Program-made: the position numbers and the translations under genes
Part shown: positions 1 through 64,000 of the stretch, in pieces
Layout of the letters: each line of letters begins with the position of its first letter
How positions within the stretch are numbered: position 1 is the first letter of the stretch
Notes under the pieces: model-generated
What the model saw: the letters and a program-made list of their open reading frames with translations, nothing else
The model's database searches: none
Told to the model about the DNA's origin: nothing
Origin: Nitrospiraceae bacterium
GTDB taxonomy: Bacteria > Nitrospirota > Nitrospiria > Nitrospirales > Nitrospiraceae
Assembly: GCA_919902665.1 (NCBI GenBank)
Contig: CAKKRK010000142.1
Span: 1-64,000, forward strand
Reading direction: 5' to 3'
DNA: 64,000 nucleotides

Positions 1-56
1 TGCGCGAGGGCGGCAAGACCGTGGGTTCTGGGGTCGTGACGGAAATTCTGGCGTAA
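1..56 (+). CDS. tuf: Elongation factor Tu, C-terminal end (partial)
   Basis: Only the last 17 codons and the TAA stop (54-56) are in the window. They read [17 protein letters not shown], the highly conserved C-terminus of EF-Tu domain III, the GTPase that delivers aminoacyl-tRNA to the ribosome. Its place directly before rpsJ is the usual tuf-rpsJ order at the end of the str operon, so transcription probably runs on into the S10 genes. The 5' part lies outside the window. Confidence 0.9.
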
Positions 57-94
57 GACGGAACTGTTTGCTTGACAGGTTAGGAGTGAATGAC

Positions 95-406
95 GTGAAA
101 GTCGATCAGCGGATCAGGATAAGATTAAGGGGTTTTGACTACCGAGTGCTGGATCAGTCGGTTACGGAGATTGTTGAGACTGTTCGGCGCAGTGGAGCTA
201 GGGTAGTGGGGCCAATTCCGCTTCCTACGCGGATTGAAAAGATTACCGTCCAACGGTCGACGCACGCCGATAAGAAATCTCGTGAGCAATTTGAGATGCG
301 TACACACAAGCGATTGCTTGATATTATGGAGCCAACGCCTGAGACGATGGATTCCTTGATGAAGCTGAATTTGGCAGCGGGAGTAGATGTAGAGATAAAG
401 CTATGA
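95..406 (+). CDS. rpsJ: 30S ribosomal protein S10
   Basis: S10 of the small subunit head, which doubles as NusE in antitermination. The protein has 103 residues, the usual length, with the typical [15 protein letters not shown] start and an IEIKL-type end (VDVEIKL). The reading frame stays open up to a TTG at 68, but GTG at 95 is preferred: TAGGAG at 81-86 lies 8 nt upstream and this start gives the family's normal N-terminus. It is the first gene of the S10 cluster and follows tuf by 38 nt. Confidence 0.95.
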
Positions 407-467
407 TGACGCGTGAGTTTAAGGCTGGATATGATCGTGCTGTTCCTCTCAATGATGCGGTGACTCA

Positions 468-1088
468 ATGACGAATGGTCTAATTGGAAAAAAGTTGGGA
501 ATGACCCAAGTCTTCGATGAGAGTCGTTTAACTCCAGTGACGATAATCGAGGCGGGTCCGTGTCGAGTGGTATCGATAAAGACGAAAGAACGCGATCAAT
601 ATGAAGCTGTCCAGCTTTCTTTCGGTGAAGTCAAAGAGCGCAAGCTATCGAAGTCAGAGCTAGGGCACTTGAAGAAAAACCAAGTGGCACCGAGTCGAAT
701 CCTGCGTGAGTTTAAAAAAGACGGAAATCCGACTGTCGGACAAGTGGTAACGGTCGGCATGTTTCAGAAGGGTGATTGGGTTGACGTCATCGGAACATCC
801 AAGGGTAAGGGATTTCAGGGTGTCGTGAAGCGTCATCACTACGCGGGTGGTCCTGAGTCTCATGGTTCCATGTTTCATCGGGCGCCAGGTTCTATAGGGG
901 CGAGTTCGTTTCCTTCTCGTGTGTGGAAAGGGAAGACCTTGCCTGGTCACATGGGGGCGGAGCGTGTCACGGTTCAGAGGTTGAAGGTCGTTGAGTCGCG
1001 GTCTGATGAAAATCTCCTCTTTGTCCGAGGGGCCATTCCTGGGGCCATTAGCGGCCTCGTTGTCGTCCGAAAGTCAAAAAAGAGCTAG
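468..1088 (+). CDS. rplC: 50S ribosomal protein L3
   Basis: L3 binds 23S rRNA near the peptidyl-transferase centre and is an early assembly protein. The 206-residue product starts MTNGLIGKKLGMTQVFDE, a diagnostic L3 N-terminus, and has the conserved GTSKGKGFQGVVKRHHYAGGPESHGS loop region around residues 105-130. ATG 468 has only a weak upstream ribosome-binding site, so coupling to rpsJ translation is possible. rplD follows after a single base. Confidence 0.96.
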   Translation: MTNGLIGKKLGMTQVFDESRLTPVTIIEAGPCRVVSIKTKERDQYEAVQLSFGEVKERKLSKSELGHLKKNQVAPSRILREFKKDGNPTVGQVVTVGMFQKGDWVDVIGTSKGKGFQGVVKRHHYAGGPESHGSMFHRAPGSIGASSFPSRVWKGKTLPGHMGAERVTVQRLKVVESRSDENLLFVRGAIPGAISGLVVVRKSKKS

Positions 1089-1089
1089 T

Positions 1090-1713
1090 ATGCCTACTAT
1101 CGATCTCGTTGATTTGCAAAAAAAGAAGGTGGGAACGGTCGATTTATCTCCGCAGGTATTCGGCTGTGAGCCTCGTGCTGCTTTAGTTCATGAAGCAGTC
1201 ATCATGCAGCGTGCCTGTGAGCGTAGGGGGACGGCCTCTACCTTGCGGCGAGGAGAAGTCAGCGGTTCTGGTAAGAAGCCATGGAAGCAAAAGCATACAG
1301 GGCGTGCCAGGGCTGGGTCTCTTCGCTCACCTGTCTGGCGCCATGGCGGAAGTGTTTTTGGGCCAAAGCCTAGAAGTTATGCGTATTCTATGCCCAAGAA
1401 GAAGTATCGTATTGCACTGCAGAGTGCATTGTCAGCTAAGGTGGTAGAGAGTAAATTGTTTGTTGTGTCTGATCTTTCCCTCCAGCAGCCAAGAACGAAG
1501 TTGCTAGCGCAAGCGTTAAAGCAATTCACTGGGGGTGATCATGCGCTAGTGATCGTTGGTAAGGATCAATCTGACATCTTGAAGGCTGCCGGGAATCTCG
1601 CTGCTGTGAAGGTGCTTAGCGCTGATCAGCTGAACGTGTACGATGTGGTTCGCGCCCAAGTGATCATGATTTCCGAGCGGGAGCTTGGCCCTGTGAATGA
1701 GGTGTGGTCATGA
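1090..1713 (+). CDS. rplD: 50S ribosomal protein L4
   Basis: L4 binds 23S rRNA, lines the exit tunnel and, in E. coli, autoregulates the S10 operon. The frame is open upstream into rplC, but ATG 1090, one base after the L3 stop, gives 207 residues and the normal N-terminus. The long basic loop is clear: GSGKKPWKQKHTGRARAGS followed by SPVWRHGGSVFGPKPRSY. The stop overlaps the rplW start in an ATGA, indicating translational coupling. No evidence for L4-mediated autoregulation can be judged because the leader is outside the window. Confidence 0.95.
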   Translation: MPTIDLVDLQKKKVGTVDLSPQVFGCEPRAALVHEAVIMQRACERRGTASTLRRGEVSGSGKKPWKQKHTGRARAGSLRSPVWRHGGSVFGPKPRSYAYSMPKKKYRIALQSALSAKVVESKLFVVSDLSLQQPRTKLLAQALKQFTGGDHALVIVGKDQSDILKAAGNLAAVKVLSADQLNVYDVVRAQVIMISERELGPVNEVWS

Positions 1714-2003
1714 AAGTTGATAGCCACAGGATCTTGATTCGGCCACTATTGACGGAAAAGCTTACCGCACTTCGGGAAGCAACGAATACGGTTGGTTTTG
1801 TGGTCCATCCTGATGCAAACCGCATTCAGATCAGGCTGGCCGTCGAGGCGTTGTTAAAGGTCAAGGTTGACAAGGTCAACGTCCTGAATGTTCGTGGAAA
1901 AGTTAAGAAACTTGGTCGATTCTCTGGTAGGCGTTCAGATTGGAAGAAGGCGCTGGTGACTCTTAAGCAGGGCGAAAAGTTAGAGATGTACGAAAGCGCC
2001 TAG
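1710..2003 (+). CDS. rplW: 50S ribosomal protein L23
   Basis: L23 sits at the exit tunnel and docks SRP and trigger factor. The product is 97 residues, normal for the family, with the IRPLLTEKLTALRE start motif and the VDKVNVLNVRGKVKKLGR core. ATG 1710 overlaps the rplD stop as ATGA; a GTG at 1704 in the same frame is less likely because it would add two residues deeper into rplD. Confidence 0.94.
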   Translation: MKVDSHRILIRPLLTEKLTALREATNTVGFVVHPDANRIQIRLAVEALLKVKVDKVNVLNVRGKVKKLGRFSGRRSDWKKALVTLKQGEKLEMYESA

Positions 2004-2055
2004 TAGGGTCTCGTCGTCGGCTTGTTCGTGAAGGGTGAAAAGTGGGAGTATTATT

Positions 2056-2898
2056 ATGGGACTGAAGTCGTATCGTCCTACGTCTCCTGGTCGTCGAGGT
2101 ATGACGGCTGTGGTGACCGAGGAGTTAACCAAAAAGAAGCCAGAGAAATCGTTGACTGCTTTCCATCTCCGAAGCGGAGGGCGCAACAACGATGGTCGGA
2201 CGACTGTCAGGTTTCGTGGGGGAGGGCACAAGAGGCTCTATCGCACGATTGATTTCTTACGCGATAAAGTTGGAGTTTCAGCTCGGGTTGAGGCTATTGA
2301 GTACGATCCGAATCGATCAGCACGAATTGCACTCCTGAAATATCTGGACGGAGAGAAGCGGTATATATTAGCTCCTGTCGGATTAAGCATAAATGATGAA
2401 ATACAATCTGGCCCTCAGGCGGAGATCAGACCTGGGAATGCGCTTCCTTTGATGAATATGCCTCTTGGTACGACCATCCACAACCTTGAGTTGAAGGTTG
2501 GAAAGGGAGGTCAGTTGATTCGAAGTGCTGGTGGGTTTGCACAGGTCATGGGGCGTGATGGTGCGTATGTGCAGGTGCGTCTAAAGTCAGGTGAAATGCG
2601 TCGAGTCCTAGGGGCCTGCATGGCGACTGTTGGGCAAGTTGGTAACGTCGACCATGAGAATGTCAGTGTTGGAAAGGCCGGGCGGAATCGTTGGAAGGGG
2701 AAGAAGCCTCACGTTCGAGGGGTTGTGATGAACCCTGTTGACCATCCGCATGGAGGTGGTGAAGGAAAGTCTGGACAGGGGAATCCTCACCCGGTCTCTC
2801 CATGGGGTCTTCCCACTAAGGGGTACAAGACGAGACAGAATAAGAAAACAGATAAATTCATTATTGCTCGACGTAAGTCAGGAGTTCGCAATGCCTAG
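2056..2898 (+). CDS. rplB: 50S ribosomal protein L2
   Basis: L2 is a primary 23S rRNA-binding protein needed for subunit joining and peptidyl transfer. The 280-residue protein begins [15 protein letters not shown] and carries the conserved [15 protein letters not shown] loop near residue 225-240, which includes the functionally important histidine. The open frame begins at 2035, but ATG 2056 matches the family start and follows GTGGGAG at 2042-2048. Its stop lies inside rpsS (8-nt overlap). Confidence 0.96.
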
Positions 2899-3178
2899 AT
2901 CGGTAAGTAAGGGGGCGTTTGTTGACGGTCACCTTCTCGAAAAAGTCGAGCGCATGAATGAGACGAAGGACCGTAAGTTAATCAAGACGTGGTCGCGACG
3001 GTCAACGGTCATTCCTGACATGATCGGCCATACGTTCGCGGTTCATAACGGGAAGAAGTTTATTCCAGTGTTCGTGACTGAGAACATGGTCGGTCATAAG
3101 CTTGGCGAGTTCGCTCCAACAAGGTTTTTTAAGGGGCATGGCCATGCAAGATCTGAAAAGGCTGTCGCACTTAAGTAG
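2891..3178 (+). CDS. rpsS: 30S ribosomal protein S19
   Basis: S19 binds 16S rRNA in the head and contacts S13. The 95-residue product starts [19 protein letters not shown] and contains [22 protein letters not shown], both typical. ATG 2891 overlaps the end of rplB by 8 nt, which argues for coupled translation. The far upstream open frame inside rplB is an artefact of the shared region. Confidence 0.95.
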
Positions 3179-3268
3179 AAAGGTTGATCGGTTGGCTCAT
3201 CATCAATGTCTGACGTATCGCGTGATTCATTGATTGTTGGGATCCAATTGGCTAACAGGGTTTAGAAA

Positions 3269-3625
3269 ATGACTGAAGCACGTGCGGTTCTAAAGTTTGC
3301 TCGCGTTGCGCCTCGGAAGGCAAGACCAGTAATTGATTTGATTCGTGGGAAGCAAGTGCCCATGGTATTGGCCATCTTGAAACACACGCCACGCCATGCT
3401 GCGAGGCTCGTTGAAAAAATCGTCCGCTCCGCCGTGGCCAATGCGGAGCTAAAAGAGATGGGCGATAGCGAATCAATGGTCATCTCTAGGGCTTTCGTTG
3501 ATGGTGGTCCAACATATAAGCGTGTGCGTGCAAGGTCGATGGGGCGGGCCAATGCAATACAAAAGCGTACGAGTCACATTACCGTCGTTGTGACGGCTCC
3601 CGAAATTCAGGGTAAGAGAAAATAG
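3269..3625 (+). CDS. rplV: 50S ribosomal protein L22
   Basis: L22 contacts all 23S domains; its beta-hairpin lines the exit tunnel at the macrolide-sensitive constriction. The 118-residue protein has the [17 protein letters not shown] motif and the hairpin region [33 protein letters not shown] 90-nt gap separates it from rpsS, the largest gap in this early stretch, with no clear promoter or hairpin in it. Confidence 0.95.
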
Positions 3626-3655
3626 CTCATTTCTCTCTATTGAGGCATATAACGC

Positions 3656-4327
3656 ATGGGTCAGAAAACACATCCAATAGGTTATCGGCTTGGCTACAAC
3701 TATACGTGGAGTTCGCGCTGGTATGCAGGTAAAGATTACGCCAAACTACTCCATCAGGATGTCAAGATCCGAAAGATGGTTAAGGCAAGGCTGTATCATG
3801 CCGGCGTGTCCAAAGTTGAAATTGAGCGTTCTGGTGATCAGACTAGAGTGATTATTCATACTGCTCGCCCTGGCATTATTATCGGACGCAAGGGGGCTGA
3901 GGTTGATAAGCTGAAGGCTGACCTTGAAAAGCAGTATGGGGGACAGGTTTATATTACGGTCAAGGAAATCAAGAAGCCAGAACTTGACGCTCAGCTGGTT
4001 AGCGAAAATGTTGCTACTCAGCTTGAGAAGCGGGTCGCATTTCGCAGGGCGATGAAGCGCAGTGTTCAGTCTGCATTGAGGCTTGGTGCTCAAGGTATCA
4101 AGATCATGGTGGCTGGTCGTCTGGGTGGTGCTGAAATTGCTCGAACGGAATGGTATCGAGAGGGGCGTGTTCCGCTACATACGCTCCGCGCTGAAATAGA
4201 TTATGGATTCGCCGAAGCGCATACGACGATGGGGCAGATCGGGGTAAAGACCTGGATCTACAAGGGAGAGCTTCTTCCTGTGCAGCCCTTCAAGGCCGAA
4301 TCATCTTTAGAACGACGATTTGGGTGA
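3656..4327 (+). CDS. rpsC: 30S ribosomal protein S3
   Basis: S3 forms part of the mRNA entry site. The 223-residue product begins [20 protein letters not shown], has the KH-domain core [20 protein letters not shown] around residues 76-95 and the C-terminal [23 protein letters not shown] motif. It precedes rplP by 12 nt in the canonical order. Confidence 0.96.
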
Positions 4328-4339
4328 GGAGATCGACCT

Positions 4340-4765
4340 GTGTTAGCGCCTAAGAAAGTTAAATTTAGAAAGATGCAAAAGGGCCGGATGACCGGCAAGG
4401 CCTATCGTGGGGGCCAAATTACTCTTGGGGAATTTGGTCTCAAGGCATTGGAGCCGGGATGGGTGACGAGCCGGCAAATTGAAGCCGCGCGTATTGCGAT
4501 TACTCGATACGTGAAGCGCGGAGGGCAAGTGTGGACACGCATTTTCCCTGATAAACCGATCACGAAAAAGCCGGCCGAGACTCGAATGGGTAAGGGCAAG
4601 GGGAATCCTGAGTACTGGGTTGCTGTTGTCAAGCCTGGTAGGATCCTTTATGAGATGGATGGCGTTACCCAAGAGGTTGCTAAAGAGGCGTTTCGTCTTG
4701 CATCGCACAAGTTGTCGATTGCCACGAAATTGGTTGTTCGTGGCGAGTTTGGCCAAGGTTCTTGA
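4340..4765 (+). CDS. rplP: 50S ribosomal protein L16
   Basis: L16 organises the A-site region of the large subunit. The 141-residue product starts with GTG at 4340 ([19 protein letters not shown]) and contains GAQ-type variant [18 protein letters not shown] and the conserved [25 protein letters not shown] segment holding the usually hydroxylated arginine loop. Spacing to rpmC is 23 nt with a good GAGGAG in between. Confidence 0.95.
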
Positions 4766-4788
4766 GAGGATAAAGAGGAGCAGGGGGT

Positions 4789-5004
4789 ATGGCATTGGAC
4801 GTCAAGGAGCTCCAGCAGTTAGGGGTGAGTGAGCTTGTCGATAAAGAAAAGCAACTTGTACAAGAGCTGTTCAGTCTACGTTTTCAGTTTGGCTCTGGAC
4901 GTCTCGAGAATCCTATGCAAATCCGAAAAACAAAACGGGATATTGCGCGGGTTAAAACTATTCTTGAGCAAGTGAAGGCCCGAACAGAGGGCTCTAAAAA
5001 GTAA
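4789..5004 (+). CDS. rpmC: 50S ribosomal protein L29
   Basis: L29 sits near the exit tunnel next to L23. The product is 71 residues, helical, with the typical ELVDKEKQLVQELFSLRFQFGSGRLENP and RKTKRDIARVKTIL segments. Its ATG at 4789 follows GAGGAGCAGGGGG. The short length and position between rplP and rpsQ fit the family. Confidence 0.93.
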   Translation: MALDVKELQQLGVSELVDKEKQLVQELFSLRFQFGSGRLENPMQIRKTKRDIARVKTILEQVKARTEGSKK

Positions 5005-5012
5005 AGGATGCT

Positions 5013-5279
5013 ATGGCTGAGGTAGTAAAGCGCCGTCATTGGTATGGTGACGTCGTTAGTAACAAAATGCAAAAGACGGTTGTTGTCGTGGTTTCACGAA
5101 CGGTCACTCATCCAGTCTATAAGAAGGTTCTTAGGCGGGTGACGAAACTGAAAGCCCACGATGAAGGTGGAGTGTGTAAAGTGGGAGATCGGGTCAAGCT
5201 CGTTCAGACGAGGCCGTTAAGCAAAGAAAAGAACTGGCGTGTGGTTCAAGTCATGGAAAAAGGTCAACCTGAAAAGTAA
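5013..5279 (+). CDS. rpsQ: 30S ribosomal protein S17
   Basis: S17 is a primary 16S rRNA-binding protein of the OB-fold type. The 88-residue product shows [31 protein letters not shown] and [20 protein letters not shown], the two family hallmarks. It follows rpmC by 8 nt and precedes rplN by 53 nt. Confidence 0.95.
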
Positions 5280-5332
5280 GAAGCGGTATTTCGGATGGTC
5301 TTTGGTTCACTGCCGCGCGTAGGAATATAGCG

Positions 5333-5701
5333 ATGATTCAGAACTATACATATATGGATGTGGCCGATAATTCCGGAGCCAAGCAGGCCATGTGTTTTCA
5401 TGTGTTCGGGGGGACGAGACGGCGATATGCGTCGCTGGGTGATATCGTGGTAGTGGCTGTCAAGGAGGCGATCCCACAGGCGGGCGTGAAAAAGGGGGAT
5501 GTGAGCCGGGCTGTCATCGTCCGAACCACAAAGGAAGTTCGCCGGGAAGATGGGTCGTATATTAAGTTTGATCGGAACGCATGCGTGTTGATCAACAAAG
5601 ATGGCGAGCCAATTGGAACGCGCATATTCGGTCCTGTTGCCCGCGAGCTCCGCTGGAAGAAATTTATGAAGATCATTTCTTTAGCGCCTGAAGTTTTGTA
5701 G
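5333..5701 (+). CDS. rplN: 50S ribosomal protein L14
   Basis: L14 lies at the subunit interface and binds the silencing factor RsfS. The 122-residue protein starts [18 protein letters not shown] and includes [22 protein letters not shown] and the C-terminal [26 protein letters not shown], all diagnostic. Length is exactly typical. Confidence 0.96.
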
Positions 5702-5720
5702 GGCAGAACAAACGAGGAGC

Positions 5721-6053
5721 ATGGTGGAAGTAGTCCGAAAAAGCAAAATTCGAAAAGGGGATACGGTTGTCGTGGTCTCTGGTCGTGAGCGAGGCAAGAC
5801 GGGGAAAGTTCTGTCTGTTGATCTACAAGCCGGGAAGGTGATTGTCGAGAAGTTAAATATCATCAAGCGACACACAAAACCCAATCAGAAGGCAAAGCAG
5901 GGAGGTATTCTCGAGCGAGAGGCACCTCTGCAGATTTCCAATGTCATGTTTTTCTGTCCGGTCACACAGAAGCCTACGCGGATCGGGATTCGGGTTTTAG
6001 AAGATGGGCGACGAGTGCGCTTCAGTAAGAAATCAAACGAGACTGTGGAATAG
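5721..6053 (+). CDS. rplX: 50S ribosomal protein L24
   Basis: L24 is an assembly initiator at the 5' end of 23S rRNA. The 110-residue product contains the KOW motif [23 protein letters not shown] at residues 8-30 and the [22 protein letters not shown] segment. ATG 5721 has an ACGAGGAGC ribosome-binding site. The stop precedes rplE by 8 nt. Confidence 0.95.
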
Positions 6054-6061
6054 GCTACGTG

Positions 6062-6712
6062 ATGACTAAGGAACCTAAAAATAAATCTAGCAAACCGTCC
6101 GAGCGTAAATCATCAAAAAAAGAATCGGTCGCGCCCGCGCCATTGGACCAAGGTGGCGAGGAGTCCAAGTTTCGACCACGTCTTCGTGATATATACGACC
6201 AGAAGGTGGTCCCCGCACTCATGAAAGAGTTTGGATATAAAAACGTGATGCAGGTTCCACGGCTTGAGCGTGTGGTGTTGAACGTGGGAATGGGTGAGGC
6301 GATTCAGAATGTGAAACTCTTGGAAGGTGCGGTAGCTGAGCTGGGGATGATCACCGGTCAAAAGCCGGTCGTCACTCGAGCTAAGAAAGCCATCGCCGGG
6401 TTTAAGCTTCGACAGGGGTTGCCCATCGGAACTAAAGTGACGCTTCGTAGTCGGCGGATGTATGAGTTTTTTGATCGCCTGGTTACGTTAGCACTTCCTC
6501 GTATCCGAGACTTCCGTGGCGTTTCTCCAAAGGCTTTTGATGGTCGAGGGAATTACACCCTTGGTGTAAAAGAGCAACTCATTTTCCCAGAAATTAAGTA
6601 CGATGAAGTTGCCTCGATTCATGGGATGGATATTACGGTTGTCACTACGGCCAGGACGAATGACGAGGGGAAGGCGCTTCTGAAGCACCTGGGTATGCCG
6701 TTCCGTACGTGA
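6062..6712 (+). CDS. rplE: 50S ribosomal protein L5 with charged N-terminal extension
   Basis: L5 binds 5S rRNA in the central protuberance. From ATG 6062 the protein has 216 residues; GTG 6059 would add one. The L5 fold begins at about residue 36 ([22 protein letters not shown]) and ends normally with [10 protein letters not shown]. The first 35 residues are a Lys/Ser/Pro-rich tail absent from the usual roughly 180-residue proteins. No good start codon with a ribosome-binding site is seen at the usual position, so the extension is probably translated. Function of the tail is unknown; rRNA contacts are a guess. Confidence 0.93.
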
Positions 6713-6757
6713 GCACGACGTGGGTCAATGGTGTTTGTTTGAACGGAAGGAGTGCGT

Positions 6758-6943
6758 GTGTCGAGATTAGCGCTGAGAAATAAGGCAGCAACACAGCAGA
6801 AGTTCTCCACGCGTAACTACCATCGGTGTGGAGTTTGTGGTCGAGTTCACGGATATCTCCGTCGGTTTCAAATGTGCCGCATTTGCTTTCGACTGATGTC
6901 TCTGCGCGGAGAGATTCCTGGCGTGCGAAAATCTAGCTGGTAA
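6758..6943 (+). CDS. rpsN: 30S ribosomal protein S14, zinc-binding short form
   Basis: S14 type Z, 61 residues. The two Cys pairs CGVC and CRIC form the zinc knuckle, and the C-terminus [11 protein letters not shown] is diagnostic. GTG 6758 is chosen over GTG 6752 because GGAAGG at 6745-6750 lies 7 nt away from it but only 1 nt from the earlier codon. The presence of the zinc-dependent form implies zinc demand in the ribosome; any zinc-free paralogue is not in this window. Confidence 0.94.
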
Positions 6944-6992
6944 CGGGTGTTCTCACACCGGTGAATGCCAATGGAGGATAGAAAGATATAGC

Positions 6993-7388
6993 ATGGTTAC
7001 CGATCCAATCGGCGATCTTCTGGTTCGCTTAAAGAATGGCGCTCAGCGTCGTCATGAGACTGTCACAGTTCCAACTTCAAAGTTGAAGCGTGCTATTTTG
7101 ACGATTTTGATGAGAGAAGGTTATGTTGACGCCATCGAGGATGGAGCTCATGAGGGGCATCCCATTCTTACCGTACGTCTTCGATATGTCGGTGAGGGGC
7201 AGCCTATGATCACCGGGCTGGAACGCGTCAGTAAGCCAGGACGACGGGTGTATATTGGTAGTCAGGAAATTAAGAAAGTTCGCAATGGGATTGGCGTGTC
7301 CATCCTTTCTACGTCCAAAGGAATCATGACTGACCAGGAATCCCGTAAGAATCGTCTTGGGGGTGAGCTTCTCTGTTCCGTATGGTAG
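6993..7388 (+). CDS. rpsH: 30S ribosomal protein S8
   Basis: S8 binds the central domain of 16S rRNA and in E. coli represses the spc operon. The 131-residue protein begins MVTDPIGDLLVRLKNGAQRRHETV and ends with the typical GIGVSILSTSKGIMTDQESR...GGELLCSVW. Cysteine in the final segment is conserved. GGAGGATAGAAAG lies upstream of ATG 6993. Confidence 0.95.
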   Translation: MVTDPIGDLLVRLKNGAQRRHETVTVPTSKLKRAILTILMREGYVDAIEDGAHEGHPILTVRLRYVGEGQPMITGLERVSKPGRRVYIGSQEIKKVRNGIGVSILSTSKGIMTDQESRKNRLGGELLCSVW

Positions 7389-7431
7389 TCGGATGAGTTA
7401 TTTCGATCTCGAGCGAGGGGTGTAACAAACC

Positions 7432-7968
7432 ATGTCCCGCATTGGAAAAAAACCGATCGTAATTCCGGGTGGAGTGGAAGTTAAAGTTGCTGGATCAACT
7501 GTGTCAGTTAAGGGTCCACTAGGCAAGCTGGATTGGTCTCTCGAGCAGGGAGTCGACGTTGCCGTTAACAATGGCCAGCTCATTGTCGGCCGTTCGAGTG
7601 ACGATCGTAAGCTGAGAGCCTTGCATGGGCTGACTCGTGCCGAATTGAGCAATATGGTTCAGGGTGTAACAAAAGGATATGAACGCTCGCTTGAGATTAC
7701 TGGAGTAGGCTACAAGACTCAAGTTCAGGGGCGGACACTTAGCTTCAACGTGGGGTATATCAATCCAGTGATCTATGATGTGCCAACGGGCATCGATGTC
7801 AAAGTGGACAAGCAGACGCTCATTAACGTCAAAGGAGTTGATAAGCGGTTAGTAGGGCAGGTGGCAGCTGATCTTAGAGCTATTAAGCCACCGGATGTCT
7901 ATAAGCAAAAGGGTATTCGCTACGCGGGCGAGACATTGCGTAAAAAAGAAGGCAAGACGGGGAAATAG
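7432..7968 (+). CDS. rplF: 50S ribosomal protein L6
   Basis: L6 sits near the factor-binding site. The 178-residue product begins MSRIGKKPIVIPGGVEVKV and contains the C-terminal signature PPDVYKQKGIRYAGETLRKKEGKTGK. Two repeated beta-domains of about 80 residues each are visible. Length is normal. rplR follows after 9 nt. Confidence 0.96.
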   Translation: MSRIGKKPIVIPGGVEVKVAGSTVSVKGPLGKLDWSLEQGVDVAVNNGQLIVGRSSDDRKLRALHGLTRAELSNMVQGVTKGYERSLEITGVGYKTQVQGRTLSFNVGYINPVIYDVPTGIDVKVDKQTLINVKGVDKRLVGQVAADLRAIKPPDVYKQKGIRYAGETLRKKEGKTGK

Positions 7969-7977
7969 GAACTAGCC

Positions 7978-8343
7978 ATGAATGCTGCAGACAAAGTTCG
8001 ACAACTTAATCAAAGACGCCGTCGAGTGAGACGTGTGATTATGGGAACGACCGGCCGGCCACGTCTGAATGTATTTCGAAGTGCGGCCCATATTTATGCC
8101 CAGATTATTGATGATATTCAAGGTGCAACTCTGGCGGCTGCCTCATCGCTCGATAAGTCGCTACGCAAGTCCATGAAATCGACTGGTGGCATTGAGGCGG
8201 CTAAGGCGGTGGGGAAATTGATCGCTGATCGGGCCAAGGCTGCCAAGGTAACTACCGTAGTTTTTGATCGAGGGGGGCGGATGTATCACGGCAGAATTAA
8301 GGCACTTGCAGATGCATCGCGTGAAGGGGGCTTGCAATTTTAG
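7978..8343 (+). CDS. rplR: 50S ribosomal protein L18
   Basis: L18 binds 5S rRNA with L5 and L25. The 121-residue protein has a basic N-terminus ([10 protein letters not shown]), the [20 protein letters not shown] core and the C-terminal [27 protein letters not shown], all typical. A gap of 84 nt to rpsE contains no convincing signal. Confidence 0.95.
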
Positions 8344-8427
8344 GCTGAGGCGGGATGCGAGGCGAGCAAGAAAAGCGTGTGATTTCCTGGCGAACTGTTT
8401 CTGAACTTAGGACTGAGGGGTAAGAGC

Positions 8428-8937
8428 GTGCGAGTCAATCCCGATGAATTAAGCCTAAAAGATAAAGTTGTATTTATCAATCGTGTGGCAAAAGTTGTGA
8501 AAGGCGGAAAACGTTTCAACTTTTGTGCACTCGTTGTTGTCGGCGACGGTCATGGGTGGATAGGAATCGGCAAGGGAAAAGCTGCTGAAGTCCCGGTTGC
8601 GATTTCAAAGGCTGTTGAACAAGCCAAGAAACACCTTGTTCATGTTTCACTGAAGGGCGCAACTATTCCCCATGAGGTGCATGGTTTGTTTGGTGGAGAG
8701 CATGTGCTGCTGAAGCCGGCCGTCGACGGTACTGGAATTATCGCCGGGGGGGCGGTTCGTGCTGTGGTGGAGCTGGTCGGTGCGCATAATGTCATCGCGA
8801 AAACATTGGGCCGTGGAAACCCATTCAATACTGTTCGTGCCACACTCGACGGGCTCACTCAATTGCGCAATTTGGACGATGTTCTTCGCTTCCGTCGACA
8901 AGTACTTCCTGATGGTCGAGAAAGGGCTGCGGTGTAA
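8428..8937 (+). CDS. rpsE: 30S ribosomal protein S5
   Basis: S5 contributes to mRNA entry and decoding fidelity. The 169-residue protein starts at GTG 8428 ([40 protein letters not shown]) and contains the [21 protein letters not shown] helix segment. The stop TAA shares its last base with the rpmD start (TAATG), implying coupling. Confidence 0.95.
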
Positions 8938-9155
8938 TGAGCTCATCCAAGACGCCTAAAACTTCAGAGCATGCAGCTCAAAGCGTGCGCGTGACGTTAC
9001 GACGAAGTCCCATTGGGACACCTGAGCGGCATCGCCTTGTATTGCGTGGCCTCGGTCTTCGACATATTCGACAGACAGTTGTCCATCCAGACACGCCTCA
9101 GGTGCGAGGACTAATTCAAAAAGTAGGCTACCTGCTTGAGGTTGGAAAGCCATGA
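8937..9155 (+). CDS. rpmD: 50S ribosomal protein L30
   Basis: L30 is a small domain II-binding protein. The 72-residue product has the core VRVTLRRSPIGTPERHRLVLRGLGLRHIRQTVVHPDTPQVRGLIQKVGYLLEV starting near residue 17, preceded by a Ser/Lys-rich lead of about 16 residues that most homologues lack. It overlaps rpsE by one base and rplO by four (ATGA), so translation is tightly coupled. Confidence 0.93.
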   Translation: MSSSKTPKTSEHAAQSVRVTLRRSPIGTPERHRLVLRGLGLRHIRQTVVHPDTPQVRGLIQKVGYLLEVGKP

Positions 9156-9601
9156 AACTTCATGATTTAGCTCCAGCAAAAGGAGCAAAGAAGCGAAGGA
9201 AGCGTATAGGACGTGGACCTGGGTCTGGTCACGGGAAGACGGCCACCAAAGGGCATAAGGGACTTCTGGCTCGATCTGGTGGCGGTAAGCGTCCAGGGTT
9301 TGAGGGTGGACAGATGCCGTTGGTAAGACGGCTACCAAAATTCGGATTTACCAACCCAACCAGGACAGAATATTCAATCGTCAACATTAAGAGTTTTGAA
9401 CAATGGGTTGGAAATGAGACCGTCACTCCGCAAGCCATGGTTGACGCTGGATTAGTGAAGCGAAAAAAACTTCGAATCAAAATTCTTGGCAACGGTGAAT
9501 TAAAGAAGGCACTCGTTGTTCAGGCACATAAGTTTAGTAAATCGGCTGAATCAAAGATCCAAGCGGCCGGAGGGCGAGTCGAGGTCATCGGCGGTGCTTG
9601 A
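9152..9601 (+). CDS. rplO: 50S ribosomal protein L15
   Basis: L15 is a late-assembly protein of the large subunit. The 149-residue product shows MKLHDLAPAKGAKKRRKRIGRGPGSGHGKTATKGHKG, the glycine/lysine-rich extended N-terminal arm, and KRPGFEGGQMPLVRRLPKFGF. It overlaps rpmD by 4 nt and secY by 8 nt, matching the conserved rplO-secY junction. Confidence 0.95.
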   Translation: MKLHDLAPAKGAKKRRKRIGRGPGSGHGKTATKGHKGLLARSGGGKRPGFEGGQMPLVRRLPKFGFTNPTRTEYSIVNIKSFEQWVGNETVTPQAMVDAGLVKRKKLRIKILGNGELKKALVVQAHKFSKSAESKIQAAGGRVEVIGGA

Positions 9602-10913
9602 ACGGCTCCTGACAAGTTTTCAGAATATCTTTAAGATCCCCGAGCTGCGTACTCGTGTTCTTTTTACACTTGGAATGCTCGTGGTGTATCGAATCGGGTC
9701 TCACATCCCGACTCCTGGCATCAACGGCGAAGCCCTTTCAGAGTTTTTGCAGAAACAGGGGGGGGCCTTGCTTGGGTTTCTCGATATTTTTTCAGGTGGG
9801 TCCCTGTCCCGCCTGACGATCTTTGCGCTGGGCATCATGCCATACATCAGCGCATCGATCATCCTTCAGTTATTGACGGTCGTCGTCCCTCATTTGACCA
9901 AATTAGCCAAGGAGGGGGAGCGTGGCCGCAAGAAAATTATTCAGTATACCCGGTTCGGGACGATCGGTATCGCTCTGATTCAGGGGTTTGGGATTGCGGT
10001 TGGGTTAGAACAAATGAATCAGGGCGCATTCGTGCTGCACGCTGGATGGGGATTCCGTCTGATGACGGTCATTACACTGACGGCTGGCACGGGTTTCTTG
10101 ATGTGGCTCGGTGAACAGATCACCGAGCGAGGAATAGGTAATGGCATCTCGTTAATCATTTTTGCTGGTATTGTAGCCAGGCTTCCTGCGGCCGTGGCGC
10201 AGACCTATAATTTATATGAAATCGGCCAGCTTAATGCCTTTTTATTGATTGCCTTGGCACTCTTAATGATCTGTGTTGTCGCCGCGATTGTTTTTCTGGA
10301 AAGTGGGCGGCGAAAAATTTCCGTGCAATATGCAAAGAGGGTGATTGGGAGACGGGTCTATGGAGGGCAGAGTACGCACATTCCTTTGAAAATTAATACG
10401 GCTGGCGTCATCCCTCCGATATTTGCCTCCTCGATCATCGCGTTTCCTGCAACCATTGCCGGATTTTTCGAAACCCCTTGGGTGAAATCGATCGGAGATC
10501 AGCTGGCTCCTGGCTCGCTGCTGTACACATTGATGTATGTTGGCTTAATTCTCTTTTTCTGTTTCTTCTACACGGCGGTCGTTCTGAACCCCGTTGATAT
10601 GGCCGACAACATGAAAAAGTACGGAGGGTTTATTCCTGGCATTCGACCTGGGCAACGAACCTCAGACTATATCTACAATGTCTTAACCAAGATTACATTT
10701 GCTGGTGCTATCTATTTGGCCATTGTTTGCGTGATTCCTGAATTGTTGATTTACAAGCTGAATGTCCCATTTTATTTTGGTGGCACCTCCTTGTTGATCG
10801 TTATTGGCGTGGGGCTAGATACGGCCCAGCAAATTGAATCCCATATGTTGATGCGGAATTATGACGGGTTCTTGGGTAAGGGGATGGCACCGTTGCGTGG
10901 GAGAAACGGCTAA
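9594..10913 (+). CDS. secY: Preprotein translocase channel subunit SecY
   Basis: SecY forms the inner-membrane protein-conducting channel with SecE and SecG. From GTG 9594 the protein has 439 residues, close to the E. coli 443, and about ten hydrophobic segments. Family motifs include GIMPYISASIILQLL (plug/TM2 region), GNGISLIIFAGIVARLP and the C-terminal QQIESHMLMRNYDGFLG. The frame stays open to 9516 inside rplO, but GTG 9594 follows GAGG at 9581-9584 and gives the normal start. It overlaps rplO by 8 nt; adk follows after 4 nt. Confidence 0.94.
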   Translation: MLERLLTSFQNIFKIPELRTRVLFTLGMLVVYRIGSHIPTPGINGEALSEFLQKQGGALLGFLDIFSGGSLSRLTIFALGIMPYISASIILQLLTVVVPHLTKLAKEGERGRKKIIQYTRFGTIGIALIQGFGIAVGLEQMNQGAFVLHAGWGFRLMTVITLTAGTGFLMWLGEQITERGIGNGISLIIFAGIVARLPAAVAQTYNLYEIGQLNAFLLIALALLMICVVAAIVFLESGRRKISVQYAKRVIGRRVYGGQSTHIPLKINTAGVIPPIFASSIIAFPATIAGFFETPWVKSIGDQLAPGSLLYTLMYVGLILFFCFFYTAVVLNPVDMADNMKKYGGFIPGIRPGQRTSDYIYNVLTKITFAGAIYLAIVCVIPELLIYKLNVPFYFGGTSLLIVIGVGLDTAQQIESHMLMRNYDGFLGKGMAPLRGRNG

Positions 10914-10917
10914 CATC

Positions 10918-11574
10918 ATGCGGCTTGTATTTCTCGGTGCTCCGGGTGTTGGGAAAGGCACACAGGCAGATAAGGCCTCGGTTCACTATCATATACGAAA
11001 GATTTCGACTGGGGATTTGCTTCGAGAGGCGGTTCGGGTTCAGTCAACTCTGGGCTGTGAAGCGAAAGAACATATGGATCAGGGAAGATTGGTTCCTGAT
11101 TCGGTTGTCATAGGTCTGGTGCAGGAGAGATTGGCAGATCCCGCATGTGAAAATGGTTTTATTCTCGATGGGTTTCCACGGACGGTTCCTCAGGCAGACG
11201 CGCTTGGGAAGGTGCTCGATGAACGGAGTCTGCCGCTGGACCGAGTGATTAACTTTAGGGTTTCTCGAGAAGAAGTTGTGAAGCGCCTAAGTGGGCGTCG
11301 GAGCTGTCCAAAGTGTCAGGCGACCTATCACCTCGAGTTTGCCCCATCAAAGAACGGTGGCCTCTGTGAGCGCTGCGGAGAAGCGTTGATTCAGCGAAGT
11401 GATGATCAGCGGGAAGCGATTGAGATGCGCCTCCGTGTGTACGAAGAGCAGACAGCGCCGTTAATAGACTTTTATGAGAAGCGGCATGTGTTGTCGCATC
11501 TTAACGGTGCCGAGGCGGTTGACACGGTATACCGCAACCTCGTGAAAGTACTCGCGACACCTCAGACCGCATGA
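10918..11574 (+). CDS. adk: Adenylate kinase, zinc-lid type
   Basis: Adenylate kinase catalyses ATP + AMP to 2 ADP in the cytoplasm. The 218-residue long-form enzyme begins MRLVFLGAPGVGKGTQADK with its P-loop at residues 7-14. The LID carries CPKC and CERC pairs about 20 residues apart, as in structural-zinc Adks. The AMP-binding DGFPRT motif is present. ATG 10918 is four bases after secY; earlier in-frame starts would run into secY. The stop overlaps map as ATGA. The secY-adk-map order is common in bacteria. Confidence 0.95.
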   Translation: MRLVFLGAPGVGKGTQADKASVHYHIRKISTGDLLREAVRVQSTLGCEAKEHMDQGRLVPDSVVIGLVQERLADPACENGFILDGFPRTVPQADALGKVLDERSLPLDRVINFRVSREEVVKRLSGRRSCPKCQATYHLEFAPSKNGGLCERCGEALIQRSDDQREAIEMRLRVYEEQTAPLIDFYEKRHVLSHLNGAEAVDTVYRNLVKVLATPQTA

Positions 11575-12329
11575 TCATTCTGAAAACGCCCGCCGAGATC
11601 GCGGTGATGGCAGAGGCGTCAAGGGTGGTGGCCGAGGCGCTAGCGATTGTACGGAAAGCGGTCTGTTTCGGTATCAGCACGGAAGAGCTGGACCGCATTG
11701 CCGAGGAGGCAATACGGGTGAGGGGGGCAATTCCGGCGTTCAAAGGCTACCGGAACTTTCCCAAAACCCTCTGTGCATCTGTGAACGAACAGGTCGTTCA
11801 CGGTATCCCTTCGAAGAGAAAGCTCAAGGAGGGGGATATCATCGGACTTGATCTTGGTGCTATTGTGGGTGGATTCTATGGGGACTCTGCGGTCACCGTC
11901 GCGGTTGGTCGGGTTCCGGAGGCGACGGCAAGGTTGGTTCAGGTGACGGAAGAGGCACTCTATCTTGGGATTAAACAGGCGGTGGTCGGCAACCGTCTGA
12001 CGGACATCTCGAATGCTGTGCAGCAACATGTTGAGTCTGCCGGTTTCTCTGTGGTGACCGAGTTTGTGGGGCATGGGATTGGTCGGCAGCTGCATGAAGA
12101 GCCTCAAGTTCCCAACTATGGGAAGCCTGGTCAGGGGCCTCGATTGCAACCAGGTATGGTCCTGGCGATTGAACCAATGGTGAATATAGGTCGGAGTGCC
12201 GTTCGTGTTCTTGAGGATAGGTGGACCGCAGTCACGGTGGATGGAAGCCTCTCTGCCCACTTTGAACATACGGTCGCCATTCAACCCAGTGGGCCGCCTC
12301 GCGTTTTAAGTCAATTAGAGAAGACCTAG
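11571..12329 (+). CDS. map: Type I methionine aminopeptidase
   Basis: Removes the initiator methionine from nascent proteins, using two divalent metal ions. The 252-residue single-domain enzyme has the metal ligands in GDIIGLDLGAIVGGFYGDSAVT (two Asp), GHGIGRQLHEEP (His) and the later AIEPMVN and FEHTVA glutamates. Length equals typical type Ia enzymes without an N-terminal zinc extension. It overlaps adk by 4 nt. Confidence 0.95.
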   Translation: MIILKTPAEIAVMAEASRVVAEALAIVRKAVCFGISTEELDRIAEEAIRVRGAIPAFKGYRNFPKTLCASVNEQVVHGIPSKRKLKEGDIIGLDLGAIVGGFYGDSAVTVAVGRVPEATARLVQVTEEALYLGIKQAVVGNRLTDISNAVQQHVESAGFSVVTEFVGHGIGRQLHEEPQVPNYGKPGQGPRLQPGMVLAIEPMVNIGRSAVRVLEDRWTAVTVDGSLSAHFEHTVAIQPSGPPRVLSQLEKT

Positions 12330-12361
12330 GTTAGGTTACACAGGAAAGAATATAGAAGGAC

Positions 12362-12580
12362 GTGGCAAAAGAAGATATTATTGAAGTCCATGGCTCGGTA
12401 ACAGAAACGCTTCCTAACGCCATGTTTCGGGTTAAACTGGATAATGGCCATGGCATACTGGCTCACATCTCAGGGAAAATGCGGATGCATTTTATCCGCA
12501 TCCTTCCCGGCGATAAGGTCACGGTGGAAATGTCACCATACGATTTGACCAGGGGCCGAATTACCTATCGCTTTAAGTAA
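12362..12580 (+). CDS. infA: Translation initiation factor IF-1
   Basis: IF-1 occupies the ribosomal A site during initiation. The 72-residue OB-fold protein reads [24 protein letters not shown] from GTG 12362, with the [34 protein letters not shown] core; only GHGI replaces the usual GHEV/GHKI. An AGAAGGA precedes the start. It lies between map and rpmJ in the usual order. Confidence 0.95.
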
Positions 12581-12598
12581 CGGGAGTGGCGAATTGTT

Positions 12599-12712
12599 AT
12601 GAAGGTCAAATCATCAGTGAAGCCCATATGTGCCAAATGCAAGGTTGTGCGTCGTTGTGGAGTGGTGCGGATTTTATGTACAAATCCACGTCATAAGCAG
12701 CGGCAGGGATAG
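12599..12712 (+). CDS. rpmJ: 50S ribosomal protein L36, zinc-binding
   Basis: A 37-residue gene beginning [19 protein letters not shown] and ending NPRHKQRQG. It has the zinc ligands Cys11, Cys14, Cys27 and His32 at exactly the family positions, so this is the C+ form of L36. It sits between infA and rpsM as in most bacteria, and GGGAGTGG upstream can serve as ribosome-binding site. Confidence 0.95.
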
Positions 12713-12828
12713 TAGTAGAGAGAATGGGGAGTTTCGAACGGTCACTGTTAGGCGCAGGGCTCGTATGGCAGGCTCCAACAGTGCAGTGGTTGAGGCTCTA
12801 GTGCTCAGTACTTATACCGGGAGGCAGA

Positions 12829-13227
12829 ATGGCACGCATTGCTGGCATCGATTTGCCACGAAATAAACGAACGGATATCGGACTGAGCTACATCTTCGGA
12901 ATTGGACGTATCTCGGCTCGGAAGATTCTCAATGAAGCGGGAATTGATGGTGCGGTCAGGATTAATGACCTGAGCGAAGATAAGATCGTCAAGTTACGTG
13001 AAATCATTGAGCGTGATTACCGGGTTGAAGGAGACCTCCGCAAAGAAGTGTCGCTGAATATCAAGCGGCTGATTGACTCGGGGACCTATCGAGGGTTGCG
13101 TCATCGCAAAGGCCTGCCTGTCCGCGGACAGCGAACCAAGACCAATGCTCGGACACGTAAGGGACGGCGTGCAGGTGTCAGTAGCAAACCGAGATCGACG
13201 ATGACTAAAGGGGCCTCAAGCAGTTAG
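12829..13227 (+). CDS. rpsM: 30S ribosomal protein S13
   Basis: S13 contacts the P-site tRNA and bridges the subunits. The 132-residue protein begins [26 protein letters not shown] and has the C-terminal [24 protein letters not shown] tail that reaches the decoding site. ATG 12829 follows GGGAGGC. The 116 nt after rpmJ hold no confident regulatory signal. Confidence 0.96.
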
Positions 13228-13254
13228 TCTGCTGAAACAGCCAGAGGAGTTCGC

Positions 13255-13638
13255 ATGAGCATTAAAAAAGGGAAAAAGAAAGAACGTCGAATTGTTCAGA
13301 GTGGCGTGGCCCATGTCCAGGCGTCATTCAACAATACGATTGTGACGATCACCGACATGAGTGGAAACACGCTGGTTTGGGCAAGTGCTGGAAATCAAGG
13401 GTTCAAAGGATCACGGAAGAGCACCCCCTTTGCTGCTCAGCGTGCTGGAGAGGCTGCAGCGCGAAAAGCTATGGAAAGTGGGATGCGGCAAATCGATGTC
13501 TATGTGAATGGGCCAGGTTCTGGTCGAGAATCAGCGATCCGTTCCCTTCAAGGAGCGGGTTTGCGGATTAATCTAATTCGCGATGTCACACCAATTCCGC
13601 ATAATGGGTGTCGACCTCCCAAACGGCGGCGAGTGTGA
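13255..13638 (+). CDS. rpsK: 30S ribosomal protein S11
   Basis: S11 forms the platform with S7 near the mRNA exit. The 127-residue product contains [46 protein letters not shown] and ends [18 protein letters not shown], both diagnostic. AGAGGAG precedes ATG 13255. Confidence 0.96.
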
Positions 13639-13724
13639 TTTTTTCATGTATGCTCAGAGTTCCTGGGCAAGACCGCAAGGCCTGTTGCTAGTGAGTCAGT
13701 AAGTTCTATTGCGAGGAGGAAGCA

Positions 13725-14351
13725 GTGGCAAAGTATCGTGGTCCAGTCTGTCGGTTGTGTCGGCGAGAAGGGGAGAAGCTTTTTCTCAAGGGCACGCGCT
13801 GTATGACGGAAAAGTGCGCGATCGAACGTAGGAGTTATCCGCCTGGTCAACATGGGCAGGGGAGACAGCGAACCTCTGACTATAGTCTCCAGTTGCGGGA
13901 AAAACAGAAACTGCGTCGTATCTATGGACTTCAGGAATGTCAATTCCGTGGCGTCTTCGAACGCGCTGAACGACAGACCGGTGTCACGGGCGATGCCCTG
14001 TTGCGATTGTTGGAGTGCCGCCTGGACAATGTTGCGTATCGCTTAGGGTTCGGTGCTTCACGCAAGCAAGCTCGCCAGATGGTTAGTCATGGTCATTTCA
14101 CGATCAATGGGAAGAAGATCACGGTGGCTGGGGCGCTGGTAAAGCCTGGAGATGTGATCCAGATTCGTGAACGGAGTCGAGACATGGCTGCATTCCAAGC
14201 GGCCTTAGAATCAGTTGATAGTCGAGGTATTCCTGATTGGCTGGAGCTTGACAAAGGCGCATTTAAAGGAACGGTGCGCGCCTTGCCAGCCAAGGAACAG
14301 ATCGCATTGCCAGTCAATGAACAGATGGTCGTGGAATTGTATTCACGATAG
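13725..14351 (+). CDS. rpsD: 30S ribosomal protein S4, zinc-binding form
   Basis: S4 initiates 16S rRNA 5'-domain assembly. The 208-residue protein starts at GTG 13725 after CGAGGAGG. The N-terminus contains a CRLCRREG...CMTEKCAIERR cluster of four cysteines, the zinc-binding variant. The S4 RNA-binding domain is seen at LDNVAYRLGFGASRKQARQMVSHGHFTINGKKI near residue 100-135. In many bacteria S4 represses this operon; no repressor fold was identified here. Confidence 0.95.
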   Translation: MAKYRGPVCRLCRREGEKLFLKGTRCMTEKCAIERRSYPPGQHGQGRQRTSDYSLQLREKQKLRRIYGLQECQFRGVFERAERQTGVTGDALLRLLECRLDNVAYRLGFGASRKQARQMVSHGHFTINGKKITVAGALVKPGDVIQIRERSRDMAAFQAALESVDSRGIPDWLELDKGAFKGTVRALPAKEQIALPVNEQMVVELYSR

Positions 14352-14432
14352 TCCGCCGGTCTGCGGTGCGGTCTTTGGACATCGGCGCTATCCGCCAATG
14401 TCTTAGTCACTCGATGGTATGGAGGGTGGGTC

Positions 14433-15431
14433 ATGATTAAAGCGATGAAAGACTTTCAGATCCCAATGCGGGTGGAAGTCGATAAGGATGCACATTCTCC
14501 CACATTTGGACGGTTCACTACGGAAGCATTTGAGCGGGGGTTTGGTACTACGATCGGGAATGCCCTCCGTCGCATTTTGCTGTCCTCGCTCACGGGAGCT
14601 GCGGTGACCACCGTGAAGATTGAAGGGGTCGTGCACGAGTTTTCGACGATTGCAGGTGTGACGGAAGATGTTACGGCAATTATTCTGAATATTAAAAGCT
14701 TGCGGCTGGCGCTCCACACGGATAAACCAAAGACGATACGATTGAAAAAGAAGGGGCCTGGAGAAGCAAAGGGGGCAGATATTCTTCACGATGGCGATGT
14801 GACAATTCTGACGCCAGATCTGCATATTGCCACCCTGGACAAGGATGCGACTCTGGATATTGAGATGACTGTGAAACATGGCCGTGGTTATATGCCGGCT
14901 GAACGTAATAAGGAAGAGGGATTGCCGATCGGAGTGATTGCCATCGATTCCATCTTCTCTCCCATCAGGCGAGTCAATTTCCATGTTGAGAATGCACGGG
15001 TTGGTCGTATGACTGACTATGACAAACTAACGGTGGAGATTTGGACCGACGGTACCATCAGCCCGCGTGATGCCCTATCTACAGGGGCTGGGATTTTGCG
15101 AGAACATCTGGATATTTTCATCAATCCGGAAGAGCGAAGCGAAGGCAAGAGCGAAGCGGGATACGAGGAATCTCATCGGGAAGTAAACAAGAATCTCTCT
15201 CGTGGCGTGAATGAGCTGGAGTTGTCCGTCCGCGCGGCCAATTGCCTGAAGAACGCGAATATTAAAACGATCGCTGATCTCGTCCAAAAGTCTGAAGGAG
15301 AGATGCTCAGGACAAAGAACTTTGGGAAAAAGTCTCTCAACGAGATTAAGGAAATTCTTTCTGAGATGGGGCTTTCGTTAGGAACAAAAGTTGAGGCTTC
15401 CCCATACAATGGAAGTCCGAAACCTGAATGA
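14433..15431 (+). CDS. rpoA: RNA polymerase alpha subunit
   Basis: Alpha dimerises to nucleate RNA polymerase assembly; its C-terminal domain binds UP elements and activators. The 332-residue protein has the N-terminal domain ([26 protein letters not shown] around residues 28-52), a flexible linker near residues 230-250 and the C-terminal helix-hairpin region [49 protein letters not shown] 14433 follows GGAGGGTGGG. Confidence 0.96.
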
Positions 15432-15455
15432 TGCTTTCCAATCAAGAGGACTATC

Positions 15456-15887
15456 GTGCGACATAGAAAAAAGGGACGACAACTTGGACGGCAGACGAAA
15501 CATCGATGGGCGTTGTTTCGGAACTTGGTGACCTCGCTGTTAGACCATGAGCGTATCGAGACCACGGGAGCTAAGGCTAAGGAGATACGAGGATTTACCG
15601 ATCGCATGATCACTCTTGGCAAGGAAGGTACGCTCCCTGCGCGGCGCCGAGCATTAGCCTTTATCCGTAGCAAGGACGTTGTGTCTAAGCTGTTTAGCGA
15701 TGTGGCGACACGATTCAAAGATCGGCCAGGAGGATACACCAGGATCATCAAAACTCGTCGCCGCATTGGCGACGCCGCTGAAATGGTGGCCATTGAATTG
15801 GTTTCTCGTCAGGAATTAGCCACCAAGAAAGAATCCAAAGATGGTACTGCCTCGCCTGCATCCACTGATGCTGCACCTTCAGCATAG
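15456..15887 (+). CDS. rplQ: 50S ribosomal protein L17
   Basis: L17 is the last gene of the alpha operon. From GTG 15456 the 143-residue product begins [37 protein letters not shown]. The core ends near residue 118 ([25 protein letters not shown]), followed by a Lys/Ser/Ala-rich tail of about 25 residues longer than minimal L17. A strong terminator follows at 15,923. Confidence 0.95.
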
Positions 15888-15922
15888 TTTTTAGCCAGAG
15901 CATTTAGCAGCTGTCCGTCTGG

Positions 15923-15960
15923 AGACTCCCATGTGACAACACATGGGAGTCTTTTTGTTT
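15923..15960 (+). terminator. Rho-independent terminator of the ribosomal cluster
   Basis: A perfect 12-bp stem, AGACTCCCATGT (15,923-15,934) paired with ACATGGGAGTCT (15,941-15,952), has a 6-nt loop and ends in TTTTTGTTT. It closes the long S10-spc-alpha transcription unit 35 nt after rplQ. Confidence 0.9.
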
Positions 15961-16053
15961 CCACTTCCCCGGAGGACGTTTACTTGACAGATTATGCATG
16001 CTACGATCATGCCAGTTATCGGTATGAATCTATCTCGTGGAAATTCTTAGAGC

Positions 16054-16626
16054 ATGTGGGAACTTATAGCAAGACGGACCCTTCTCACCTTGAGTGTGTT
16101 GTTAGCGACATTTCTCGGCTATCTTCTCTTCATAAATGCCGACTCAGCTCAGAATAGCCGTCCCCTCACCCCAGAGTCGATTGAACAAGCAGATGCCAAG
16201 ATCTTGGAGTTTATCTTTACCCAATCGAAAGGGAATGTAGTCCAGTGGCAGGTGCAGGCGAAACAGGCTCGACTATTTGAGCAAGATAAGCGTGCCGTGC
16301 TGCGTGACGTCGCCCTCACCTTCTACGGTGCTGGAGGAGATGAGGTCACCGTACATGGGGAAGAGGGCACGTTGGATACAGCGACCAAGAATTTCAAGTT
16401 GGCAAATCGCCAAACGCCCATTGTTGTGGAAACGAGGAGCGGGTATACGATTTATACCAACCACTTGGTCTGGACGGACGAGGCACGAGAAATTCGGACC
16501 GAGGATCCTGTCCGCATGGTGGGGCATGGATTGGAGGTGAGGGGGCATGGGCTGATTGGGCGAATGGAATCCGAAGAATTTGAGGTGTTACAGGATGTGC
16601 ATGTGGATCTGGCTTCTTCTTCTTAG
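16054..16626 (+). CDS. lptC: LPS export protein LptC
   Basis: LptC is the single-pass inner-membrane bridge that passes LPS from LptBFG to periplasmic LptA. The 190-residue protein has one transmembrane helix at about residues 7-27 (LLTLSVLLATFLGYLLFINA) and a periplasmic OstA-type beta-jellyroll: KGNVVQWQVQAKQARLFEQDKRAVLRDVALTFY, then VTVHGEEGTLDTATKNFKL. The order lptC-lptA-lptB supports the assignment despite low family conservation. The gene overlaps lptA by 32 nt. kdsD/kdsC, often upstream in proteobacteria, are absent here. Confidence 0.85.
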   Translation: MWELIARRTLLTLSVLLATFLGYLLFINADSAQNSRPLTPESIEQADAKILEFIFTQSKGNVVQWQVQAKQARLFEQDKRAVLRDVALTFYGAGGDEVTVHGEEGTLDTATKNFKLANRQTPIVVETRSGYTIYTNHLVWTDEAREIRTEDPVRMVGHGLEVRGHGLIGRMESEEFEVLQDVHVDLASSS

Positions 16627-17206
16627 TGCCTTCTGTGTCGGATCCACCTTGGCAGCTCCTTCAGCGGAATCTGTGAATCTGAAGAGGAGCGTGGAGGCGC
16701 CCGGTGTCCCAACCACAATTACCTCAAAGAAAATGACAGTCCGAAATCAAGACAGCCAGGCTATTTTTGAAGAGACGGTTGTGCTGACCCGCGGATCACT
16801 TATCGTTCACTCTGACAAAATGGTTGTGTTGTTTGCTCCACGCAATCACGATTCCTCGCTACCATTGGGGAGCGGCACGGACCGCCATGAATCCGGTCAG
16901 AATTCCTCGGCTCGAAAGGAGCACAGCGCCGTGTCGCCGATGTCGAATCGTTCCGTCCAACGTATCGAAGCGACCGGCGATGCCCATCGTGTCAAGATTA
17001 AGTACGAGAATGGCAACGCAACGTGTCAAAAAGCCGTGTATTTCGTTGATAGGGAGAAGATTGTGTTGACAGGCGATCCCATAGCTTGGGAACGGGGCAC
17101 TCGTGTCAGCGGCAAGCAAATTACGATTTTCATGGCGGAAGAGCGGAGCGTGGTGGAAGGGGGTTCACATGTTCGCATCGAAGATGAGGGGCCGAGTCAA
17201 CCATGA
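16595..17206 (+). CDS. lptA: LPS transport periplasmic protein LptA, with insertion
   Basis: Periplasmic OstA-domain protein that forms the LPS bridge. ATG 16595 (GAGG 9 nt upstream) gives 203 residues; ATG 16601 is possible. A signal peptide, [20 protein letters not shown], is followed by [39 protein letters not shown]. Residues about 82-120 are a His/Ser/Arg-rich insertion between beta-strands, after which the fold resumes ([20 protein letters not shown] and [26 protein letters not shown]). The insertion probably extends a loop; it makes the protein longer than typical LptA. It overlaps lptC and, by 4 nt, lptB. Confidence 0.82.
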
Positions 17207-17985
17207 CCCAGAGTGTTCATGCAGCGTCTGAGGCTCTCGTCGACTCGATTGCGGTACAGGGGGGGCATTGTCTACGCGCCACTGGACTGGTGAAAAGTTT
17301 CCGTGGACGAAAAGTCGTCAAGGGCGTCGCGGTCGAAGTATATGCCGGTGAAGTGGTCGGGCTTCTCGGTCCGAATGGAGCAGGCAAGACCACAATCTTC
17401 GACATGATGGTTGGGTTGTGTCAGCCCGATGAAGGGGAGATCACCTTCATCGGAGAATCCGTGACTAACTTGCCCATGTATAAACGCGCACGGCGGGGAA
17501 TCGGTTACCTCCCTCAGGAATCGTCTGTGTTTCGACGACTTTCGGTTGAACATAATGTCTTGGCGATTCTTGAAATGCTAGGGTATGCTCGTAAAGAGCG
17601 AAGTCAGCGGGTGGATGCCTTGCTCAAGGAGCTAGATCTTATCCATATACGAAAGAGTATGGCCTATGCCCTCTCAGGGGGAGAGCGTCGCCGCTTGGAA
17701 ATCACACGTGCGCTGGCGGCTACACCGTCCTTCATGCTGTTAGATGAACCGTTTGCTGGGATCGATCCGATCGCAGTTGCGGATATTCAGCAGATCATTA
17801 CGCGCTTGAAAGAGAAAGGGATCGGCATATTGATTACCGATCACAATGTACAGGAAACGCTTTCAATCGTCGATCGTGCCTACATCATCAATGAAGGATT
17901 GATCTTAGAGGCGGGGTCTCCTGAAGCTATTGTGCAGAGTCCAACGGCTCGGGCCGTTTATCTTGGGGAGCAGTTCAAGTTGTAG
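17203..17985 (+). CDS. lptB: LPS export ABC transporter ATPase LptB
   Basis: LptB powers LPS extraction from the inner membrane with LptF and LptG, which are not in the window. The 260-residue protein has Walker [10 protein letters not shown] at 56-64, Q-loop [19 protein letters not shown] (typical of LptB), signature [11 protein letters not shown] and Walker [14 protein letters not shown] followed by the switch histidine in [11 protein letters not shown]. About 20 residues precede the usual N-terminus; a later start cannot be excluded. It overlaps lptA by 4 nt. Confidence 0.95.
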
Positions 17986-18004
17986 AAGCGTAGTAGGGGC
18001 ATTG

Positions 18005-19513
18005 ATGAAACTCCGTCTGGTTCCACAACTCTCGCAAAAGCTCATCATGACGCCGCAACTGCAGCAAGCGATTAAGCTACTGCAGCTGTCTCGACTGGAA
18101 CTGCAGCAGAGCCTCACACAGCATCTCCTGGAAAACCCTTTACTCGATGAGATGCAGTCCGATACCGAGGAAGGAGAGTCCTTGGTCAATGAGGAAAAGG
18201 TCGAAAATCCCACTGCATTGGAAGGCCAGGATCGGTCGGAGGCAACAGTTGGGACACGTGAAGAACAAGGGTCAGCGGAGGATTTTTCCGCTTCCGGGTG
18301 GGAAGAGTATTTGGGCAGAGATCACCGGAGCGGCGCGTCCGAATATTCCTCGGCACAAGATGAGTTTCCCTCGTACGAGCAAACACTGGCAAAAGCGACG
18401 TCTCTTGAGGAGCATCTCCTCTGGCAATTGTCCTTGTCCGGGCTCCGTGATCGAGAAAAAGAACTTGCTCGCTTGATCATCGGCAATTTAGATGACGATG
18501 GCTATCTTCGCATTCCTTTGGCTGACGTTGTGGCCGGGACTGATTTTGCCGAGTCCGAAGTCGAGTCTGTGCTCAAAGACATTCAAACGTTCGATCCGAC
18601 CGGGGTTGGTGCAAGGGATCTTCCCGAATGCCTGCTGCTCCAACTTGGGCATCTAGGCCGGAATCTGTTTGGATCACTTGGGTCGCCTCCTGGTGCATTG
18701 AAAGGGTCTGTTATCGAGAATATCGTGTTGCACCATTTAAAAGACTTAGAAAAAAAACAGTATGGCAAGGTTGCGAAGGCGTTGAGCATTACGGTCGAAG
18801 AAGTCTTTCAAGCGACGAAAGTCATTGGAGAACTTGAGCCAAAGCCAGGGAGACCGTTTTCCAATACCCAGAACTACGTTATCGTGCCTGATGTGTTTGT
18901 GGTTAAGAATGAGGGGGAGTGGGTTGTTCTGTTGAACGACGATGGGCTTCCACGCATGAGAATCAGTCCGTATTACAAACAGCTTATTTCTTCTGGGCAG
19001 AGCGGGACATCTGAAACCAAAGCATATATGGATGAAAAGTTGCGGGCCGCTCAGTGGATTATTCGAAGCATTGAGCAGCGCAATCGGACCATCGTGAAAG
19101 TGGTTTCCAGTATCGTCAAATTCCAGGAGCAATTTTTTGACCATGGCGTCCAATCTCTCAAGCCCTTGGTTCTCAAACAGGTGGCCGAGGATATTGGGAT
19201 GCATGAGTCTACGATTAGCCGTGTGACGGCGAATAAATATATGTATTGCCCACAGGGCATGCTGGAACTCAAGTTTTTCTTCAACGCAGGGCTTCAACAT
19301 GTTGATGAGCCATCAGGGATGCATTCCTCCGTTTCCGTCAGGGATATGATCAAGACCATGGTGGCTGAAGAGGATGCAAAGCGTCCTTTGAAAGATGAGG
19401 AAATTGCAGCCAGGCTTCGCAAGCAGGGAGTGATTATTGCGCGGAGGACTGTGGCGAAATATCGGGCCGAGTTGAATATCTCGTCCGCCAGTCAACGCAA
19501 GCGCTTTTTTTGA
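18005..19513 (+). CDS. rpoN: RNA polymerase sigma-54 factor
   Basis: Sigma-54 directs transcription from -24/-12 promoters that need AAA+ activators. The 502-residue protein begins MKLRLVPQLSQKLIMTPQLQQAIKLLQLSRLELQQ (region I, Gln/Leu-rich), has an acidic region II at about 45-125, the core-binding region and ends with the RpoN box ARRTVAKYR close to residue 480. The frame is open upstream, but ATG 18005 after TAGGGGC gives the family start. lptB-rpoN-hpf is a well-known order. Confidence 0.95.
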   Translation: MKLRLVPQLSQKLIMTPQLQQAIKLLQLSRLELQQSLTQHLLENPLLDEMQSDTEEGESLVNEEKVENPTALEGQDRSEATVGTREEQGSAEDFSASGWEEYLGRDHRSGASEYSSAQDEFPSYEQTLAKATSLEEHLLWQLSLSGLRDREKELARLIIGNLDDDGYLRIPLADVVAGTDFAESEVESVLKDIQTFDPTGVGARDLPECLLLQLGHLGRNLFGSLGSPPGALKGSVIENIVLHHLKDLEKKQYGKVAKALSITVEEVFQATKVIGELEPKPGRPFSNTQNYVIVPDVFVVKNEGEWVVLLNDDGLPRMRISPYYKQLISSGQSGTSETKAYMDEKLRAAQWIIRSIEQRNRTIVKVVSSIVKFQEQFFDHGVQSLKPLVLKQVAEDIGMHESTISRVTANKYMYCPQGMLELKFFFNAGLQHVDEPSGMHSSVSVRDMIKTMVAEEDAKRPLKDEEIAARLRKQGVIIARRTVAKYRAELNISSASQRKRFF

Positions 19514-19557
19514 TATCCGTTGCTTCGCATCCAGCTGGATCACAATTGGAGGTGGGC

Positions 19558-19869
19558 ATGAAGCTGAGAATTACAGGGCGTCACATGGACATTACGCCAG
19601 CGCTTAGAAACTACGTGGAAACCCGATTCGGTCGCCTTGATCGATACGGGCTGAAGGTCGGATCGCTGCAAGTGGTATTGGGAGTCGAGAAGCTTCAGCA
19701 TAAGGCCGAAGTGACTGGTGCGGTCAGTGGCAAACGAGTGCAAGCTAAGACGGCAACGCCCGAGATGTATGCCACCATCGATGCCCTAGTCGACCGTGTA
19801 GATGCGCAGTTTCGAAAATGGAAAGATCGCCTTGTCAGTCATAAGCCGGCTGAACCGAAGAGAGCGTGA
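19558..19869 (+). CDS. hpf: Short-form ribosome hibernation promoting factor HPF
   Basis: Binds the decoding region of idle ribosomes to form hibernating particles. ATG 19558 after GGAGGTGGG (19,548-19,555) gives 103 residues, MKLRITGRHMDITPALRNYVETRFGRLDRY, with a conserved S30AE domain and no long-form C-terminal dimerisation domain. The upstream open frame overlapping rpoN lacks a ribosome-binding site. It follows rpoN by 44 nt. Confidence 0.93.
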   Translation: MKLRITGRHMDITPALRNYVETRFGRLDRYGLKVGSLQVVLGVEKLQHKAEVTGAVSGKRVQAKTATPEMYATIDALVDRVDAQFRKWKDRLVSHKPAEPKRA

Positions 19870-19885
19870 TCGCATCTTCTAGCGA

Positions 19886-19917
19886 GCCTCTTGTAAGATC
19901 ATGAGGCCTTGTTCCTT
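19886..19917 (+). terminator. Possible terminator after hpf
   Basis: Imperfect 8-bp stem GCCTCTTG (19,886-19,893) with CATGAGGC (19,900-19,907), one mismatch, six-base loop, followed by CTTGTTCCTT. The T-tract is poor, so termination may be partial and rapZ could still be cotranscribed. Confidence 0.4.
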
Positions 19918-20028
19918 GGTGCATGCCATGCGTCCGAGCGGCTCAGAGCGCTCCGTGTCACTGAATCATACGTGAATCTGGCAGCGAATCCCAGATAGGA
20001 ACATCTCAGCTATATCAACCGAGACAAT

Positions 20029-20904
20029 ATGCGATCCCAGGCCCGGCTGAATCTAGTCATTATTAGTGGGTTGTCCGGCTCTGGTAAAACCTACGCCCTC
20101 AAAGCCTTTGAGGATGCCGGATATTTCTGCATCGATAACCTTCCTCCGGCCTTGCTTCCGACTTTTGTCGATCTCTGTAACCAGCAGCAGAGCGAAATCG
20201 CCAACGTTGCCCTTGGGATTGATATTCGAGAGCGTGCGTTCTTTTCTGATTTCGTTGGTATCTTGGAGAGAGTGAAAGCACTCGGCCATGCTATTCGGGT
20301 GCTTTTTCTTGAGGCTCGTGAAGAAGTATTGATCAGGCGATTTTCAGAATCGAGGCGCCCGCACCCACTGTTGCCACATCTTCCCGTCTTGGATGGAATC
20401 CGATTCGAAAAGGAGCGGGTAGCGGAACTTCGATGCCAGGCTGATCGAATCATCGATACGTCCGATCTGACGGTCCATGAGCTCGGTGAGTTGCTTGCGA
20501 AGCAGTTTCAAAGGGAGTCATCGGATCGACGACTGACAATCTCACTCATCACCTTTGGATATAAATTTGGGGTGCCGTACGATATCGATTTGTTGTTTGA
20601 TGTGCGATTTCTCAGGAACCCATTTTTCGTGCCTGAACTCAAGCCTCTTTCTGGAGAGAATCCGCAGGTCCAGACCTTCGTGCTCACAGACTCTGATGCC
20701 ATATCGCTTTTGCAGCATCTTGAAGGTTTTCTGAAGTTTCTCTTGCCGCTATTCCAACGAGAGCGGCGTAGTTATCTGACCATCGCTATTGGGTGTACCG
20801 GCGGGCGGCATCGCTCGGTTGCGGTTGCCGGGCGTCTTCGAGAAAGCCTTGCCGCCCTAGGGTACGAAGTTGGCCTCAAGCACCGAGATATCGAAAAATC
20901 GTAG
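20029..20904 (+). CDS. rapZ: RapZ-family nucleotide-binding RNA adaptor protein
   Basis: RapZ (YvcJ in firmicutes) is a P-loop protein; in E. coli it senses glucosamine-6-phosphate and targets sRNA GlmZ for decay. The 291-residue product has Walker A GLSGSGKT at 14-21, FEDAGYFCIDNLPPALLP and the C-terminal TIAIGCTGGRHRSVAVAGRL, which are diagnostic. It lies downstream of rpoN-hpf as in proteobacteria, but the intervening ptsN/hprK is missing. Its molecular target in this organism cannot be inferred. Confidence 0.92.
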   Translation: MRSQARLNLVIISGLSGSGKTYALKAFEDAGYFCIDNLPPALLPTFVDLCNQQQSEIANVALGIDIRERAFFSDFVGILERVKALGHAIRVLFLEAREEVLIRRFSESRRPHPLLPHLPVLDGIRFEKERVAELRCQADRIIDTSDLTVHELGELLAKQFQRESSDRRLTISLITFGYKFGVPYDIDLLFDVRFLRNPFFVPELKPLSGENPQVQTFVLTDSDAISLLQHLEGFLKFLLPLFQRERRSYLTIAIGCTGGRHRSVAVAGRLRESLAALGYEVGLKHRDIEKS

Positions 20905-20964
20905 CTGGTTGATGGAATAATAGCCACCGTTTTCCTGCCGTTACTCTCGCTTTCTTACGCTTCC

Positions 20965-20992
20965 TTGACAGGTAGAGCATATTGACTATACT
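20965..20992 (+). promoter_or_regulatory. Sigma-70-type promoter of the HTH-pilMNOPQ unit
   Basis: TTGACA (20,965-20,970) and TATACT (20,987-20,992) with a 16-nt spacer: a full -35 and five of six -10 matches. Transcription should begin near 20,999, which leaves only about 7 nt before ATG 21007. It is the only strong promoter seen ahead of pilMNOPQ. Confidence 0.75.
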
Positions 20993-21006
20993 TAGCATTG
21001 TGAGTA

Positions 21007-21252
21007 ATGCAAGGTGTCAGAACCAGTATAAATACTGACGTGAAGAAGCCTAAGTATACATCAAGTGCAGTGGGGTTTAAGGCCCATCAAGTGTGTGGCT
21101 TATTTGATATTTCCAAGGCGACCCTTTTTCGCTGGGAGCGAGAGGGTGTCATTACCGAACCCGCTCGAGATTGGAGAAACTGGCGACTGTATACGAGAAA
21201 GAATGTGGATGAAATCGAGAAAATTATTCGCGCCAGAAAGGCTGTGGTGTAA
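21007..21252 (+). CDS. Small MerR-type helix-turn-helix protein
   Basis: An 81-residue protein consisting almost entirely of a MerR-like winged helix-turn-helix: FKAHQVCGLFDISKATLFRWEREGVI at about 23-48, then the wing-like DWRNWRLYTRKNVDEIEKIIRARKAV. It has no effector domain. It lies 15 nt upstream of pilM behind a strong promoter. It may regulate its own operon or act as a nucleoid-type adaptor; no target is known. The predicted start of the transcript leaves a very short leader for ATG 21007 with only GTGAG upstream. Confidence 0.75.
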   Translation: MQGVRTSINTDVKKPKYTSSAVGFKAHQVCGLFDISKATLFRWEREGVITEPARDWRNWRLYTRKNVDEIEKIIRARKAVV

Positions 21253-21267
21253 GGTGGCAGGTATCGC

Positions 21268-22374
21268 ATGTTGACTTCATTCAAAAAGCTCTTCGAAACC
21301 GACATTGTTGGGATGCTGACCCCTCGCCGACAGTTAGTGGGGCTAGATATCGGATCTAGTGTGATCAAAATTGCTCAGCTCAAGGAAAATAAGGGACGGT
21401 ACATGCTCCAAAAGTTCGGAGTGAAACCCCTTGAGCCGGAAGTGATTGTCGATGGAACGGTCATGGATGAAGGACGTGTCGTCTCGGCGATTCAAGAATT
21501 GTTTGCGGAAGCTAACGTCAAGAACAAGCATGTCGCCATCTCGATTTCTGGGCACGCCGTGATTGTGAAGAAGATCAGCCTGCCTCCGATGCCGGACGAA
21601 GAGTTGGAGGGGCAGGTGAAATTAGCGGCGGAGCAGTACATTCCCTTCGATATCAACGAAGTGAATATCGACTTTCATGTCTTGTCTATGGATGCGTCGG
21701 AAGATCAGCAAGGGGATATGTCGGTGATTCTTGTTGCGGCGAAGAAAGACAAGATTAATGAGCTGACCGAGTTGGTCAAGGCTGCCGGACTTGTCCCAAT
21801 GGTCATGGATGTCGATGCGTTTGCGGTTGAAAATATGCATGCGATTAATTATCCGATGGCGCAGGAAGAAACGACGGCGTTGGTGAATCTCGGCGCGAGC
21901 GTGATGAACGTGAACATCATACGTGCCGGGTCCTCGTTATTTACGCGTGATATCCCGTTAGGGGGAAATCGGTATACGGAGGCGATTCAGCGTGAGATAG
22001 GGCTCTCATTTGAAGAGGCTGAAGAGGGTAAGAAAAATGATCATGTGGGTGACTCTAGCGGAGGGTCGTTCACCAGTGTCATGGACAGCGTGAATGCGGA
22101 AGTAGCGTCCGAGATCGCTCGGACGGTGGACTATTTCAAGACCTCGACCACTAACGCTGAGATCAGTCGTGTTCTTGTCTGTGGCGGTGTGGCTAGGGCA
22201 AAAGGGCTGATTCAGCAGCTCGGGGATAGGATGCAACTGCCTGTCGAAATGGCTGATCCATTCGCTGAAATCGATGTGACTGGCTGTGATATGGACCCTA
22301 ACCTACTCGCAGATTTGGCTCCATCGGCTGCCGTCAGTGTCGGACTGGCCTTAAGAGCGGTGGGGGATAGATGA
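21268..22374 (+). CDS. pilM: Type IV pilus assembly ATPase-fold protein PilM
   Basis: PilM is a cytoplasmic actin-like ATP-binding protein that docks the PilN N-terminus and links the PilNOP alignment complex to the motor. The 368-residue product has the actin-fold phosphate motif VGLDIGSSVIKIAQL near residue 24, ALVNLGASVMNVNIIRAGSSLFTRDIPLGGNRYTEAI and VLVCGGVARAKGL. The stop overlaps pilN by 4 nt. The pilMNOPQ order is the conserved one. Confidence 0.94.
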   Translation: MLTSFKKLFETDIVGMLTPRRQLVGLDIGSSVIKIAQLKENKGRYMLQKFGVKPLEPEVIVDGTVMDEGRVVSAIQELFAEANVKNKHVAISISGHAVIVKKISLPPMPDEELEGQVKLAAEQYIPFDINEVNIDFHVLSMDASEDQQGDMSVILVAAKKDKINELTELVKAAGLVPMVMDVDAFAVENMHAINYPMAQEETTALVNLGASVMNVNIIRAGSSLFTRDIPLGGNRYTEAIQREIGLSFEEAEEGKKNDHVGDSSGGSFTSVMDSVNAEVASEIARTVDYFKTSTTNAEISRVLVCGGVARAKGLIQQLGDRMQLPVEMADPFAEIDVTGCDMDPNLLADLAPSAAVSVGLALRAVGDR

Positions 22375-22928
22375 TTCGGATTAACCTCCTTCCGGGTGGG
22401 CCCAAAGGAAGGCCGGCCAAACCTCAGTATGACGTACGCGCACAGGCGCTGCTCGGGATTGGACTGATCCTGGTAACGCTGGCTGGGTGTTGGTGGTATT
22501 CGACCTCGTTAGACAGCGAGCTTGAAGCTCGGCAGGAGGAAAAGCAAGCGAAAGAGAAGCAAGTTGCTCAGCTGAAAGAACAGGTTAAGCAGGTGCAGGA
22601 CTTTGAGCAACGGAAAAAGCTTCTTGAGGACAAGAACCGGATTATCGATCAGCTTGAGCAATCCAGAATGGGTCCGGTCAAGGTTCTCGACCACGTGAGT
22701 CAGAGTTTAGAGCCCCTCAAGGTATGGCTCATAAGGCTGGGTGTGGCATCCGATACCGTGGAGTTAGAAGGGAAGGCCTTAACAAACGACGACGTGGTGG
22801 AATTCGTGAATAACCTGCGACGGACGGATTATTTCACGGGCATCAATCTGCAGGAGAGCAAGGCTGCAGTTGAAAACAAGATTAATGTGTACCAATTTCG
22901 TTTGGCATTTCGTCTGAAGGGATCATGA
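22371..22928 (+). CDS. pilN: Type IV pilus inner-membrane protein PilN
   Basis: A bitopic inner-membrane protein of 185 residues. It begins MIRINLLPGGPK, close to the conserved INLLP motif that binds PilM, has one membrane helix at about 25-43 and a coiled coil (LEARQEEKQAKEKQVAQLKEQVKQVQDFEQRKKLLEDK) before a periplasmic ferredoxin-like domain. It heterodimerises with PilO. Four-base overlaps exist with pilM and pilO. Confidence 0.92.
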   Translation: MIRINLLPGGPKGRPAKPQYDVRAQALLGIGLILVTLAGCWWYSTSLDSELEARQEEKQAKEKQVAQLKEQVKQVQDFEQRKKLLEDKNRIIDQLEQSRMGPVKVLDHVSQSLEPLKVWLIRLGVASDTVELEGKALTNDDVVEFVNNLRRTDYFTGINLQESKAAVENKINVYQFRLAFRLKGS

Positions 22929-23572
22929 TGGCTTTGCCACAGCTCAATCTTGATGCGCTTCGCAATGTGCCAGCTTCGCAAAAAGCCGCGCTCTTATTCC
23001 TGCTCGTGGGTGGCATGATTGCGGGTTTCTATTTCTACATTGCAGAACCGAAGTCTGCAATGATCACGGCGCTCGACGCTGAAAATGGCAAGCTGGAGAG
23101 TGAAATTCAAACACTTACGATTAAAGTGAAACATCTCGATGAGTTAGTTGCCGCCAATAAGCAGCTCGAGATTGAATTAGCAAAGAAAAAGGAACGTCTC
23201 CCTCCGGAAGAAGAAGCGATCATGCTGTTGAAGCAGGTATCTGACCTCGGCGTACGATTGGGACTCGATATCAGACTATGGAAGCCAGGCGCCCAGACTG
23301 AAGATGCGTCGAAGCTTTTCATCAAGATGCCGGTCAGTGTGGAAGTAGCCGGGGCTTATCACACGGCCGCCCTGTTTTTCGATCGGATCAATCGACTCCC
23401 GCGGATTGTTACCGTATCGGGTCTTAAGATGGGATCGCCGAAGATTGAACAAGGACGAATTGTCTCGCAAACAACATTTGACCTGGTGGCATACGCTGCG
23501 CCTCAAGAAAAGCCAGTTTCCGGGGGATCTTCTTCGGTGAATGCTCCCAAAGTGGCTCAAGTTGGTAAATAG
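22925..23572 (+). CDS. pilO: Type IV pilus inner-membrane protein PilO
   Basis: A 215-residue bitopic protein with one membrane helix at about 21-40 (KAALLFLLVGGMIAGFYFYI), a coiled coil (LDAENGKLESEIQTLTIKVKHLDELV) and a periplasmic domain with the PVSVEVAGAYHTAALFFDRINRLPRIVTV motif of PilO. Two ATGs overlap, at 22,925 and 22,928; the first forms the ATGA junction with pilN. It pairs with PilN and PilP to align the secretin with the motor. Confidence 0.92.
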   Translation: MMALPQLNLDALRNVPASQKAALLFLLVGGMIAGFYFYIAEPKSAMITALDAENGKLESEIQTLTIKVKHLDELVAANKQLEIELAKKKERLPPEEEAIMLLKQVSDLGVRLGLDIRLWKPGAQTEDASKLFIKMPVSVEVAGAYHTAALFFDRINRLPRIVTVSGLKMGSPKIEQGRIVSQTTFDLVAYAAPQEKPVSGGSSSVNAPKVAQVGK

Positions 23573-23575
23573 GTT

Positions 23576-24184
23576 ATGAGAAAGAAGCCTAGACAATATA
23601 CTCTATCCATTGGAGCCAGCGTGGTGTGCGTGTGTATCATCTTTTTAGGAAGCACTGGTGCACAGGCCGAGTCTTCCCCCGTTCCTGGGATGATCGCTCC
23701 GATGAGGCAAGATGCGCTCAGGGTGCCTGCTGTGCCAGAAATTCAAAGAACTGCCCCGCAAACTATAGAAGCGCCATCGTCTGGGGTGAACACCCCGGTG
23801 CCTTCTCAGCTGTCCGCACCAGACGGTGTGGTCGGGAGTGGGTATGACCCTTCCGGTCGTCGAGACCCATTTGCACCGATCATCCAGGAGCTTCAGCCGG
23901 GGAAGACGGATTCAACCCTTCCACCTTTGCAACGCGTGACTCTGACGGAGCTCAATCTTATTGCCGTTGTATGGGGCGCATACGGCTATACCGCAATGGT
24001 TCAGACCCCGGAGGGATATGGATACACCGTTCGACGGGGAACGAGGGTCGGGCAAAACAACGGAGTGGTCAGCGCCGTGACCGAACGTGGCATCATTGTC
24101 CAGGAACGGTTCACTGATGTGTATGGCAAGAAGCAGGAGCGAGAACATGTCAAGCTTCTACATCCCAAAGAGGGCTCAGAATGA
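23576..24184 (+). CDS. pilP: Type IV pilus protein PilP
   Basis: PilP connects PilNO to the secretin PilQ. The 202-residue product has an exported N-terminus (hydrophobic stretch ending GSTGAQA), a Pro/Ser-rich linker and a conserved domain beginning YDPSGRRDPFAPI near residue 88, then LTELNLIAVVWGAYGYTAMVQTPEGYGYTVRRGTRVGQNNGVV. Unlike proteobacterial PilP it has no clear lipobox, so it may be periplasmic or N-terminally anchored. It overlaps pilQ by 4 nt. Confidence 0.9.
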   Translation: MRKKPRQYTLSIGASVVCVCIIFLGSTGAQAESSPVPGMIAPMRQDALRVPAVPEIQRTAPQTIEAPSSGVNTPVPSQLSAPDGVVGSGYDPSGRRDPFAPIIQELQPGKTDSTLPPLQRVTLTELNLIAVVWGAYGYTAMVQTPEGYGYTVRRGTRVGQNNGVVSAVTERGIIVQERFTDVYGKKQEREHVKLLHPKEGSE

Positions 24185-26157
24185 AACCACTATTTCGTGC
24201 AGATAATGTCCTGACTGCTGGATGTTTCATCGGAGCCTTGGGGGTGTCGCTCACTGCTCTGACCATATGTACCCAGAGGTCCGCAGTGGCCGAAGAGATC
24301 GGCAGGATACATCAGGGTGATGTTACGCGGGCAAAAATGGCCACGACACGATTGCTGGCACAGGCCGTGACTGCCATCGAGGTGCGTCCCGAAATGGATG
24401 TGGTGACCGTCGTGGTTGCCGGAGATGGCCAACTATTTCCCGAGGCCAACTTTCTGGATGAGTCACGGCTCATCGTCGATATTCCTGCCGTATCGTCCAC
24501 CCTGAGGCGATCGGTGGTACGGGCCGACCACTACTTGCTCAAGAAAATCAGAGTAGGCCACCATGCTGATAAGATCAGGCTGGTGTTCGATGTGTCCGAA
24601 CGCCCGGTGTTTTCTCTGACTCGAGAGGATAATAAGGTATTGATCACTCTGAAGCCGAGCGAACGGAAAACGCCGACTGTTGTCGCTGCGCACATTGATG
24701 GTGGAGAGATGAGCTCATCTCATCCCCAGGCCCGTAGGGCGCTGTTCGAGCCAGGGAATCGTGTAGTCAAACGGGCGACGCGAATCATCGGCCCCGCGCA
24801 GGCTCAGTTCAAGGTGCAGCGCGTCCAGATGGCTGGAGAAGGTGCTCCCGTTGAAAAGGACGACCGATCCGATGATATCGTGGCCGGGCAAACGCGATTT
24901 GTCGGTCGGCGGATCTCGCTCGACTTTCAGCAGGCCGACATCACCAATATCCTTCGACTGATTGCCGAGGTCTCTGGCTTCAATATGGTCGTTGGGGAAG
25001 GGGTCAAGTCAAAAGTGACCATGAAGCTGGTCAGTGTGCCATGGGACCAGGCCCTGGATATGCTATTGAAGATGAACGGGCTCGGTATGATTCGTCAAGG
25101 GAGTATTGTGTGGATCGATTCGCTGGCAAATATTTCCAAGCAGCAGGATGAAGAAGCCCGGGCCAAAGAATCGAAGACGAAGGCTGAAGAACTCGTCGAC
25201 CGCGTCTTTTATATCAGGCACATCGTGGCTCAGGAGCTCATGATGACACTGCGGCCGACCTTGGGTCCACGGGGCGTCATGCAATTTAATGCAGGGAGTA
25301 ATGCGTTGGTTGTGCGAGATACCGAATCCAAATTGGCTGTCATGAAGCAGCTGGTTGAGGGACTTGATCTCGAGGTTCCTCAGGTTCAGATTGAGGCGCG
25401 CATCGTCCAAGCCGATACCGTGTATGCGAGAGGCTTGGGGATTCAGTGGGGCTTCCAGGCGGGCAATCGCACACCCACGGATTTCTTTGCCCTCTCGAAT
25501 ATTACCGGCCCATTTGGGCAGATAGCCGGGACGGGGGGGAGTACGATCGATCGAAGCTTTCTGGTGAATTTACCGGCTCAGGTCGGTGGCTTGCCTGCTG
25601 TCCCGTCGATCGGCTGGACCTTTGGAAAACTCGGCGGCGACTTTGCCTTGGATATGCGGCTCTCAGCCGGAGAGTTGCTCGGGTTAAGTAAGGTGATCGC
25701 AGCGCCGAAGATCACCACATTGGATAAGCGCGAAGCGAAGATCTCTCAGGGCGAATCGATTCCCTTTCAGACAACATCCTTACAGGGAACACAAACGACG
25801 TTTGTCGATGCAAACTTGGAGTTGAATGTCACACCCCAGATCACCTCTCGCGATCCAAAGGAGGATGGAAAGAGAATTATGCTGCGTGTGCGAGCAACAC
25901 GAAATGCTGTCGGGGCACGAAGCAATCCGGCCGGTCCGAGTATCGATCGACGGGAGGCAAACACCCAGGTGGTCGTTCGAGATGGCGAAACCATGGTGAT
26001 CGGTGGAGTCTTTGTCGATAGCCAAAACAACAATGTTCAAGGCGTTCCCTATCTATCCCGTATGCCGGTTCTTGGGTGGTTGTTCAAGAACAAGTCCGAA
26101 TCAGTCTCGAAACAAGAATTACTCATTTTCCTTACACCAAGCATTATCAAGACTTAG
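24181..26157 (+). CDS. pilQ: Type IV pilus secretin PilQ
   Basis: PilQ is the outer-membrane channel for the pilus. The 658-residue protein has an export signal, one AMIN-type peptidoglycan-binding domain at about 60-160 (AVTAIEVRPEMDVVTVVVAGDGQLFPEANF), an STN/N0 domain starting at RRISLDFQQADITNILRLIAEVSGFNMVVGE, an N1 domain (VFYIRHIVAQELM) and the secretin domain. The C-terminal signature VPYLSRMPVLGWLFKNKSES followed by LLIFLTPSIIKT is diagnostic. A perfect-stem terminator follows. Confidence 0.95.
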   Translation: MKPLFRADNVLTAGCFIGALGVSLTALTICTQRSAVAEEIGRIHQGDVTRAKMATTRLLAQAVTAIEVRPEMDVVTVVVAGDGQLFPEANFLDESRLIVDIPAVSSTLRRSVVRADHYLLKKIRVGHHADKIRLVFDVSERPVFSLTREDNKVLITLKPSERKTPTVVAAHIDGGEMSSSHPQARRALFEPGNRVVKRATRIIGPAQAQFKVQRVQMAGEGAPVEKDDRSDDIVAGQTRFVGRRISLDFQQADITNILRLIAEVSGFNMVVGEGVKSKVTMKLVSVPWDQALDMLLKMNGLGMIRQGSIVWIDSLANISKQQDEEARAKESKTKAEELVDRVFYIRHIVAQELMMTLRPTLGPRGVMQFNAGSNALVVRDTESKLAVMKQLVEGLDLEVPQVQIEARIVQADTVYARGLGIQWGFQAGNRTPTDFFALSNITGPFGQIAGTGGSTIDRSFLVNLPAQVGGLPAVPSIGWTFGKLGGDFALDMRLSAGELLGLSKVIAAPKITTLDKREAKISQGESIPFQTTSLQGTQTTFVDANLELNVTPQITSRDPKEDGKRIMLRVRATRNAVGARSNPAGPSIDRREANTQVVVRDGETMVIGGVFVDSQNNNVQGVPYLSRMPVLGWLFKNKSESVSKQELLIFLTPSIIKT

Positions 26158-26183
26158 GGACTGTTTTATTTCCATGCTCACCA

Positions 26184-26226
26184 AGAGCCTGATGATGCTG
26201 AAAGGTATCATCAGGCTCTTCTGTTT
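26184..26226 (+). terminator. Rho-independent terminator after pilQ
   Basis: A perfect 13-bp stem, AGAGCCTGATGAT (26,184-26,196) with ATCATCAGGCTCT (26,207-26,219), has a 10-nt loop and is followed by TCTGTTTA. It ends the pilMNOPQ unit 27 nt after the stop. Confidence 0.85.
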
Positions 26227-26290
26227 ATCCCGAAGAGATTGCGGTAATCCCACCCACAGTGTGAGCACTCAGCGCGGAACGTAACCGTCT

Positions 26291-26319
26291 TTTTAGTCAT
26301 GCCGAGGCTGTGATACGAT
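26291..26319 (+). promoter_or_regulatory. Possible extended -10 promoter for aroB
   Basis: TGATACGAT at 26,311-26,319 matches an extended -10 (TGn plus TACGAT). The hexamer 17 nt upstream, TTTTAG, is a poor -35. It is the best candidate in the 246-nt pilQ-aroB gap. Confidence 0.35.
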
Positions 26320-26403
26320 GGCCTTCCGGTGGATGGTTCACGTACGATCGCGGTACAAATCTGACATGCCGTTCTACTCCGCCAGATTCTTCAGGACGAC
26401 GAA

Positions 26404-27513
26404 ATGACTGCAATCTTCACGGTTCCGGTTTCCCTATCTGAAAGAAGTTACGAGATTGTGATTCAGGCCGGACTGTTGGCGAGGCTTGGTAAGAGATTGA
26501 AGGAGCACGGTGTAGGAGGGAAAGTTGCCATTGTGACGGATCGGCACGTCGCTCGGCACTACCTCAAGAGTAGTCTGGAGGCGATCAAGCGGTACGGGAT
26601 TGAACCCATTCCGATCATTCTGACTCCCGGAGAGCGGTCGAAAACGCTGAAGACGGTGGAGCAGATCCTCGACGTGTTGGCGCGTCATCGGTTTGAGCGG
26701 TCGTCGATGGTCGTGGCACTCGGCGGAGGTGTCGTGGGTGATATGGCCGGGTTTGCCGCTTCGATCTACCAACGTGGTATCCCCTATATTCAGGTGCCGA
26801 CGACGCTTGTGGCACAGGTCGACTCCAGTGTCGGAGGAAAGACGGGTGTCGACCATCGGCTCGGGAAGAACCTGATCGGATCGTTTTATCAACCGCGCGC
26901 CGTCTGGATCGATCCATTGACGCTGCATACGTTGCCCGCTCGGGAACTAGTCGCCGGACTGGCCGAGGTCATTAAATACGGAATCATTGCGGACGAGTCC
27001 TTCTTCGCCTATCTACAGCGGTACATGCCTGCGTTACGGAGGCAAGCGCCCGGTATCGTCGCGACCGTGGTGAGGCGATCCTGTGAGATCAAGGCCGAGG
27101 TGGTGGCCGCAGATGAGCGAGAATCAGATCGCAGGAGAATCCTCAACTATGGGCATACCATCGGACATGCGCTTGAATCGTTGGGGGGGTATCAGTCGCT
27201 TGTCCATGGAGAAGCGGTGGGGATTGGATTGGTACAGGAAGCCGAACTCGCCTGTTTTCAGGAGATCTGCTCTCGTGCAGTAGTGGAATCGATTCGCCGC
27301 CTTGTAACGGAGGCAGGGTTGAGTGACCGTATGCCGCCGTGGACCTCGACGAGCATATGGAAGGCCATGCTGCATGATAAGAAGGTGTCAGGAGGGCGAG
27401 TCATCGGGGTGTGGCCCGAACGTATTGGACAGGTGCGGATAGGGCCGATTGACAAACAGATGTTTGAGCAGTGGTATGCTGTTTCACGAGCTTCTCCGCG
27501 GAGTCATGCCTAA
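26404..27513 (+). CDS. aroB: 3-dehydroquinate synthase
   Basis: Second enzyme of the shikimate pathway, converting DAHP to 3-dehydroquinate with NAD+ and a metal ion. The 369-residue protein has the NAD-binding loop VVALGGGVVGDMAGFAASIYQRGIPYIQVPTTLVAQVDSSVGGKTGVDH, the LAEVIKYGII motif with the metal-ligand glutamate, and RRILNYGHTIGHALE with metal-binding histidine. All hallmark residues are intact. It lies alone after a terminator; nadE follows after 98 nt. Confidence 0.95.
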   Translation: MTAIFTVPVSLSERSYEIVIQAGLLARLGKRLKEHGVGGKVAIVTDRHVARHYLKSSLEAIKRYGIEPIPIILTPGERSKTLKTVEQILDVLARHRFERSSMVVALGGGVVGDMAGFAASIYQRGIPYIQVPTTLVAQVDSSVGGKTGVDHRLGKNLIGSFYQPRAVWIDPLTLHTLPARELVAGLAEVIKYGIIADESFFAYLQRYMPALRRQAPGIVATVVRRSCEIKAEVVAADERESDRRRILNYGHTIGHALESLGGYQSLVHGEAVGIGLVQEAELACFQEICSRAVVESIRRLVTEAGLSDRMPPWTSTSIWKAMLHDKKVSGGRVIGVWPERIGQVRIGPIDKQMFEQWYAVSRASPRSHA

Positions 27514-27611
27514 GTACGGATTACTTGCCAACCGAGCGGAGTCGAGATGAACCTCTCTTCTGTGTCGCGCGCGATCGGACAGCGGGGATAGGCCAGTTTC
27601 ACCGGAGTTCT

Positions 27612-29399
27612 ATGCGGACGTTGCGTATCGCGATGGCACAGATGAACCCGACCGTCGGGGATCTGACCGGGAACCTCCACCGTATCACGACCTGGATTCG
27701 AGACGCGAAAAAGGTCAAGGCTGATCTCGTTGTATTCCCTGAACTGGCCATTACCGGCTCTCCTCCCGAAGACCTCCTGCTCAAAGCACAGTTTATCGAA
27801 GAGAACGTACGGGTTCTGAACGAGATCGCCCAGGCCTGTCGCGGGGTAGTTGCGGTGGTCGGGTACGTGAGACAAGGAAACCAACGCGATCCACATTCTT
27901 TCCGGCCGTCGATGCGCACAGCCGGTCGGCCTGCGCTCTATAATGCGGCAGCAGTGATTGCCGATGGCAAGGTAGTTGGGAGTTACAGTAAATGGCAGTT
28001 GTCCAACTATGGGGTATGCGATGAAAGCCGGTATTTTCTCCCTGGGGGGAGACTCCCGATGCTTCTTGTCAACGGAACGACCATCGGGGTGACCATCTGC
28101 GAAGATATGTGGTTGCCTGAAGGGCCCAGCTCTCTCCACGCAGCGGCTGGCGCCGAGGTAATCGTCACGATTGATGCCTCTCCCTTTCATATCGGTAACA
28201 GTGGTTCGAGGGAGCAGATGCTGGCGACGAGCGCGCGGGACAACGAAGTCATTGTCGCCTATACGAATATGGTCGGCGGTCAAGATGAGCTGGTCTTCGA
28301 CGGGAACAGTGTGATTCTGGATCAATCCGGCACGGTGGTTGCCCGTGGCCATGTGTTTCGGGAAGAGCTGCTGGTGGCTGATGTGAACGTGGGAGCCGTG
28401 TCACATGGGCGTATGACGCATGGACGAAAAACGGCATGGACTAGAAAAGCCGTTTCGGCCGTCGATCGTCTCGTGGTGAAGGGCGCGGCGATCCATAAGA
28501 AGAAGCGGACTCGAATTGTGGCAGGGATAGCAGAGCCATTGGAGGAGATCGAATCGGTGTACTGCGCCCTGGTACTGGCCGTGAAAGATTATGTCCATAA
28601 GAACGGATTTACTCACGTGGTGATTGGGGTGAGTGGTGGCGTCGATTCGGCAGTGACCGCGGCTATTGCGGTGGATGCGCTTGGTGCCGAACATGTGCTC
28701 GGCGTCTTCATGCCGTCTCCGTACACCTCACGGGAAAGCGAAGAGGATGTCGTGGAACTGGCACGGTGTCTCTGCATTGATGTGCAGACCATCCCGATTG
28801 CGTCGACATGTGAGGCCTATCGACAATCGCTGGCACCCGCATTTGTCAACTGCCCCACAGATACGACCGAAGAAAACCTCCAGGCTCGCATTCGCGGCAA
28901 TCTGCTCATGGCAGTATCCAATAAGTTCGGGCATCTGGTATTGACCACGGGGAACAAAAGCGAGATGAGCGTGGGGTATTCGACGCTGTACGGCGATATG
29001 GCCGGCGGGTTCGCCGTCATTAAGGATGTGCCGAAGACGATGGTCTACGGCTTGGCGAGGTTCCGCAATGCATGTGGTCCATCGCCGGTAATTCCTGCGC
29101 GCACCCTGGACCGACCACCGAGCGCCGAGTTGAGGCCGAATCAAAAGGATGAAGATTCTCTTCCTCCGTACACGGTGCTCGATCCCATTCTGCGGGCGTA
29201 TGTCGAAGAAGACCGCTCGCTCGCCGACATCGTCGAGGCCGGGTTCGATCGCGCAACGGTCTCGCGCGTGATCAGAATGGTGGATGCCAGCGAGTTTAAG
29301 CGACATCAGGCACCCCTGGGTGTCAAGATCACGCACCGCGCCTTTGGCAAGGACCGACGGATGCCGATTACGAACGGCTATCGGATCAAGCTGGAGTAG
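27612..29399 (+). CDS. nadE: Glutamine-dependent NAD+ synthetase
   Basis: Makes NAD+ from deamido-NAD, ATP and glutamine. ATG 27612, with GGAG at 27,604-27,607, gives 595 residues; the longer open frame runs back into aroB. The N-terminal nitrilase-type glutaminase domain has the Glu44, Lys127, Cys163 triad (FPELAITG, YSKWQL, VTICEDMW). The synthetase domain starts near residue 320 and has the PP-loop SGGVDSAVTAA, GRNLL-type RIRGNLLMAV and TTGNKSEMSVGYSTLYGDMAGGF. This fused form makes NAD synthesis depend on glutamine, which is produced by glnA next door. Confidence 0.95.
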   Translation: MRTLRIAMAQMNPTVGDLTGNLHRITTWIRDAKKVKADLVVFPELAITGSPPEDLLLKAQFIEENVRVLNEIAQACRGVVAVVGYVRQGNQRDPHSFRPSMRTAGRPALYNAAAVIADGKVVGSYSKWQLSNYGVCDESRYFLPGGRLPMLLVNGTTIGVTICEDMWLPEGPSSLHAAAGAEVIVTIDASPFHIGNSGSREQMLATSARDNEVIVAYTNMVGGQDELVFDGNSVILDQSGTVVARGHVFREELLVADVNVGAVSHGRMTHGRKTAWTRKAVSAVDRLVVKGAAIHKKKRTRIVAGIAEPLEEIESVYCALVLAVKDYVHKNGFTHVVIGVSGGVDSAVTAAIAVDALGAEHVLGVFMPSPYTSRESEEDVVELARCLCIDVQTIPIASTCEAYRQSLAPAFVNCPTDTTEENLQARIRGNLLMAVSNKFGHLVLTTGNKSEMSVGYSTLYGDMAGGFAVIKDVPKTMVYGLARFRNACGPSPVIPARTLDRPPSAELRPNQKDEDSLPPYTVLDPILRAYVEEDRSLADIVEAGFDRATVSRVIRMVDASEFKRHQAPLGVKITHRAFGKDRRMPITNGYRIKLE

Positions 29400-29558
29400 A
29401 CCACACTGGTTCTCGTTCCTGATCATCAGAGACCACTCAAGCCTGTATCCAAGATTCCGGATAGGTGCGAAGCCGCCTGGGCTATCTCGATCCTGAGGCG
29501 TCCTGCCGATTCCACTGCGATGCGCAGCCTATAGGCTTACAAAAGTTCGAGCCATTTT

Positions 29559-29580
29559 GTGGAAATTACACGATTTCCAC
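29559..29580. promoter_or_regulatory. Perfect dyad upstream of the glnB promoter
   Basis: Arms GTGGAAAT (29,559-29,566) and ATTTCCAC (29,573-29,580) flank the 6-nt core TACACG. The dyad ends one base before the -35 hexamer and is centred about 47 nt upstream of the expected transcription start, a position used by activators. It does not match the NtrC site (TGCACC-type arms). The binding protein is unknown. Confidence 0.55.
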
Positions 29581-29581
29581 G

Positions 29582-30041
<460 letters not shown>

Positions 30042-30098
30042 CGGGAAGGTCCAAGCGGTAGAACATCATCGTGGAGGATCTCTCAAAGGAGGAAGAGT

Positions 30099-31508
30099 AT
30101 GAATGTGCGTGAAGTACTGGAGTTTGCCAAAAAAAACAAGGTCCGGATGGTGGATCTGAAATTCGTCGATTTGCCGGGCGTCTGGCAGCATATGACCATC
30201 CCGGTGAGCGAACTGACGGAGAATTTATTCAAGGATGGGTCTGGCCTCGATGGATCGTCGATCCGCGGCTGGAAAGCCATCAACAATAGTGACTTGTTGA
30301 TGGTGCCTGATCCGGCAACCGCCTGTTTGGACCCGTTTACTGCGGTTCCGACACTTAGTTTAACCGGCAATGTCGTGGATCCAATTTCTCGCGAAAATTA
30401 CGAGCGCGACCCCAGATTCATTGCCCAAAAGGCAGAGAAGTATCTCCAAAGCACCAAGATCGGCGACAACTCATTCTGGGGGCCGGAAGCCGAATTTTTC
30501 ATCTTCGATCATGCCCGGTACGATCAAACCAGCCACAGCGGCTTCTACTACCTGGACTCGGAAGAAGGCGCTTGGAACATGGGGCAAGAGGGGGTCAACC
30601 TGGGCGGAAAGATCCGCCATAAGCAAGGGTACTTCCCGGTGGCCCCGGCCGATACCCAACAAGACATCCGCAGTGAAATGGTGCTGGAGATGGAGAAAGT
30701 CGGCATCGAGGTGGAGAAGCACCATCACGAGACGGCTACGGCTGGCCAGGCCGAAATCGATATCCGATTCGATTCCCTTGTGCGGACCGCGGACAAGATG
30801 ATGCTGTACAAGTACATCGTCAAAAACGTGGCGCGTCGACATGGGAAGACGGTGACCTTCATGCCGAAGCCGCTCTTCAGTGATGCCGGATCCGGGATGC
30901 ATACGCACCAGAGCATCTGGAAGGATGGGAAACCCCTCTTTGCCGGGAAGGACTATGCCGGGATCTCGCAGCTCTGTTTATATTATATCGGCGGCATTCT
31001 GAAACATGCGCCGGCGCTGGCGGCCTTTACAAATCCGACGACGAATTCATATAAGCGCATCACGCCAGGGTTCGAAGCCCCGGTGTTGCTGGCGTATTCC
31101 AGCCGGAACCGATCGGCCGGGATCCGCATTCCCATGTACTCCCCGAGCCCGAAGGCCAAGCGGATTGAAGTGCGGTTTCCTGATCCCTCCTGCAATCCCT
31201 ATTTGGCCTTCTCCGCGATGCTCATGGCGGGGCTCGACGGCATTCAGAATAAGATCAATCCCGGCGAGCCGGCCGAAAAAGACCTCTATGATCTCGATCC
31301 GAAGGAGGCTGCGAGCATTCCGACCATGCCCGGGAGTCTCGACGAGGCGCTCAACAGCTTGGAGAAGGACTACCAATTTCTGCTCAAGGGAGAGGTGTTT
31401 ACCGAGGACCTAATCGAGGCCTGGATCGGCTACAAGCGAAGCAAGGAGATCGATCCGATGCGTTTGCGACCGCATCCGTACGAGTTTTTCCTCTACTACG
31501 ATGTCTAA
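30099..31508 (+). CDS. glnA: Glutamine synthetase type I
   Basis: Condenses glutamate and ammonia with ATP to form glutamine. The 469-residue GSI-beta subunit starts [39 protein letters not shown] and has the [41 protein letters not shown] and NRSAGIRIP motifs of the active site. Tyr397 in [11 protein letters not shown] is the adenylylation site, consistent with the GlnE-like genes at 51,768-55,836. AAAGGAGGA precedes ATG 30099. No clear terminator follows. Confidence 0.96.
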
Positions 31509-31559
31509 GTGGGTGCGAGCGGGGAACGAGGCCGCAGGAGTGGTGGTTGAGTAGGGCTT

Positions 31560-31944
31560 CCGGCAAGCTGCTTTCCAGAATGCATGCTTGACAGTGGTGT
31601 TCTTCAACTGGCTGCCAGCTCCCGGTTTCAATCTAGCCAGGCTTCGACCCGCCAGTACCAATCTGACGAGAGAGTTCGATCATGTGTAGCACGCGCACGC
31701 ATGGGTGCTCACAGCCAAATTCCTTGTGGGTTTTGGTGGACAAGGACCGTGTGGTGTTGTTCCATTTGAGATCGGTGAGCTGCCAGAGTATCACGCGAAT
31801 CCCGTTTCGATGAATCGTTCCCAGGTCAAAATACAGGGTCTCGAGGCCGATCGGTTGGTACTGTTTCTCCACGGCCAGCCATCCCGCGTAGACCGGGCCA
31901 GAGTGCAGTAGGAAAATCGTTAGCAGAAAGAGTGGTGTCATCAT
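31560..31944 (-). pseudogene. Frameshifted surface-adhesin-E-like exported protein
   Basis: The minus strand starts with MMTPLFLLTIFLLHSGPVYAG, a signal peptide, then shows the pattern of small exported proteins I associate with the surface-adhesin E family: YFDLGTIHRNGIRVILWQLTDLKW and SLSTKTHKEFGCEHPCVRVLHMIELSRQIGTG. The frame stops at 31,633. The expected continuation is spread over other frames: GSWQPVE in one and NTTVKHAFWKAAC in another, so at least two indels have disrupted the C-terminus. Family identity is from memory of its pattern. It is either a decayed gene or carries sequencing indels. Confidence 0.6.
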
Positions 31945-32060
31945 CTGAAGTTGAAGGCATACTCACTAGCCGCTAAAAAACAAGTGCGACATTGGTGAGG
32001 AATGATCCCGGTATGATCAACTGCGGGTGATAGGGGCCGCATCTTGCTCGCCCTCTTCTG

Positions 32061-32089
32061 TTGAGCATCTTTCTCGTATAGGGTATTCT
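32061..32089 (+). promoter_or_regulatory. Promoter candidate for the CBS gene
   Basis: TTGAGC (32,061-32,066) and TATTCT (32,084-32,089) with 17-nt spacing lie 27 nt upstream of the CBS-protein start, which has a good GAGGAGGG ribosome-binding site. Confidence 0.5.
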
Positions 32090-32115
32090 CCTGTTCGCAA
32101 CCGAGGAGGGATTCA

Positions 32116-32877
32116 ATGCCGAAACGAGTTCGTACCGGGTTGACACGGAGTGATATTCTCGATCGGTATGTCGAGCGGTTCAAACAACAGCTCGTCAAAT
32201 TTCAACCTTTTCTCTCACGTAAGCGAGGGGCGGCGTCGCTTGAAGATTTCGACGAAGCGGCGGAAGAATTGATCGGCCAGGTATTCGGCGCAGCCTCGGA
32301 TGAATCCGAGTCGTACTTCTATGCGAAAACAGGGGAATCGGCCATCCTGCCAGAAGAAGCCCAAGAAAGCGGAACCCATAATGTTGAGCGGGAGAGTCTC
32401 CATCAGCGACGGAAGGTACTGGAAAGCTGTTTGGCTGATCTCGAATTGCGTCGTCGGTTACAGGCGACGAGGGCTGGGAAGGGGATCGAGACGGCACTCG
32501 TCAAAGACTATATGTCGCATGATGTCCAGAGCATCCATCGAGGCGCCACGATCAAGCAGGCGGGACAACTCTTGCTCAAGCATAAAGTTGGCTCGCTCAT
32601 CGTCGATGACGGATCCCGCTATATCGGGATCATCACTGATTCCGATCTCACCCGCCGCGCCGTCGCTAAAGGCCTCGATCCCAATACCGCCACGGTTGCC
32701 AGCTGCATGAGCCGGTCGCTCATCACGATCGAGGAAGACGAGTCCTTAGCCGATGCCATGTTGCTGATGAAGAAGCAGGGTATTCGCCACTTGCTCGTCA
32801 CTGCCGACACGACCATCATCGGAGTGCTTTCCGTGTCTGATCTCCTCCGCGCCTTCGAAGATCAGCGATCTACTTAG
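32116..32877 (+). CDS. CBS-pair domain protein
   Basis: A 253-residue cytoplasmic protein. The N-terminal 125 residues are helical and charged without a recognised domain. Two CBS motifs follow: about 129-187 (VKDYMSHDVQSIHRGATIKQAGQLLLKHKVGSLIVDDGSRYIGIITDSDLTRR) and 193-250 (CMSRSLITIEEDESLADAMLLMKKQGIRHLLVTADTTIIGVLSVSDLLRAF). Paired CBS motifs usually bind adenosine nucleotides and act as an energy sensor, but the partner is not evident. The TAG stop coincides with the left end of the inverted-repeat element at 32,875. Confidence 0.85.
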   Translation: MPKRVRTGLTRSDILDRYVERFKQQLVKFQPFLSRKRGAASLEDFDEAAEELIGQVFGAASDESESYFYAKTGESAILPEEAQESGTHNVERESLHQRRKVLESCLADLELRRRLQATRAGKGIETALVKDYMSHDVQSIHRGATIKQAGQLLLKHKVGSLIVDDGSRYIGIITDSDLTRRAVAKGLDPNTATVASCMSRSLITIEEDESLADAMLLMKKQGIRHLLVTADTTIIGVLSVSDLLRAFEDQRST

Positions 32878-33079
32878 CAGGCTGTTGACAAAGTCCGTCA
32901 GCGGCGTTCTCGCGGTGCTCAGAGGCTCAACGTACGGCACAGAGCACGCGTCGCCTCTTCGCGTGCTGCGGCCTTGCTGGACGGCCTTCCTGAACAGCCT
33001 GCAGAGATTTCTGAACGAGTCCGCGAGATTCACGTATTCCTGTTTCAATGTACTCAAGTAGTTTGTCAACGCCCTGCTA
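32875..33079. repeat. 205-bp element with 18-bp terminal inverted repeats
   Basis: The left end TAGCAGGCTGTTGACAAA (32,875-32,892) pairs with the right end TTTGTCAACGCCCTGCTA (33,062-33,079); 16 of 18 positions match when inverted. The interior is GC-rich and includes the small inverted repeat GCACGCG/CGCGTGC. There is no coding capacity. A diverged copy of the left end occurs at 43,243. It looks like a non-autonomous (MITE-like) or REP-type element; no flanking target duplication was identified. Confidence 0.6.
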
Positions 33080-33385
33080 GAATCTGTTCTATGCTGCGCA
33101 TGAGGAATGGGCAGCGACAGACTGCTGCGTGCCTCTGTGATTCTGCCAGATCTTCATTCTTCCGACGGAACCAGTCTCCGTTGAGGCCTCATTCGGTTTA
33201 CAAATCAATCGGAAGCCAGTGTGTGCGGATCACTACACTCCGTTACAAATTTCCTACACCTTCTTCGTGCTGTGGGCGGTAAGGTATTGAAATCATGAGC
33301 CTGCGATGGAATCTGCCAAGGCGCCGTTCTTGCTGGTACATCTACGTAGCTACTGTGGTGCACTACAACGCAGGGAGGAGCCCAC
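33080..33385 (+). other. Non-coding gap before the TPR gene
   Basis: About 300 nt between the inverted-repeat element and the TPR gene. I see no conserved reading frame, RNA fold or convincing promoter, only the GGGAGGAG ribosome-binding site at its end. Confidence 0.5.
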
Positions 33386-33949
33386 ATGTCTCAACAGATG
33401 TCTTCATCCGAGCTCTATGAACGAGGGTTTGTGCTCATGGAGTTGCGTATGTTCCATCCTGCGATCGATGATTTTCAAACAGTCGCCAGAGACGCTCGAT
33501 ATGCAGGGAAAGCCTATGTGCCCATGGCCATGTGTTTGAGAGCCCTTGGCCGGCATGAAGAAGCGGTTGTAGTATTGCGACGAGCGCTCACGTCACCTCA
33601 GATCTCAGCTCTCGAACAACGCCAGATTCTCTACCAACTTGGGCAGACGTTGGAATCCTTAGGCCGTTGGGCGGAAAGCTTTGAGACCTATGGCTGGATC
33701 CGCAGGGGAGATCCAGGATTTCGTGATGTGGCACAGCGGATTAAGTATGTGAGCTCGGGGAAAGGCAGACTCTATTTACGGATTCGCGATTGGTGGGGGG
33801 CATTGGTGAATGGGGTGCGCACTCGCCGCCGCGCACTGCTTCCACCTATGCAGAATGTTCTGGACCAGCCAGGGCATGAGTCAGGTTGGCCTATGGAAAC
33901 GCGTACACACTCTGACAGATCTGGAATCAGCCGTTCGTTGTCATCTTGA
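33386..33949 (+). CDS. Tetratricopeptide-repeat protein
   Basis: A 187-residue protein without a signal peptide. It starts with TPR-like helices: SSSELYERGFVLMELRMFHPAIDDFQTVARDARYAGKAYVPMAMCLRALGRHEEAVVVLRRAL, then LEQRQILYQLGQTLESLGRWAESFETYGWIRRGDPGFRDVAQRI. The last 50 residues are basic and low in structure. Such proteins mediate protein contacts; no partner is evident from the neighbours (CBS gene upstream, uup downstream). ATG 33386 follows GGGAGGAG. Confidence 0.7.
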   Translation: MSQQMSSSELYERGFVLMELRMFHPAIDDFQTVARDARYAGKAYVPMAMCLRALGRHEEAVVVLRRALTSPQISALEQRQILYQLGQTLESLGRWAESFETYGWIRRGDPGFRDVAQRIKYVSSGKGRLYLRIRDWWGALVNGVRTRRRALLPPMQNVLDQPGHESGWPMETRTHSDRSGISRSLSS

Positions 33950-34213
33950 TGAGGCAGTCGGAATCTACGTCCAATCGGGCAGTTCAAGCGGAAGAATGAG
34001 CCTATAGGATAGGCCTGCACCCTGAACGCTCGCCGGCGTCTCCGGTGGCGGTGCCGCGTGGTGAGAAGACTGATCTGCGATAGTTCGGCCTCCCCCTGAA
34101 CATTCCAACCACACCGGTTGATAGGCATTATCACGAGCTGACGTGCCTCATCGGGTCGTAAACAAAAATCCCCGTTTGCCTCTCACGATCGGCTACAATG
34201 CACACCACCTATT

Positions 34214-36049
34214 ATGCCACCAGCCATGCTGCTCAGTTGTGAATCCCTAGGAAAGAGCTACGGGGTGAAGCCCTTGTTCACCGACCTGTCGCTTGGGCTC
34301 TGCGACGGCGATCATGTTGGGCTGATCGGCCCCAATGGGTCTGGGAAATCCACATTACTCAAGATCCTGGCTGGACTCGAAGAACCGGATCGCGGGACCA
34401 GATCGGTCCGGCGGCAGCTCCGGATCGGCTATGTGCCGCAAGAGCCCTCGTTTGTGGAGGGTCATTCCGTTGAAGACACCTTGGCCCAAGTGCTGCTCGA
34501 TGAAGGGCTGGACCCCCATGAGCAGGGTGGGCGCATTGCCAGGGCTCTCAGCCTTGGCGGGTTTGTCCGCGCTGATCAGACGGTGTCCACGCTGTCCGGG
34601 GGATGGAAGAAACGGCTGGCGATCGCACGGTCGCTGATGCTGGAACCAGACGTGCTGCTTCTGGACGAGCCAACCAACCATCTGGACGTCGATGGCATCC
34701 TCTGGCTTGAAGGCCTGCTGAAGGCCGAACCTCATGCCTTCATCGTTATCAGTCACGACCGCCGATTCTTAGAAGCGGTCACCACGCGAGTCTGGGAATT
34801 GAACCGCCAATACCCCAATGGTCTCTTTGAGGCCAAGGGGCGGTACAGCGAGTTTTTGGAGCAGCGCGACGCGGCCTTGCAGGCCCAGGCCGACTATCAA
34901 TCATCGTTAGCCAATCGAGTTCGTCGGGAAGTTGAATGGCTCCGGCGAGGGCCGAAAGCTCGTACGACCAAGGCCAAATCCAGGATTGATTCGGCTGGCC
35001 GGCTTATTGACGAACTGAATGATATGGAGTCTCGGCAATCGAAGGGGTCGGCCGGGATCGACTTCACCGCCTCCGGACGACGGTCCAAGAAACTGATCGA
35101 GGTGATCGGTCTGGGGAAGTCGTTGGGTGCGCAATTGATCATAAGCAATCTGGATCTGCAGCTGGGGCCGGGCGAGCGGGTTGGACTCCTCGGGCCGAAT
35201 GGGAGCGGCAAGTCGACGTTGCTCAAGCTGCTGGCCGGCACGTTGACTCCTGATGCCGGAACCATCACCCGTGCCGATCGGCTGCGCGTGGTGACCTTCG
35301 AGCAACATCGAGAATCCTTGGACCAGCAAGCCACGTTACGGCGGGCTCTCGCTCCAGCCGGTGGCGATGCGGTCGTCTATCAAGAGCGGTCTGTGCATCT
35401 CGTGTCATGGGCCAAGCGCTTCCTCTTCAAGCCGGAGCAGCTGGATCTGCCGGTCTCTCGTTTGTCTGGTGGAGAGCAGGCTCGGTTGCTCATTGCCCGG
35501 TTGATGCTTCAGCCGGCGGATGTCTTGATCCTCGACGAGCCCACGAATGATTTGGATATTCCCACGCTCGATGTGTTGGAAGACAGCCTGTTGGAATTCA
35601 CTGGGGCGCTCGTACTCGTGACGCACGATCGATGGCTGCTGGATCGTGTGTCTACCAGGCTGCTTGCGCTAGATGGGACGGGCCGCGCCGAATGGTTCGC
35701 TGACTATGCCCAATGGGAAGCCGTGCAGGGGAGAACCGCCTCAGAAGACAGAAAATCTCAGAGCTCAAAAGGGAACTCCACGCCAGGGGGGCGGTCCAAA
35801 CGGAAAGGTTTGTCATACAAAGAACAAGGGGAATGGGACCAGATCGAGGCGAGAATCCTCGAATCTGAAGCACGGGTTGCCACCTCCCAAGCCGCAGTGA
35901 ATGATCCATCCATCGCCTCCTCCGCTGCTGATTTGCAGGAGCGCTACGCCGCACTTCACGCCGCACAGGCCGACGTCGAACGCCTCTATGCCCGTTGGGC
36001 TGAATTAGGTGAGAAACGCACTCAAACGATCGGCAGCACGCCATCATAG
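34214..36049 (+). CDS. uup: ABC-F ATPase, Uup type
   Basis: A 611-residue soluble protein with two ABC cassettes and no membrane part. Walker A motifs GPNGSGKST lie at about 39-47 and 327-335; signatures are LSGGWKKR and LSGGEQAR; Walker B are VLLLDEPTNHLD and VLILDEPTNDLD. The linker between cassettes is charged. The C-terminal RKGLSYKEQGEWDQIEARI followed by a coiled coil is typical of Uup. ABC-F proteins act on the ribosome; Uup has been linked to 50S assembly and transposon excision control. ATG 34226 is an alternative start. Confidence 0.88.
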   Translation: MPPAMLLSCESLGKSYGVKPLFTDLSLGLCDGDHVGLIGPNGSGKSTLLKILAGLEEPDRGTRSVRRQLRIGYVPQEPSFVEGHSVEDTLAQVLLDEGLDPHEQGGRIARALSLGGFVRADQTVSTLSGGWKKRLAIARSLMLEPDVLLLDEPTNHLDVDGILWLEGLLKAEPHAFIVISHDRRFLEAVTTRVWELNRQYPNGLFEAKGRYSEFLEQRDAALQAQADYQSSLANRVRREVEWLRRGPKARTTKAKSRIDSAGRLIDELNDMESRQSKGSAGIDFTASGRRSKKLIEVIGLGKSLGAQLIISNLDLQLGPGERVGLLGPNGSGKSTLLKLLAGTLTPDAGTITRADRLRVVTFEQHRESLDQQATLRRALAPAGGDAVVYQERSVHLVSWAKRFLFKPEQLDLPVSRLSGGEQARLLIARLMLQPADVLILDEPTNDLDIPTLDVLEDSLLEFTGALVLVTHDRWLLDRVSTRLLALDGTGRAEWFADYAQWEAVQGRTASEDRKSQSSKGNSTPGGRSKRKGLSYKEQGEWDQIEARILESEARVATSQAAVNDPSIASSAADLQERYAALHAAQADVERLYARWAELGEKRTQTIGSTPS

Positions 36050-36256
36050 CGTGAGAAGCGGGCCTGCGATCGGTAGGAACTCCACACACGATAAAAGACC
36101 GTCTGCGGTGGTCGGCTGGAGATGGCTTGGAGCCACGGCTCTAAACCCACCGAGATCCAGAGTGCGGAACGATGGGCACGACAAAACGCCTGGTCGGGGA
36201 ACTATGTTTGATTCCTTCATGTGACCCCAGCTCCAGTAGTGAGGATAACGCGTACT

Positions 36257-37357
36257 TCACGAGCTCGTGGGAGTGAGGGCGACACGATCTGCTGGTCGAT
36301 GGGCAGAGTGAGGAGCATGGCGGACGCGGAATTTCGCCAACATAGGGGCCAGGATTTCTTGTGCTTCAGGTGTCGGCAAGGTTGCTTGTAAGAGTTCAAG
36401 CTTTTCTTCAGTCATGGATTTCAAGCTTGACAGGGCTTCCCCTCCCCGATATCGCACCCACCATTGTTCATCATTCAAGAGCGCAATGAGCCGCGCTTCA
36501 TCGTCCTGTGTTCCCAGTTTGCCCAATGCGGTGGCGGCTTGGACCCGGACGTACCAGGCTGGGTTTGAAAGATGTGTGCGGATCACGTGTAGATCGGTTG
36601 GGTCTCTAAACTCGCCGAATACGAACAAACATGCTGCCAGCACGTCATCTGATGGAGGTTGCTCGTGAAGGAAATGCCGCAAGGCGGAGAGTCCACGCGG
36701 ACTTTTCGTCGTTGGGAGATGGCGAATCAACCGTGAGGCGACGACGGGATCTCCCTGTCTTGCCGCCTGGACGATGGCTTCCGAAGCAAGATCCGGTCCC
36801 GCCGTGCCCAGCATCGAGGTGATCTTGAGCGGCGACCAGTCTGTTCGCCGACCGATGAGCGGGACTAAGAGCGGGATTGCGGCGGTTGCGTCGATCAGGA
36901 GGAGGGCCTGGGCCGCTTGAAATGCCAAGAACGAATTCGAGTGTGTCAGAAGCGCGCTGATCTCCTGCCAGACGGACCGTTCTCGTAACCGCCCCAAGGT
37001 CACGAGTGCGAGAATTCGGCGGCGCAAGAGCCGTGAGCGTAAGAGGCCTTTGGCAAAGCGATCGGTGCCGATGTGCCGGGCCATGCGGTTCAGTTGCGCG
37101 GTCGTCGCGTCCGACTTGGCCTCGCTCTGCTCGTTCCAGAGATACAGAAAGACAATGTGCTCGGGCGGGGTGAGTGATGGTAATCCGTCGAGGGGCGCAT
37201 CGTGGCACTGCTCCAACAACGGTTGCCACAGGGCCGTGACACGCTGCCGTCGACGCTCTTTTGCATGGCGACTCATTCGGGAAAGCAGGATGCCTGCCAA
37301 GAGGAGCAGGATCATGCACGCGATGGACAGAGCGGTCACGTACCAGAGTTCGAGCAT
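36257..37357 (-). CDS. Membrane-anchored HEAT-repeat protein
   Basis: A 366-residue protein with an N-terminal membrane helix (about residues 5-26) and a basic stretch (RHAKERRRQRV), followed by a cytoplasmic helical domain of HEAT-type repeats from about 115: RRRILALVTLGRLRERSVWQEISALL, SNSFLAFQAAQALLLIDATAAIPLLVPLI and SNPAWYVRVQAATALGKLGTQDDEARLIALLNDEQWWVRYRGGEALSSL. It is the last of three minus-strand genes with the YaiO-like and GH18-like genes, so it may serve as scaffold for the exopolysaccharide synthase. That role is inference from position. Confidence 0.75.
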   Translation of the reverse strand: MLELWYVTALSIACMILLLLAGILLSRMSRHAKERRRQRVTALWQPLLEQCHDAPLDGLPSLTPPEHIVFLYLWNEQSEAKSDATTAQLNRMARHIGTDRFAKGLLRSRLLRRRILALVTLGRLRERSVWQEISALLTHSNSFLAFQAAQALLLIDATAAIPLLVPLIGRRTDWSPLKITSMLGTAGPDLASEAIVQAARQGDPVVASRLIRHLPTTKSPRGLSALRHFLHEQPPSDDVLAACLFVFGEFRDPTDLHVIRTHLSNPAWYVRVQAATALGKLGTQDDEARLIALLNDEQWWVRYRGGEALSSLKSMTEEKLELLQATLPTPEAQEILAPMLAKFRVRHAPHSAHRPADRVALTPTSS

Positions 37358-37414
37358 GGGATTAGCTCAGTTGAGTGCATGCGGCGCATATGTTCGGAAA
37401 GACCTCGGGCGTTG

Positions 37415-39244
37415 TCACCAGTGATAGATGACGCTGAAACTCCCTCCTTGCCGCCGGTACAGAATGCCGCGGTCTTCATAAAAGCCGGTGGCTTCCAGGG
37501 ACCATCGTTCGGCGATCGGGAGCGTGATGCCTCCTTGGACGGCGTGGCTGCTTATCCGCGTCAAATCTTGAGTGGCTACGATGCGTTCTCCCGACGTGCC
37601 GAATGAGCCGGAGGCGAAGATCTGCAGGCGATTCATGGGGCGCCAGGTCAGCCGAGAGGCGAGGGTCACGGCGCCGGTTTCCGGAACATAATAGAGCTTC
37701 TCCGTCAGCCAGAGATTGAACGGCAAAAAGACGGTCAGGCCTGGGATCAGCAGATCGCTGTCGCCGATCTTGTAGGAAAGGTGTCGATAGCCGAAGGAGA
37801 CTTCAATCTTCGAGAGCAGGGGATGGACGATCCCCATCCCTTGCGTGATCTCTCCTGCAATCGAGTAATTGGGTGAAAAATGAGAGTTCATCGTTCCCTG
37901 TGCGGCCAGGTATCCCCACGCTCGTCGCCACAAGGGGCTGTACAACTCGCCGGACACCGGCGTGTCGTGGAAGCCGAATCTGGTGATCGGCTCAACCCTG
38001 CCGATCACGGTGTAGGCGCCGAACGACTTGGCCGCTTCGATCAGGATATTCCGCTCGTCGGGAATGTCACGCGAATAGGAAAACTGGCCGTAGCCCAACT
38101 TGACATAGTCTCGGTAGGGCAGGCGGATGGTCGAATCCCGCAGGCCGAGCGGCGCCTGCGGGGAGGCTTCGAGCGAGGCCGTGATGGCCTGTACGCGCGC
38201 CGCACTCTCTCGATCTTCTGTCGCCTTCGCCAATTGTGCATAGTGAGCCAGGGCTTCCTGCGCGGCCCCACTCCAGAACAGGGTGTCGGCTAATCCTCGC
38301 AAGGCATCTCTATTCTCCCCATTTTGCTGGAGGACTGCCTCATAAAGGCGGATCGCGGCAGGAAACTGTTTCTGCCATGAGCGCACACGGGCTAATCCTA
38401 GTTGCACGTCGACATCGGTGGGATGACGCGTCAGGATGTCGCGGTAGAGTGACGCCGCTGGTTCGAATTGTCCGTCTCTGGCCAGTACGCGGGCGAGGGC
38501 CCCGTTGATGTCGTCGTCTTCCGGATGTTCCGCGAGGATCTGCCGGTAGGCGGCGATGGCTGGTCCATATTCGGCATTCCGCTCCCATGCCCGTGCTCGT
38601 GCGATCGTCTCGTCTCGTCCGGCGGAGACGGGCGGGTGGACGGCCGCCGGGGGGCTCTGCTCTCGTTGAACGATCGCGTTGCGAATCGACGCTATGCGCT
38701 CGGTAATGGCTACATCGTTCGAAAGGGCAGAGGCTTGTTCGTAGTAACGGAGTGCTTCCTCCGAGCGTCCCTCCCACAACAATACATCTGCCATTCCTTG
38801 GAGCGCTTCGGGATGGCGGGCCTGTTCTCGCAGCACGCCCTCGTAAAGCGTTCGCGCTTCGTCCATGTGTTGTTGCCACGATAATACCCGCGCGAGCGCG
38901 GTCCGTATATCGAGGTTGACCGGGTGCCGCCGAAGTATCCCTCGATACAAGTCCGCAGCTTCCGCATGAGCGCCTTGCCATGACAGCAGGCGAGCCAAGG
39001 CCGCTCGAACGTCGTCTCGCTCCGGCTCGCGCTGGAGCACTTCCCGGTAGAGGGGAATCGCGTCGTGATACCGTTGAGCAGATTCGTGATCTCTCGCCTG
39101 TTCGAGCAAGGCTCGTGAGGACGGCGCGTCCGTATTCTGAGGCTGTGCGGTTCCGACTCCGCTCAAGGTCGACAGGGTGCAGTAGAACAACAGGGGAATA
39201 CCTGCGTGAAGAAATGGTCGTCCCGAGAGAGATACGGCGCGCAT
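37415..39244 (-). CDS. TPR and YaiO-like outer-membrane beta-barrel protein
   Basis: A 609-residue exported protein. After a signal peptide (about 1-33, ending TAQPQ) come two blocks of TPR units, about 42-190 and 215-370 (AIPLYREVLQREPERDDVRAALARLLSWQGAHAEAADLYRGIL repeated with variations), and then a C-terminal barrel of alternating strands ending in a terminal Trp (FSVIYHW), typical of outer-membrane proteins. The layout parallels PgaA/YaiO-type exporters, where TPRs bind the polymer machinery. It starts 2 nt after the GH18-like gene's stop. Function as polysaccharide exporter is inferred. Confidence 0.75.
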   Translation of the reverse strand: MRAVSLSGRPFLHAGIPLLFYCTLSTLSGVGTAQPQNTDAPSSRALLEQARDHESAQRYHDAIPLYREVLQREPERDDVRAALARLLSWQGAHAEAADLYRGILRRHPVNLDIRTALARVLSWQQHMDEARTLYEGVLREQARHPEALQGMADVLLWEGRSEEALRYYEQASALSNDVAITERIASIRNAIVQREQSPPAAVHPPVSAGRDETIARARAWERNAEYGPAIAAYRQILAEHPEDDDINGALARVLARDGQFEPAASLYRDILTRHPTDVDVQLGLARVRSWQKQFPAAIRLYEAVLQQNGENRDALRGLADTLFWSGAAQEALAHYAQLAKATEDRESAARVQAITASLEASPQAPLGLRDSTIRLPYRDYVKLGYGQFSYSRDIPDERNILIEAAKSFGAYTVIGRVEPITRFGFHDTPVSGELYSPLWRRAWGYLAAQGTMNSHFSPNYSIAGEITQGMGIVHPLLSKIEVSFGYRHLSYKIGDSDLLIPGLTVFLPFNLWLTEKLYYVPETGAVTLASRLTWRPMNRLQIFASGSFGTSGERIVATQDLTRISSHAVQGGITLPIAERWSLEATGFYEDRGILYRRQGGSFSVIYHW

Positions 39245-39245
39245 G

Positions 39246-40817
39246 TTATTCGTGCAACCCCAGGTAGCCCGGGAGATCGTGGATCAACAGTCCAGCAAAG
39301 CTAGGCGTGCGGATGTTGGCAAATACACGAGTGATCGCGTGACGGACGTCCCGCCGAGTATGATCCGCAAAGGAAAGACGCTCGGGGTCTATGGTCGTGT
39401 CGTGGTGGATGCGAAACCATATTCCACCGTGCCTCTGCACCTCGGCGGCTACGCGCCCCAACGTCAAACTCCTCCGCACAGGATCGAGGATCCCGTCCGC
39501 GAGGGTCGGATCGTCCTCGCGCCTCAAGGTGACATGCCGTTCGGGCAGGAGACGCGTGGTTTCCATGGCCAGCCAGACCGGGATGCCTTGTAGCCGGCCG
39601 TAGCGCAGGGTGTCGTCGCTGATCGCCGCCAACTCGTCCACATCCGTTCGATAGCTCATCACGGCGACCTCATCGACGCGATCCATCACGGCAAATGCGA
39701 GCGGTCGACTCCGATGCATCGTCGAGGTGAACCAAAACGGGATGACGACGGATAGTCGCCCTCGACCGCCGAGGGCCGCGTTCACGCGCTCGATGGTGTC
39801 GAGATACCGGTCGAAGATCGTGACATCGTCGGGAAAGCCATCGAGGAGGTAGGGCTCAATGTCCAACTGTATTCCGGAAATCCCGCGGTTGCCGACGAGT
39901 GTCAGCAACCGGGTGAGCTTCTCGACCAGGATCGCCGGGGTATCGATCATGTCCGGGGCGCCGTCGAGCGCAAACAATTCGATGCCCGCTGTCCATGTAG
40001 AGGCGAACAGCGCGGCGTAGGCGGCCCACAACTGGTCGGAGTCCCGCATATCCGGCAGTTGGAGCAATACCCGACGGCAGTGATGCTGTCGGCAGGCGGC
40101 GAGCATTCCGTCGGGGTCGCGTATCGCCGTTCGATAATCCCAATACCAAAAGCCGATAGAGGGGACCGGAGGCGCGGCCGGCTCTCGATTCATCCATGCG
40201 CATTCTTCCAGCACGATGTTCGCGGCACCCTGGACGAGCAGCTTCACTTGCGTGAGGCGTCGAAGATCGAGTCGCCGCGCAACCGGCGCGAGCGGGAGCT
40301 CGACATCAAACCGGCCGGCGACATGCCCGACCACGGCGCTGTCCTGCCGCTGATCAGCGGATTCTGTCACCAGGACGATCGTCAAGGGGCTGGAGGTTGA
40401 CCCACGTGCTCGGAGAGTCTGGAAGGACAACGCGTCCAGGCTGTTGTTCGCCGTCCTGAGAGACCACACCAACTCGCAGGGGGATGTCCCCTCGCGAGTA
40501 ACGCGGACCCGAAGAGGAGGGACGACGCGTTCTTGCTGTGCCCGACAGCCGCCAACCGAGGTGCCGGTCTGTACGAAGAGGGCGAGGTGTGGATCGGAAG
40601 GCCGATAGGAAGAAAGAGCAAAAGAGTTGGCCGGTTGCCAACCGCGCACTATAATTTTTGGAACGGCCTGATCCCCCGCATAGATCAATTCGATTTCCTG
40701 GATTTCCGTTGGAGGCGTCTGCCCGGGAACCGTGAGTTCTTGGGACTTTGCCGAAGACGGCCAGAGGCAGAGCATGAGTAGTATCGGGGTCGCCGCCGTC
40801 CACGAGAGGCGGTTCAT
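39246..40817 (-). CDS. Exported GH18-like TIM-barrel protein
   Basis: ATG at 40,817 gives 523 residues with a signal peptide (MNRLSWTAATPILLMLCLWPSSAKS). Residues about 30-220 look like a beta-rich accessory domain. From about 230 the sequence fits a TIM barrel: SIGFWYWDYRTAI, RRVLLQLPDM, GISGIQLDIEPYLLDGFPDD, LSVVIPFWF, DEVAVMSYRTDVDELAAI. The LDIEP segment resembles the DxE catalytic motif of GH18-type hydrolases. It heads a minus-strand trio and is divergent from the GT2 gene, so trimming or modifying the exported glycan is plausible. The longer open frame to 40,898 would overlap the GT2 gene and lacks a signal peptide at its start. Confidence 0.65.
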   Translation of the reverse strand: MNRLSWTAATPILLMLCLWPSSAKSQELTVPGQTPPTEIQEIELIYAGDQAVPKIIVRGWQPANSFALSSYRPSDPHLALFVQTGTSVGGCRAQQERVVPPLRVRVTREGTSPCELVWSLRTANNSLDALSFQTLRARGSTSSPLTIVLVTESADQRQDSAVVGHVAGRFDVELPLAPVARRLDLRRLTQVKLLVQGAANIVLEECAWMNREPAAPPVPSIGFWYWDYRTAIRDPDGMLAACRQHHCRRVLLQLPDMRDSDQLWAAYAALFASTWTAGIELFALDGAPDMIDTPAILVEKLTRLLTLVGNRGISGIQLDIEPYLLDGFPDDVTIFDRYLDTIERVNAALGGRGRLSVVIPFWFTSTMHRSRPLAFAVMDRVDEVAVMSYRTDVDELAAISDDTLRYGRLQGIPVWLAMETTRLLPERHVTLRREDDPTLADGILDPVRRSLTLGRVAAEVQRHGGIWFRIHHDTTIDPERLSFADHTRRDVRHAITRVFANIRTPSFAGLLIHDLPGYLGLHE

Positions 40818-40875
40818 GCAGGGACACGTCTGACCATCAGGAATGGGCCACGATGCATCCGAAGCAGAACGCATA

Positions 40876-42300
40876 ATGCCGGAAACCATCTTTAACATTG
40901 TTCAGTCGGGGTTTTTGTTGTACTTGGCCGCTTTGACTGTGGGATATCTGGGGCTCAATCTCATCTCCATTTTCTCGCTTCGGCAGTATTTCGAGGAGCG
41001 ACAAGGAGAAGGATTTCCAGGCACATTTACAGGGTATGAGCCGCAGATCAGCATCATCGTGCCAGCATACAATGAAGCGGCGACAATCGTGAATTCTATT
41101 CGATCTTTGCTCCAGCTGAAGTATTCCGAGTATGAAATCATCGTCGTCAGCGACGGCTCGACCGACAACACCGTCGACGTGCTGAGGCAGGAGTTCGGAT
41201 TGAAGCCGTTTCCTGAAGCCTACAGCCACGATCTGCCGACTCAACCGGTGCGTGCCACGTATCATTCGTCGGTCTACACGAATGTTCGTGTCATCGACAA
41301 AGAGAACGGCGGGAAGGCGGACTCCCTCAATGCCGGAATCAATTTGTCCGTGTATCCGTTATTTTGTTGTATCGATGCCGACTCCATCTTGGCACAGGAC
41401 AGTTTGTATCGCGTGGTCCAGCCGTTCTTGCTCGAATCTCGTACCATCGCTGCGGGCGGCACCGTGCGCGTTGCCAACGGCTGTGTCGTGAACAATGGGC
41501 TTCTGAAAACCGTGGGTCTGCCGTCCAGATTCCTGGCGCTGTTGCAAACCGTTGAATACTTGCGGGCGTTCCTATCCGGGCGTCAGGGGTGGTCTCCGCT
41601 GAATGCGATGCTGATTATTTCCGGCGCCTTTGGCTTGTTTCGAAAAGAAGCGGTGTTGAAAGTCGGAGGGTATCGCACCAACACGATCGGTGAAGATATG
41701 GAGTTGGTGGTGCGCTTGCACCATCATTACCGCTTGAATGGCCAGCCCTATCGCATTACGTATGTGCCGGATCCGGTCTGCTGGACCGAGGTGCCGGAGG
41801 ATTTGCGCACCCTCCGGAATCAACGCATCCGCTGGCAGCGCGGTTTATGCGACAGCCTGGCGGGCCACTTCGAGCTGTGCTGCCATCGAAAGGGCGGGAC
41901 GGTCGGTTGGCTCGCCTTTCCGTTCATGGTGATCTTTGAATGGTTTGGGGCTGTATTCGAGATGCTCGGCTATGTGCTCTTGCTTGCCGGGCTCGCGTTC
42001 GGGTTGGTCTCCTTGCATGTCTGGATGGTCTGCATGTGTGTCGCCGTCGGGTTCGGCGTCACGCTCTCGTTGAGCGCCCTGCTCATGGAAGAAATGACGT
42101 TTCATCTGTATCAGCGTCCCTCGGATCTTTTGAAATTGCTGTGCGTCTCGGTCGTGGAAAACTTCGGGTATCGGCAGTTGAATTCCTACTGGAAACTGAT
42201 TGGTCTCTGGCGATGGCTTCGCGGGACCAAAGCGGAGTGGGGTAAGATGGTTCGATCGGCCTCGTGGCAATCCCCGCAGAGCCCTCCTGGAAGCAGCTGA
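40876..42300 (+). CDS. Processive family 2 glycosyltransferase (PgaC/BcsA-like)
   Basis: An inner-membrane glycan synthase of 474 residues (MPETIFNIVQSGFLLYLAALTVGYLG). The catalytic domain shows all processive GT2 signatures: IIVPAYNEAATI, VVSDGSTDNT, the DAD motif in CCIDADSILAQ, GEDMEL and QRIRWQRG (QxxRW type). Membrane helices lie at about 10-30 and four more near residues 340-420. It should make a beta-linked homopolymer; substrate unknown. No PilZ domain is seen, so direct c-di-GMP control is not evident. ATG 40843 is an alternative, 11 codons earlier; neither start has a strong ribosome-binding site. It diverges from the GH18-like gene with 58 nt between starts. Confidence 0.85.
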   Translation: MPETIFNIVQSGFLLYLAALTVGYLGLNLISIFSLRQYFEERQGEGFPGTFTGYEPQISIIVPAYNEAATIVNSIRSLLQLKYSEYEIIVVSDGSTDNTVDVLRQEFGLKPFPEAYSHDLPTQPVRATYHSSVYTNVRVIDKENGGKADSLNAGINLSVYPLFCCIDADSILAQDSLYRVVQPFLLESRTIAAGGTVRVANGCVVNNGLLKTVGLPSRFLALLQTVEYLRAFLSGRQGWSPLNAMLIISGAFGLFRKEAVLKVGGYRTNTIGEDMELVVRLHHHYRLNGQPYRITYVPDPVCWTEVPEDLRTLRNQRIRWQRGLCDSLAGHFELCCHRKGGTVGWLAFPFMVIFEWFGAVFEMLGYVLLLAGLAFGLVSLHVWMVCMCVAVGFGVTLSLSALLMEEMTFHLYQRPSDLLKLLCVSVVENFGYRQLNSYWKLIGLWRWLRGTKAEWGKMVRSASWQSPQSPPGSS

Positions 42301-42387
42301 CCCGTTTCTCTACAGTTCCGTTCGGTTCTCGCCGATAGAGGGTGAGGAAGCCGGTCTCTATCGACATCACAGGGAGGGTTCTCGGCC

Positions 42388-43245
42388 ATGCCATCGGCGA
42401 GCGAACTGGTCCAGTCCTGCACCACCGTCTTCACGTTGCCGGAGATCTACTTCCGCGTGCGGGACGTGGTGAACGATCCCGATTCGACCATGGACGACCT
42501 TGCCGAGGTCCTGAAGCTGGATCCGGCCATCTCGGCCAGGTTGCTCCGCATTGTCAACAGCCCATTCTACGGGTTCCCCAAGCAGATCGACACGATCTCG
42601 CGTGCCGTCAATCTCCTCGGTACACAGGCCATCAACGACCTTGTCACTGCGACGACGGTCGGACGGACCTTTGCCGGCATGCCGATTCAACTGATGGACG
42701 TCTCCATGTTCTGGCGGAAAAGCGTGCTCTGTGCCTTGCTCGCCGGGAAAATTGCCAAATCCTGCGGTCTTGAAGATAGCGAGCGGTTTTTTATCGCAGG
42801 GTTGTTGCGCGACATCGGCCACCTCGTCCTCTACCAGACCATCCCGCGGCGAGCTCAGTCCGCGCTTATCGAAGCTGGCTACCTTGAAACCTCCCTGGCC
42901 GAGGTGGAACAGTCCAGCATCGGGTGCGACTTCGTAGAAGTGGGAGCCGAACTCATCCGGTCCTGGGGGATGCCTCTGCAGATCGAGCAGGCCATTCGCT
43001 GTCAACTGAGCCCAAACGATGCCGGTGAATTTATCATCCATGCGTCCGTCGTTCATCTGGCCGGTGTCGTCGTCGACTACGAAGAGCTCGAGCCGAACCG
43101 GAGGCCTGCGGCATTGCCGTTCACCCCCCATGCTGTTACCGCCACACGGTTTGTGCCGGCCAACCTCCCGGCACTGCTCGCAGATGCCAGCGCCCAGCTC
43201 CACGATACCCTGGCGCTGATCCAGCCCCACGCCATGGCTGCCTAA
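42388..43245 (+). CDS. HDOD-domain protein
   Basis: A 285-residue cytoplasmic protein. HDOD spans about 12-215: LPEIYFRVRDVVNDPDSTMDDLAEVLKLDPAISARLLRIVNSPFYGFPKQIDTISRAVNLLGTQAINDLV, then FFIAGLLRDIGHLVLYQ. HDOD proteins are HD-like but lack the full metal site; most are uncharacterised signalling or RNA-decay regulators. It lies 87 nt after the GT2 gene, which suggests cotranscription and a link to exopolysaccharide control. Its TAA stop lies at the start of a degraded repeat end. Confidence 0.85.
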   Translation: MPSASELVQSCTTVFTLPEIYFRVRDVVNDPDSTMDDLAEVLKLDPAISARLLRIVNSPFYGFPKQIDTISRAVNLLGTQAINDLVTATTVGRTFAGMPIQLMDVSMFWRKSVLCALLAGKIAKSCGLEDSERFFIAGLLRDIGHLVLYQTIPRRAQSALIEAGYLETSLAEVEQSSIGCDFVEVGAELIRSWGMPLQIEQAIRCQLSPNDAGEFIIHASVVHLAGVVVDYEELEPNRRPAALPFTPHAVTATRFVPANLPALLADASAQLHDTLALIQPHAMAA

Positions 43246-43274
43246 CAGGTTGGTGACACTGTCCGCCGGCGGCG
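43243..43274. repeat. Degenerate end of the 205-bp element
   Basis: Thirty-two bases from the HDOD stop codon onward match the left end of the element at 32,875 in about 25 positions (AACAGGTTGGTGACA compared with AGCAGGCTGTTGACA, then GTCCGCC compared with GTCCGTC). Only the left end is recognisable here. As at 32,875, the first three bases form the stop codon of the upstream gene. Confidence 0.4.
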
Positions 43275-43310
43275 AGAACGACGCTGGATGGATTTTGCCG
43301 TGTCTTCAGC

Positions 43311-44882
43311 CTACAGGATGCCGGCCAATCGATTCAGGCCCAGCGTCGCCTGGGCAAAAAACAGCTGAAATGCCTGGTAGTCCTGGGGGAGCACCGGCTG
43401 GTTGCTCGTGGCTCGATCGCAGTAGATGAGCCCAATCGGTCTCGCTCCCACCCGCAACGGCGCCACGATCGCCGATGTCGGGTTCCAGACATCGAGGAAG
43501 TCCTGTTTCAGAGTCCCGGCCATTTGGTCTGAAAAGTTGGGAACCAGGAGTGGATCGACTCGTTTGAGGATCGTGAGAAAAAACCGGTGTTCCCGGCTGA
43601 GTGAGCCTGACAGGGACCGGAGGTACGGTGCCAGAGGAATCACGCCAAGCCCCACCCTTCCGATAAGCAGATCACTATCGCTTGGGTTCAGCAGTGCCAG
43701 ACCCACACGGTCAAATCTGGCATCCCGATGGAGCGATTGTACAAATATCCCAAGGAGGCCGTTCAGGTCCTTCGCACTCTGGAGCGAGTCCTGAAAGGCC
43801 TGGAGCGTTTCAAGAGGCTTGGTTCGAATCGGAGCAGTCGGTTCGTCTCGCGGTGGGGACATCGCCTGTTCCTTGCCGACCGCCGGGTTGATGGGGGGCG
43901 AGTGCGGAATCGATTCGGTGGGGTCCTGCTCCTTTGATGGTGACGTGGCTTCATCGGAAGAATCGATTGCCAGCCCCATTGAGCGGATGAGTTGGCGCCC
44001 GCGATCCATAGCCCGAATCATCAAATCCGTGAACGGGCCAGAAGAGAGTCCGCTTCCGAGCTGGAGGGTCTTTTTGGCTTCCTCAACGGCAGTCCGCGGG
44101 GCGGGGCCGGTCAGCACCTCGACCAGGCGAATGGAGCCGACGACGATACCTCGGTAGGTGTGTGGCCTACTTTGCCAATGCGCTATCGGTTGTTCCTCCG
44201 GATGACGGAAGAGCTCGATCAGATCATCAGGTAGCTTCCACATGTGGGCCAATGCTTGGGCCAAGGTCAGTCGTGGCACACCGATGAGGCGCGTCTCTTG
44301 AAGCGCGGATTCCGACGGGCGCTTGGTTGTCTTGGAAATAGCCTGGAGAGCGAGAAAGAGGTCAGGGTCTTGGTAGGCAATGGCCAAGTCTCCGATCGAA
44401 TAGAGGAGGGCGCCGGTAAACAACTGCCCAGGCTGTGGGTAGCCTATAGCCATGCCCAGTTCGCTGGCATAGGTCGCGGCGATGAGAGACCGTGCGATCA
44501 GAGTTTGAAACTCCTGTTGGCGAAGCGGCCAATGTTGCAGCTGTTCGACAAGATGGGCTGCGGCCACAAGGGACCGGACGGTGTCGAGCCCGAGCCAGCT
44601 GACGGCATGGGGGACCGACACAATCGTCTGCCGAGGACTGTAGGCGATGCTGTTCGCGACTTGTAGAACTTTGCATGTCAGCCCATGGTCTCTGCTGATC
44701 ACCCGGGCAAGAGTTTCGGCATTGGACTGAGGTCCCATGTGATTCAGGATTTGCTGGCAGGTTGACTGCAAGATGGGAAGACAGCTGCTGGATTCGTCCA
44801 AGAGCGGCCTGAGTTTTTGATGGAGACGAGGGCGGATTGAATCGATGAAGGCTGATTCTATGGCCGTGCTTGAGGAAGTCAT
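43311..44882 (-). CDS. HDOD-GAF signalling protein
   Basis: A 523-residue cytoplasmic protein. The HDOD domain covers about 30-245 (SNAETLARVISRDHGLTCKVLQVANSIAYSPRQTIVSVPHAVSWLGLDTVRSLVAAAHLVEQ; FTGALLYSIGDLAIAY). A Pro/Ser/Glu-rich linker covers about 310-355. A GAF-like domain fills 360-520 (LNGLLGIFVQSLHRDARFDRVGLALLNPSDSDLLIGRVGLG and SAIVAPLRVGARPIGLIYCDRA). It is convergent with the single-domain HDOD gene. A ligand-sensing regulator is likely; ligand and target unknown. Confidence 0.82.
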   Translation of the reverse strand: MTSSSTAIESAFIDSIRPRLHQKLRPLLDESSSCLPILQSTCQQILNHMGPQSNAETLARVISRDHGLTCKVLQVANSIAYSPRQTIVSVPHAVSWLGLDTVRSLVAAAHLVEQLQHWPLRQQEFQTLIARSLIAATYASELGMAIGYPQPGQLFTGALLYSIGDLAIAYQDPDLFLALQAISKTTKRPSESALQETRLIGVPRLTLAQALAHMWKLPDDLIELFRHPEEQPIAHWQSRPHTYRGIVVGSIRLVEVLTGPAPRTAVEEAKKTLQLGSGLSSGPFTDLMIRAMDRGRQLIRSMGLAIDSSDEATSPSKEQDPTESIPHSPPINPAVGKEQAMSPPRDEPTAPIRTKPLETLQAFQDSLQSAKDLNGLLGIFVQSLHRDARFDRVGLALLNPSDSDLLIGRVGLGVIPLAPYLRSLSGSLSREHRFFLTILKRVDPLLVPNFSDQMAGTLKQDFLDVWNPTSAIVAPLRVGARPIGLIYCDRATSNQPVLPQDYQAFQLFFAQATLGLNRLAGIL

Positions 44883-44929
44883 AAGAGGTTCCTGGTTGAG
44901 GGGCAGAGGCTCTATCGGTCAGAATCAGA

Positions 44930-45065
44930 CTGAGCTTGAGGGTGGAAAAACTTTGAGGAAAGGAGTGAACGATCGTGCATGCAGTGAAAAAAGAGAGCGA
45001 GGACTATCCCGCGGCCAGGAAGTTACAGCCGGATGAAGTCGATAGGTACCGGCTAGACTGACCAG
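44930..45065. repeat. Duplicated segment, copy B
   Basis: Starts CTGAG and shares blocks with 48,182-48,303: TTGAGG, AAGGA, GAACGAT, GTGCA, GAGCGAGGAC, ACAGCCG and GACCAG occur in the same order with small indels. This copy lies just upstream of the HDOD-GAF gene on its 5' side. Similarity stops abruptly at the CTGAG end. Confidence 0.55.
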
Positions 45066-45367
45066 TCAGCCGCATGCATGCAGCTGTTTGGCTCATCATC
45101 CCTAACCGATCGCTCAGCAAGCAACAGCCCTATACGTGATGGCGGACGCAAAAATCCATGGGCCATACACTGTACCGCTAGACCAGCTCGCTGACAGAGA
45201 TGAGACTAGGCTAGAGCCATCCATCTCTAGCAATAAGTGCAAGATAGAGCTATTATGCCCTGCCTCATCCATCTACATAGAGATGGCATAGCATTCATCT
45301 TTTCTCTTCAATGGCTGGAATGGCACAGTCATGATACGACCATTGGTCATTAGTCACTCACATGGAT

Positions 45368-45406
45368 GAATCGAATTCGATACAGATCTCGTATCGAATT
45401 CGATAC
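45368..45406. promoter_or_regulatory. Tandem 16-bp palindromes (operator-like)
   Basis: GTATCGAATTCGATAC at 45,391-45,406 is a perfect palindrome. The copy at 45,368-45,383, GAATCGAATTCGATAC, differs at one position. Their centres are 23 nt apart, about two helical turns, with AGATCTC between them. They lie about 300 nt upstream of the first protease gene. The layout resembles cooperative dimer binding by a TetR- or Xre-type repressor; no candidate regulator is adjacent. Confidence 0.6.
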
Positions 45407-45704
45407 ACCAATCTGCGATTCGCCGGGGAACCCTATATGTATGGGTCGCTAGGAAGACTCAAGTATGAATGAAATACGCATGTGGGGACCTCGCCATCTG
45501 CGCTCGATAGTCCAGGCATCACGGTTGCATCAGGCCTAGGCAGACATGCACACGAGAGAGTTTGGCGGGGAGAGGGCTCTTACGGGAGATCACTCATCAA
45601 TCAACTACCCGGCATTGCACTGAGGAAAGGAGGGAAAAATCAGGTGTGAGTTAGGGAGAGAAGGAAGAAGAAAATGAGTTCAGACCATCTTAAGGAGGTG
45701 CCCA

Positions 45705-46943
45705 GTGAGTACAGGTGTATCGTATTCCATACGACTCGCAACAGCGGTTGGGGTGACCCTGGCCATGTTGGCGACATCCGCGCAGGCGCAAGAAATCATG
45801 AATCGTGGCGCAGTGACGGGGGTCAAGGTTGCTCCGGGTAACAGCAATCGAATTGACTTTGCCAACGCCAGAGCGATGGCCCTGCCTCAAGCGACGGAGG
45901 CTGTATCCGCGCAGGCTGAACAGGATTTGATCAGCAACTTAGTCAATCGATTCCAAGCCTCCGCTGCCACAGACAGTGGCCAAGTGGCAGGTTCTGAGGG
46001 TGATGGGTCGGCTCTCAATGCTATTGATCTTGACACATCTTCGGAGGCAATCAATACGCAGGCGGGGGGAGAATTTGAAACGCAGGAACATGGCACGTCA
46101 AATCATCCCTTTAGCACAGCGAAGGCCGATCTCAGGAATCTGAATGGTACGGCCCATCCGACTAATTTCACCTACCCCTATAGTCCGTCCGGTAAACTGT
46201 TCTTTAATATCGGCTCCAGCACGTTTGTGTGCTCCGCCTCATTGATCAAGAAAGGCGTTGTTGTCACAGCCGCGCACTGTGTGGCCGAGTTTGGATCAAG
46301 AACAAGGTTTTATACCAACTTCCGCTTTGTACCAGGGTATCGGAATGGCGTTGGGAATACTGCTCCCTCGCCTGGAAACTGGGCGGTCTCGCAAGCATGG
46401 GTCATGAGTAGCTATATCAATGGGGTGGCAGGGCAATGCGCCGCCACCGCTCCAGGTGTGGTCTGTAAGGATGATGTCGCGGTGCTCGAACTGACGCGAA
46501 AGAGCACCATTCCCAACTATCCAGGCACCGTGACTGGTTGGTATGGCTATGGGTGGAACCGGTTTGGCTTTACGTCAACTGGTCTGACCCATATCACTCA
46601 AACAGGCTATCCTGTCGGGCTCGATTTCGGGCAACTCATGCAGCGCAATGACTCACAGGGCTTTATCGCGTCCTCCACGCTCGTGAATAATACCGTCATT
46701 GGCTCCTTGATGACGGGCGGCTCCAGCGGAGGGCCATGGCTCCTCAATTTTGGAATTCGGCCGACGCTCAATGGAACAGCGAATGGGTCTTTCCCCAATC
46801 CAAACATTGTGATCGGGGTGACCAGCTGGGGTTATGTGAGTTCGGCCATCAAGCAACAGGGGGCCAGCCCCTTCACCAGCACGAACATTGTGCCGTTGGT
46901 CAATGCCGCTTGTGCAAGCTCAGATCCGCGTTGTGCGCCATAA
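45705..46943 (+). CDS. Secreted trypsin-like (V8-type) serine protease
   Basis: A 412-residue S1-fold preproprotein. GTG 45705 has an ideal AAGGAGG six bases upstream. Signal peptide cleavage is likely after AQA at 28. Residues 29-165 form a pro-region (QEIMNRGAVTGVKV, QAEQDLISNLVNRFQ). The catalytic domain starts near GKLFFNIG and carries His191 (VVVTAAHC), Asp257 (CKDDVAVLEL) and Ser341 (MTGGSSGGPW). CVCSA-type and C-terminal cysteines may form disulfides. The pro-region is duplicated in the gene at 47,319. It would act outside the cytoplasm; substrate unknown. Confidence 0.85.
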   Translation: MSTGVSYSIRLATAVGVTLAMLATSAQAQEIMNRGAVTGVKVAPGNSNRIDFANARAMALPQATEAVSAQAEQDLISNLVNRFQASAATDSGQVAGSEGDGSALNAIDLDTSSEAINTQAGGEFETQEHGTSNHPFSTAKADLRNLNGTAHPTNFTYPYSPSGKLFFNIGSSTFVCSASLIKKGVVVTAAHCVAEFGSRTRFYTNFRFVPGYRNGVGNTAPSPGNWAVSQAWVMSSYINGVAGQCAATAPGVVCKDDVAVLELTRKSTIPNYPGTVTGWYGYGWNRFGFTSTGLTHITQTGYPVGLDFGQLMQRNDSQGFIASSTLVNNTVIGSLMTGGSSGGPWLLNFGIRPTLNGTANGSFPNPNIVIGVTSWGYVSSAIKQQGASPFTSTNIVPLVNAACASSDPRCAP

Positions 46944-47318
46944 GACACGGACTGCTGAGCTATGAGGGAAAAATGATCTTGTAGGCAACTCACGGCTGCA
47001 GGATCGAATCGGAACTGAGGAAGGGGGGTCTTACCGACTGAGGTGGGGTCCCCCTTCCGACTTATGTCGGGGTTTCGTCTCTCAGTGTTTTTTCTATTCA
47101 GAAGCGGGAAACCTATACTATGGGCTCATCATTATGGATTCCATGGGCGTTGGTGCAGTTGACTGATTCTGTTGTGGGAGTGACAATAAGACTGCAACAC
47201 ACACGGGGTACTTCATAATGTGACGACGGTGTGTGCCAGTTGCGCTAGGAGCCAAGAATGGTTGATGTGAAGGGAAAGAAGGACACGTTGCAATATGTAC
47301 AGGCAAGGGAGGTGGGCC
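46944..47318 (+). other. Intergenic region between protease and pro-region paralogue
   Basis: About 375 nt. The first part holds the hairpins at 47,014-47,095. Beyond it a TATACT at 47,114-47,119 resembles a -10 but has no matching -35. AAGGGAGGTG just before 47,319 is a strong ribosome-binding site. No other gene is seen. Confidence 0.5.
47014..47095 (+). terminator. Hairpin cluster, probable terminator
   Basis: GGAAGGGGG (47,019-47,027) pairs with CCCCCTTCC (47,050-47,058); CCGAC/GTCGG forms a small hairpin at 47,057-47,070; ACTGAG (47,014-47,019) can pair with CTCAGT (47,081-47,086), followed by GTTTTTTCT. Competing pairings mean an attenuator is also possible. Confidence 0.5.
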
Positions 47319-47687
47319 ATGCACACGCTAGTCGGTCATTCCATACGAGTCGCAACATTGCTGGGAGTTACGCTGTCTATATGGACTATTTCAGCGCAGG
47401 CTCAAGAAATCATGCATAAGGGAGCAGTCACGGGGAGTAAAGTTCCCTCAGAAGGGCAGGACAACAAGATCGATTATAAGAATGCCGAAGCCATGCCCCT
47501 TCCGGCTGCGCCAGATAGTCTTGCAAAACAGGCGGAAAAAGACTTAATCGACAATCTTGTCAATCGGAACCGGCCTGTGGTCTCTGGGCCTGCCGGTCTG
47601 GAGCCAGGTTCTGAAGGCAATGGCATGCCAAATTCTGTTGAGCCGCGAACACCCTCAGGGCCACCCAATCCGAAGAAATTGAAGTAG
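47319..47687 (+). CDS. Stand-alone protease pro-region paralogue, exported
   Basis: A 122-residue exported protein from ATG 47319 (AAGGGAGGTG upstream; the earlier ATG 47295 lacks one). It aligns with the N-terminus of the protease at 45,705: signal RVATLLGVTLSIWTISAQAQ, then EIMHKGAVTGSKV, NKIDYKNAEAMPLPAAPDSLAKQAEKDLIDNLVNR and GSEGNG, but stops where the protease domain would follow, ending in a Pro/Lys-rich tail. There is no catalytic domain in any downstream frame. It could be a stand-alone inhibitor or folding helper, or a remnant of a duplicated gene that acquired a stop. Intact signal and ribosome-binding site favour expression. Confidence 0.75.
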   Translation: MHTLVGHSIRVATLLGVTLSIWTISAQAQEIMHKGAVTGSKVPSEGQDNKIDYKNAEAMPLPAAPDSLAKQAEKDLIDNLVNRNRPVVSGPAGLEPGSEGNGMPNSVEPRTPSGPPNPKKLK

Positions 47688-47817
47688 CCGTGCCTGGTGG
47701 GCCGTTCTACTCCTCCCTATATGGGCTGATGTTTACCACTGTGAGGCGAGGCATGTGTGCCGCGGTACACCTCAGCTGGCACTAGTTATCTTGATTCCGC
47801 AGTAGCCAGAGATATTG

Positions 47818-48270
47818 TCAAGAGTGGTGGATTTGGGTGATCAAGTCCGATCCTCCCGAGTTCCTGTTTGGTTGTCCTCTCGTTCGTTCCACAAACTGAT
47901 CCTTCTTGAAGACGACATCTGCACGGACGAGTAGAGCAGGTCGTGCGCATCGAGCCGCACCACGTGTTCTGCACGGCCTCCAGTTTGAACGCCATCGTCA
48001 GCCCGGCAGTGTATGAGCCGCCCCTTGGTCACCCCTGTCCGCAGCTTCACTGTGGCAAACGTCGACTCAATCAGGTTGGTCGACCAAATAGGTTTCTAGT
48101 GGTCAGCGGGGAAGTCGAAGTGAGTAGGGAGCTGCGGCATGTCCGCGAAGAGCGCTCTGGCGGCCTTTGGATACTTCGCCTCTGAGTGTAAGGTTGGGAA
48201 AGTGTTGAGGGAAGGACCGAACGATTGTGCAGGAAGTAGAAAGAAAGTGGAGCGAGGACCGTTGATAGAG
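47818..48270 (-). mobile_element. Degraded IS256-type transposase remnant
   Basis: Minus-strand fragments in three frames rebuild the C-terminal third of a mutator/IS256 transposase: AKYPKAARALFADMPQLPTHFDFPADH, then NLIESTFATVKLRTGVTKG, then TMAFKLEAVQNTWC, RLDAHDLL and RADVVFKKDQFVERT, ending at TGA (47,818-47,820). At least three frameshifts and one in-frame stop make it non-functional. The N-terminal two thirds including the DDE Asp residues are missing. No terminal inverted repeats were located. Confidence 0.75.
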
Positions 48271-48303
48271 TGTGAAGCCACAGCCGCTTACTGAACCGAC
48301 CAG
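48182..48303. repeat. Duplicated segment, copy A
   Basis: Second copy of the segment at 44,930-45,065 in the same orientation. It abuts the IS256-type remnant: the similarity ends at CTGAG (48,182-48,186), just where the transposase-like AKYPKA coding begins on the minus strand. This looks like a recombination or excision junction. Confidence 0.5.
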
Positions 48304-48532
48304 AGTAGTTTCTCGACGACGCTGTATCTCTATTAGTCCACATTGTTTATTCGGCCGAGTGCCTTCCTGGAAGATCGCTTGTTCCAGGGTACAGAAGAAC
48401 TGTTGGTGGGGAAGGGGGTCCTCAACGGCCAGAAGGTAACCCTGGGCGCTGGTCCGCACGACGCAAGAATGGTACCGTAAAATGCTGACATGAGTAATAC
48501 GTACATAGATGCGTATACCTAAGTGTTAGGCA

Positions 48533-48561
48533 TTGACTTGCCAGCGAGTCGGCACTATAAA
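48533..48561 (+). promoter_or_regulatory. Sigma-70-type promoter for the lipoprotein gene
   Basis: TTGACT (48,533-48,538) and TATAAA (48,556-48,561) have a 17-nt spacer. Transcription should begin near 48,568, upstream of the ATGs at 48,590 and 48,614, which excludes the longest open frame as the true start. Confidence 0.7.
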
Positions 48562-48613
48562 TCGGTCCACTTCGTCATGGCGTCACGCCATGCAACTAGA
48601 AAGGTCTAGAGGG

Positions 48614-49153
48614 ATGGGTGCATTGCGGTCTTGCCCACCGGTGCGGTCTGCGTTCCTGAGATGGTTGCTGAGCCTGGGGCTTCTCATGGGACTGTTCGCC
48701 TGTGGGCCGGCGCCATCCGACCCTGCGCCGAGCGTGGATGCACGTACGGATCTGAGGGGGGTGTCCACGGTGCCTTCCGTGCCACAGGATAGCCCATCAT
48801 CTCGCAACGATCCCACCAAGCCGACGCCGAGCGACGTGACGCTCGCCTCTTCTCGTGAGTCGGTCTCTGATCAGAAAAAAGATCCAGCGCCACGACCTGA
48901 TCGCGCACTCCTGTCCGACCGGACCCAACCGTCGGTGGATGTTTCGGAGCAGCCTGGTGTTCTTCCATTGATGAATGTGTGGACGCAGGAGGGACTGCCC
49001 GTATCAGTCGTGGTGCTCGAAGACCCGACCGACGACGCGAGCCTCGAAGAAGACGCGAACAACGAGCGACACAACTGGGATGTCGCGCATGCAACGGAGC
49101 AGTTGGAAGATGAACAGGAACAAGAGGAAAGATCCGGCGAGCGGAACGAATGA
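48614..49153 (+). CDS. Putative acidic lipoprotein
   Basis: From ATG 48614 the protein has 179 residues with a lipoprotein signal (SAFLRWLLSLGLLMGLFACG, lipidated Cys near residue 30). The mature part is rich in Pro, Ser, Asp and Glu, low in predicted structure, with a short hydrophobic core (GLPVSVVVLED) and a strongly acidic end (TEQLEDEQEQEERSGERNE). ATG 48590 is an alternative start. I do not recognise a family. It sits between the IS remnant and the second protease with its own promoter. Confidence 0.6.
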   Translation: MGALRSCPPVRSAFLRWLLSLGLLMGLFACGPAPSDPAPSVDARTDLRGVSTVPSVPQDSPSSRNDPTKPTPSDVTLASSRESVSDQKKDPAPRPDRALLSDRTQPSVDVSEQPGVLPLMNVWTQEGLPVSVVVLEDPTDDASLEEDANNERHNWDVAHATEQLEDEQEQEERSGERNE

Positions 49154-49418
49154 CGCGCGTGGGGCGCAGGCCCCGCGGACATTCGTAGCTAAGATGTTGT
49201 GGGTGTTGAGAGCGGCTGGCCGTGGCGGGACTCGTCATGAACGACCAGTCTGAAGAGAGTGAGCAGATGAGTTGCTCGATCGCAATGGACGGAATAGCCC
49301 GCGCCTGATATCGAAAGGATGAGTTGCTTTCAATGGCGCGTGGACATGCGCGTTACTCGACAGGGAGTGACGGGATCAGTGGGCCAGGTACAATCTCAAT
49401 AACCGAGGAGGATTGTTT

Positions 49419-50585
49419 ATGAGAACGCGAAACGCACTTGTCACGATCATGCCGGCTGTGCTGGCAGTCGTGTGTATGCAGAGCAGCAACACGGAGGCAC
49501 AGGACAGCACGGAGACACGGCTCAGCGCAGCAGTCAGCACGGGCGCGTCGCTTGGATTTCAGGTCAGCAAACAGACGACGGAAGTGCAGGCGGCATCGAC
49601 TTTGGCATATTGGACGCCGGAGCGGCTTGCGAACGCGAAGCCGATGCTGCCTCTGCTGAATGAGCGAGCGGTGGCTGCTGAGGCAACTGCGCAGGGGGAT
49701 GGGGTATCAGTCTCTCTCCCGGGGAAACGTCCTACCGCCACGGCCAGTGCGGATTCGGCTGTGCGTCTCTACGACCCAGCGCAGGTCCAGATTCAGTCCG
49801 AAGCTGGGGGGGTCGAGGCGCAAGCGGTGGGGTCTTTGGGGGCCCACTTCACCAGTGCACGGGTTAACCAGCCAGCCTTAGAGACTATCTATCCAAATCG
49901 GACGGTCGGCAAACTGTTCTTCACTGAAAATGCTACAGGAATTAATAAGGTCTGCTCCGCCTCGGTGCTTCGGCACAGGGTCGTGCTCACAGCAGGGCAC
50001 TGTGTCCATCGTGGGAGCGGCGGAACTGCAGGATTTCATCGTAACTTCCTGTTCATCCCGGCATTCAGAGATGGGGCTGCGCCTCTGGGAACTTTTACAC
50101 CCCGTTATGTGGCCACGACCTCCACGTGGGCCACGGGTGGTGGCGTGGTCCCCAATGCAGCGGATTTCGGGATGTTCGAAATGAACGATAGGTCTGGCGT
50201 GAGAATCGGTAGCATCACGGGGTTCTTGGGGTACGCGACCTCCCGCCTTATTCCCAACCACACGACGAAGCTCGGCTATCCGTGTAACCTCGATAGCTGC
50301 CAGAAAATGCAGCAGGTGACGTCGCAAAGCTTTCGGGCGGTCAGTCCCAACAACGTCGAATATGGTTCGAATGCCCGAGGCGGCTCGAGCGGCGGTCCGT
50401 GGGTGCAAAACTTTGGTATTCAGGGCGTGGGTGGATTGACGACCGGCTTGAATCAGGTTGTCGGGGTGACTTCCTATGGGTACGTCTCGCTGGATCCGAA
50501 GGTCCAGGGCAGCCCCATCCCTGACAGCCGGTTCCTTTCGTTGCTGAATCTGGTCTGTGCTCAGAGGGCCGGCAACTGCAGCTAA
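49419..50585 (+). CDS. Second secreted trypsin-like serine protease
   Basis: A 388-residue preproprotein from ATG 49419 with GAGGAGGA upstream. The signal peptide ends near TEA-QD (28). Residues about 29-160 form a pro-region unlike that of the first protease. The catalytic domain begins at VGKLFFTE and has His194 (VVLTAGHC), Asp249 (NAADFGMFEM) and Ser324 (ARGGSSGGPW). Both proteases share GKLFF, the GGSSGGPW(L/V)xNFGI motif and VxGVTSYGYVS/VTSWGYVS, so the catalytic domains are paralogous. A strong hairpin follows. Confidence 0.85.
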   Translation: MRTRNALVTIMPAVLAVVCMQSSNTEAQDSTETRLSAAVSTGASLGFQVSKQTTEVQAASTLAYWTPERLANAKPMLPLLNERAVAAEATAQGDGVSVSLPGKRPTATASADSAVRLYDPAQVQIQSEAGGVEAQAVGSLGAHFTSARVNQPALETIYPNRTVGKLFFTENATGINKVCSASVLRHRVVLTAGHCVHRGSGGTAGFHRNFLFIPAFRDGAAPLGTFTPRYVATTSTWATGGGVVPNAADFGMFEMNDRSGVRIGSITGFLGYATSRLIPNHTTKLGYPCNLDSCQKMQQVTSQSFRAVSPNNVEYGSNARGGSSGGPWVQNFGIQGVGGLTTGLNQVVGVTSYGYVSLDPKVQGSPIPDSRFLSLLNLVCAQRAGNCS

Positions 50586-50601
50586 AATCCTATAGATAAC
50601 A

Positions 50602-50636
50602 GTGGCGGGTGCGATTGTCGCACCCGCCACCCTTTC
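50602..50636 (+). terminator. Hairpin after the second protease
   Basis: A perfect 13-bp stem GTGGCGGGTGCGA (50,602-50,614) with TCGCACCCGCCAC (50,618-50,630), 3-nt loop, followed only by CCTTTC. The stem is very stable but the T-tract is weak. Confidence 0.6.
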
Positions 50637-50882
50637 ACCCCAGCGTGTCAAGCCGCGCATTTCACCGAACAAGCCCGCAGCAAGTGAAGAAGCGAAGCAG
50701 GACATGCCAAGCTTTGCGTGAACCGCTCGCTTCGATCGCATGCGAGCGGATACCGACCTTGCCCTCGCGTTCCTCTGTACGGTAACCCTCTGGGCGATGT
50801 GAGAATGAAGGAGGATGGTTGTTTCCATCGCCTGCTCGGGGAATGTCGTCGTGTTTCTCTGACGAGGGCGTATCCCGTGAGA

Positions 50883-51464
50883 TCAGGGCGTTCTGGTCAG
50901 GCGAAACGACGTCAGCATTTTCTCGCCCTCGGGACCAAAGGGGATGAGGCCGTACATGTACCGGTCGGTTGCGAAATAGAGGAACTCGTTGGGCGCGAGC
51001 TGCTGCCGGAGTGCGACCCTCAGTCCTTCGTGTGCCCCCTGCAGTTGAACGGGAGTAATCTCGCTGCCGGGAGGCAGCAGGCCGAAGGAGTTGAGCCAAT
51101 CACGCAGCGAGCGTCCCGACGGTCGCGGGAATACCTGGATGGTCAACATGGGCGGTTCAAGATCCGCAAACTGGCCGGTTGCGATGTCTTTCCGTTGTAA
51201 GCGTACGCGCTGGACCGCCGCCGGCTGTGTGGGTGTTGGGTGGGTGACTTCCTTGAGGATCACGTACTCTTTGGGATATTCGACGGCAAAGCCATAGGTT
51301 GGGTCGGTGTGCATCTGCCAGTCCTTCGTCTGGATGACAGGCGACATTCCCGTCGGCCTGTCGAGTTGCCGCGCGGCACTGTCGCAACTGGCCCAGATCA
51401 CACTTGCGACAATCACATAGGAAAGCCATACGACTCGAAACAGGATTGGCGCATCGTTCACCAT
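50883..51464 (-). CDS. Conserved-looking exported protein of unknown function
   Basis: A 193-residue protein with an N-terminal hydrophobic helix (VVWLSYVIVASVIWASCDS) that could be a signal or a lipobox ending in Cys27, though Trp at -3 is unusual. The mature part has the DPTYGFAVEYPKEYVILKEV motif seen in small PsbP-like lipoproteins, then strands (VQRVRLQRKDI, MLTIQVFPRPSGRSLRDWLNSFGLLPPGSEITPVQL) and YMYGLIPFGPEGEKMLTSFRL. No function can be assigned. It runs toward the protease gene with about 300 nt between their ends. Confidence 0.6.
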   Translation of the reverse strand: MVNDAPILFRVVWLSYVIVASVIWASCDSAARQLDRPTGMSPVIQTKDWQMHTDPTYGFAVEYPKEYVILKEVTHPTPTQPAAVQRVRLQRKDIATGQFADLEPPMLTIQVFPRPSGRSLRDWLNSFGLLPPGSEITPVQLQGAHEGLRVALRQQLAPNEFLYFATDRYMYGLIPFGPEGEKMLTSFRLTRTP

Positions 51465-51767
51465 CTATGTCCCTATCCGTCCTCCGCTCCTGTATGCATT
51501 CGATGAATCATCAATAGTAAGCCGTCGATCGAATGCCAGAGCGTGGAGCAACACTGGCTCCGAGCTACCTTGCGCTGAGCTGGCCGAGGCTGTCAATGTT
51601 TCCCTCTTCCTCTTTCCTGGGTTATCGCGCGGGAAGGGTTGAGTAAATGGCGTCAGGTCGTTCGATGGCGCGGTGATGGCTGACGGCGTGGCAAGCGTTA
51701 CCGCATCGCAACGCTGTGTCTGTCCACAATCCGGCCCGAACCCCCCCTGCTCATCACACTAATTGGG
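51465..51767 (+). other. Intergenic gap, nothing recognised
   Basis: About 300 nt between two minus-strand genes. No conserved frame, hairpin with a T-tract or clear promoter is seen. Confidence 0.4.
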
Positions 51768-54047
51768 CTACAAGCGTCCGAATGTTCGTTCAAAGAACTC
51801 TTTGGTGAGCTTCATATGCTGCGCGATATCCGTTTGCAGATGGCGTGCGCCGGCCTGCCAGTCATCCGTTGTGTAGCCAACCCGGCGGGCGAGGAAGATA
51901 AATTCGTCGGAGTCGGTTGGTGGAAGGACCCGATCTTTGGCGTTGCCACGGACCATGCGTAGGCCGTCGATGAGCATGCGGATAAAGAAGTAGGCCTTGC
52001 GGAGAATCTCGCCGTCTTGCCTCGTGACAAGGCCACAATCGACGAGGGTCGCCAGCGCCTGCATGGTGTTGGGAGTGCGCAGGACAGGGAGCCGATGGCC
52101 ATGCATGATTTGGAGGTATTGCATGGCATACTCGATATCGACGATACCACCGGGGCTATGCTTCAAGTTGACGGTGTCGCGCTCCACCAGCTGCTTGAGT
52201 TGCTGTCGGCGCAAGGCGAGGGCATCGGGGATATTCCAGGTTTTCCCGCTATAAACGTAGCTGTCGCGATGGGCCTCGACGCGCTTTCCAAGGGCCGCAT
52301 CACCCGCTACATGCCGCAGCTTGATCAATGACTGACGCTCGAATGGCGCAGCCAGGCCGCTGTCACTGTAGTACTTGGTGATCTCGTCAAAGGGATTGGT
52401 CAAAGAGCCTTTTCCGCCGTGAGGGCGGAGACGCACGTCGAGGTGAAAGATGCCTTCCTGCTTGGCCTCGATCCACTGCAGCAGTTTGGCCCCCAACCGC
52501 TCAAAGTATTCGCTGTTCTCGATCGGCTGCTTACCGGCTGTGCGACCGGCGTCCTCATACACGAACATCACTTCAATGTCAGAGGCGTAGCCGAGTTCCT
52601 TGCCACCGAACTTGCCCAAGCCCAGTACGGTGAAGGGACAGGGTTTTTTATTGGCCAAGCGTGGCGGGCCATGCATCGCATTCAGCTTGGCTTGGCAGTC
52701 TTTCAAGCTCCGATCGAGGATAACTTCGGCTAGTTGGGTCAATGCAGCTGAAAAATCAGGCAGCGCTGTGTCTGGCTCGACGATGTGCTTCATATCGATG
52801 CGGAACAGTTCACGGTCCTTGAGGCTATTCAGCGCGGCCTTTCGATCCTCGTCGGTTTTGGCTTTATTCACCAGGCGATCGAGTTCCTTGCGAAGCGTAG
52901 CTTTTGGGGTTATGAGAGGCGCATCGCGATAATCTTGCAGGAGCGGCAGCAGGTTGCTGTGTTGACGGCGCAGAAAGTCTTCCCAGAGAAAATCGCTGGC
53001 CCCGAGCAGACGAGCGAGCAGGGGAAACGTTTTCTTGTCGCTGAGAAACGCCAAGGCTTCTTGCTGGGCTTTCCCTTTCGCTTGCTGCACCGTCAGGTCA
53101 AGAAACTGGTCAAAGGCCTCCAAGGCTTTGGTTGGGTCAGGAGCCCATGTCAGGGCATGGGTGAATTGTTTGATGAGCACGGCCGTCTGGCGCAGCTGCT
53201 GCTGATCGGTTGCATCGGTCAGCTTCTGGCCATGGCGGTTGCGGACATAGAAGCGATCGTGAATCTTCCCTTCCTCGACGTCGAACTGTGCTTTGGAAAT
53301 GTACACGTTGCGCATGGCCAGGGCGTTGGCGAAGGCGTACAGAAAAGCTGGGGTATCGTCCGACCGGATATCCATGACCGTGTCGGTGGGAGATTGGCTG
53401 TTGTCGAATGTGATCTGCACCGGATGGAGCAGACCACCAAAAGATGCACGGCGCTTGCCGAGCTGTTCGACCAGCCGTCGATTCACTGCACAGCGGGCCT
53501 CCGTAAATTGTCCTTTATCGAGCAATCTGATTACTAAGTGGAGCGCATCCGCCAGGTGTTTCTGTTGAATGTCGCCCAATTCCATTCCTGGTACCGGCAG
53601 CACACGGAACACATCGACGATTTTTTTTCTGGTCAGCCCTGGACTGCCCGTGGTGCGGGCGCGCGGTCCGTATCCTGCCCAACTTGTGCGAGCGAGCGGC
53701 ACAGCCGCTTGTTCGCCAAACGTATAAATATCTCCTTCTTCGATATTCAGGCCGAATGCAGAGAGCAGGCCGCAAATCGTGGCGAATTCAGAGAAGTAAT
53801 CATAGGCCACGATCGTGACCTCAAATCGTGTATCGTGCAGCTCGGTAAAGGCAATTGCGCAGGGGCGTTCCGGGGTGAGCTGAGCCGTCGAGCGGATATG
53901 AGCGGCAATCGTCGGGGGTTCGAATTTCCGGAAATATTCTGGGTCCATGCGGCTGGAAAAATCATGTAGGATCTCGGGCGCAATATCAGGACACAGGGGA
54001 CGGACTGTGCTGAGCAGCGCGGTACGATCGGGAGCGTCAGTGGACAT
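51768..54047 (-). CDS. ACT-ACT-GlnE-type adenylyltransferase
   Basis: A 759-residue protein. Residues about 75-155 (FEVTIVAYDYFSEFATICGLLSAFGLNIEEGDIYT) and 210-285 (TVMDIRSDDTPAFLYAFANALAMRNVYISKAQFDVEEGKIHDRFYVRN) resemble the tandem ACT domains of GlnD. From about 330 it matches one half of GlnE: the nucleotidyltransferase motif GLGKFGGKELGYASDIEVMFVYED near 474, FHLDVRLRPHGGKGSL, and SPGGIVDIEYAMQYLQIMHG. The ELGYxSD wording resembles the adenylylating (AT) half. It probably adenylylates glutamine synthetase. The ACT fusion suggests direct glutamine sensing, an inference. It shares a 64-nt divergent promoter region with the next gene. Confidence 0.75.
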   Translation of the reverse strand: MSTDAPDRTALLSTVRPLCPDIAPEILHDFSSRMDPEYFRKFEPPTIAAHIRSTAQLTPERPCAIAFTELHDTRFEVTIVAYDYFSEFATICGLLSAFGLNIEEGDIYTFGEQAAVPLARTSWAGYGPRARTTGSPGLTRKKIVDVFRVLPVPGMELGDIQQKHLADALHLVIRLLDKGQFTEARCAVNRRLVEQLGKRRASFGGLLHPVQITFDNSQSPTDTVMDIRSDDTPAFLYAFANALAMRNVYISKAQFDVEEGKIHDRFYVRNRHGQKLTDATDQQQLRQTAVLIKQFTHALTWAPDPTKALEAFDQFLDLTVQQAKGKAQQEALAFLSDKKTFPLLARLLGASDFLWEDFLRRQHSNLLPLLQDYRDAPLITPKATLRKELDRLVNKAKTDEDRKAALNSLKDRELFRIDMKHIVEPDTALPDFSAALTQLAEVILDRSLKDCQAKLNAMHGPPRLANKKPCPFTVLGLGKFGGKELGYASDIEVMFVYEDAGRTAGKQPIENSEYFERLGAKLLQWIEAKQEGIFHLDVRLRPHGGKGSLTNPFDEITKYYSDSGLAAPFERQSLIKLRHVAGDAALGKRVEAHRDSYVYSGKTWNIPDALALRRQQLKQLVERDTVNLKHSPGGIVDIEYAMQYLQIMHGHRLPVLRTPNTMQALATLVDCGLVTRQDGEILRKAYFFIRMLIDGLRMVRGNAKDRVLPPTDSDEFIFLARRVGYTTDDWQAGARHLQTDIAQHMKLTKEFFERTFGRL

Positions 54048-54111
54048 GGACGTTAGTATACCCGAATGGTTTCATTGTGCGTAGAGGAACCCCTGAGTAT
54101 AATGCCGCTCC

Positions 54112-55836
54112 ATGCCTCGAAGAATTCCCACACCCCACTCGTCGCCTTTTCCATCGTGGGCTGAAGGTCGTTCCGATAAGCCAGATCCCACGCCTATCCT
54201 GCTGGAGGAGAAGCGAAATGCTGAGGGGATCCGGGTGATTTTGTCTGCCTATGGCCTGCGTGATCCCAATCAAGCGGACCGTAATCTCGATGCCATGGCC
54301 GGTGACCCCATCCAACGACGGCGGCTGGCCGACATTCTGCCGATGATGATGGAATCCATTTCACGGACGGCCGATCCCGATCAGGCGCTGAACCACTGGG
54401 AGCGCATGTTGGAGAGTGTCTCCCGCACCTCATTTCTCGACTATCTGCGCACGTCGCCGCGCATGCTCGATCTTCTCTGTGTGATCTTCGGCAACAGCGA
54501 TGCCTTGACCTTTACGCTCATTCGAGATCCCACCGTGGTGTACTGGCTGGCTGAGGAGGATGTCCTCGCACGACCTCCGACGCGGAAGGGTATGGAGCGC
54601 GCGCTGTACGCAAGCATCGGGCATCTCACCTCCAAAGAATCGAAGCTGGATGCGCTGCGCCGGTTCCAGCGGCGAGAAATGTTACGGATCGGTGTGCGGG
54701 ATCTCCTCCGCCTCTCGACGGTCCCGGAAACGACCAGCTCGTTGTCGGATTTGGCTTGCCTCCTGATTCATGCGGCCTACGAGGTTGTCGATGCCGATCT
54801 CCGTCAGCAATATGGCATTCCCATGCATCAGAATCGGCAGCGACGGTGGGTGGAGACCAAGTTTACGGTGATCGGGATGGGCAAGCTTGGCGGACATGAA
54901 TTGAATTACAGCTCCGATGTGGACCTAATCTACCTCTATGAGTCCCACGATGGAGAGACCAGAGCGCCGAGAGGGAGGCGTGCGGCTATCCCAGCCGGCG
55001 TCGGCATTTCTAATGAAGAATATTTTGAGATCCTTGCCCGTGAACTCACCAGGGTGTTGGTCGAACCTACCAGGGAAGGCTACGTCTTTCGAGTCGATCT
55101 GCGGTTGCGGGCCGAGGGTTCTGTTGGCCAGTTGGCTCGCTCGCTGGTCGAGTATCGGAAATATTATGCGACACGCGGACAGGTCTGGGAGCGGTTGGCG
55201 TTGCTCAAAGCGTGGCCGGTCGCCGGATCCCATGATGTCGGACAGGCGTTTCTCAAGTTGGTGAAGCCGTTTGTATTGGGGGCAGGGAGCACCATGGATC
55301 GCGCGAACGCCTTGGCGATTGTGGAAGATGTCCGCGCCGTCAAGGACATGATCGATGCCAAAATGTCGGACCGTGGCCACGCACAGCGCAACGTAAAGCT
55401 GGGGACCGGCGGGATTCGAGAGATCGAGTTTTTCGTGCAGACCATTCAAGTCCTGGCCGGACGAAAGGTGCCTGCGCTATTGGACCGGAGCACCCTCGCT
55501 TCACTGAACCGGCTGGCCAAGAAAAAACTGCTCTCGACCGAAGAACGCGATGCGCTGGCCGCCGCGTATCTCTTCCTGCGCGATGTTGAGCATAAGTTGC
55601 AGATGGTCGATGATCTCCAGACCCATGCGTTGCCCGAACGCTCAGAAGAGTTGGAGCGTTGTGCGGTCCGGATGGGATATGGTGCACAGGATCGGATGAA
55701 GGCAGCCAAATTGTTTCATGTCGATCATCAACACCATACCGAGATGGTCCATCGTACCTTCAGATCGTTCTTTATCGAGCCAACGACGTCGCCTGTCTTT
55801 AAAGTTATGCTCAGGGCCATCGGACTCAGGCATTAG
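54112..55836 (+). CDS. GlnE N-terminal-half-like protein (adenylyl-removing type)
   Basis: A 574-residue protein matching a single GlnE half. It has the nucleotidyltransferase motif VIGMGKLGGHELNYSSDVDLIYLYE at about 254-278, FRVDLRLRAEGSVGQLARSLVEYRKYYATRGQVWERLALLKAWPVAGS, KLGTGGIREIEFFVQ and the helical RDVEHKLQMVDDLQTHALP region. ELNYSSD resembles the adenylyl-removing (AR) half of E. coli GlnE. Full GlnE has two such halves in about 950 residues; here the second half is on the divergent gene. Both predicted metal-binding Asp are present, so it should be catalytic. Target: Tyr397 of the glnA product. Confidence 0.8.
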   Translation: MPRRIPTPHSSPFPSWAEGRSDKPDPTPILLEEKRNAEGIRVILSAYGLRDPNQADRNLDAMAGDPIQRRRLADILPMMMESISRTADPDQALNHWERMLESVSRTSFLDYLRTSPRMLDLLCVIFGNSDALTFTLIRDPTVVYWLAEEDVLARPPTRKGMERALYASIGHLTSKESKLDALRRFQRREMLRIGVRDLLRLSTVPETTSSLSDLACLLIHAAYEVVDADLRQQYGIPMHQNRQRRWVETKFTVIGMGKLGGHELNYSSDVDLIYLYESHDGETRAPRGRRAAIPAGVGISNEEYFEILARELTRVLVEPTREGYVFRVDLRLRAEGSVGQLARSLVEYRKYYATRGQVWERLALLKAWPVAGSHDVGQAFLKLVKPFVLGAGSTMDRANALAIVEDVRAVKDMIDAKMSDRGHAQRNVKLGTGGIREIEFFVQTIQVLAGRKVPALLDRSTLASLNRLAKKKLLSTEERDALAAAYLFLRDVEHKLQMVDDLQTHALPERSEELERCAVRMGYGAQDRMKAAKLFHVDHQHHTEMVHRTFRSFFIEPTTSPVFKVMLRAIGLRH

Positions 55837-55856
55837 CAGCAGAAGGGGCGAAAACA

Positions 55857-55892
55857 AGAAGGGCCCGGTGGTTTCCCACCGAGCCCTTCTTT
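55857..55892. terminator. Bidirectional terminator between GlnE-like gene and groL
   Basis: A 15-bp stem with one mismatch, AGAAGGGCCCGGTGG (55,857-55,871) and CCACCGAGCCCTTCT (55,876-55,890), loop TTTC, flanked by T-rich and A-rich tracts on the two sides. It serves two convergent genes. Confidence 0.8.
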
Positions 55893-55950
55893 AAACCCTA
55901 CCCTAATGAGCGTGCCCTCTGAGGGGCCTGCCCTGAACTTGTCGAAGGGG

Positions 55951-57612
<1,662 letters not shown>

Positions 57613-57701
57613 TTAAGTCTAAAGTTGCGAAAGTTCGAATGGGCAACAGTTTAAAAATGTCATGAACGACGTTTTCAACGTTCCCGACTTTCCTGCTGCG
57701 A

Positions 57702-58001
57702 TTAAGCCGTAAAGACGCCCAGGATGTCTTCTTCCTTGAGGATCAAGCACTCTTCGTCCTCAATCCGAAGCTTGCTGCCAGAATACTTGTCGAACAGGAC
57801 TTGGTCTCCGACCTTGACGTTCTCCACTTTCTTGCCGACCGCCTGGACCACGCCTCGTTGTGGCTTTTCCTTCGCCGAATCCGGCACATAAATCCCGCCG
57901 GCGGTCCGATCCAATTCCTCGGTGTAGGTGACGAATACTCGCTCACCCAAAGGCTGAAACCCCTTGGCAATGTTCTTCTTTTCCTTCTCAGCTGTACTCA
58001 T
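57702..58001 (-). CDS. groS: 10-kDa co-chaperonin GroES
   Basis: The lid of the GroEL chamber. Start ATG at 58,001 (CAGGAGGAGG upstream) gives 99 residues: KGFQPLGERVFVTYTEELDRTAGGIYVPDSAKEKPQRGVVQAVGKK, with the mobile loop at about 24-40, and KYSGSKLRIEDEECLILKEEDILGVF. The frame open to 58,097 has no support. It precedes groL. No CIRCE element is seen upstream. Confidence 0.95.
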   Translation of the reverse strand: MSTAEKEKKNIAKGFQPLGERVFVTYTEELDRTAGGIYVPDSAKEKPQRGVVQAVGKKVENVKVGDQVLFDKYSGSKLRIEDEECLILKEEDILGVFTA

Positions 58002-58102
58002 TGCAGAACCTCCTCCTGATGAAAGTGAACTCGTTAGGCGTTGACGGTTGTAAAGAGTTGGGCTGAACTTGTGCGATCTAGGCAGCCTGCGACTCAAGGA
58101 AA

Positions 58103-58130
58103 GAGATAGACCTTCGTTCCCTTAAGTCAA
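58103..58130 (-). promoter_or_regulatory. Promoter candidate for groS-groL
   Basis: On the minus strand TTGACT (58,125-58,130) and TATCTC (58,103-58,108) have a 16-nt spacer. The sequence CCCCCTCTTGACTT also partly resembles a sigma-32 -35 region (CCCTTGAA), but no CCCCAT-type -10 is present. Confidence 0.4.
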
Positions 58131-58258
58131 GAGGGGGAATAAGGGATTTTTATCGTTTCCGATCACTCCTGCCGCTGCAGATATTAGTTCATTCTAACCT
58201 ATTGGGAAATCAACATTCTAGGAGTATTTTCTCCGGTGGGGGTGGGATCACTGGGATG

Positions 58259-59233
58259 TCATGCCCGCAAGCGATCAAAATCTTTGATGTCTTTTTTGAT
58301 GTAGTCACGGAGGCGTTTGATGATGCGGGCTTCCAGTTGACGGGTCCGCTCCTTGGTAATGCCGTATTTGTCGCCCAGATCATCCAAGGTCAGGGGCTGG
58401 TCGGACAGAATACGATTTCTGAGAATATCTTCGTCTCGTTCTTCCAGGGTCTTGATGAACTCGGCAAGCTTGGCCCTGAAGAGGGTCTTGAGCTGATGAT
58501 CGGCGAGTTGTTCGTCTGCCGGTTCTTGATGGGAGGGCAAGACGTCCAACAGGGTATGTTCCTGGTCTTCACCGATCGGCTGGTCGAGTGAGAGCTCCCA
58601 GTTGCCCAGGCGCTGATCCATTTCAACCACATCGCGCTCACGCACATTCAGACGATCCGCGAGTAATTTCGTGTCCGGCGCGAAGCCCTCCCGCTCAAGC
58701 TTCGCCTTTTCCTTTTTGAGGTTATAGAACAGTTTTCGCTGGTCCTGCGTTGTCCCGATCTTGACGAGTCGAAAAGTGTGCAGGAGGTACCGGAGAATAT
58801 AGGCCCGCGACCACCAGGCGGCATAGGCATAGAAGCGCACGTTTTTCGAAGGGTCGAATTTCTTGATGGCCTGCATCAGGCCGACGTTCCCTTCCTGAAT
58901 GAGATCCATGTGGTCGGCCCCGGTATGGAGGTACTCGCCGGCAATCGAGACCGACACGCGCAGGTTCGCCATGATGAGCTTGAGGGCTGCTTCGCGGCTG
59001 CCGTGGGTGTGATACTCCTGGAAAAGCTGAAGTTCCTCTTCCTTTGACAGATAGGGGTATCGGCGGACTTCGGCAAGGTACTGCTGTAAGGCCGTGACCG
59101 GCACCACGGCCATGGTGTCGGCAGGCTGCCGTCCATCAGAGTCTTGGACGTCTAATACCACCGGGGCAGCTTCGGCCTCGACGATCTCATCATCGGAGGG
59201 TTCGAGGATTTCTGGTTCTAGGGCGTCGCCCAT
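58259..59233 (-). CDS. rpoH: RpoH-type alternative sigma factor
   Basis: A sigma-70 family factor of the heat-shock (sigma-32) class. From ATG 59233 (AGGAGG close upstream) it has 324 residues; ATG 59263 would add ten but lies within about 6 nt of the expected transcription start. Region 2 is ANLRVSVSIAGEYLHTGADHMDLIQEGNVGLMQAIKKFDPSKNVRFYAYAAWWSRAYI, and TQDQRKLFYNLKKEK is the RpoH box. Region 4 ends with GITKERTRQLEARIIKRLRDYI. About 45 acidic residues precede region 1.2, longer than usual. It lies directly upstream of groS-groL, its likely target. Confidence 0.82.
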   Translation of the reverse strand: MGDALEPEILEPSDDEIVEAEAAPVVLDVQDSDGRQPADTMAVVPVTALQQYLAEVRRYPYLSKEEELQLFQEYHTHGSREAALKLIMANLRVSVSIAGEYLHTGADHMDLIQEGNVGLMQAIKKFDPSKNVRFYAYAAWWSRAYILRYLLHTFRLVKIGTTQDQRKLFYNLKKEKAKLEREGFAPDTKLLADRLNVRERDVVEMDQRLGNWELSLDQPIGEDQEHTLLDVLPSHQEPADEQLADHQLKTLFRAKLAEFIKTLEERDEDILRNRILSDQPLTLDDLGDKYGITKERTRQLEARIIKRLRDYIKKDIKDFDRLRA

Positions 59234-59275
59234 TTCCTCCTGTGAATGGTCATGACTATTCATGATACGTGCGTG

Positions 59276-59303
59276 ACTATAACAGAATGAATGATTGGCA
59301 CAA
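59276..59303 (-). promoter_or_regulatory. Promoter candidate for rpoH
   Basis: Minus-strand TTGTGC (59,298-59,303) and TATAGT (59,276-59,281) with 16-nt spacing; the transcript would start near 59,269. This favours ATG 59233 as the rpoH start. Confidence 0.5.
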
Positions 59304-59360
59304 AGGCTGTCTTGCAGGAGTAAGTGGGCACTATGGGTAGCGCCTGTTCTGCCCTGATGG

Positions 59361-59384
59361 GGGAGAGACTCGACAGTCTCTCCC
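59361..59384. promoter_or_regulatory. Perfect 10-bp inverted repeat in the rpoH-porter intergenic region
   Basis: Arms GGGAGAGACT (59,361-59,370) and AGTCTCTCCC (59,375-59,384) flank CGAC. It lies between two divergent genes and upstream of both promoters, with no T-tract, so it is more likely an operator than a terminator. No matching regulator is known. Confidence 0.45.
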
Positions 59385-59399
59385 GTAGGTGGTGTTCGC

Positions 59400-59429
59400 T
59401 TGCGCCTCTCAAAGCGGCTCCCCTATAGT
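59400..59429 (+). promoter_or_regulatory. Promoter candidate for the NarK-like porter
   Basis: TTGCGC (59,400-59,405) and TATAGT (59,424-59,429) with 18-nt spacing lie 27 nt before the GTG start. The -35 is weak. Confidence 0.4.
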
Positions 59430-59455
59430 GACTGCTATCCATCCGGAGGTCGGGC

Positions 59456-60658
59456 GTGTCTGAGATCTTGGGCATTCTGAAAAGCGGTCATTGGCCGTCG
59501 CTGGCGGGGGCGTGGTTACACCTGACAGTCAGTTTCATGGTCTGGTTGCTCGTCGGGGCGATGAGCCTTCCGCTCATGGCGGCGCTGCAGCTGAGCGAAA
59601 CCGAGATCGCCTGGCTCGTCTCCCTGCCGTTACTCGGCGGGGCGGTGTTACGGATAGTAGCCGGATGGAGCGCGGATTGGCTCGGAGCGCGACCCACGGC
59701 CGTGGTCATTCTCGTGATGGAGTGTCTGGTGTTGTGCTGGGGGTGGCTCGGTGTCACTGGGTACGGAGAAGCGCTCGCCTTTTCGGCGTGTTTGGGTGTG
59801 GCGGGGGCGAGTTTTGCGGTGGCACTTCCGATTGCCAGTCGAGCCTATCCGCCACCAGCGCAAGGACTGGTGCTTGGCCTGGCAGCATCGGGGAATGTCG
59901 GCACCGTGCTCATTTTCTTCTTGGCGCCGCGCTGGGCTGCCGCGATGGATTGGCATCAGATCTGCGGTCTTATGGCCTGCGTGGTGGCCGTGACGACGGT
60001 CGGATTCGTGATCGCGGTACCACGAACCAGGCCAGTTGCGGATACCCGTGTCGTGGCGTGGTGGTACCATGCGGTACAGTTGATTCACCGCCGGTTGGCC
60101 TATTGGCTCTCGTTCCTCTATGCGGTCACGTTTGGCGGTTTCGTGGGCCTGTGCAGTGTGCTGCCGCTGGTGCTGCACGATGTCTATCGGATCGACGCGA
60201 TAGAGGCTGGTGCAGTGGCGGCCTTGTGCGGGCTTATGGGGAGTGTGATCCGTCCGGTCGGCGGCTATGTCGCAGATCGGCAAGGGGGGCTGCGGACGCT
60301 CTATTATGTCTTGCCGGTGATCGCGGGGGCGGTGGTGGCGGTGATCAGCCCTTCGCAAACTATGGCGGTTGTGATGATGGTGGTGGCAACGGCGGCGATG
60401 GGATTCGGCAACGGCGTGGTGTTCCAGCTGGTCGCCGAATGGTTTCCCAAGGACATCGGGTTGGCGTCTGGTGTGGTTGGGGCGTCGGGGGCCATTGGTG
60501 GATTTCTACTACCGATACTCATCGGGACGATGAAGGGGCTTTCGGGTAGCTACGAATCTGGGCTCTGGCTGTTCGCCGGGTTCACGGTGTGCGCGTGGGG
60601 CACGGTGATCGCCGCGTTGCGGGCCAATAGGTCTTCGCCCGCCGAATTATCCTCATGA
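59456..60658 (+). CDS. MFS nitrate/nitrite porter (NarK/NasA-like)
   Basis: A 400-residue inner-membrane protein with about 12 hydrophobic segments, starting at GTG 59456 after GGAGGTCGGG. It shows the MFS loop 2-3 motif (GWSADWLGARPT) and the nitrate-porter signature GFGNGVVFQLVAEWFPKDIGLASGVVGASGAIGGFLLP, related to the NNP nitrate signature motif. It should move nitrate and/or nitrite; direction and partner ion cannot be read from sequence. It stands alone, not beside nitrite oxidoreductase or assimilatory genes in this window. Confidence 0.8.
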   Translation: MSEILGILKSGHWPSLAGAWLHLTVSFMVWLLVGAMSLPLMAALQLSETEIAWLVSLPLLGGAVLRIVAGWSADWLGARPTAVVILVMECLVLCWGWLGVTGYGEALAFSACLGVAGASFAVALPIASRAYPPPAQGLVLGLAASGNVGTVLIFFLAPRWAAAMDWHQICGLMACVVAVTTVGFVIAVPRTRPVADTRVVAWWYHAVQLIHRRLAYWLSFLYAVTFGGFVGLCSVLPLVLHDVYRIDAIEAGAVAALCGLMGSVIRPVGGYVADRQGGLRTLYYVLPVIAGAVVAVISPSQTMAVVMMVVATAAMGFGNGVVFQLVAEWFPKDIGLASGVVGASGAIGGFLLPILIGTMKGLSGSYESGLWLFAGFTVCAWGTVIAALRANRSSPAELSS

Positions 60659-60733
60659 GATCTTTCGATCCTCGAGCAATTCCTAAAAAAACCATATTCA
60701 AGCTTCAGTCTGAAATGCTAGATTGGTTGTCTT

Positions 60734-61945
60734 ATGCCCACGCCGTTCAACCACATCGAAGACGCCATCCGAGACATTAAGAAGGGGAAGCTCATTATCC
60801 TGGTCGACGACGAAGACCGGGAAAATGAAGGGGACCTTGTCATTGCCGCTGAAAAGGTTACTCCACAGGCCATCAACTTCATGGCTAAACACGCGCGCGG
60901 CCTGATTTGTCTGGCCCTCACAACGGAGCGTGTCGAAGAACTGCAGTTGCCACAGCAGGCTTCGGAGAATACCGCGACGTTCGGGACCGCCTTTACCGTC
61001 TCGATCGATGCACGAAAAGACATTACGACGGGGATCTCGGCCGCCGATCGCGCGACGACGATTCATGTGGCGATCGACCCCAAGTCGAAGCCAAGCGATC
61101 TCGCTCGGCCCGGTCATATTTTCCCCCTCAAAGCGCAAACCGGCGGAGTGCTCAAACGCGCCGGGCAAACAGAGGGATCGGTCGATCTCGCACGGTTAGC
61201 GGGGCTACGTCCTGCGGGTGTCATCTGCGAAATCATGAACCAGGACGGGACCATGGCTCGCGTGCCGGAACTCACCAAGTTCGCGAAACGCCATAAACTG
61301 ACGATGGTCACGATCAAATCTTTGATCGAATACCGCATGCAGCGCGAAACGTTTGTAAAAAGAGCGGGGAGCGCCCACTTACCGACAATGTTCGGCGAGT
61401 TCGAAGCAGTCGCATTCGAGAACCTGATAGACAACCTTACCCATATCGCATTGGTGAAAGGGCGTGTGGACGATGGAGAACCGACGCTGGTGCGTGTGCA
61501 TTCAGGATGTTTAACGGCGGAAGTGCTGGGATCGCTACGATGTGATTGCCGAGATCAGCTCTATCAAGCGATGGAGATGATTCAAAAGGAAGGACGTGGC
61601 GTGCTGCTCTATTTGAGCAATCAGGAGGGCCGCGGGATTGGGTTGCTGAACAAAATTAAAGCCTATGGGTTACAGGATCAAGGAAGCGATACGGTTGAGG
61701 CGAATCTGAAATTAGGGTTTAAGCCTGATTTGCGGACGTATGGTGTTGGTGCGCAGATCCTGGCGGATCTCGGTTTGCGTGCGATTAAAGTCATGACGAA
61801 CAATCCAAAGAAGATCATCGGTATCGAAGGGTACGGTCTCAAGGTTGTCGAGCGGGTACCGATCGAAATTCAGCCGCGCGAGGCGAATGTCCGGTATCTT
61901 CGGACAAAGAAAATGAAGCTGGGGCATCTCCTCAAAAAGGTGTAA
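60734..61945 (+). CDS. ribBA: RibBA: DHBP synthase and GTP cyclohydrolase II
   Basis: A bifunctional riboflavin enzyme, 403 residues. The N-terminal DHBP synthase (about 1-205) has [16 protein letters not shown] and RPGHIFPL; the later motif reads [17 protein letters not shown] with Gln where many homologues have His (GHTE). The C-terminal GTP cyclohydrolase II has the zinc cysteines [20 protein letters not shown] and [17 protein letters not shown]. The 75-nt 5' gap is too short for an FMN riboswitch. ribH follows after 71 nt, then nusB. Confidence 0.95.
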
Positions 61946-62016
61946 ACATCGCAACGTTTCAGGGGCCACATCAGTTAAGGGGCACATTTTGAGACATCCA
62001 CACGTGCGATCTTCCC

Positions 62017-62553
62017 ATGACACTTAGAAAGGGCTCACGCCGCGCGGCTGGATTCAGGTTCGGCATCGTGGCTGCGAAGTTCAATGAGCAGGTCACGAGC
62101 AGACTGCTGCATGCTTGTGCGGAGACACTGACTGCCCATGGTGTTCCGCAAGAGGATGTTATGGTCGTGCGGGTACCGGGCGCGTTTGAAATTCCGCTGG
62201 TCGCGCGAACCATGGCCAAGTCAGGCCGATTTGATGCGGTGATTTGCTTGGGGGCGGTGATTCGCGGGGACACCCCGCATTTCGAGTATATCTGTGCCGA
62301 AGTCAGCCGTGGCGTCGGGCAAGCGGCCGTGGACACCGATGTGCCGATCATCTTTGGTGTGTTGACCACTGAGACGGTGGCGCAGGCCGTGGAGCGAGCG
62401 GATACGAAGAAGTTCAACCGAGGCGGCGAGGCGGCGAAGTCCGCGATCGAGATGGTGATGGTAATGAGAAAGATCAGGGGGGACGTTGAAAAATTGGAAA
62501 GTCGAAAGTCTTCAAGTCAAGATCAGCGGGCAGTAGGAAGAACAAAACGGTGA
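62017..62553 (+). CDS. ribH: 6,7-dimethyl-8-ribityllumazine synthase
   Basis: Condenses DHBP and the ribitylamino-pyrimidine to the lumazine, using the product of RibBA upstream. The 178-residue protein has [27 protein letters not shown] and [22 protein letters not shown] with the catalytic His, and [19 protein letters not shown]. The last 25 residues ([20 protein letters not shown]) form a charged tail beyond the usual end. nusB follows. Confidence 0.95.
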
Positions 62554-62620
62554 GTCATTTCTCTTGCCAGTCTGTGAGCTTGCGAGCTTTTCAACCTTCT
62601 CACGTTCCCACTGTATAACT

Positions 62621-63082
62621 ATGGGCTCTCGTCACCAAGCTCGCGAGCGAGCCTTGCAGATCCTCTTTCAGCATGACATTCATGGGAAGTCCGGCGTGCA
62701 TCTTGACGAGTTTTGGCGTGAATGCGAGGCGTCCGATGAGTCAAGAGCGTTTGCGGAACAGTTGGTGCGGGGTGTGCTAGAGCATAAAAAAGAGCTCGAT
62801 GCCACTATCGGTAAGTATGCAACGAATTGGACTGTGAACCGCATGCCGATTGTCGACCGCAACATCTTGCGTGCCGGGCTGTACGAGTTGCTGTGGTTGG
62901 ATGAGGTGCCTGCCAAGGTTACGATGGACGAAGCTATCGAACTGGCAAAGAGTTTCGGCGACGAGGATGCGTCAAAGTTCGTGAACGCGGTTCTTGATAA
63001 GGCCTTGGCCACCGAGTCGCGGCTGGCCGCGAAGCGAGCAGACCCGGATCGTGGAATCTGGAGGAGAGCGGATCGTGATTGA
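62621..63082 (+). CDS. nusB: Transcription antitermination factor NusB
   Basis: NusB binds boxA RNA with S10 to support rRNA transcription. ATG 62621 gives 153 residues, [19 protein letters not shown], with [61 protein letters not shown]. The earlier open frame from 62,564 lacks family residues. The ribH-nusB order is common. It overlaps purB by 8 nt. Confidence 0.93.
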
Positions 63083-64000
63083 ACGGTATACACGTCCACA
63101 GATGAAGGCGATCTGGGATCTGAAACATAAATATGAGATCTGGCTGGAGGTCGAACTACAGGCTTGTGCCGCCTTCGAGCATGCCAAGCAGGCGCCACGT
63201 GGGACGGCGGCGAAAATCCGGAAGAAGGCCACGATCAACGTCGACCGAATTGCCGAAATCGAAAAGGTCACCAAGCATGATGTGATCGCTTTTCTCGAAT
63301 CGCTCATGGACACAGTAGGACCGGAACATCGGTTTCTCCACATGGGACTCACATCCTCCGACATTGTCGATACTTCACTGGCCGTTCAAATGACTGAGGC
63401 CATGGATCTCATCCTGGAAGGGGTTGAACGGTTACTGGCTGTCTTGAAGCGGCAGTCGTTCCGGTACAAGGATCAGGTCATGGTGGGGCGGTCACATGGC
63501 ATTCACGGGGAGCCGATCTCATTTGGGCTAAAGCTCGCCCTGTGGTACGAAGAAGTTCGCCGCCATCAGGAGCGGTTACGGCAGGTGCGGACCGAGATTG
63601 CGGTCGGCAAACTGTCCGGCGCCATGGGGACCTTCGCCCATCAGGGACCCGATATTGAAGAATATGTGTGCGCCAAGCTTGGCTTGAAGGCCGATCCTGT
63701 CTCGAATCAAGTCGTCCAGCGAGACCGCCACGCCTCCTATGCCACAGCGCTCGCGTTGCTTGCGGCCAGCATCGAAAAGATCGCCACTGAAATTCGCCAC
63801 CTTCAGCGCACGGAAGTGCTCGAAGCGGAAGAGTATTTCTCCGAAGGCCAAAAGGGATCGTCGGCAATGCCTCACAAACGGAATCCGATTATCTCGGAGA
63901 ATCTCTGTGGTTTGGCGCGACTGGTGCGAGCCAACAGTCTGGCGGCAATGGAGAATGTGGCGCTCTGGCATGAACGGGATATCAGCCATTCGTCGGTCGA
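63075..64000 (+). CDS. purB: Adenylosuccinate lyase (partial, runs off window)
   Basis: Catalyses two fumarate-releasing steps of purine synthesis. GTG 63075 starts [31 protein letters not shown] inside the nusB end. About 308 codons are visible and the frame is open to the window edge. Family motifs include [33 protein letters not shown] and the signature loop [23 protein letters not shown]. The C-terminal part lies outside. Confidence 0.93.

Follow-up and report, generated by a model that had tools for sequence, protein, structure and literature searches.

Which polysaccharide machine, if any, is encoded by a four-gene cluster of a Nitrospiraceae bacterium in which a GT2 synthase gene runs divergently from genes for an exported protein, a TPR-barrel protein and a HEAT-repeat protein, and what part might the HEAT protein play in it? 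Synthase-dependent exopolysaccharide systems, such as those for cellulose, PNAG, alginate and Pel, are mostly understood through their control by c-di-GMP. The cluster lies in the window, the 64,000-nucleotide stretch of contig CAKKRK010000142.1 that we analyzed, in a genome of 3.56 Mb on 240 contigs, and almost all named relatives of that genome are Nitrospira MAGs. The initial annotation had read the synthase, exported barrel protein, TPR-barrel exporter and HEAT protein as one synthase-dependent exopolysaccharide system; their strong co-occurrence bears this out, and we consider it probable that the cluster encodes such a system with a HEAT-partnered synthase, its enzymatic activity, polymer, topology and regulation being read from sequence.

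Table 1. Features of the cluster and its surroundings in the window; likely starts are approximate
Feature	Position	Strand	Evidence
HEAT-repeat protein, predicted membrane-anchored	36257-37357	-	PF13646 (HEAT_2) 93.7 bits; one N-terminal hydrophobic segment
TPR domain (predicted periplasmic) + YaiO outer-membrane barrel, putative exporter	37415-39244	-	PF14559, PF19413 and TIGR04390 above cut-offs
Exported protein, DxEPY	39246-40898 (likely start 40817)	-	No Pfam/NCBIfam match; family profile against PDB
GT2, predicted processive polysaccharide synthase	40843-42300 (likely start 40876)	+	PF13641/PF00535; PgaC best NCBIfam; DxD/ED/QRIRW
HDOD gene	42388-43245	+	Pfam HDOD match; neighbor, judged outside the system
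HDOD-GAF gene	43311-44882	-	Pfam HDOD match; neighbor, judged outside the system
Spacer, deacetylase site in relatives	36050-36256	.	Comparison with L042, L043 and L044

Open reading frames were recovered for all four genes that the initial annotation had placed in the cluster (Table 1). As annotated, the starts of the GT2 gene and of the exported-protein gene on the opposite strand overlap; the likely starts in Table 1, chosen from where alignments of homologues begin and from a signal peptide judged by eye, would leave a short divergent gap instead. Comparison with the relative L026 gives dN/dS values of 0.12 to 0.24 for the four genes, a signal of purifying selection in each. A PHROGs search returned nothing. 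The two HDOD genes described downstream are present with their domains; however, we rejected them as parts of the system, because only the closest relatives (L024, L025, L026, L043, L044 and L056) keep them next to the locus.

The sequence features expected of the proposed processive synthase are present. The protein matches PF13641 at 90.8 bits and also PF00535, the DxD, ED and QRIRW motifs are all present in the alignment, and hydrophobic segments lie at both the N- and the C-terminus, which is the combination of domain, motifs and flanking membrane segments by which we define a processive GT2. No PilZ domain was matched in it by Pfam, in agreement with the absence noted before. Among NCBIfam models PgaC (TIGR03937) scores best, at 147.2 bits against a cut-off of 422.3, and the BcsA equivalog reaches 42.8 bits against 699.1. 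In a tree of 26 GT2 sequences, a branch with support of 94/99 separates the 18 HEAT-adjacent sequences from PgaC, BcsA, YaiP and three large GT2s (the tree is unrooted and its controls are few and long-branched). The window synthase sits within the HEAT-adjacent group, its own HEAT gene lying in the same cluster with two genes between.

The TPR-barrel protein carries a TPR_19 domain (PF14559, 119.2 bits) followed by a barrel that belongs to the YaiO family, with 34.9 bits for PF19413 (cut-off 23.9) and 73.3 bits for TIGR04390 (cut-off 32); its score with the PgaA equivalog TIGR03939, 61.9 bits, is below the cut-off of 366.65. An AlphaFold2 model (mean pLDDT 62.7) is good for the TPR part and poor for the barrel. 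Structure prediction, which had been proposed as a check on the barrel and on the exported protein, thus gave a well-modeled TPR part and left the folds of the YaiO barrel and of the exported protein unsettled.

The exported protein had been called GH18-like. This label was a motif impression and is unsupported, as no Pfam family matches at E ≤ 0.1, the GH18 model included, and no NCBIfam model matches either. Rather, the protein appears to belong to an unnamed barrel family marked by a DxEPY motif. Single members found no match in the PDB, and only a family profile, built from 17 relatives, found one: 10yv_A ("putative GH97 from Cellulomonas fimi"), at E 2e-14 over part of the barrel. Ten aligned relatives, drawn from Nitrospirota, Devosia, Paenibacillus and Planococcus, all keep the DxEPY motif (D346 and E348 in the window protein), and the PFW and MxYR positions further along are nearly kept in the same 10. 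This conservation is compatible with a glycosidase, GH18 being unsupported by Pfam, and we regard the protein as a putative glycosidase or chain-binding protein with a beta-rich N-terminal and a barrel-like C-terminal part. Its AlphaFold2 model is poor (mean pLDDT 52.8), and the placement of the DxE pair on a strand depends on that model; Foldseek searches with it returned carbohydrate-binding modules and xylanase 10B at low TM-scores, which are weak hints. In genome G131, a distant relative of the barrel protein has a GH3 gene and a solute symporter as its neighbors.

Co-occurrence was examined in 147 genomes of the family with five query genes, the fifth being a deacetylase found in relatives, at cut-offs that we chose separately for each query. 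HEAT-type matches occur in 147 of 147 genomes at a loose cut-off, and HEAT was therefore counted at orthologue level (E ≤ 1e-15). The barrel protein was found in 55 genomes, the GT2 in 57, TPR-YaiO in 61, the orthologue-level HEAT in 55 and the deacetylase in 48. Any of the five occurs in 66 genomes, all four window genes in 49 and all five in 40 (P values for the co-occurrence ignore ancestry); at these cut-offs TPR-YaiO stands alone in 5 genomes and GT2 in 2. Within genera the set is present in some genomes and absent from others, a distribution that favors its gain or loss as a whole. All four genes lie together in 12 of 19 named loci, and contig ends cut the other 7; of 15 regions extracted, 13 have all four genes and two, L054 and L055, have no cluster. 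Raw lists count some loci twice (L056 is the same record as L024, and L057 the same as L032). Five GT2-positive genomes lack a HEAT match at the cut-off: in two of these, G220 (L084) and G262 (L076), a HEAT gene nevertheless adjoins the GT2, two others have their GT2 on contigs of 3.2 and 5.6 kb (L085 and L086), and the fifth is G202. The co-occurrence check that the initial annotation had called for, with 49 of 66 carriers holding all four genes and the genes clustered wherever the neighborhood is complete, indicates that the four genes are a real unit.

The absence of a deacetylase, which the initial annotation had noted, is true of the window genome but not of the system. In more distant Nitrospira loci a protein of 630 to 660 residues with a CE4-like domain is encoded between TPR-YaiO and HEAT. 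Two of these proteins, tested against PF01522, score 20.1 and 22.7 bits, just below the cut-off of 23.1; THDxD, HTxxH and IHPN are kept in 9 of 9 aligned sequences, and the N-terminal part resembles the trimerization domain of GH42 beta-galactosidases (profile match to BgaB, E 4e-4). Near the window lineage the gene forms a decay series: in L042 it follows HEAT and is intact, in L043 an insertion sequence with an integrase-type transposase gene splits it, in L044 it is partly deleted with loss of its N-terminal end, and from L024, L026 and the window it is gone. No match to it was found anywhere in the window genome, and the spacer downstream of HEAT holds no remnant, its matches being solely to the end of the neighboring ABC-F gene. 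This comparison of sequences indicates that the missing deacetylase is a secondary, lineage-specific loss. Barrel protein and deacetylase also lie together away from the synthase, on a contig other than that of the GT2 in G224 and G254 and, in G260, in a genome in which no GT2 was found (loci L069, L071 and L073). Because they keep together in three genomes without a GT2 alongside, they seem to work as a pair, which recalls PgaB and PelA, each a single chain.

These likenesses raise the question of whether the cluster is simply a divergent PNAG (pgaABCD) system, with PgaB split into deacetylase and hydrolase genes, HEAT in place of PgaD, and PNAG as the polymer. PgaC is indeed the best NCBIfam model of the synthase, at 147 bits, the exporter is a TPR-barrel protein as in the E. 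coli locus (L122), and the CE4-like deacetylase and barrel protein of relatives correspond to the two domains of PgaB and, with the TPR-barrel, mirror PgaB and PgaA. However, all equivalog cut-offs are missed, PgaC (147 of 422) and PgaA (62 of 367) by far; the cluster has a HEAT protein and no PgaD, the barrel protein has no Pfam match, and PgaC lies outside the HEAT-GT2 group. There is also no two-domain PgaB, the deacetylase being a separate gene in relatives and lost in the window lineage. We therefore consider such a divergent PNAG system unlikely.

The comparison with Pel runs similarly. PelF is a GT4 enzyme, and the synthase here is a GT2. PelA, as described in PMC12022489, consists of a hydrolase, a mixed alpha/beta, a deacetylase and a beta-rich domain. 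The barrel protein and deacetylase of relatives, the latter with its GH42-trimerization-like part, would add up to a PelA-like set, and a TPR-barrel exporter is shared; on the other hand, the window cluster contains neither a PelF nor a PelA-type protein, and the deacetylase profile found no PelA chain in the PDB set. Cellulose synthesis (E. coli Bcs, L123) resembles the cluster in its GT2 synthase, periplasmic hydrolase and TPR-barrel exporter, but here the BcsA cut-off is missed, PilZ is lacking, and neither the open reading frames nor Pfam reveal a BcsB-like gene in the cluster. The E. coli yaiO-yaiX-yaiP-yaiS locus (L068) likewise unites a YaiO-type barrel, a GT2 and a deacetylase gene; we rejected it as the same system, since it has no annotated HEAT gene, YaiP is far off in the tree with 24% alignment identity to the window GT2, and E. 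coli YaiO gives no BLASTP match to the window barrel. One unannotated stretch of S. meliloti pSymB, which may not cover the operon for the arabinose-containing polysaccharide APS, contains no convincing relative of the GT2 or HEAT protein. The best reading of these comparisons is a HEAT-partnered system that would work like PNAG or Pel and yet, by the domain content and cut-offs applied, is a member of neither.

To place the HEAT protein, we searched 72,556 plasmid records with the window GT2 by tblastn, which gave 18 matches at E ≤ 1e-30, 14 of them covering at least 80% of the query. A HEAT gene adjoins the GT2 in 14 of these 14 records, in some with overlapping ends; it is identified by annotation in 10, in two more Mesorhizobium records, by Pfam in Paenibacillus, and in Emticicia at 25.0 bits (cut-off 27.7). 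The hosts are three haloarchaea, Bacillota, Bacteroidota, Deinococcota and alpha- and gammaproteobacteria. By comparison, three related GT2 loci outside the group (two of the four records of lower cover and a weaker match in Sulfitobacter) have no annotated HEAT neighbor; the weaker plasmid matches H20 and H21 and the unannotated H52 (L125) lie outside this comparison. HEAT is thus the most constant partner of this GT2, across phyla and in archaea. The window protein has a single N-terminal hydrophobic segment and, right after it, seven basic residues in a stretch of twenty, so that its HEAT part is predicted to be cytoplasmic; we read it as a membrane-anchored putative partner of the synthase. 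It could instead be a bystander, neither subunit nor regulator: weak HEAT matches turn up in every one of the 147 family genomes, HEAT proteins of different phyla share low identity, and two genes separate HEAT from GT2 in window-type loci. Given the uniform adjacency in archaea and several bacterial phyla, the overlapping genes, and the three outside loci, we judge this very unlikely.

The initial annotation had presented the HEAT protein as a novel component. It occurs in no exopolysaccharide system that we found in print; the label nonetheless understates the case, as HEAT is a constant neighbor of the GT2 across phyla and in archaea. The combination of YaiO, HEAT and exopolysaccharide is undescribed in the full-text literature searched, which leaves out most subscription papers and so is no proof. 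The portion of PMC12419801 consulted mentions HEAT repeats only for beta-catenin, and titles and abstract beginnings of the literature on Nitrospira exopolysaccharides mention no such system. Finding HEAT with such synthases in distantly related bacteria, and even in archaea, suggests an undescribed type of polysaccharide-making machine.

A TPR and/or YaiO protein is encoded in 7 of 7 diderm plasmid loci, the TPR part alone being recognized in Erythrobacter, Deinococcus and Devosia, and neither was found in 5 of 5 archaeal or Bacillota plasmid loci. In Devosia, Paenibacillus and Planococcus, HEAT and GT2 come with a relative of the barrel protein. Lipids are the substrates of many GT2 enzymes with this fold, and the HEAT-GT2 pairs of archaea and Bacillota, with no YaiO barrel, would suit a synthase that glycosylates a lipid or cell-wall component while the HEAT protein, the barrel protein and YaiO help to maintain the envelope. 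Such a role is quite unlikely in our view, since QxxRW and the membrane segments are those of processive synthases, diderm loci include a TPR-barrel exporter, and relatives encode a CE4-like deacetylase.

For the proposed HEAT-partnered exopolysaccharide synthase, gene neighborhoods offer clues to regulation and chemistry. Among 36 Nitrospirota loci with HEAT, 11 (a raw count) have a single-domain response regulator gene no more than 300 bp upstream of HEAT and in the same orientation; 7 of 12 plasmid loci have one up to about 2 kb upstream (in Halosolutus by annotation), and in two archaea it overlaps the HEAT gene. The distant Nitrospirota locus L101 reads response regulator, TPR-YaiO, HEAT, GT2, a tyrosine-phosphatase-like gene and barrel protein. 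No response regulator lies near window-type loci, and it is missing near 25 of the 36 Nitrospirota loci. From the loci that have one, we infer a possible phosphorelay input through HEAT. Amino-sugar chemistry is suggested by the likeness to PgaC, by the deacetylase, and by GlmS and nucleotidyltransferase genes beside HEAT-GT2 in Halosolutus; the polymer may differ between members, as a Legionella locus has other nucleotide-sugar genes.

We propose that the GT2 would polymerize a nucleotide sugar, at best guess UDP-GlcNAc or a related amino sugar, and extrude the chain across the inner membrane, while the membrane-anchored HEAT protein may hold or switch the synthase from the cytoplasmic side, in place of PgaD or of PilZ/c-di-GMP modules. 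The signal would come, in many relatives, from the response regulator encoded just upstream. Once in the periplasm, the chain would be bound or trimmed by the DxEPY barrel protein, in most relatives together with the CE4-like deacetylase; the TPR domain would then collect it and the YaiO barrel export it. With the deacetylase lost and no response regulator close by, the window lineage probably leaves its polymer unmodified and controls its synthesis in another way.

A broader proposal, which we offer tentatively and at somewhat less than even odds, is an undescribed class of bacterial and archaeal synthase complexes in which an obligatory, cytoplasmic, membrane-anchored HEAT protein couples the GT2 to a phosphorelay, through a stand-alone response regulator, and not to c-di-GMP; diderms would add TPR-YaiO, and many members a DxEPY glycosidase and a split PelA/PgaB-like deacetylase. 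If true, a family of synthases with HEAT as its constant partner and a response regulator often nearby, in bacteria and archaea alike, would represent a second control logic. It would also give a sequence handle on the matrix polymers of hard-to-grow organisms; Nitrospira is one of these, and its biofilms and flocs are important to wastewater treatment. The question of what YaiO barrels export would also become testable. Two parts of the system, the GT2 and the barrel protein, are physically joined in G262 (L076) in a single open reading frame of 1070 residues; a HEAT gene comes before it, and TPR-YaiO and a deacetylase gene with in-frame stops come after it.

On the plasmid of the archaeon Halosolutus gelatinilyticus (L108), a nucleotidyltransferase gene and glmS come after HEAT-GT2, an arrangement that hints at an amino-sugar polymer. 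On the Planococcus maritimus plasmid (L116), HEAT-GT2 is accompanied by a relative of the barrel protein and, by annotation, by genes for a polyphosphate polymerase domain, DUF4956 and CotH kinase; this locus is possibly a Gram-positive version of the HEAT-GT2 system.

Within Nitrospirota, genome G262 encodes the GT2 synthase fused with the DxEPY barrel protein in a single 1070-aa ORF, which is adjoined by a HEAT gene, with a response-regulator ORF, labeled GGDEF-like by eye, lying farther upstream. The row in the distant genome G339 is collinear apart from an intervening tyrosine-phosphatase-like gene, whose score falls below the cut-off of 27 bits. Relatives of the trypsin-like protease encoded in the window occur close to the locus in some near genomes (identity 34–90%).

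Features outside the core genes, fused genes and apparently split genes
Region	Coordinates	Strand	Feature	Score (bits)
L101 (G339)	6699-7244	+	Tyrosine-phosphatase-like gene between GT2 and barrel genes	22.9
Window	45705-46943	+	Trypsin-like protease gene (PF00089)	30.8
L076 (G262)	8266-11478	-	GT2-barrel fusion ORF	
L100 (Devosia plasmid)	10399-14588		TPR and GT2 genes, apparently in several ORFs	

The TPR and GT2 genes of the Devosia plasmid are apparently split, which may reflect either decay of this copy or errors in its sequencing. In genome G099, a 3.3-kb contig (L022, G099:C59) carries a second barrel-gene copy that is broken and contains in-frame stops, together with TPR and GT2 fragments.

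Follow-up and report, generated by a model that had tools for sequence, protein, structure and literature searches.

A split glutamine synthetase adenylylation enzyme in Nitrospiria

We investigated a 64,000-nt window (positions 1 to 64,000 of contig CAKKRK010000142.1, Nitrospiraceae bacterium assembly GCA_919902665.1) and found that it encodes no new kind of system but a variant of GlnE/GlnD, in which the enzyme that adenylylates and deadenylylates glutamine synthetase (GS) is divided between two genes, and the half of the adenylyltransferase lineage bears a module homologous to the C-terminal tandem ACT domains of GlnD. The split and the fusion are a class-wide trait of Nitrospiria, not a local oddity, and there is good support for a subsequent deletion of glnD in the clade to which the window belongs. 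The GS adenylylation cascade is the textbook example of two-cycle signalling. In Nitrospiria, its glutamine sensor appears to have been transferred from GlnD, upstream, to the enzyme downstream of it, and one clade of ecological importance has lost GlnD altogether. For the explanation as a whole, namely, a split GS adenylylation/deadenylylation enzyme of Nitrospiria with an ACT module signalling nitrogen sufficiency and a later loss of glnD in one clade, we consider the chances evenly balanced.

The two open reading frames diverge from a 64-nt intergenic region (54048..54111), as the sequence-only reading of this DNA had described. The minus-strand frame (51768..54047, 759 aa), hereafter ACT-AT, consists of a GlnD-type linker-ACT-ACT module and one GlnE nucleotidyltransferase unit of the adenylyltransferase (AT) lineage, and the plus-strand frame (54112..55836, 574 aa), hereafter AR, contains just one GlnE unit, which belongs to the N-terminal, deadenylylating lineage. 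Each protein matches PF03710 followed by PF08335 (helical domain), with PF03710 E-values of 1.6e-42 for ACT-AT and 1.2e-60 for AR and scores of 146 and 205 bits, respectively, against a curated cut-off of 24. The catalytic motifs were likewise correctly read as intact: the G-G...D-x-[DE] signature and a third Asp are conserved in both proteins, appearing as ELNYSSDVD in AR and as ELGYASDIE in ACT-AT, within the motif G-K-F-G-G-K-E-L-G-Y-A-S-D-I-E (residues 478-492; 52572..52616, minus strand). In the latter, the second acid is Glu (D-x-E, not D-x-D) and is invariant among relatives; D-x-E fits the general nucleotidyltransferase pattern. The anatomy of the split pair is certain for practical purposes.

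The nearest relatives of ACT-AT come from Nitrospira genomes, with up to 98% identity, and the genome of the window (3.56 Mb in 240 contigs, 99.9% complete) carries an ammonia monooxygenase fragment at the end of one contig (C120), which together identify it as a comammox-type Nitrospira. A PF03710 search of the entire genome produced two matches, ACT-AT and AR, and no others, so that this genome lacks a one-piece (two-unit) glnE. The complete two-domain glnE that the sequence-only reading had named as the finding that would overturn it thus did not turn up; units of both the AR and the AT lineages are present, but in two polypeptides instead of one.

Assignment of the two halves

The GlnE unit of ACT-AT (residues 299-757; 51777..53153, minus strand) comprises the nucleotidyltransferase and the C-terminal helical domain. 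In the predicted structure, this region matched E. coli GlnE with VIA-align Z scores of 40.6 (1v4a) and 39.6 (3k7d) and aligned to one unit of 1v4a, with no extra domain left over; the response of GlnE to PII passes through its central regulatory domain. Our tree of GlnE units drew on 18 split pairs, E. coli, six other bacteria, and other classes of the phylum, the last represented by nine full-length GlnE proteins. When two actinobacterial sequences were omitted, the C-terminal units together with the minus-strand proteins were separated from the N-terminal units together with the plus-strand proteins with support of 100/99.7; the corresponding branch was weaker with the actinobacterial rows included. 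Profile scores favoured AT for 18 of 18 minus-strand proteins, by just 8-48 bits, and AR for 18 of 18 plus-strand proteins, by 44-131 bits. The assignment of AR to the removing lineage and ACT-AT to the adenylylating lineage, proposed earlier from the motifs, is therefore well supported by the comparison of sequences, with the tree and all 36 profile scores in agreement.

In E. coli GlnE, the C-terminal domain adenylylates GS and the N-terminal domain deadenylylates it (PMC12409994), and the direction in which each Nitrospira protein acts would follow from its lineage. The minus-strand family also departs from sites fixed in both AR and AT units, with N407 in place of Arg, D-x-E in place of D-x-D, F569 in place of Trp, and L577 in place of Ala, and its branch was long (1.46) in the first tree.

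Conservation and gene order across the class

ACT-AT was found at full or almost full length in about 100 of the 114 sampled genomes of the class Nitrospiria, and the family remains conserved across the class at identities as low as about 45%, which excludes a chance arrangement. Outside the class, among the matches listed, all start at profile position 284 or beyond and hence lack the ACT module; most belong to two-unit frames of 930-1300 aa, which are ordinary one-piece GlnE. Three long GlnE frames (1070-1308 aa) from other classes of the phylum carried no ACT domains, and a search of plasmids recovered ordinary GlnE alone and no ACT-GlnE relatives. A contig scan for relatives gave Nitrospira-type loci exclusively.

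The AR and ACT-AT genes adjoin in every intact pair, 79 divergent and five convergent, the latter in four families of the class (f4, f5, f7, and f8); what might be counted as a sixth convergent pair is a broken copy (CG24B). In a sister family, the gene order is AR, ACT-AT, glnA, glnB; ACT-AT and glnA are separated by about 100 nt, and glnB lies about 1.5 kb beyond glnA. In the open-access literature, we found no paper describing the split enzyme or the ACT-AT architecture.

A GlnD-type module with altered ligand loops

The sequence-only reading had suggested that ACT-AT begins with two ACT-like domains resembling the end of GlnD, and profile searches, alignment with GlnD, and structure prediction all bear this out. 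HHalign aligned ACT-AT residues 19-288 with the C-terminal linker-ACT-ACT region of GlnD in collinear order over 233 columns (99.6%, E 1.2e-23), and the NCBIfam GlnD models PRK05007 and TIGR01693 (model positions 620-843) match the same stretch. Both models and HHalign include a helical linker (residues 19-62; 53862..53993, minus strand), collinear with the one ahead of the ACT domains in GlnD. It is followed by a first ACT-like domain (residues 63-198; 53454..53861, minus strand; loop motif D-Y-F-S-E-F), recognized by predicted structure and loop conservation, and a second one (residues 205-301; 53145..53435, minus strand; loop motif D-D-T-P-A-F-L-Y), recognized by PF24931 and predicted structure. 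In a profile search, no HD domain was matched in the minus-strand protein, and its transferase is of the GlnE, not the GlnD, type.

An AlphaFold2 model of ACT-AT built with 32 relatives (mean pLDDT 82.5) showed ACT-like folds at approximately residues 63-198 and 205-301, the first with a low-confidence loop (113-136), and a complete GlnE unit at 299-757; an ACT fold is thus predicted across residues 75-285, where its absence had been named as a ground for rejecting the idea. Modelled alone, the module (pLDDT 80.0) adopts the beta-alpha-beta-beta-alpha fold twice and resembles the tandem-ACT regulatory domains of aspartate kinase (Z 12.0) and threonine dehydratase (Z 8.7-9.3). The same model also resembles an N-terminal part of the large M. 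smegmatis glutamate dehydrogenase (Z 10.7). Because a sequence search of solved structures with the ACT module gave no significant match, the fold is assigned from comparisons of profiles and structures.

The ACT ligand site appears to be conserved but altered, which we consider a fair reading of the alignments. In the beta1-alpha1 loops that form this site, 50-55% of positions are invariant, compared to 19% for the module; the rate at which the module evolves is about 1.7 times that of the AT part. The glycine conserved in the GlnD loops is replaced in both domains, by Glu87 in the first (23 of 25 sequences) and by Ala234 in the second (25 of 25). Because neither loop keeps this glycine, the ligand may differ from glutamine or be absent.

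The first of these possibilities, that the module senses another amino acid or metabolite, its binding loops having changed after capture from GlnD, is unlikely but is the strongest of the alternatives that we considered. The loop residues are nearly invariant within the family and yet unlike those of GlnD, with Y-F-S-E-F in the first domain where GlnD has P-G-[IL]-F, and Ala for Gly in the second. However, apart from that substitution, the second loop (D-D-T-P-A-F-L-Y, against D-D-x-x-G-L-L-Y in GlnD) retains the GlnD pattern DDxx[G/A][L/F]LY; moreover, glutamine is well known as the signal that governs GS adenylylation, and the linked gene is glnA. Somewhat less probable still is a ligand-free module serving in dimerisation or docking, which would join ACT-AT to AR, PII, or GS and replace the lost covalent link. 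A split enzyme must coordinate its two opposed activities somehow, and the loop glycines are gone, but conservation peaks in the ligand loops instead of being spread over the surface of the module. The sensory reading, in which the module binds a signal of nitrogen sufficiency, remains the one we prefer, and that glutamine is this ligand we judge to be about an even bet.

Loss of glnD in a Nitrospira clade

The window also encodes PII (glnB, 29703..30041, plus strand) and, after a gap of 57 nt (30042..30098), GS (glnA, 30099..31508, plus strand). Both modifiable tyrosines noted earlier are in place, Tyr51 of PII at 29853-29855 and the adenylylation site Tyr397 of GS at 31287-31289, and the latter tyrosine is kept, in an L-Y-D-L site, in the window and in the loci of its relatives. 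In GlnD-bearing Nitrospira, the operon is glnB-glnD-glnA, with glnD in the position that corresponds to this gap. Across the clade of the window, glnA starts 57-78 nt after glnB in 15 of 17 loci that were read; the search pattern did not resolve the other two.

A search for GlnD over the class gave E-values of about 1e-200 in nearly all other genera. In 28 of the 37 genomes of the genus of the window, two of them single-contig assemblies, it met just the ACT module of the split enzyme. Among 50 named genomes, GlnD is missing from a single group of 28 that clusters around the window and, outside it, from two isolated drafts; within the clade, GlnD is absent in 28 of 28 relatives, including a sister with 98% identity. 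Ammonia monooxygenase was found in 20 of the 28 GlnD-less genomes and in 2 of the 20 with GlnD. Taken together, gene order and searches give good support to a deletion of glnD from a glnB-glnD-glnA operon in this clade. Loss of Tyr51 from PII after the loss of glnD was not seen in the clade, which retains this residue, and the ACT module showed no clear rate shift and no sign of tighter constraint after the loss. The legend to Fig. 3 of one paper places glnD among the Nitrospira nitrogen clusters drawn there (PMC6311188); in the open-access literature, we found no statement on glnD loss in Nitrospira.

Loss in the window genome itself is likely. Binned with this genome is a 3.4-kb contig (C65), on which a 739-residue GlnD frame, truncated at the contig end, precedes a second glnA of which just the broken start is present. 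If this GlnD were native, the usual PII uridylylation cycle would be running and the ACT module would be a mere second input, a state with precedent in the coexistence of GlnD and ACT-AT in most other genera of the class. We consider this improbable, given the lack of GlnD in all clade relatives and the glnB-glnA junction of the window, and given that the contig is so short and also carries a broken glnA start. The GlnD of this contig has its closest counterparts in L055, L059 (CG24E), and L038, outside the N. moscoviensis group, whereas the split enzymes place the window genome next to that group; this discordance, along with the glnB-glnA junction, suggests that the contig is foreign, most likely a mis-binned or acquired piece.

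Because most genera of the class have both GlnD and ACT-AT, the fusion must have preceded the loss of glnD, and because glnD was deleted in the clade, ACT-AT would be the sole remaining GlnD-type sensor there. The deletion strengthens the idea, put forward in the sequence-only reading, that glutamine could control GS adenylylation directly, which we regard as plausible.

A model of nitrogen sensing through ACT-AT

In the mechanism that we propose, ACT-AT would add AMP to Tyr397 of GS and AR would remove it. The GlnD-derived linker-ACT-ACT module would most likely bind an amino acid signal of nitrogen sufficiency, with glutamine as the first candidate, and the bound ligand would raise adenylylation and so switch GS off. 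The fusion would have come first, followed by deletion of glnD between glnB and glnA in the clade of the window, where PII would no longer be uridylylated by GlnD and ACT-AT would act as the remaining GlnD-type sensor; unmodified PII may still act on the pair via 2-oxoglutarate and ATP/ADP. With the sensor module on the half predicted to switch GS off and its own GlnD lost, the clade probably senses nitrogen status by a rewired route. More tentatively, and with somewhat less confidence than in the explanation as a whole, we suggest that this mostly comammox clade has dropped the PII uridylylation cycle altogether in favour of one-cycle control of GS, in which ACT-AT would read glutamine directly and a separate enzyme would reverse the modification.

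In this scheme, glutamine stimulation as such is already known, and what would be new is the dedicated ACT sensor, the natural split, and the loss of the upstream cycle. Jiang and co-workers reportedly found in 2007 that glutamine directly stimulates the E. coli ATase; the R. rubrum ATase is described as unresponsive to glutamine in the title of a paper cited in PMC3480911. The ACT pair of GlnD is regarded, with caution, as its glutamine sensor (PMC3173338). Caulobacter that has lost glnD keeps PII in its unmodified form, which drives GlnE into constitutive adenylylation of GS and results in glutamine auxotrophy that is relieved by deletion of glnE (PMC4848567). By this precedent, a clade without glnD would need another brake on the adenylylating half, and the GlnD-derived ACT pair is the obvious candidate.

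That ACT-AT modifies a protein other than GS is the least probable alternative, slightly less likely than a native GlnD: the long branch would fit it, as would the changes at positions that no other GlnE unit varies, but ACT-AT invariably comes with an AR gene (in 79 divergent and, counting the broken copy, 6 convergent pairs), adjoins glnA in the sister family, and lies on the AT side of the tree in a genome with no other AT unit.

Because the fusion predates the loss of glnD, the clade offers a natural experiment on the way in which a layer of signalling can be dispensed with, and the model bears on the control of assimilation in complete ammonia oxidisers living on very low ammonium.

Comparison with known systems

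The Nitrospira pair shares with E. coli GlnE (1v4a, 3k7d) both nucleotidyltransferase units, the catalytic acids, the lineage of each half, and the substrate tyrosine of GS, but is encoded by two genes on opposite strands, not as one 946-aa protein, and its AT half bears the GlnD ACT module and D-x-E. With GlnD, the PII uridylyltransferase/uridylyl-removing enzyme, ACT-AT shares the collinear linker-ACT-ACT module, which, however, is N-terminal on a GS adenylyltransferase in a protein without HD or uridylyltransferase units, and in which the loop glycines are replaced. Plant ACR proteins (Pfam ACT_ACR9_3rd; PMC3173338) have a GlnD-like ACT pair tied to glutamine synthetase biology, but these are stand-alone ACT repeats without an enzyme domain. 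Domain constructs of E. coli GlnE go back to Jaggi 1997, as cited in PMC12409994, and an engineered free-standing adenylylating half (uAT), separated from the removing unit as in Nitrospira, functions in vivo (PMC9249168); such halves are man-made truncations without a sensor, whereas the Nitrospira split is natural and old.

In ACT-AT, the protein that joins a GlnD-type linker-ACT-ACT module to one GlnE unit of the adenylylating lineage, the modelled ACT module is similar over its N-terminal stretch (window positions 53472-54029, minus strand; model residues 7-192) to a segment of the 180-kDa M. smegmatis glutamate dehydrogenase (Z 10.7). This likeness suggests that the linker-ACT piece of GlnD is common to a wider range of nitrogen enzymes.

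In Nitrospira sp. CG24B, two pieces of the ACT-AT gene (L063 and L079), covering residues 1-437 and 423-759, lie about 9 kb apart on the same contig (NEWS02000004.1), reflecting either a rearrangement or an assembly error. The ACT-AT homologue in genome G018 (C53:7807-9975) is matched in two adjacent blocks that break at residue 454/484, possibly owing to a gap or a frame change.

For two Actinomycetota (L140 and L145), the tree places the N- and C-terminal GlnE units next to each other instead of with their respective counterparts in other bacteria, perhaps through long-branch attraction or gene conversion.

The genome that holds the window, G000, is marked as that of a complete ammonia-oxidising Nitrospira by a fragment of ammonia monooxygenase (PF02461) at a contig edge (C120:1-327). 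Another of its contigs, C65 (3.4 kb; L118 1-3442), carries a GlnD reading frame and the truncated start of a second glnA; its phylogenetic position disagrees with that of the window, and it was probably mis-binned or acquired.
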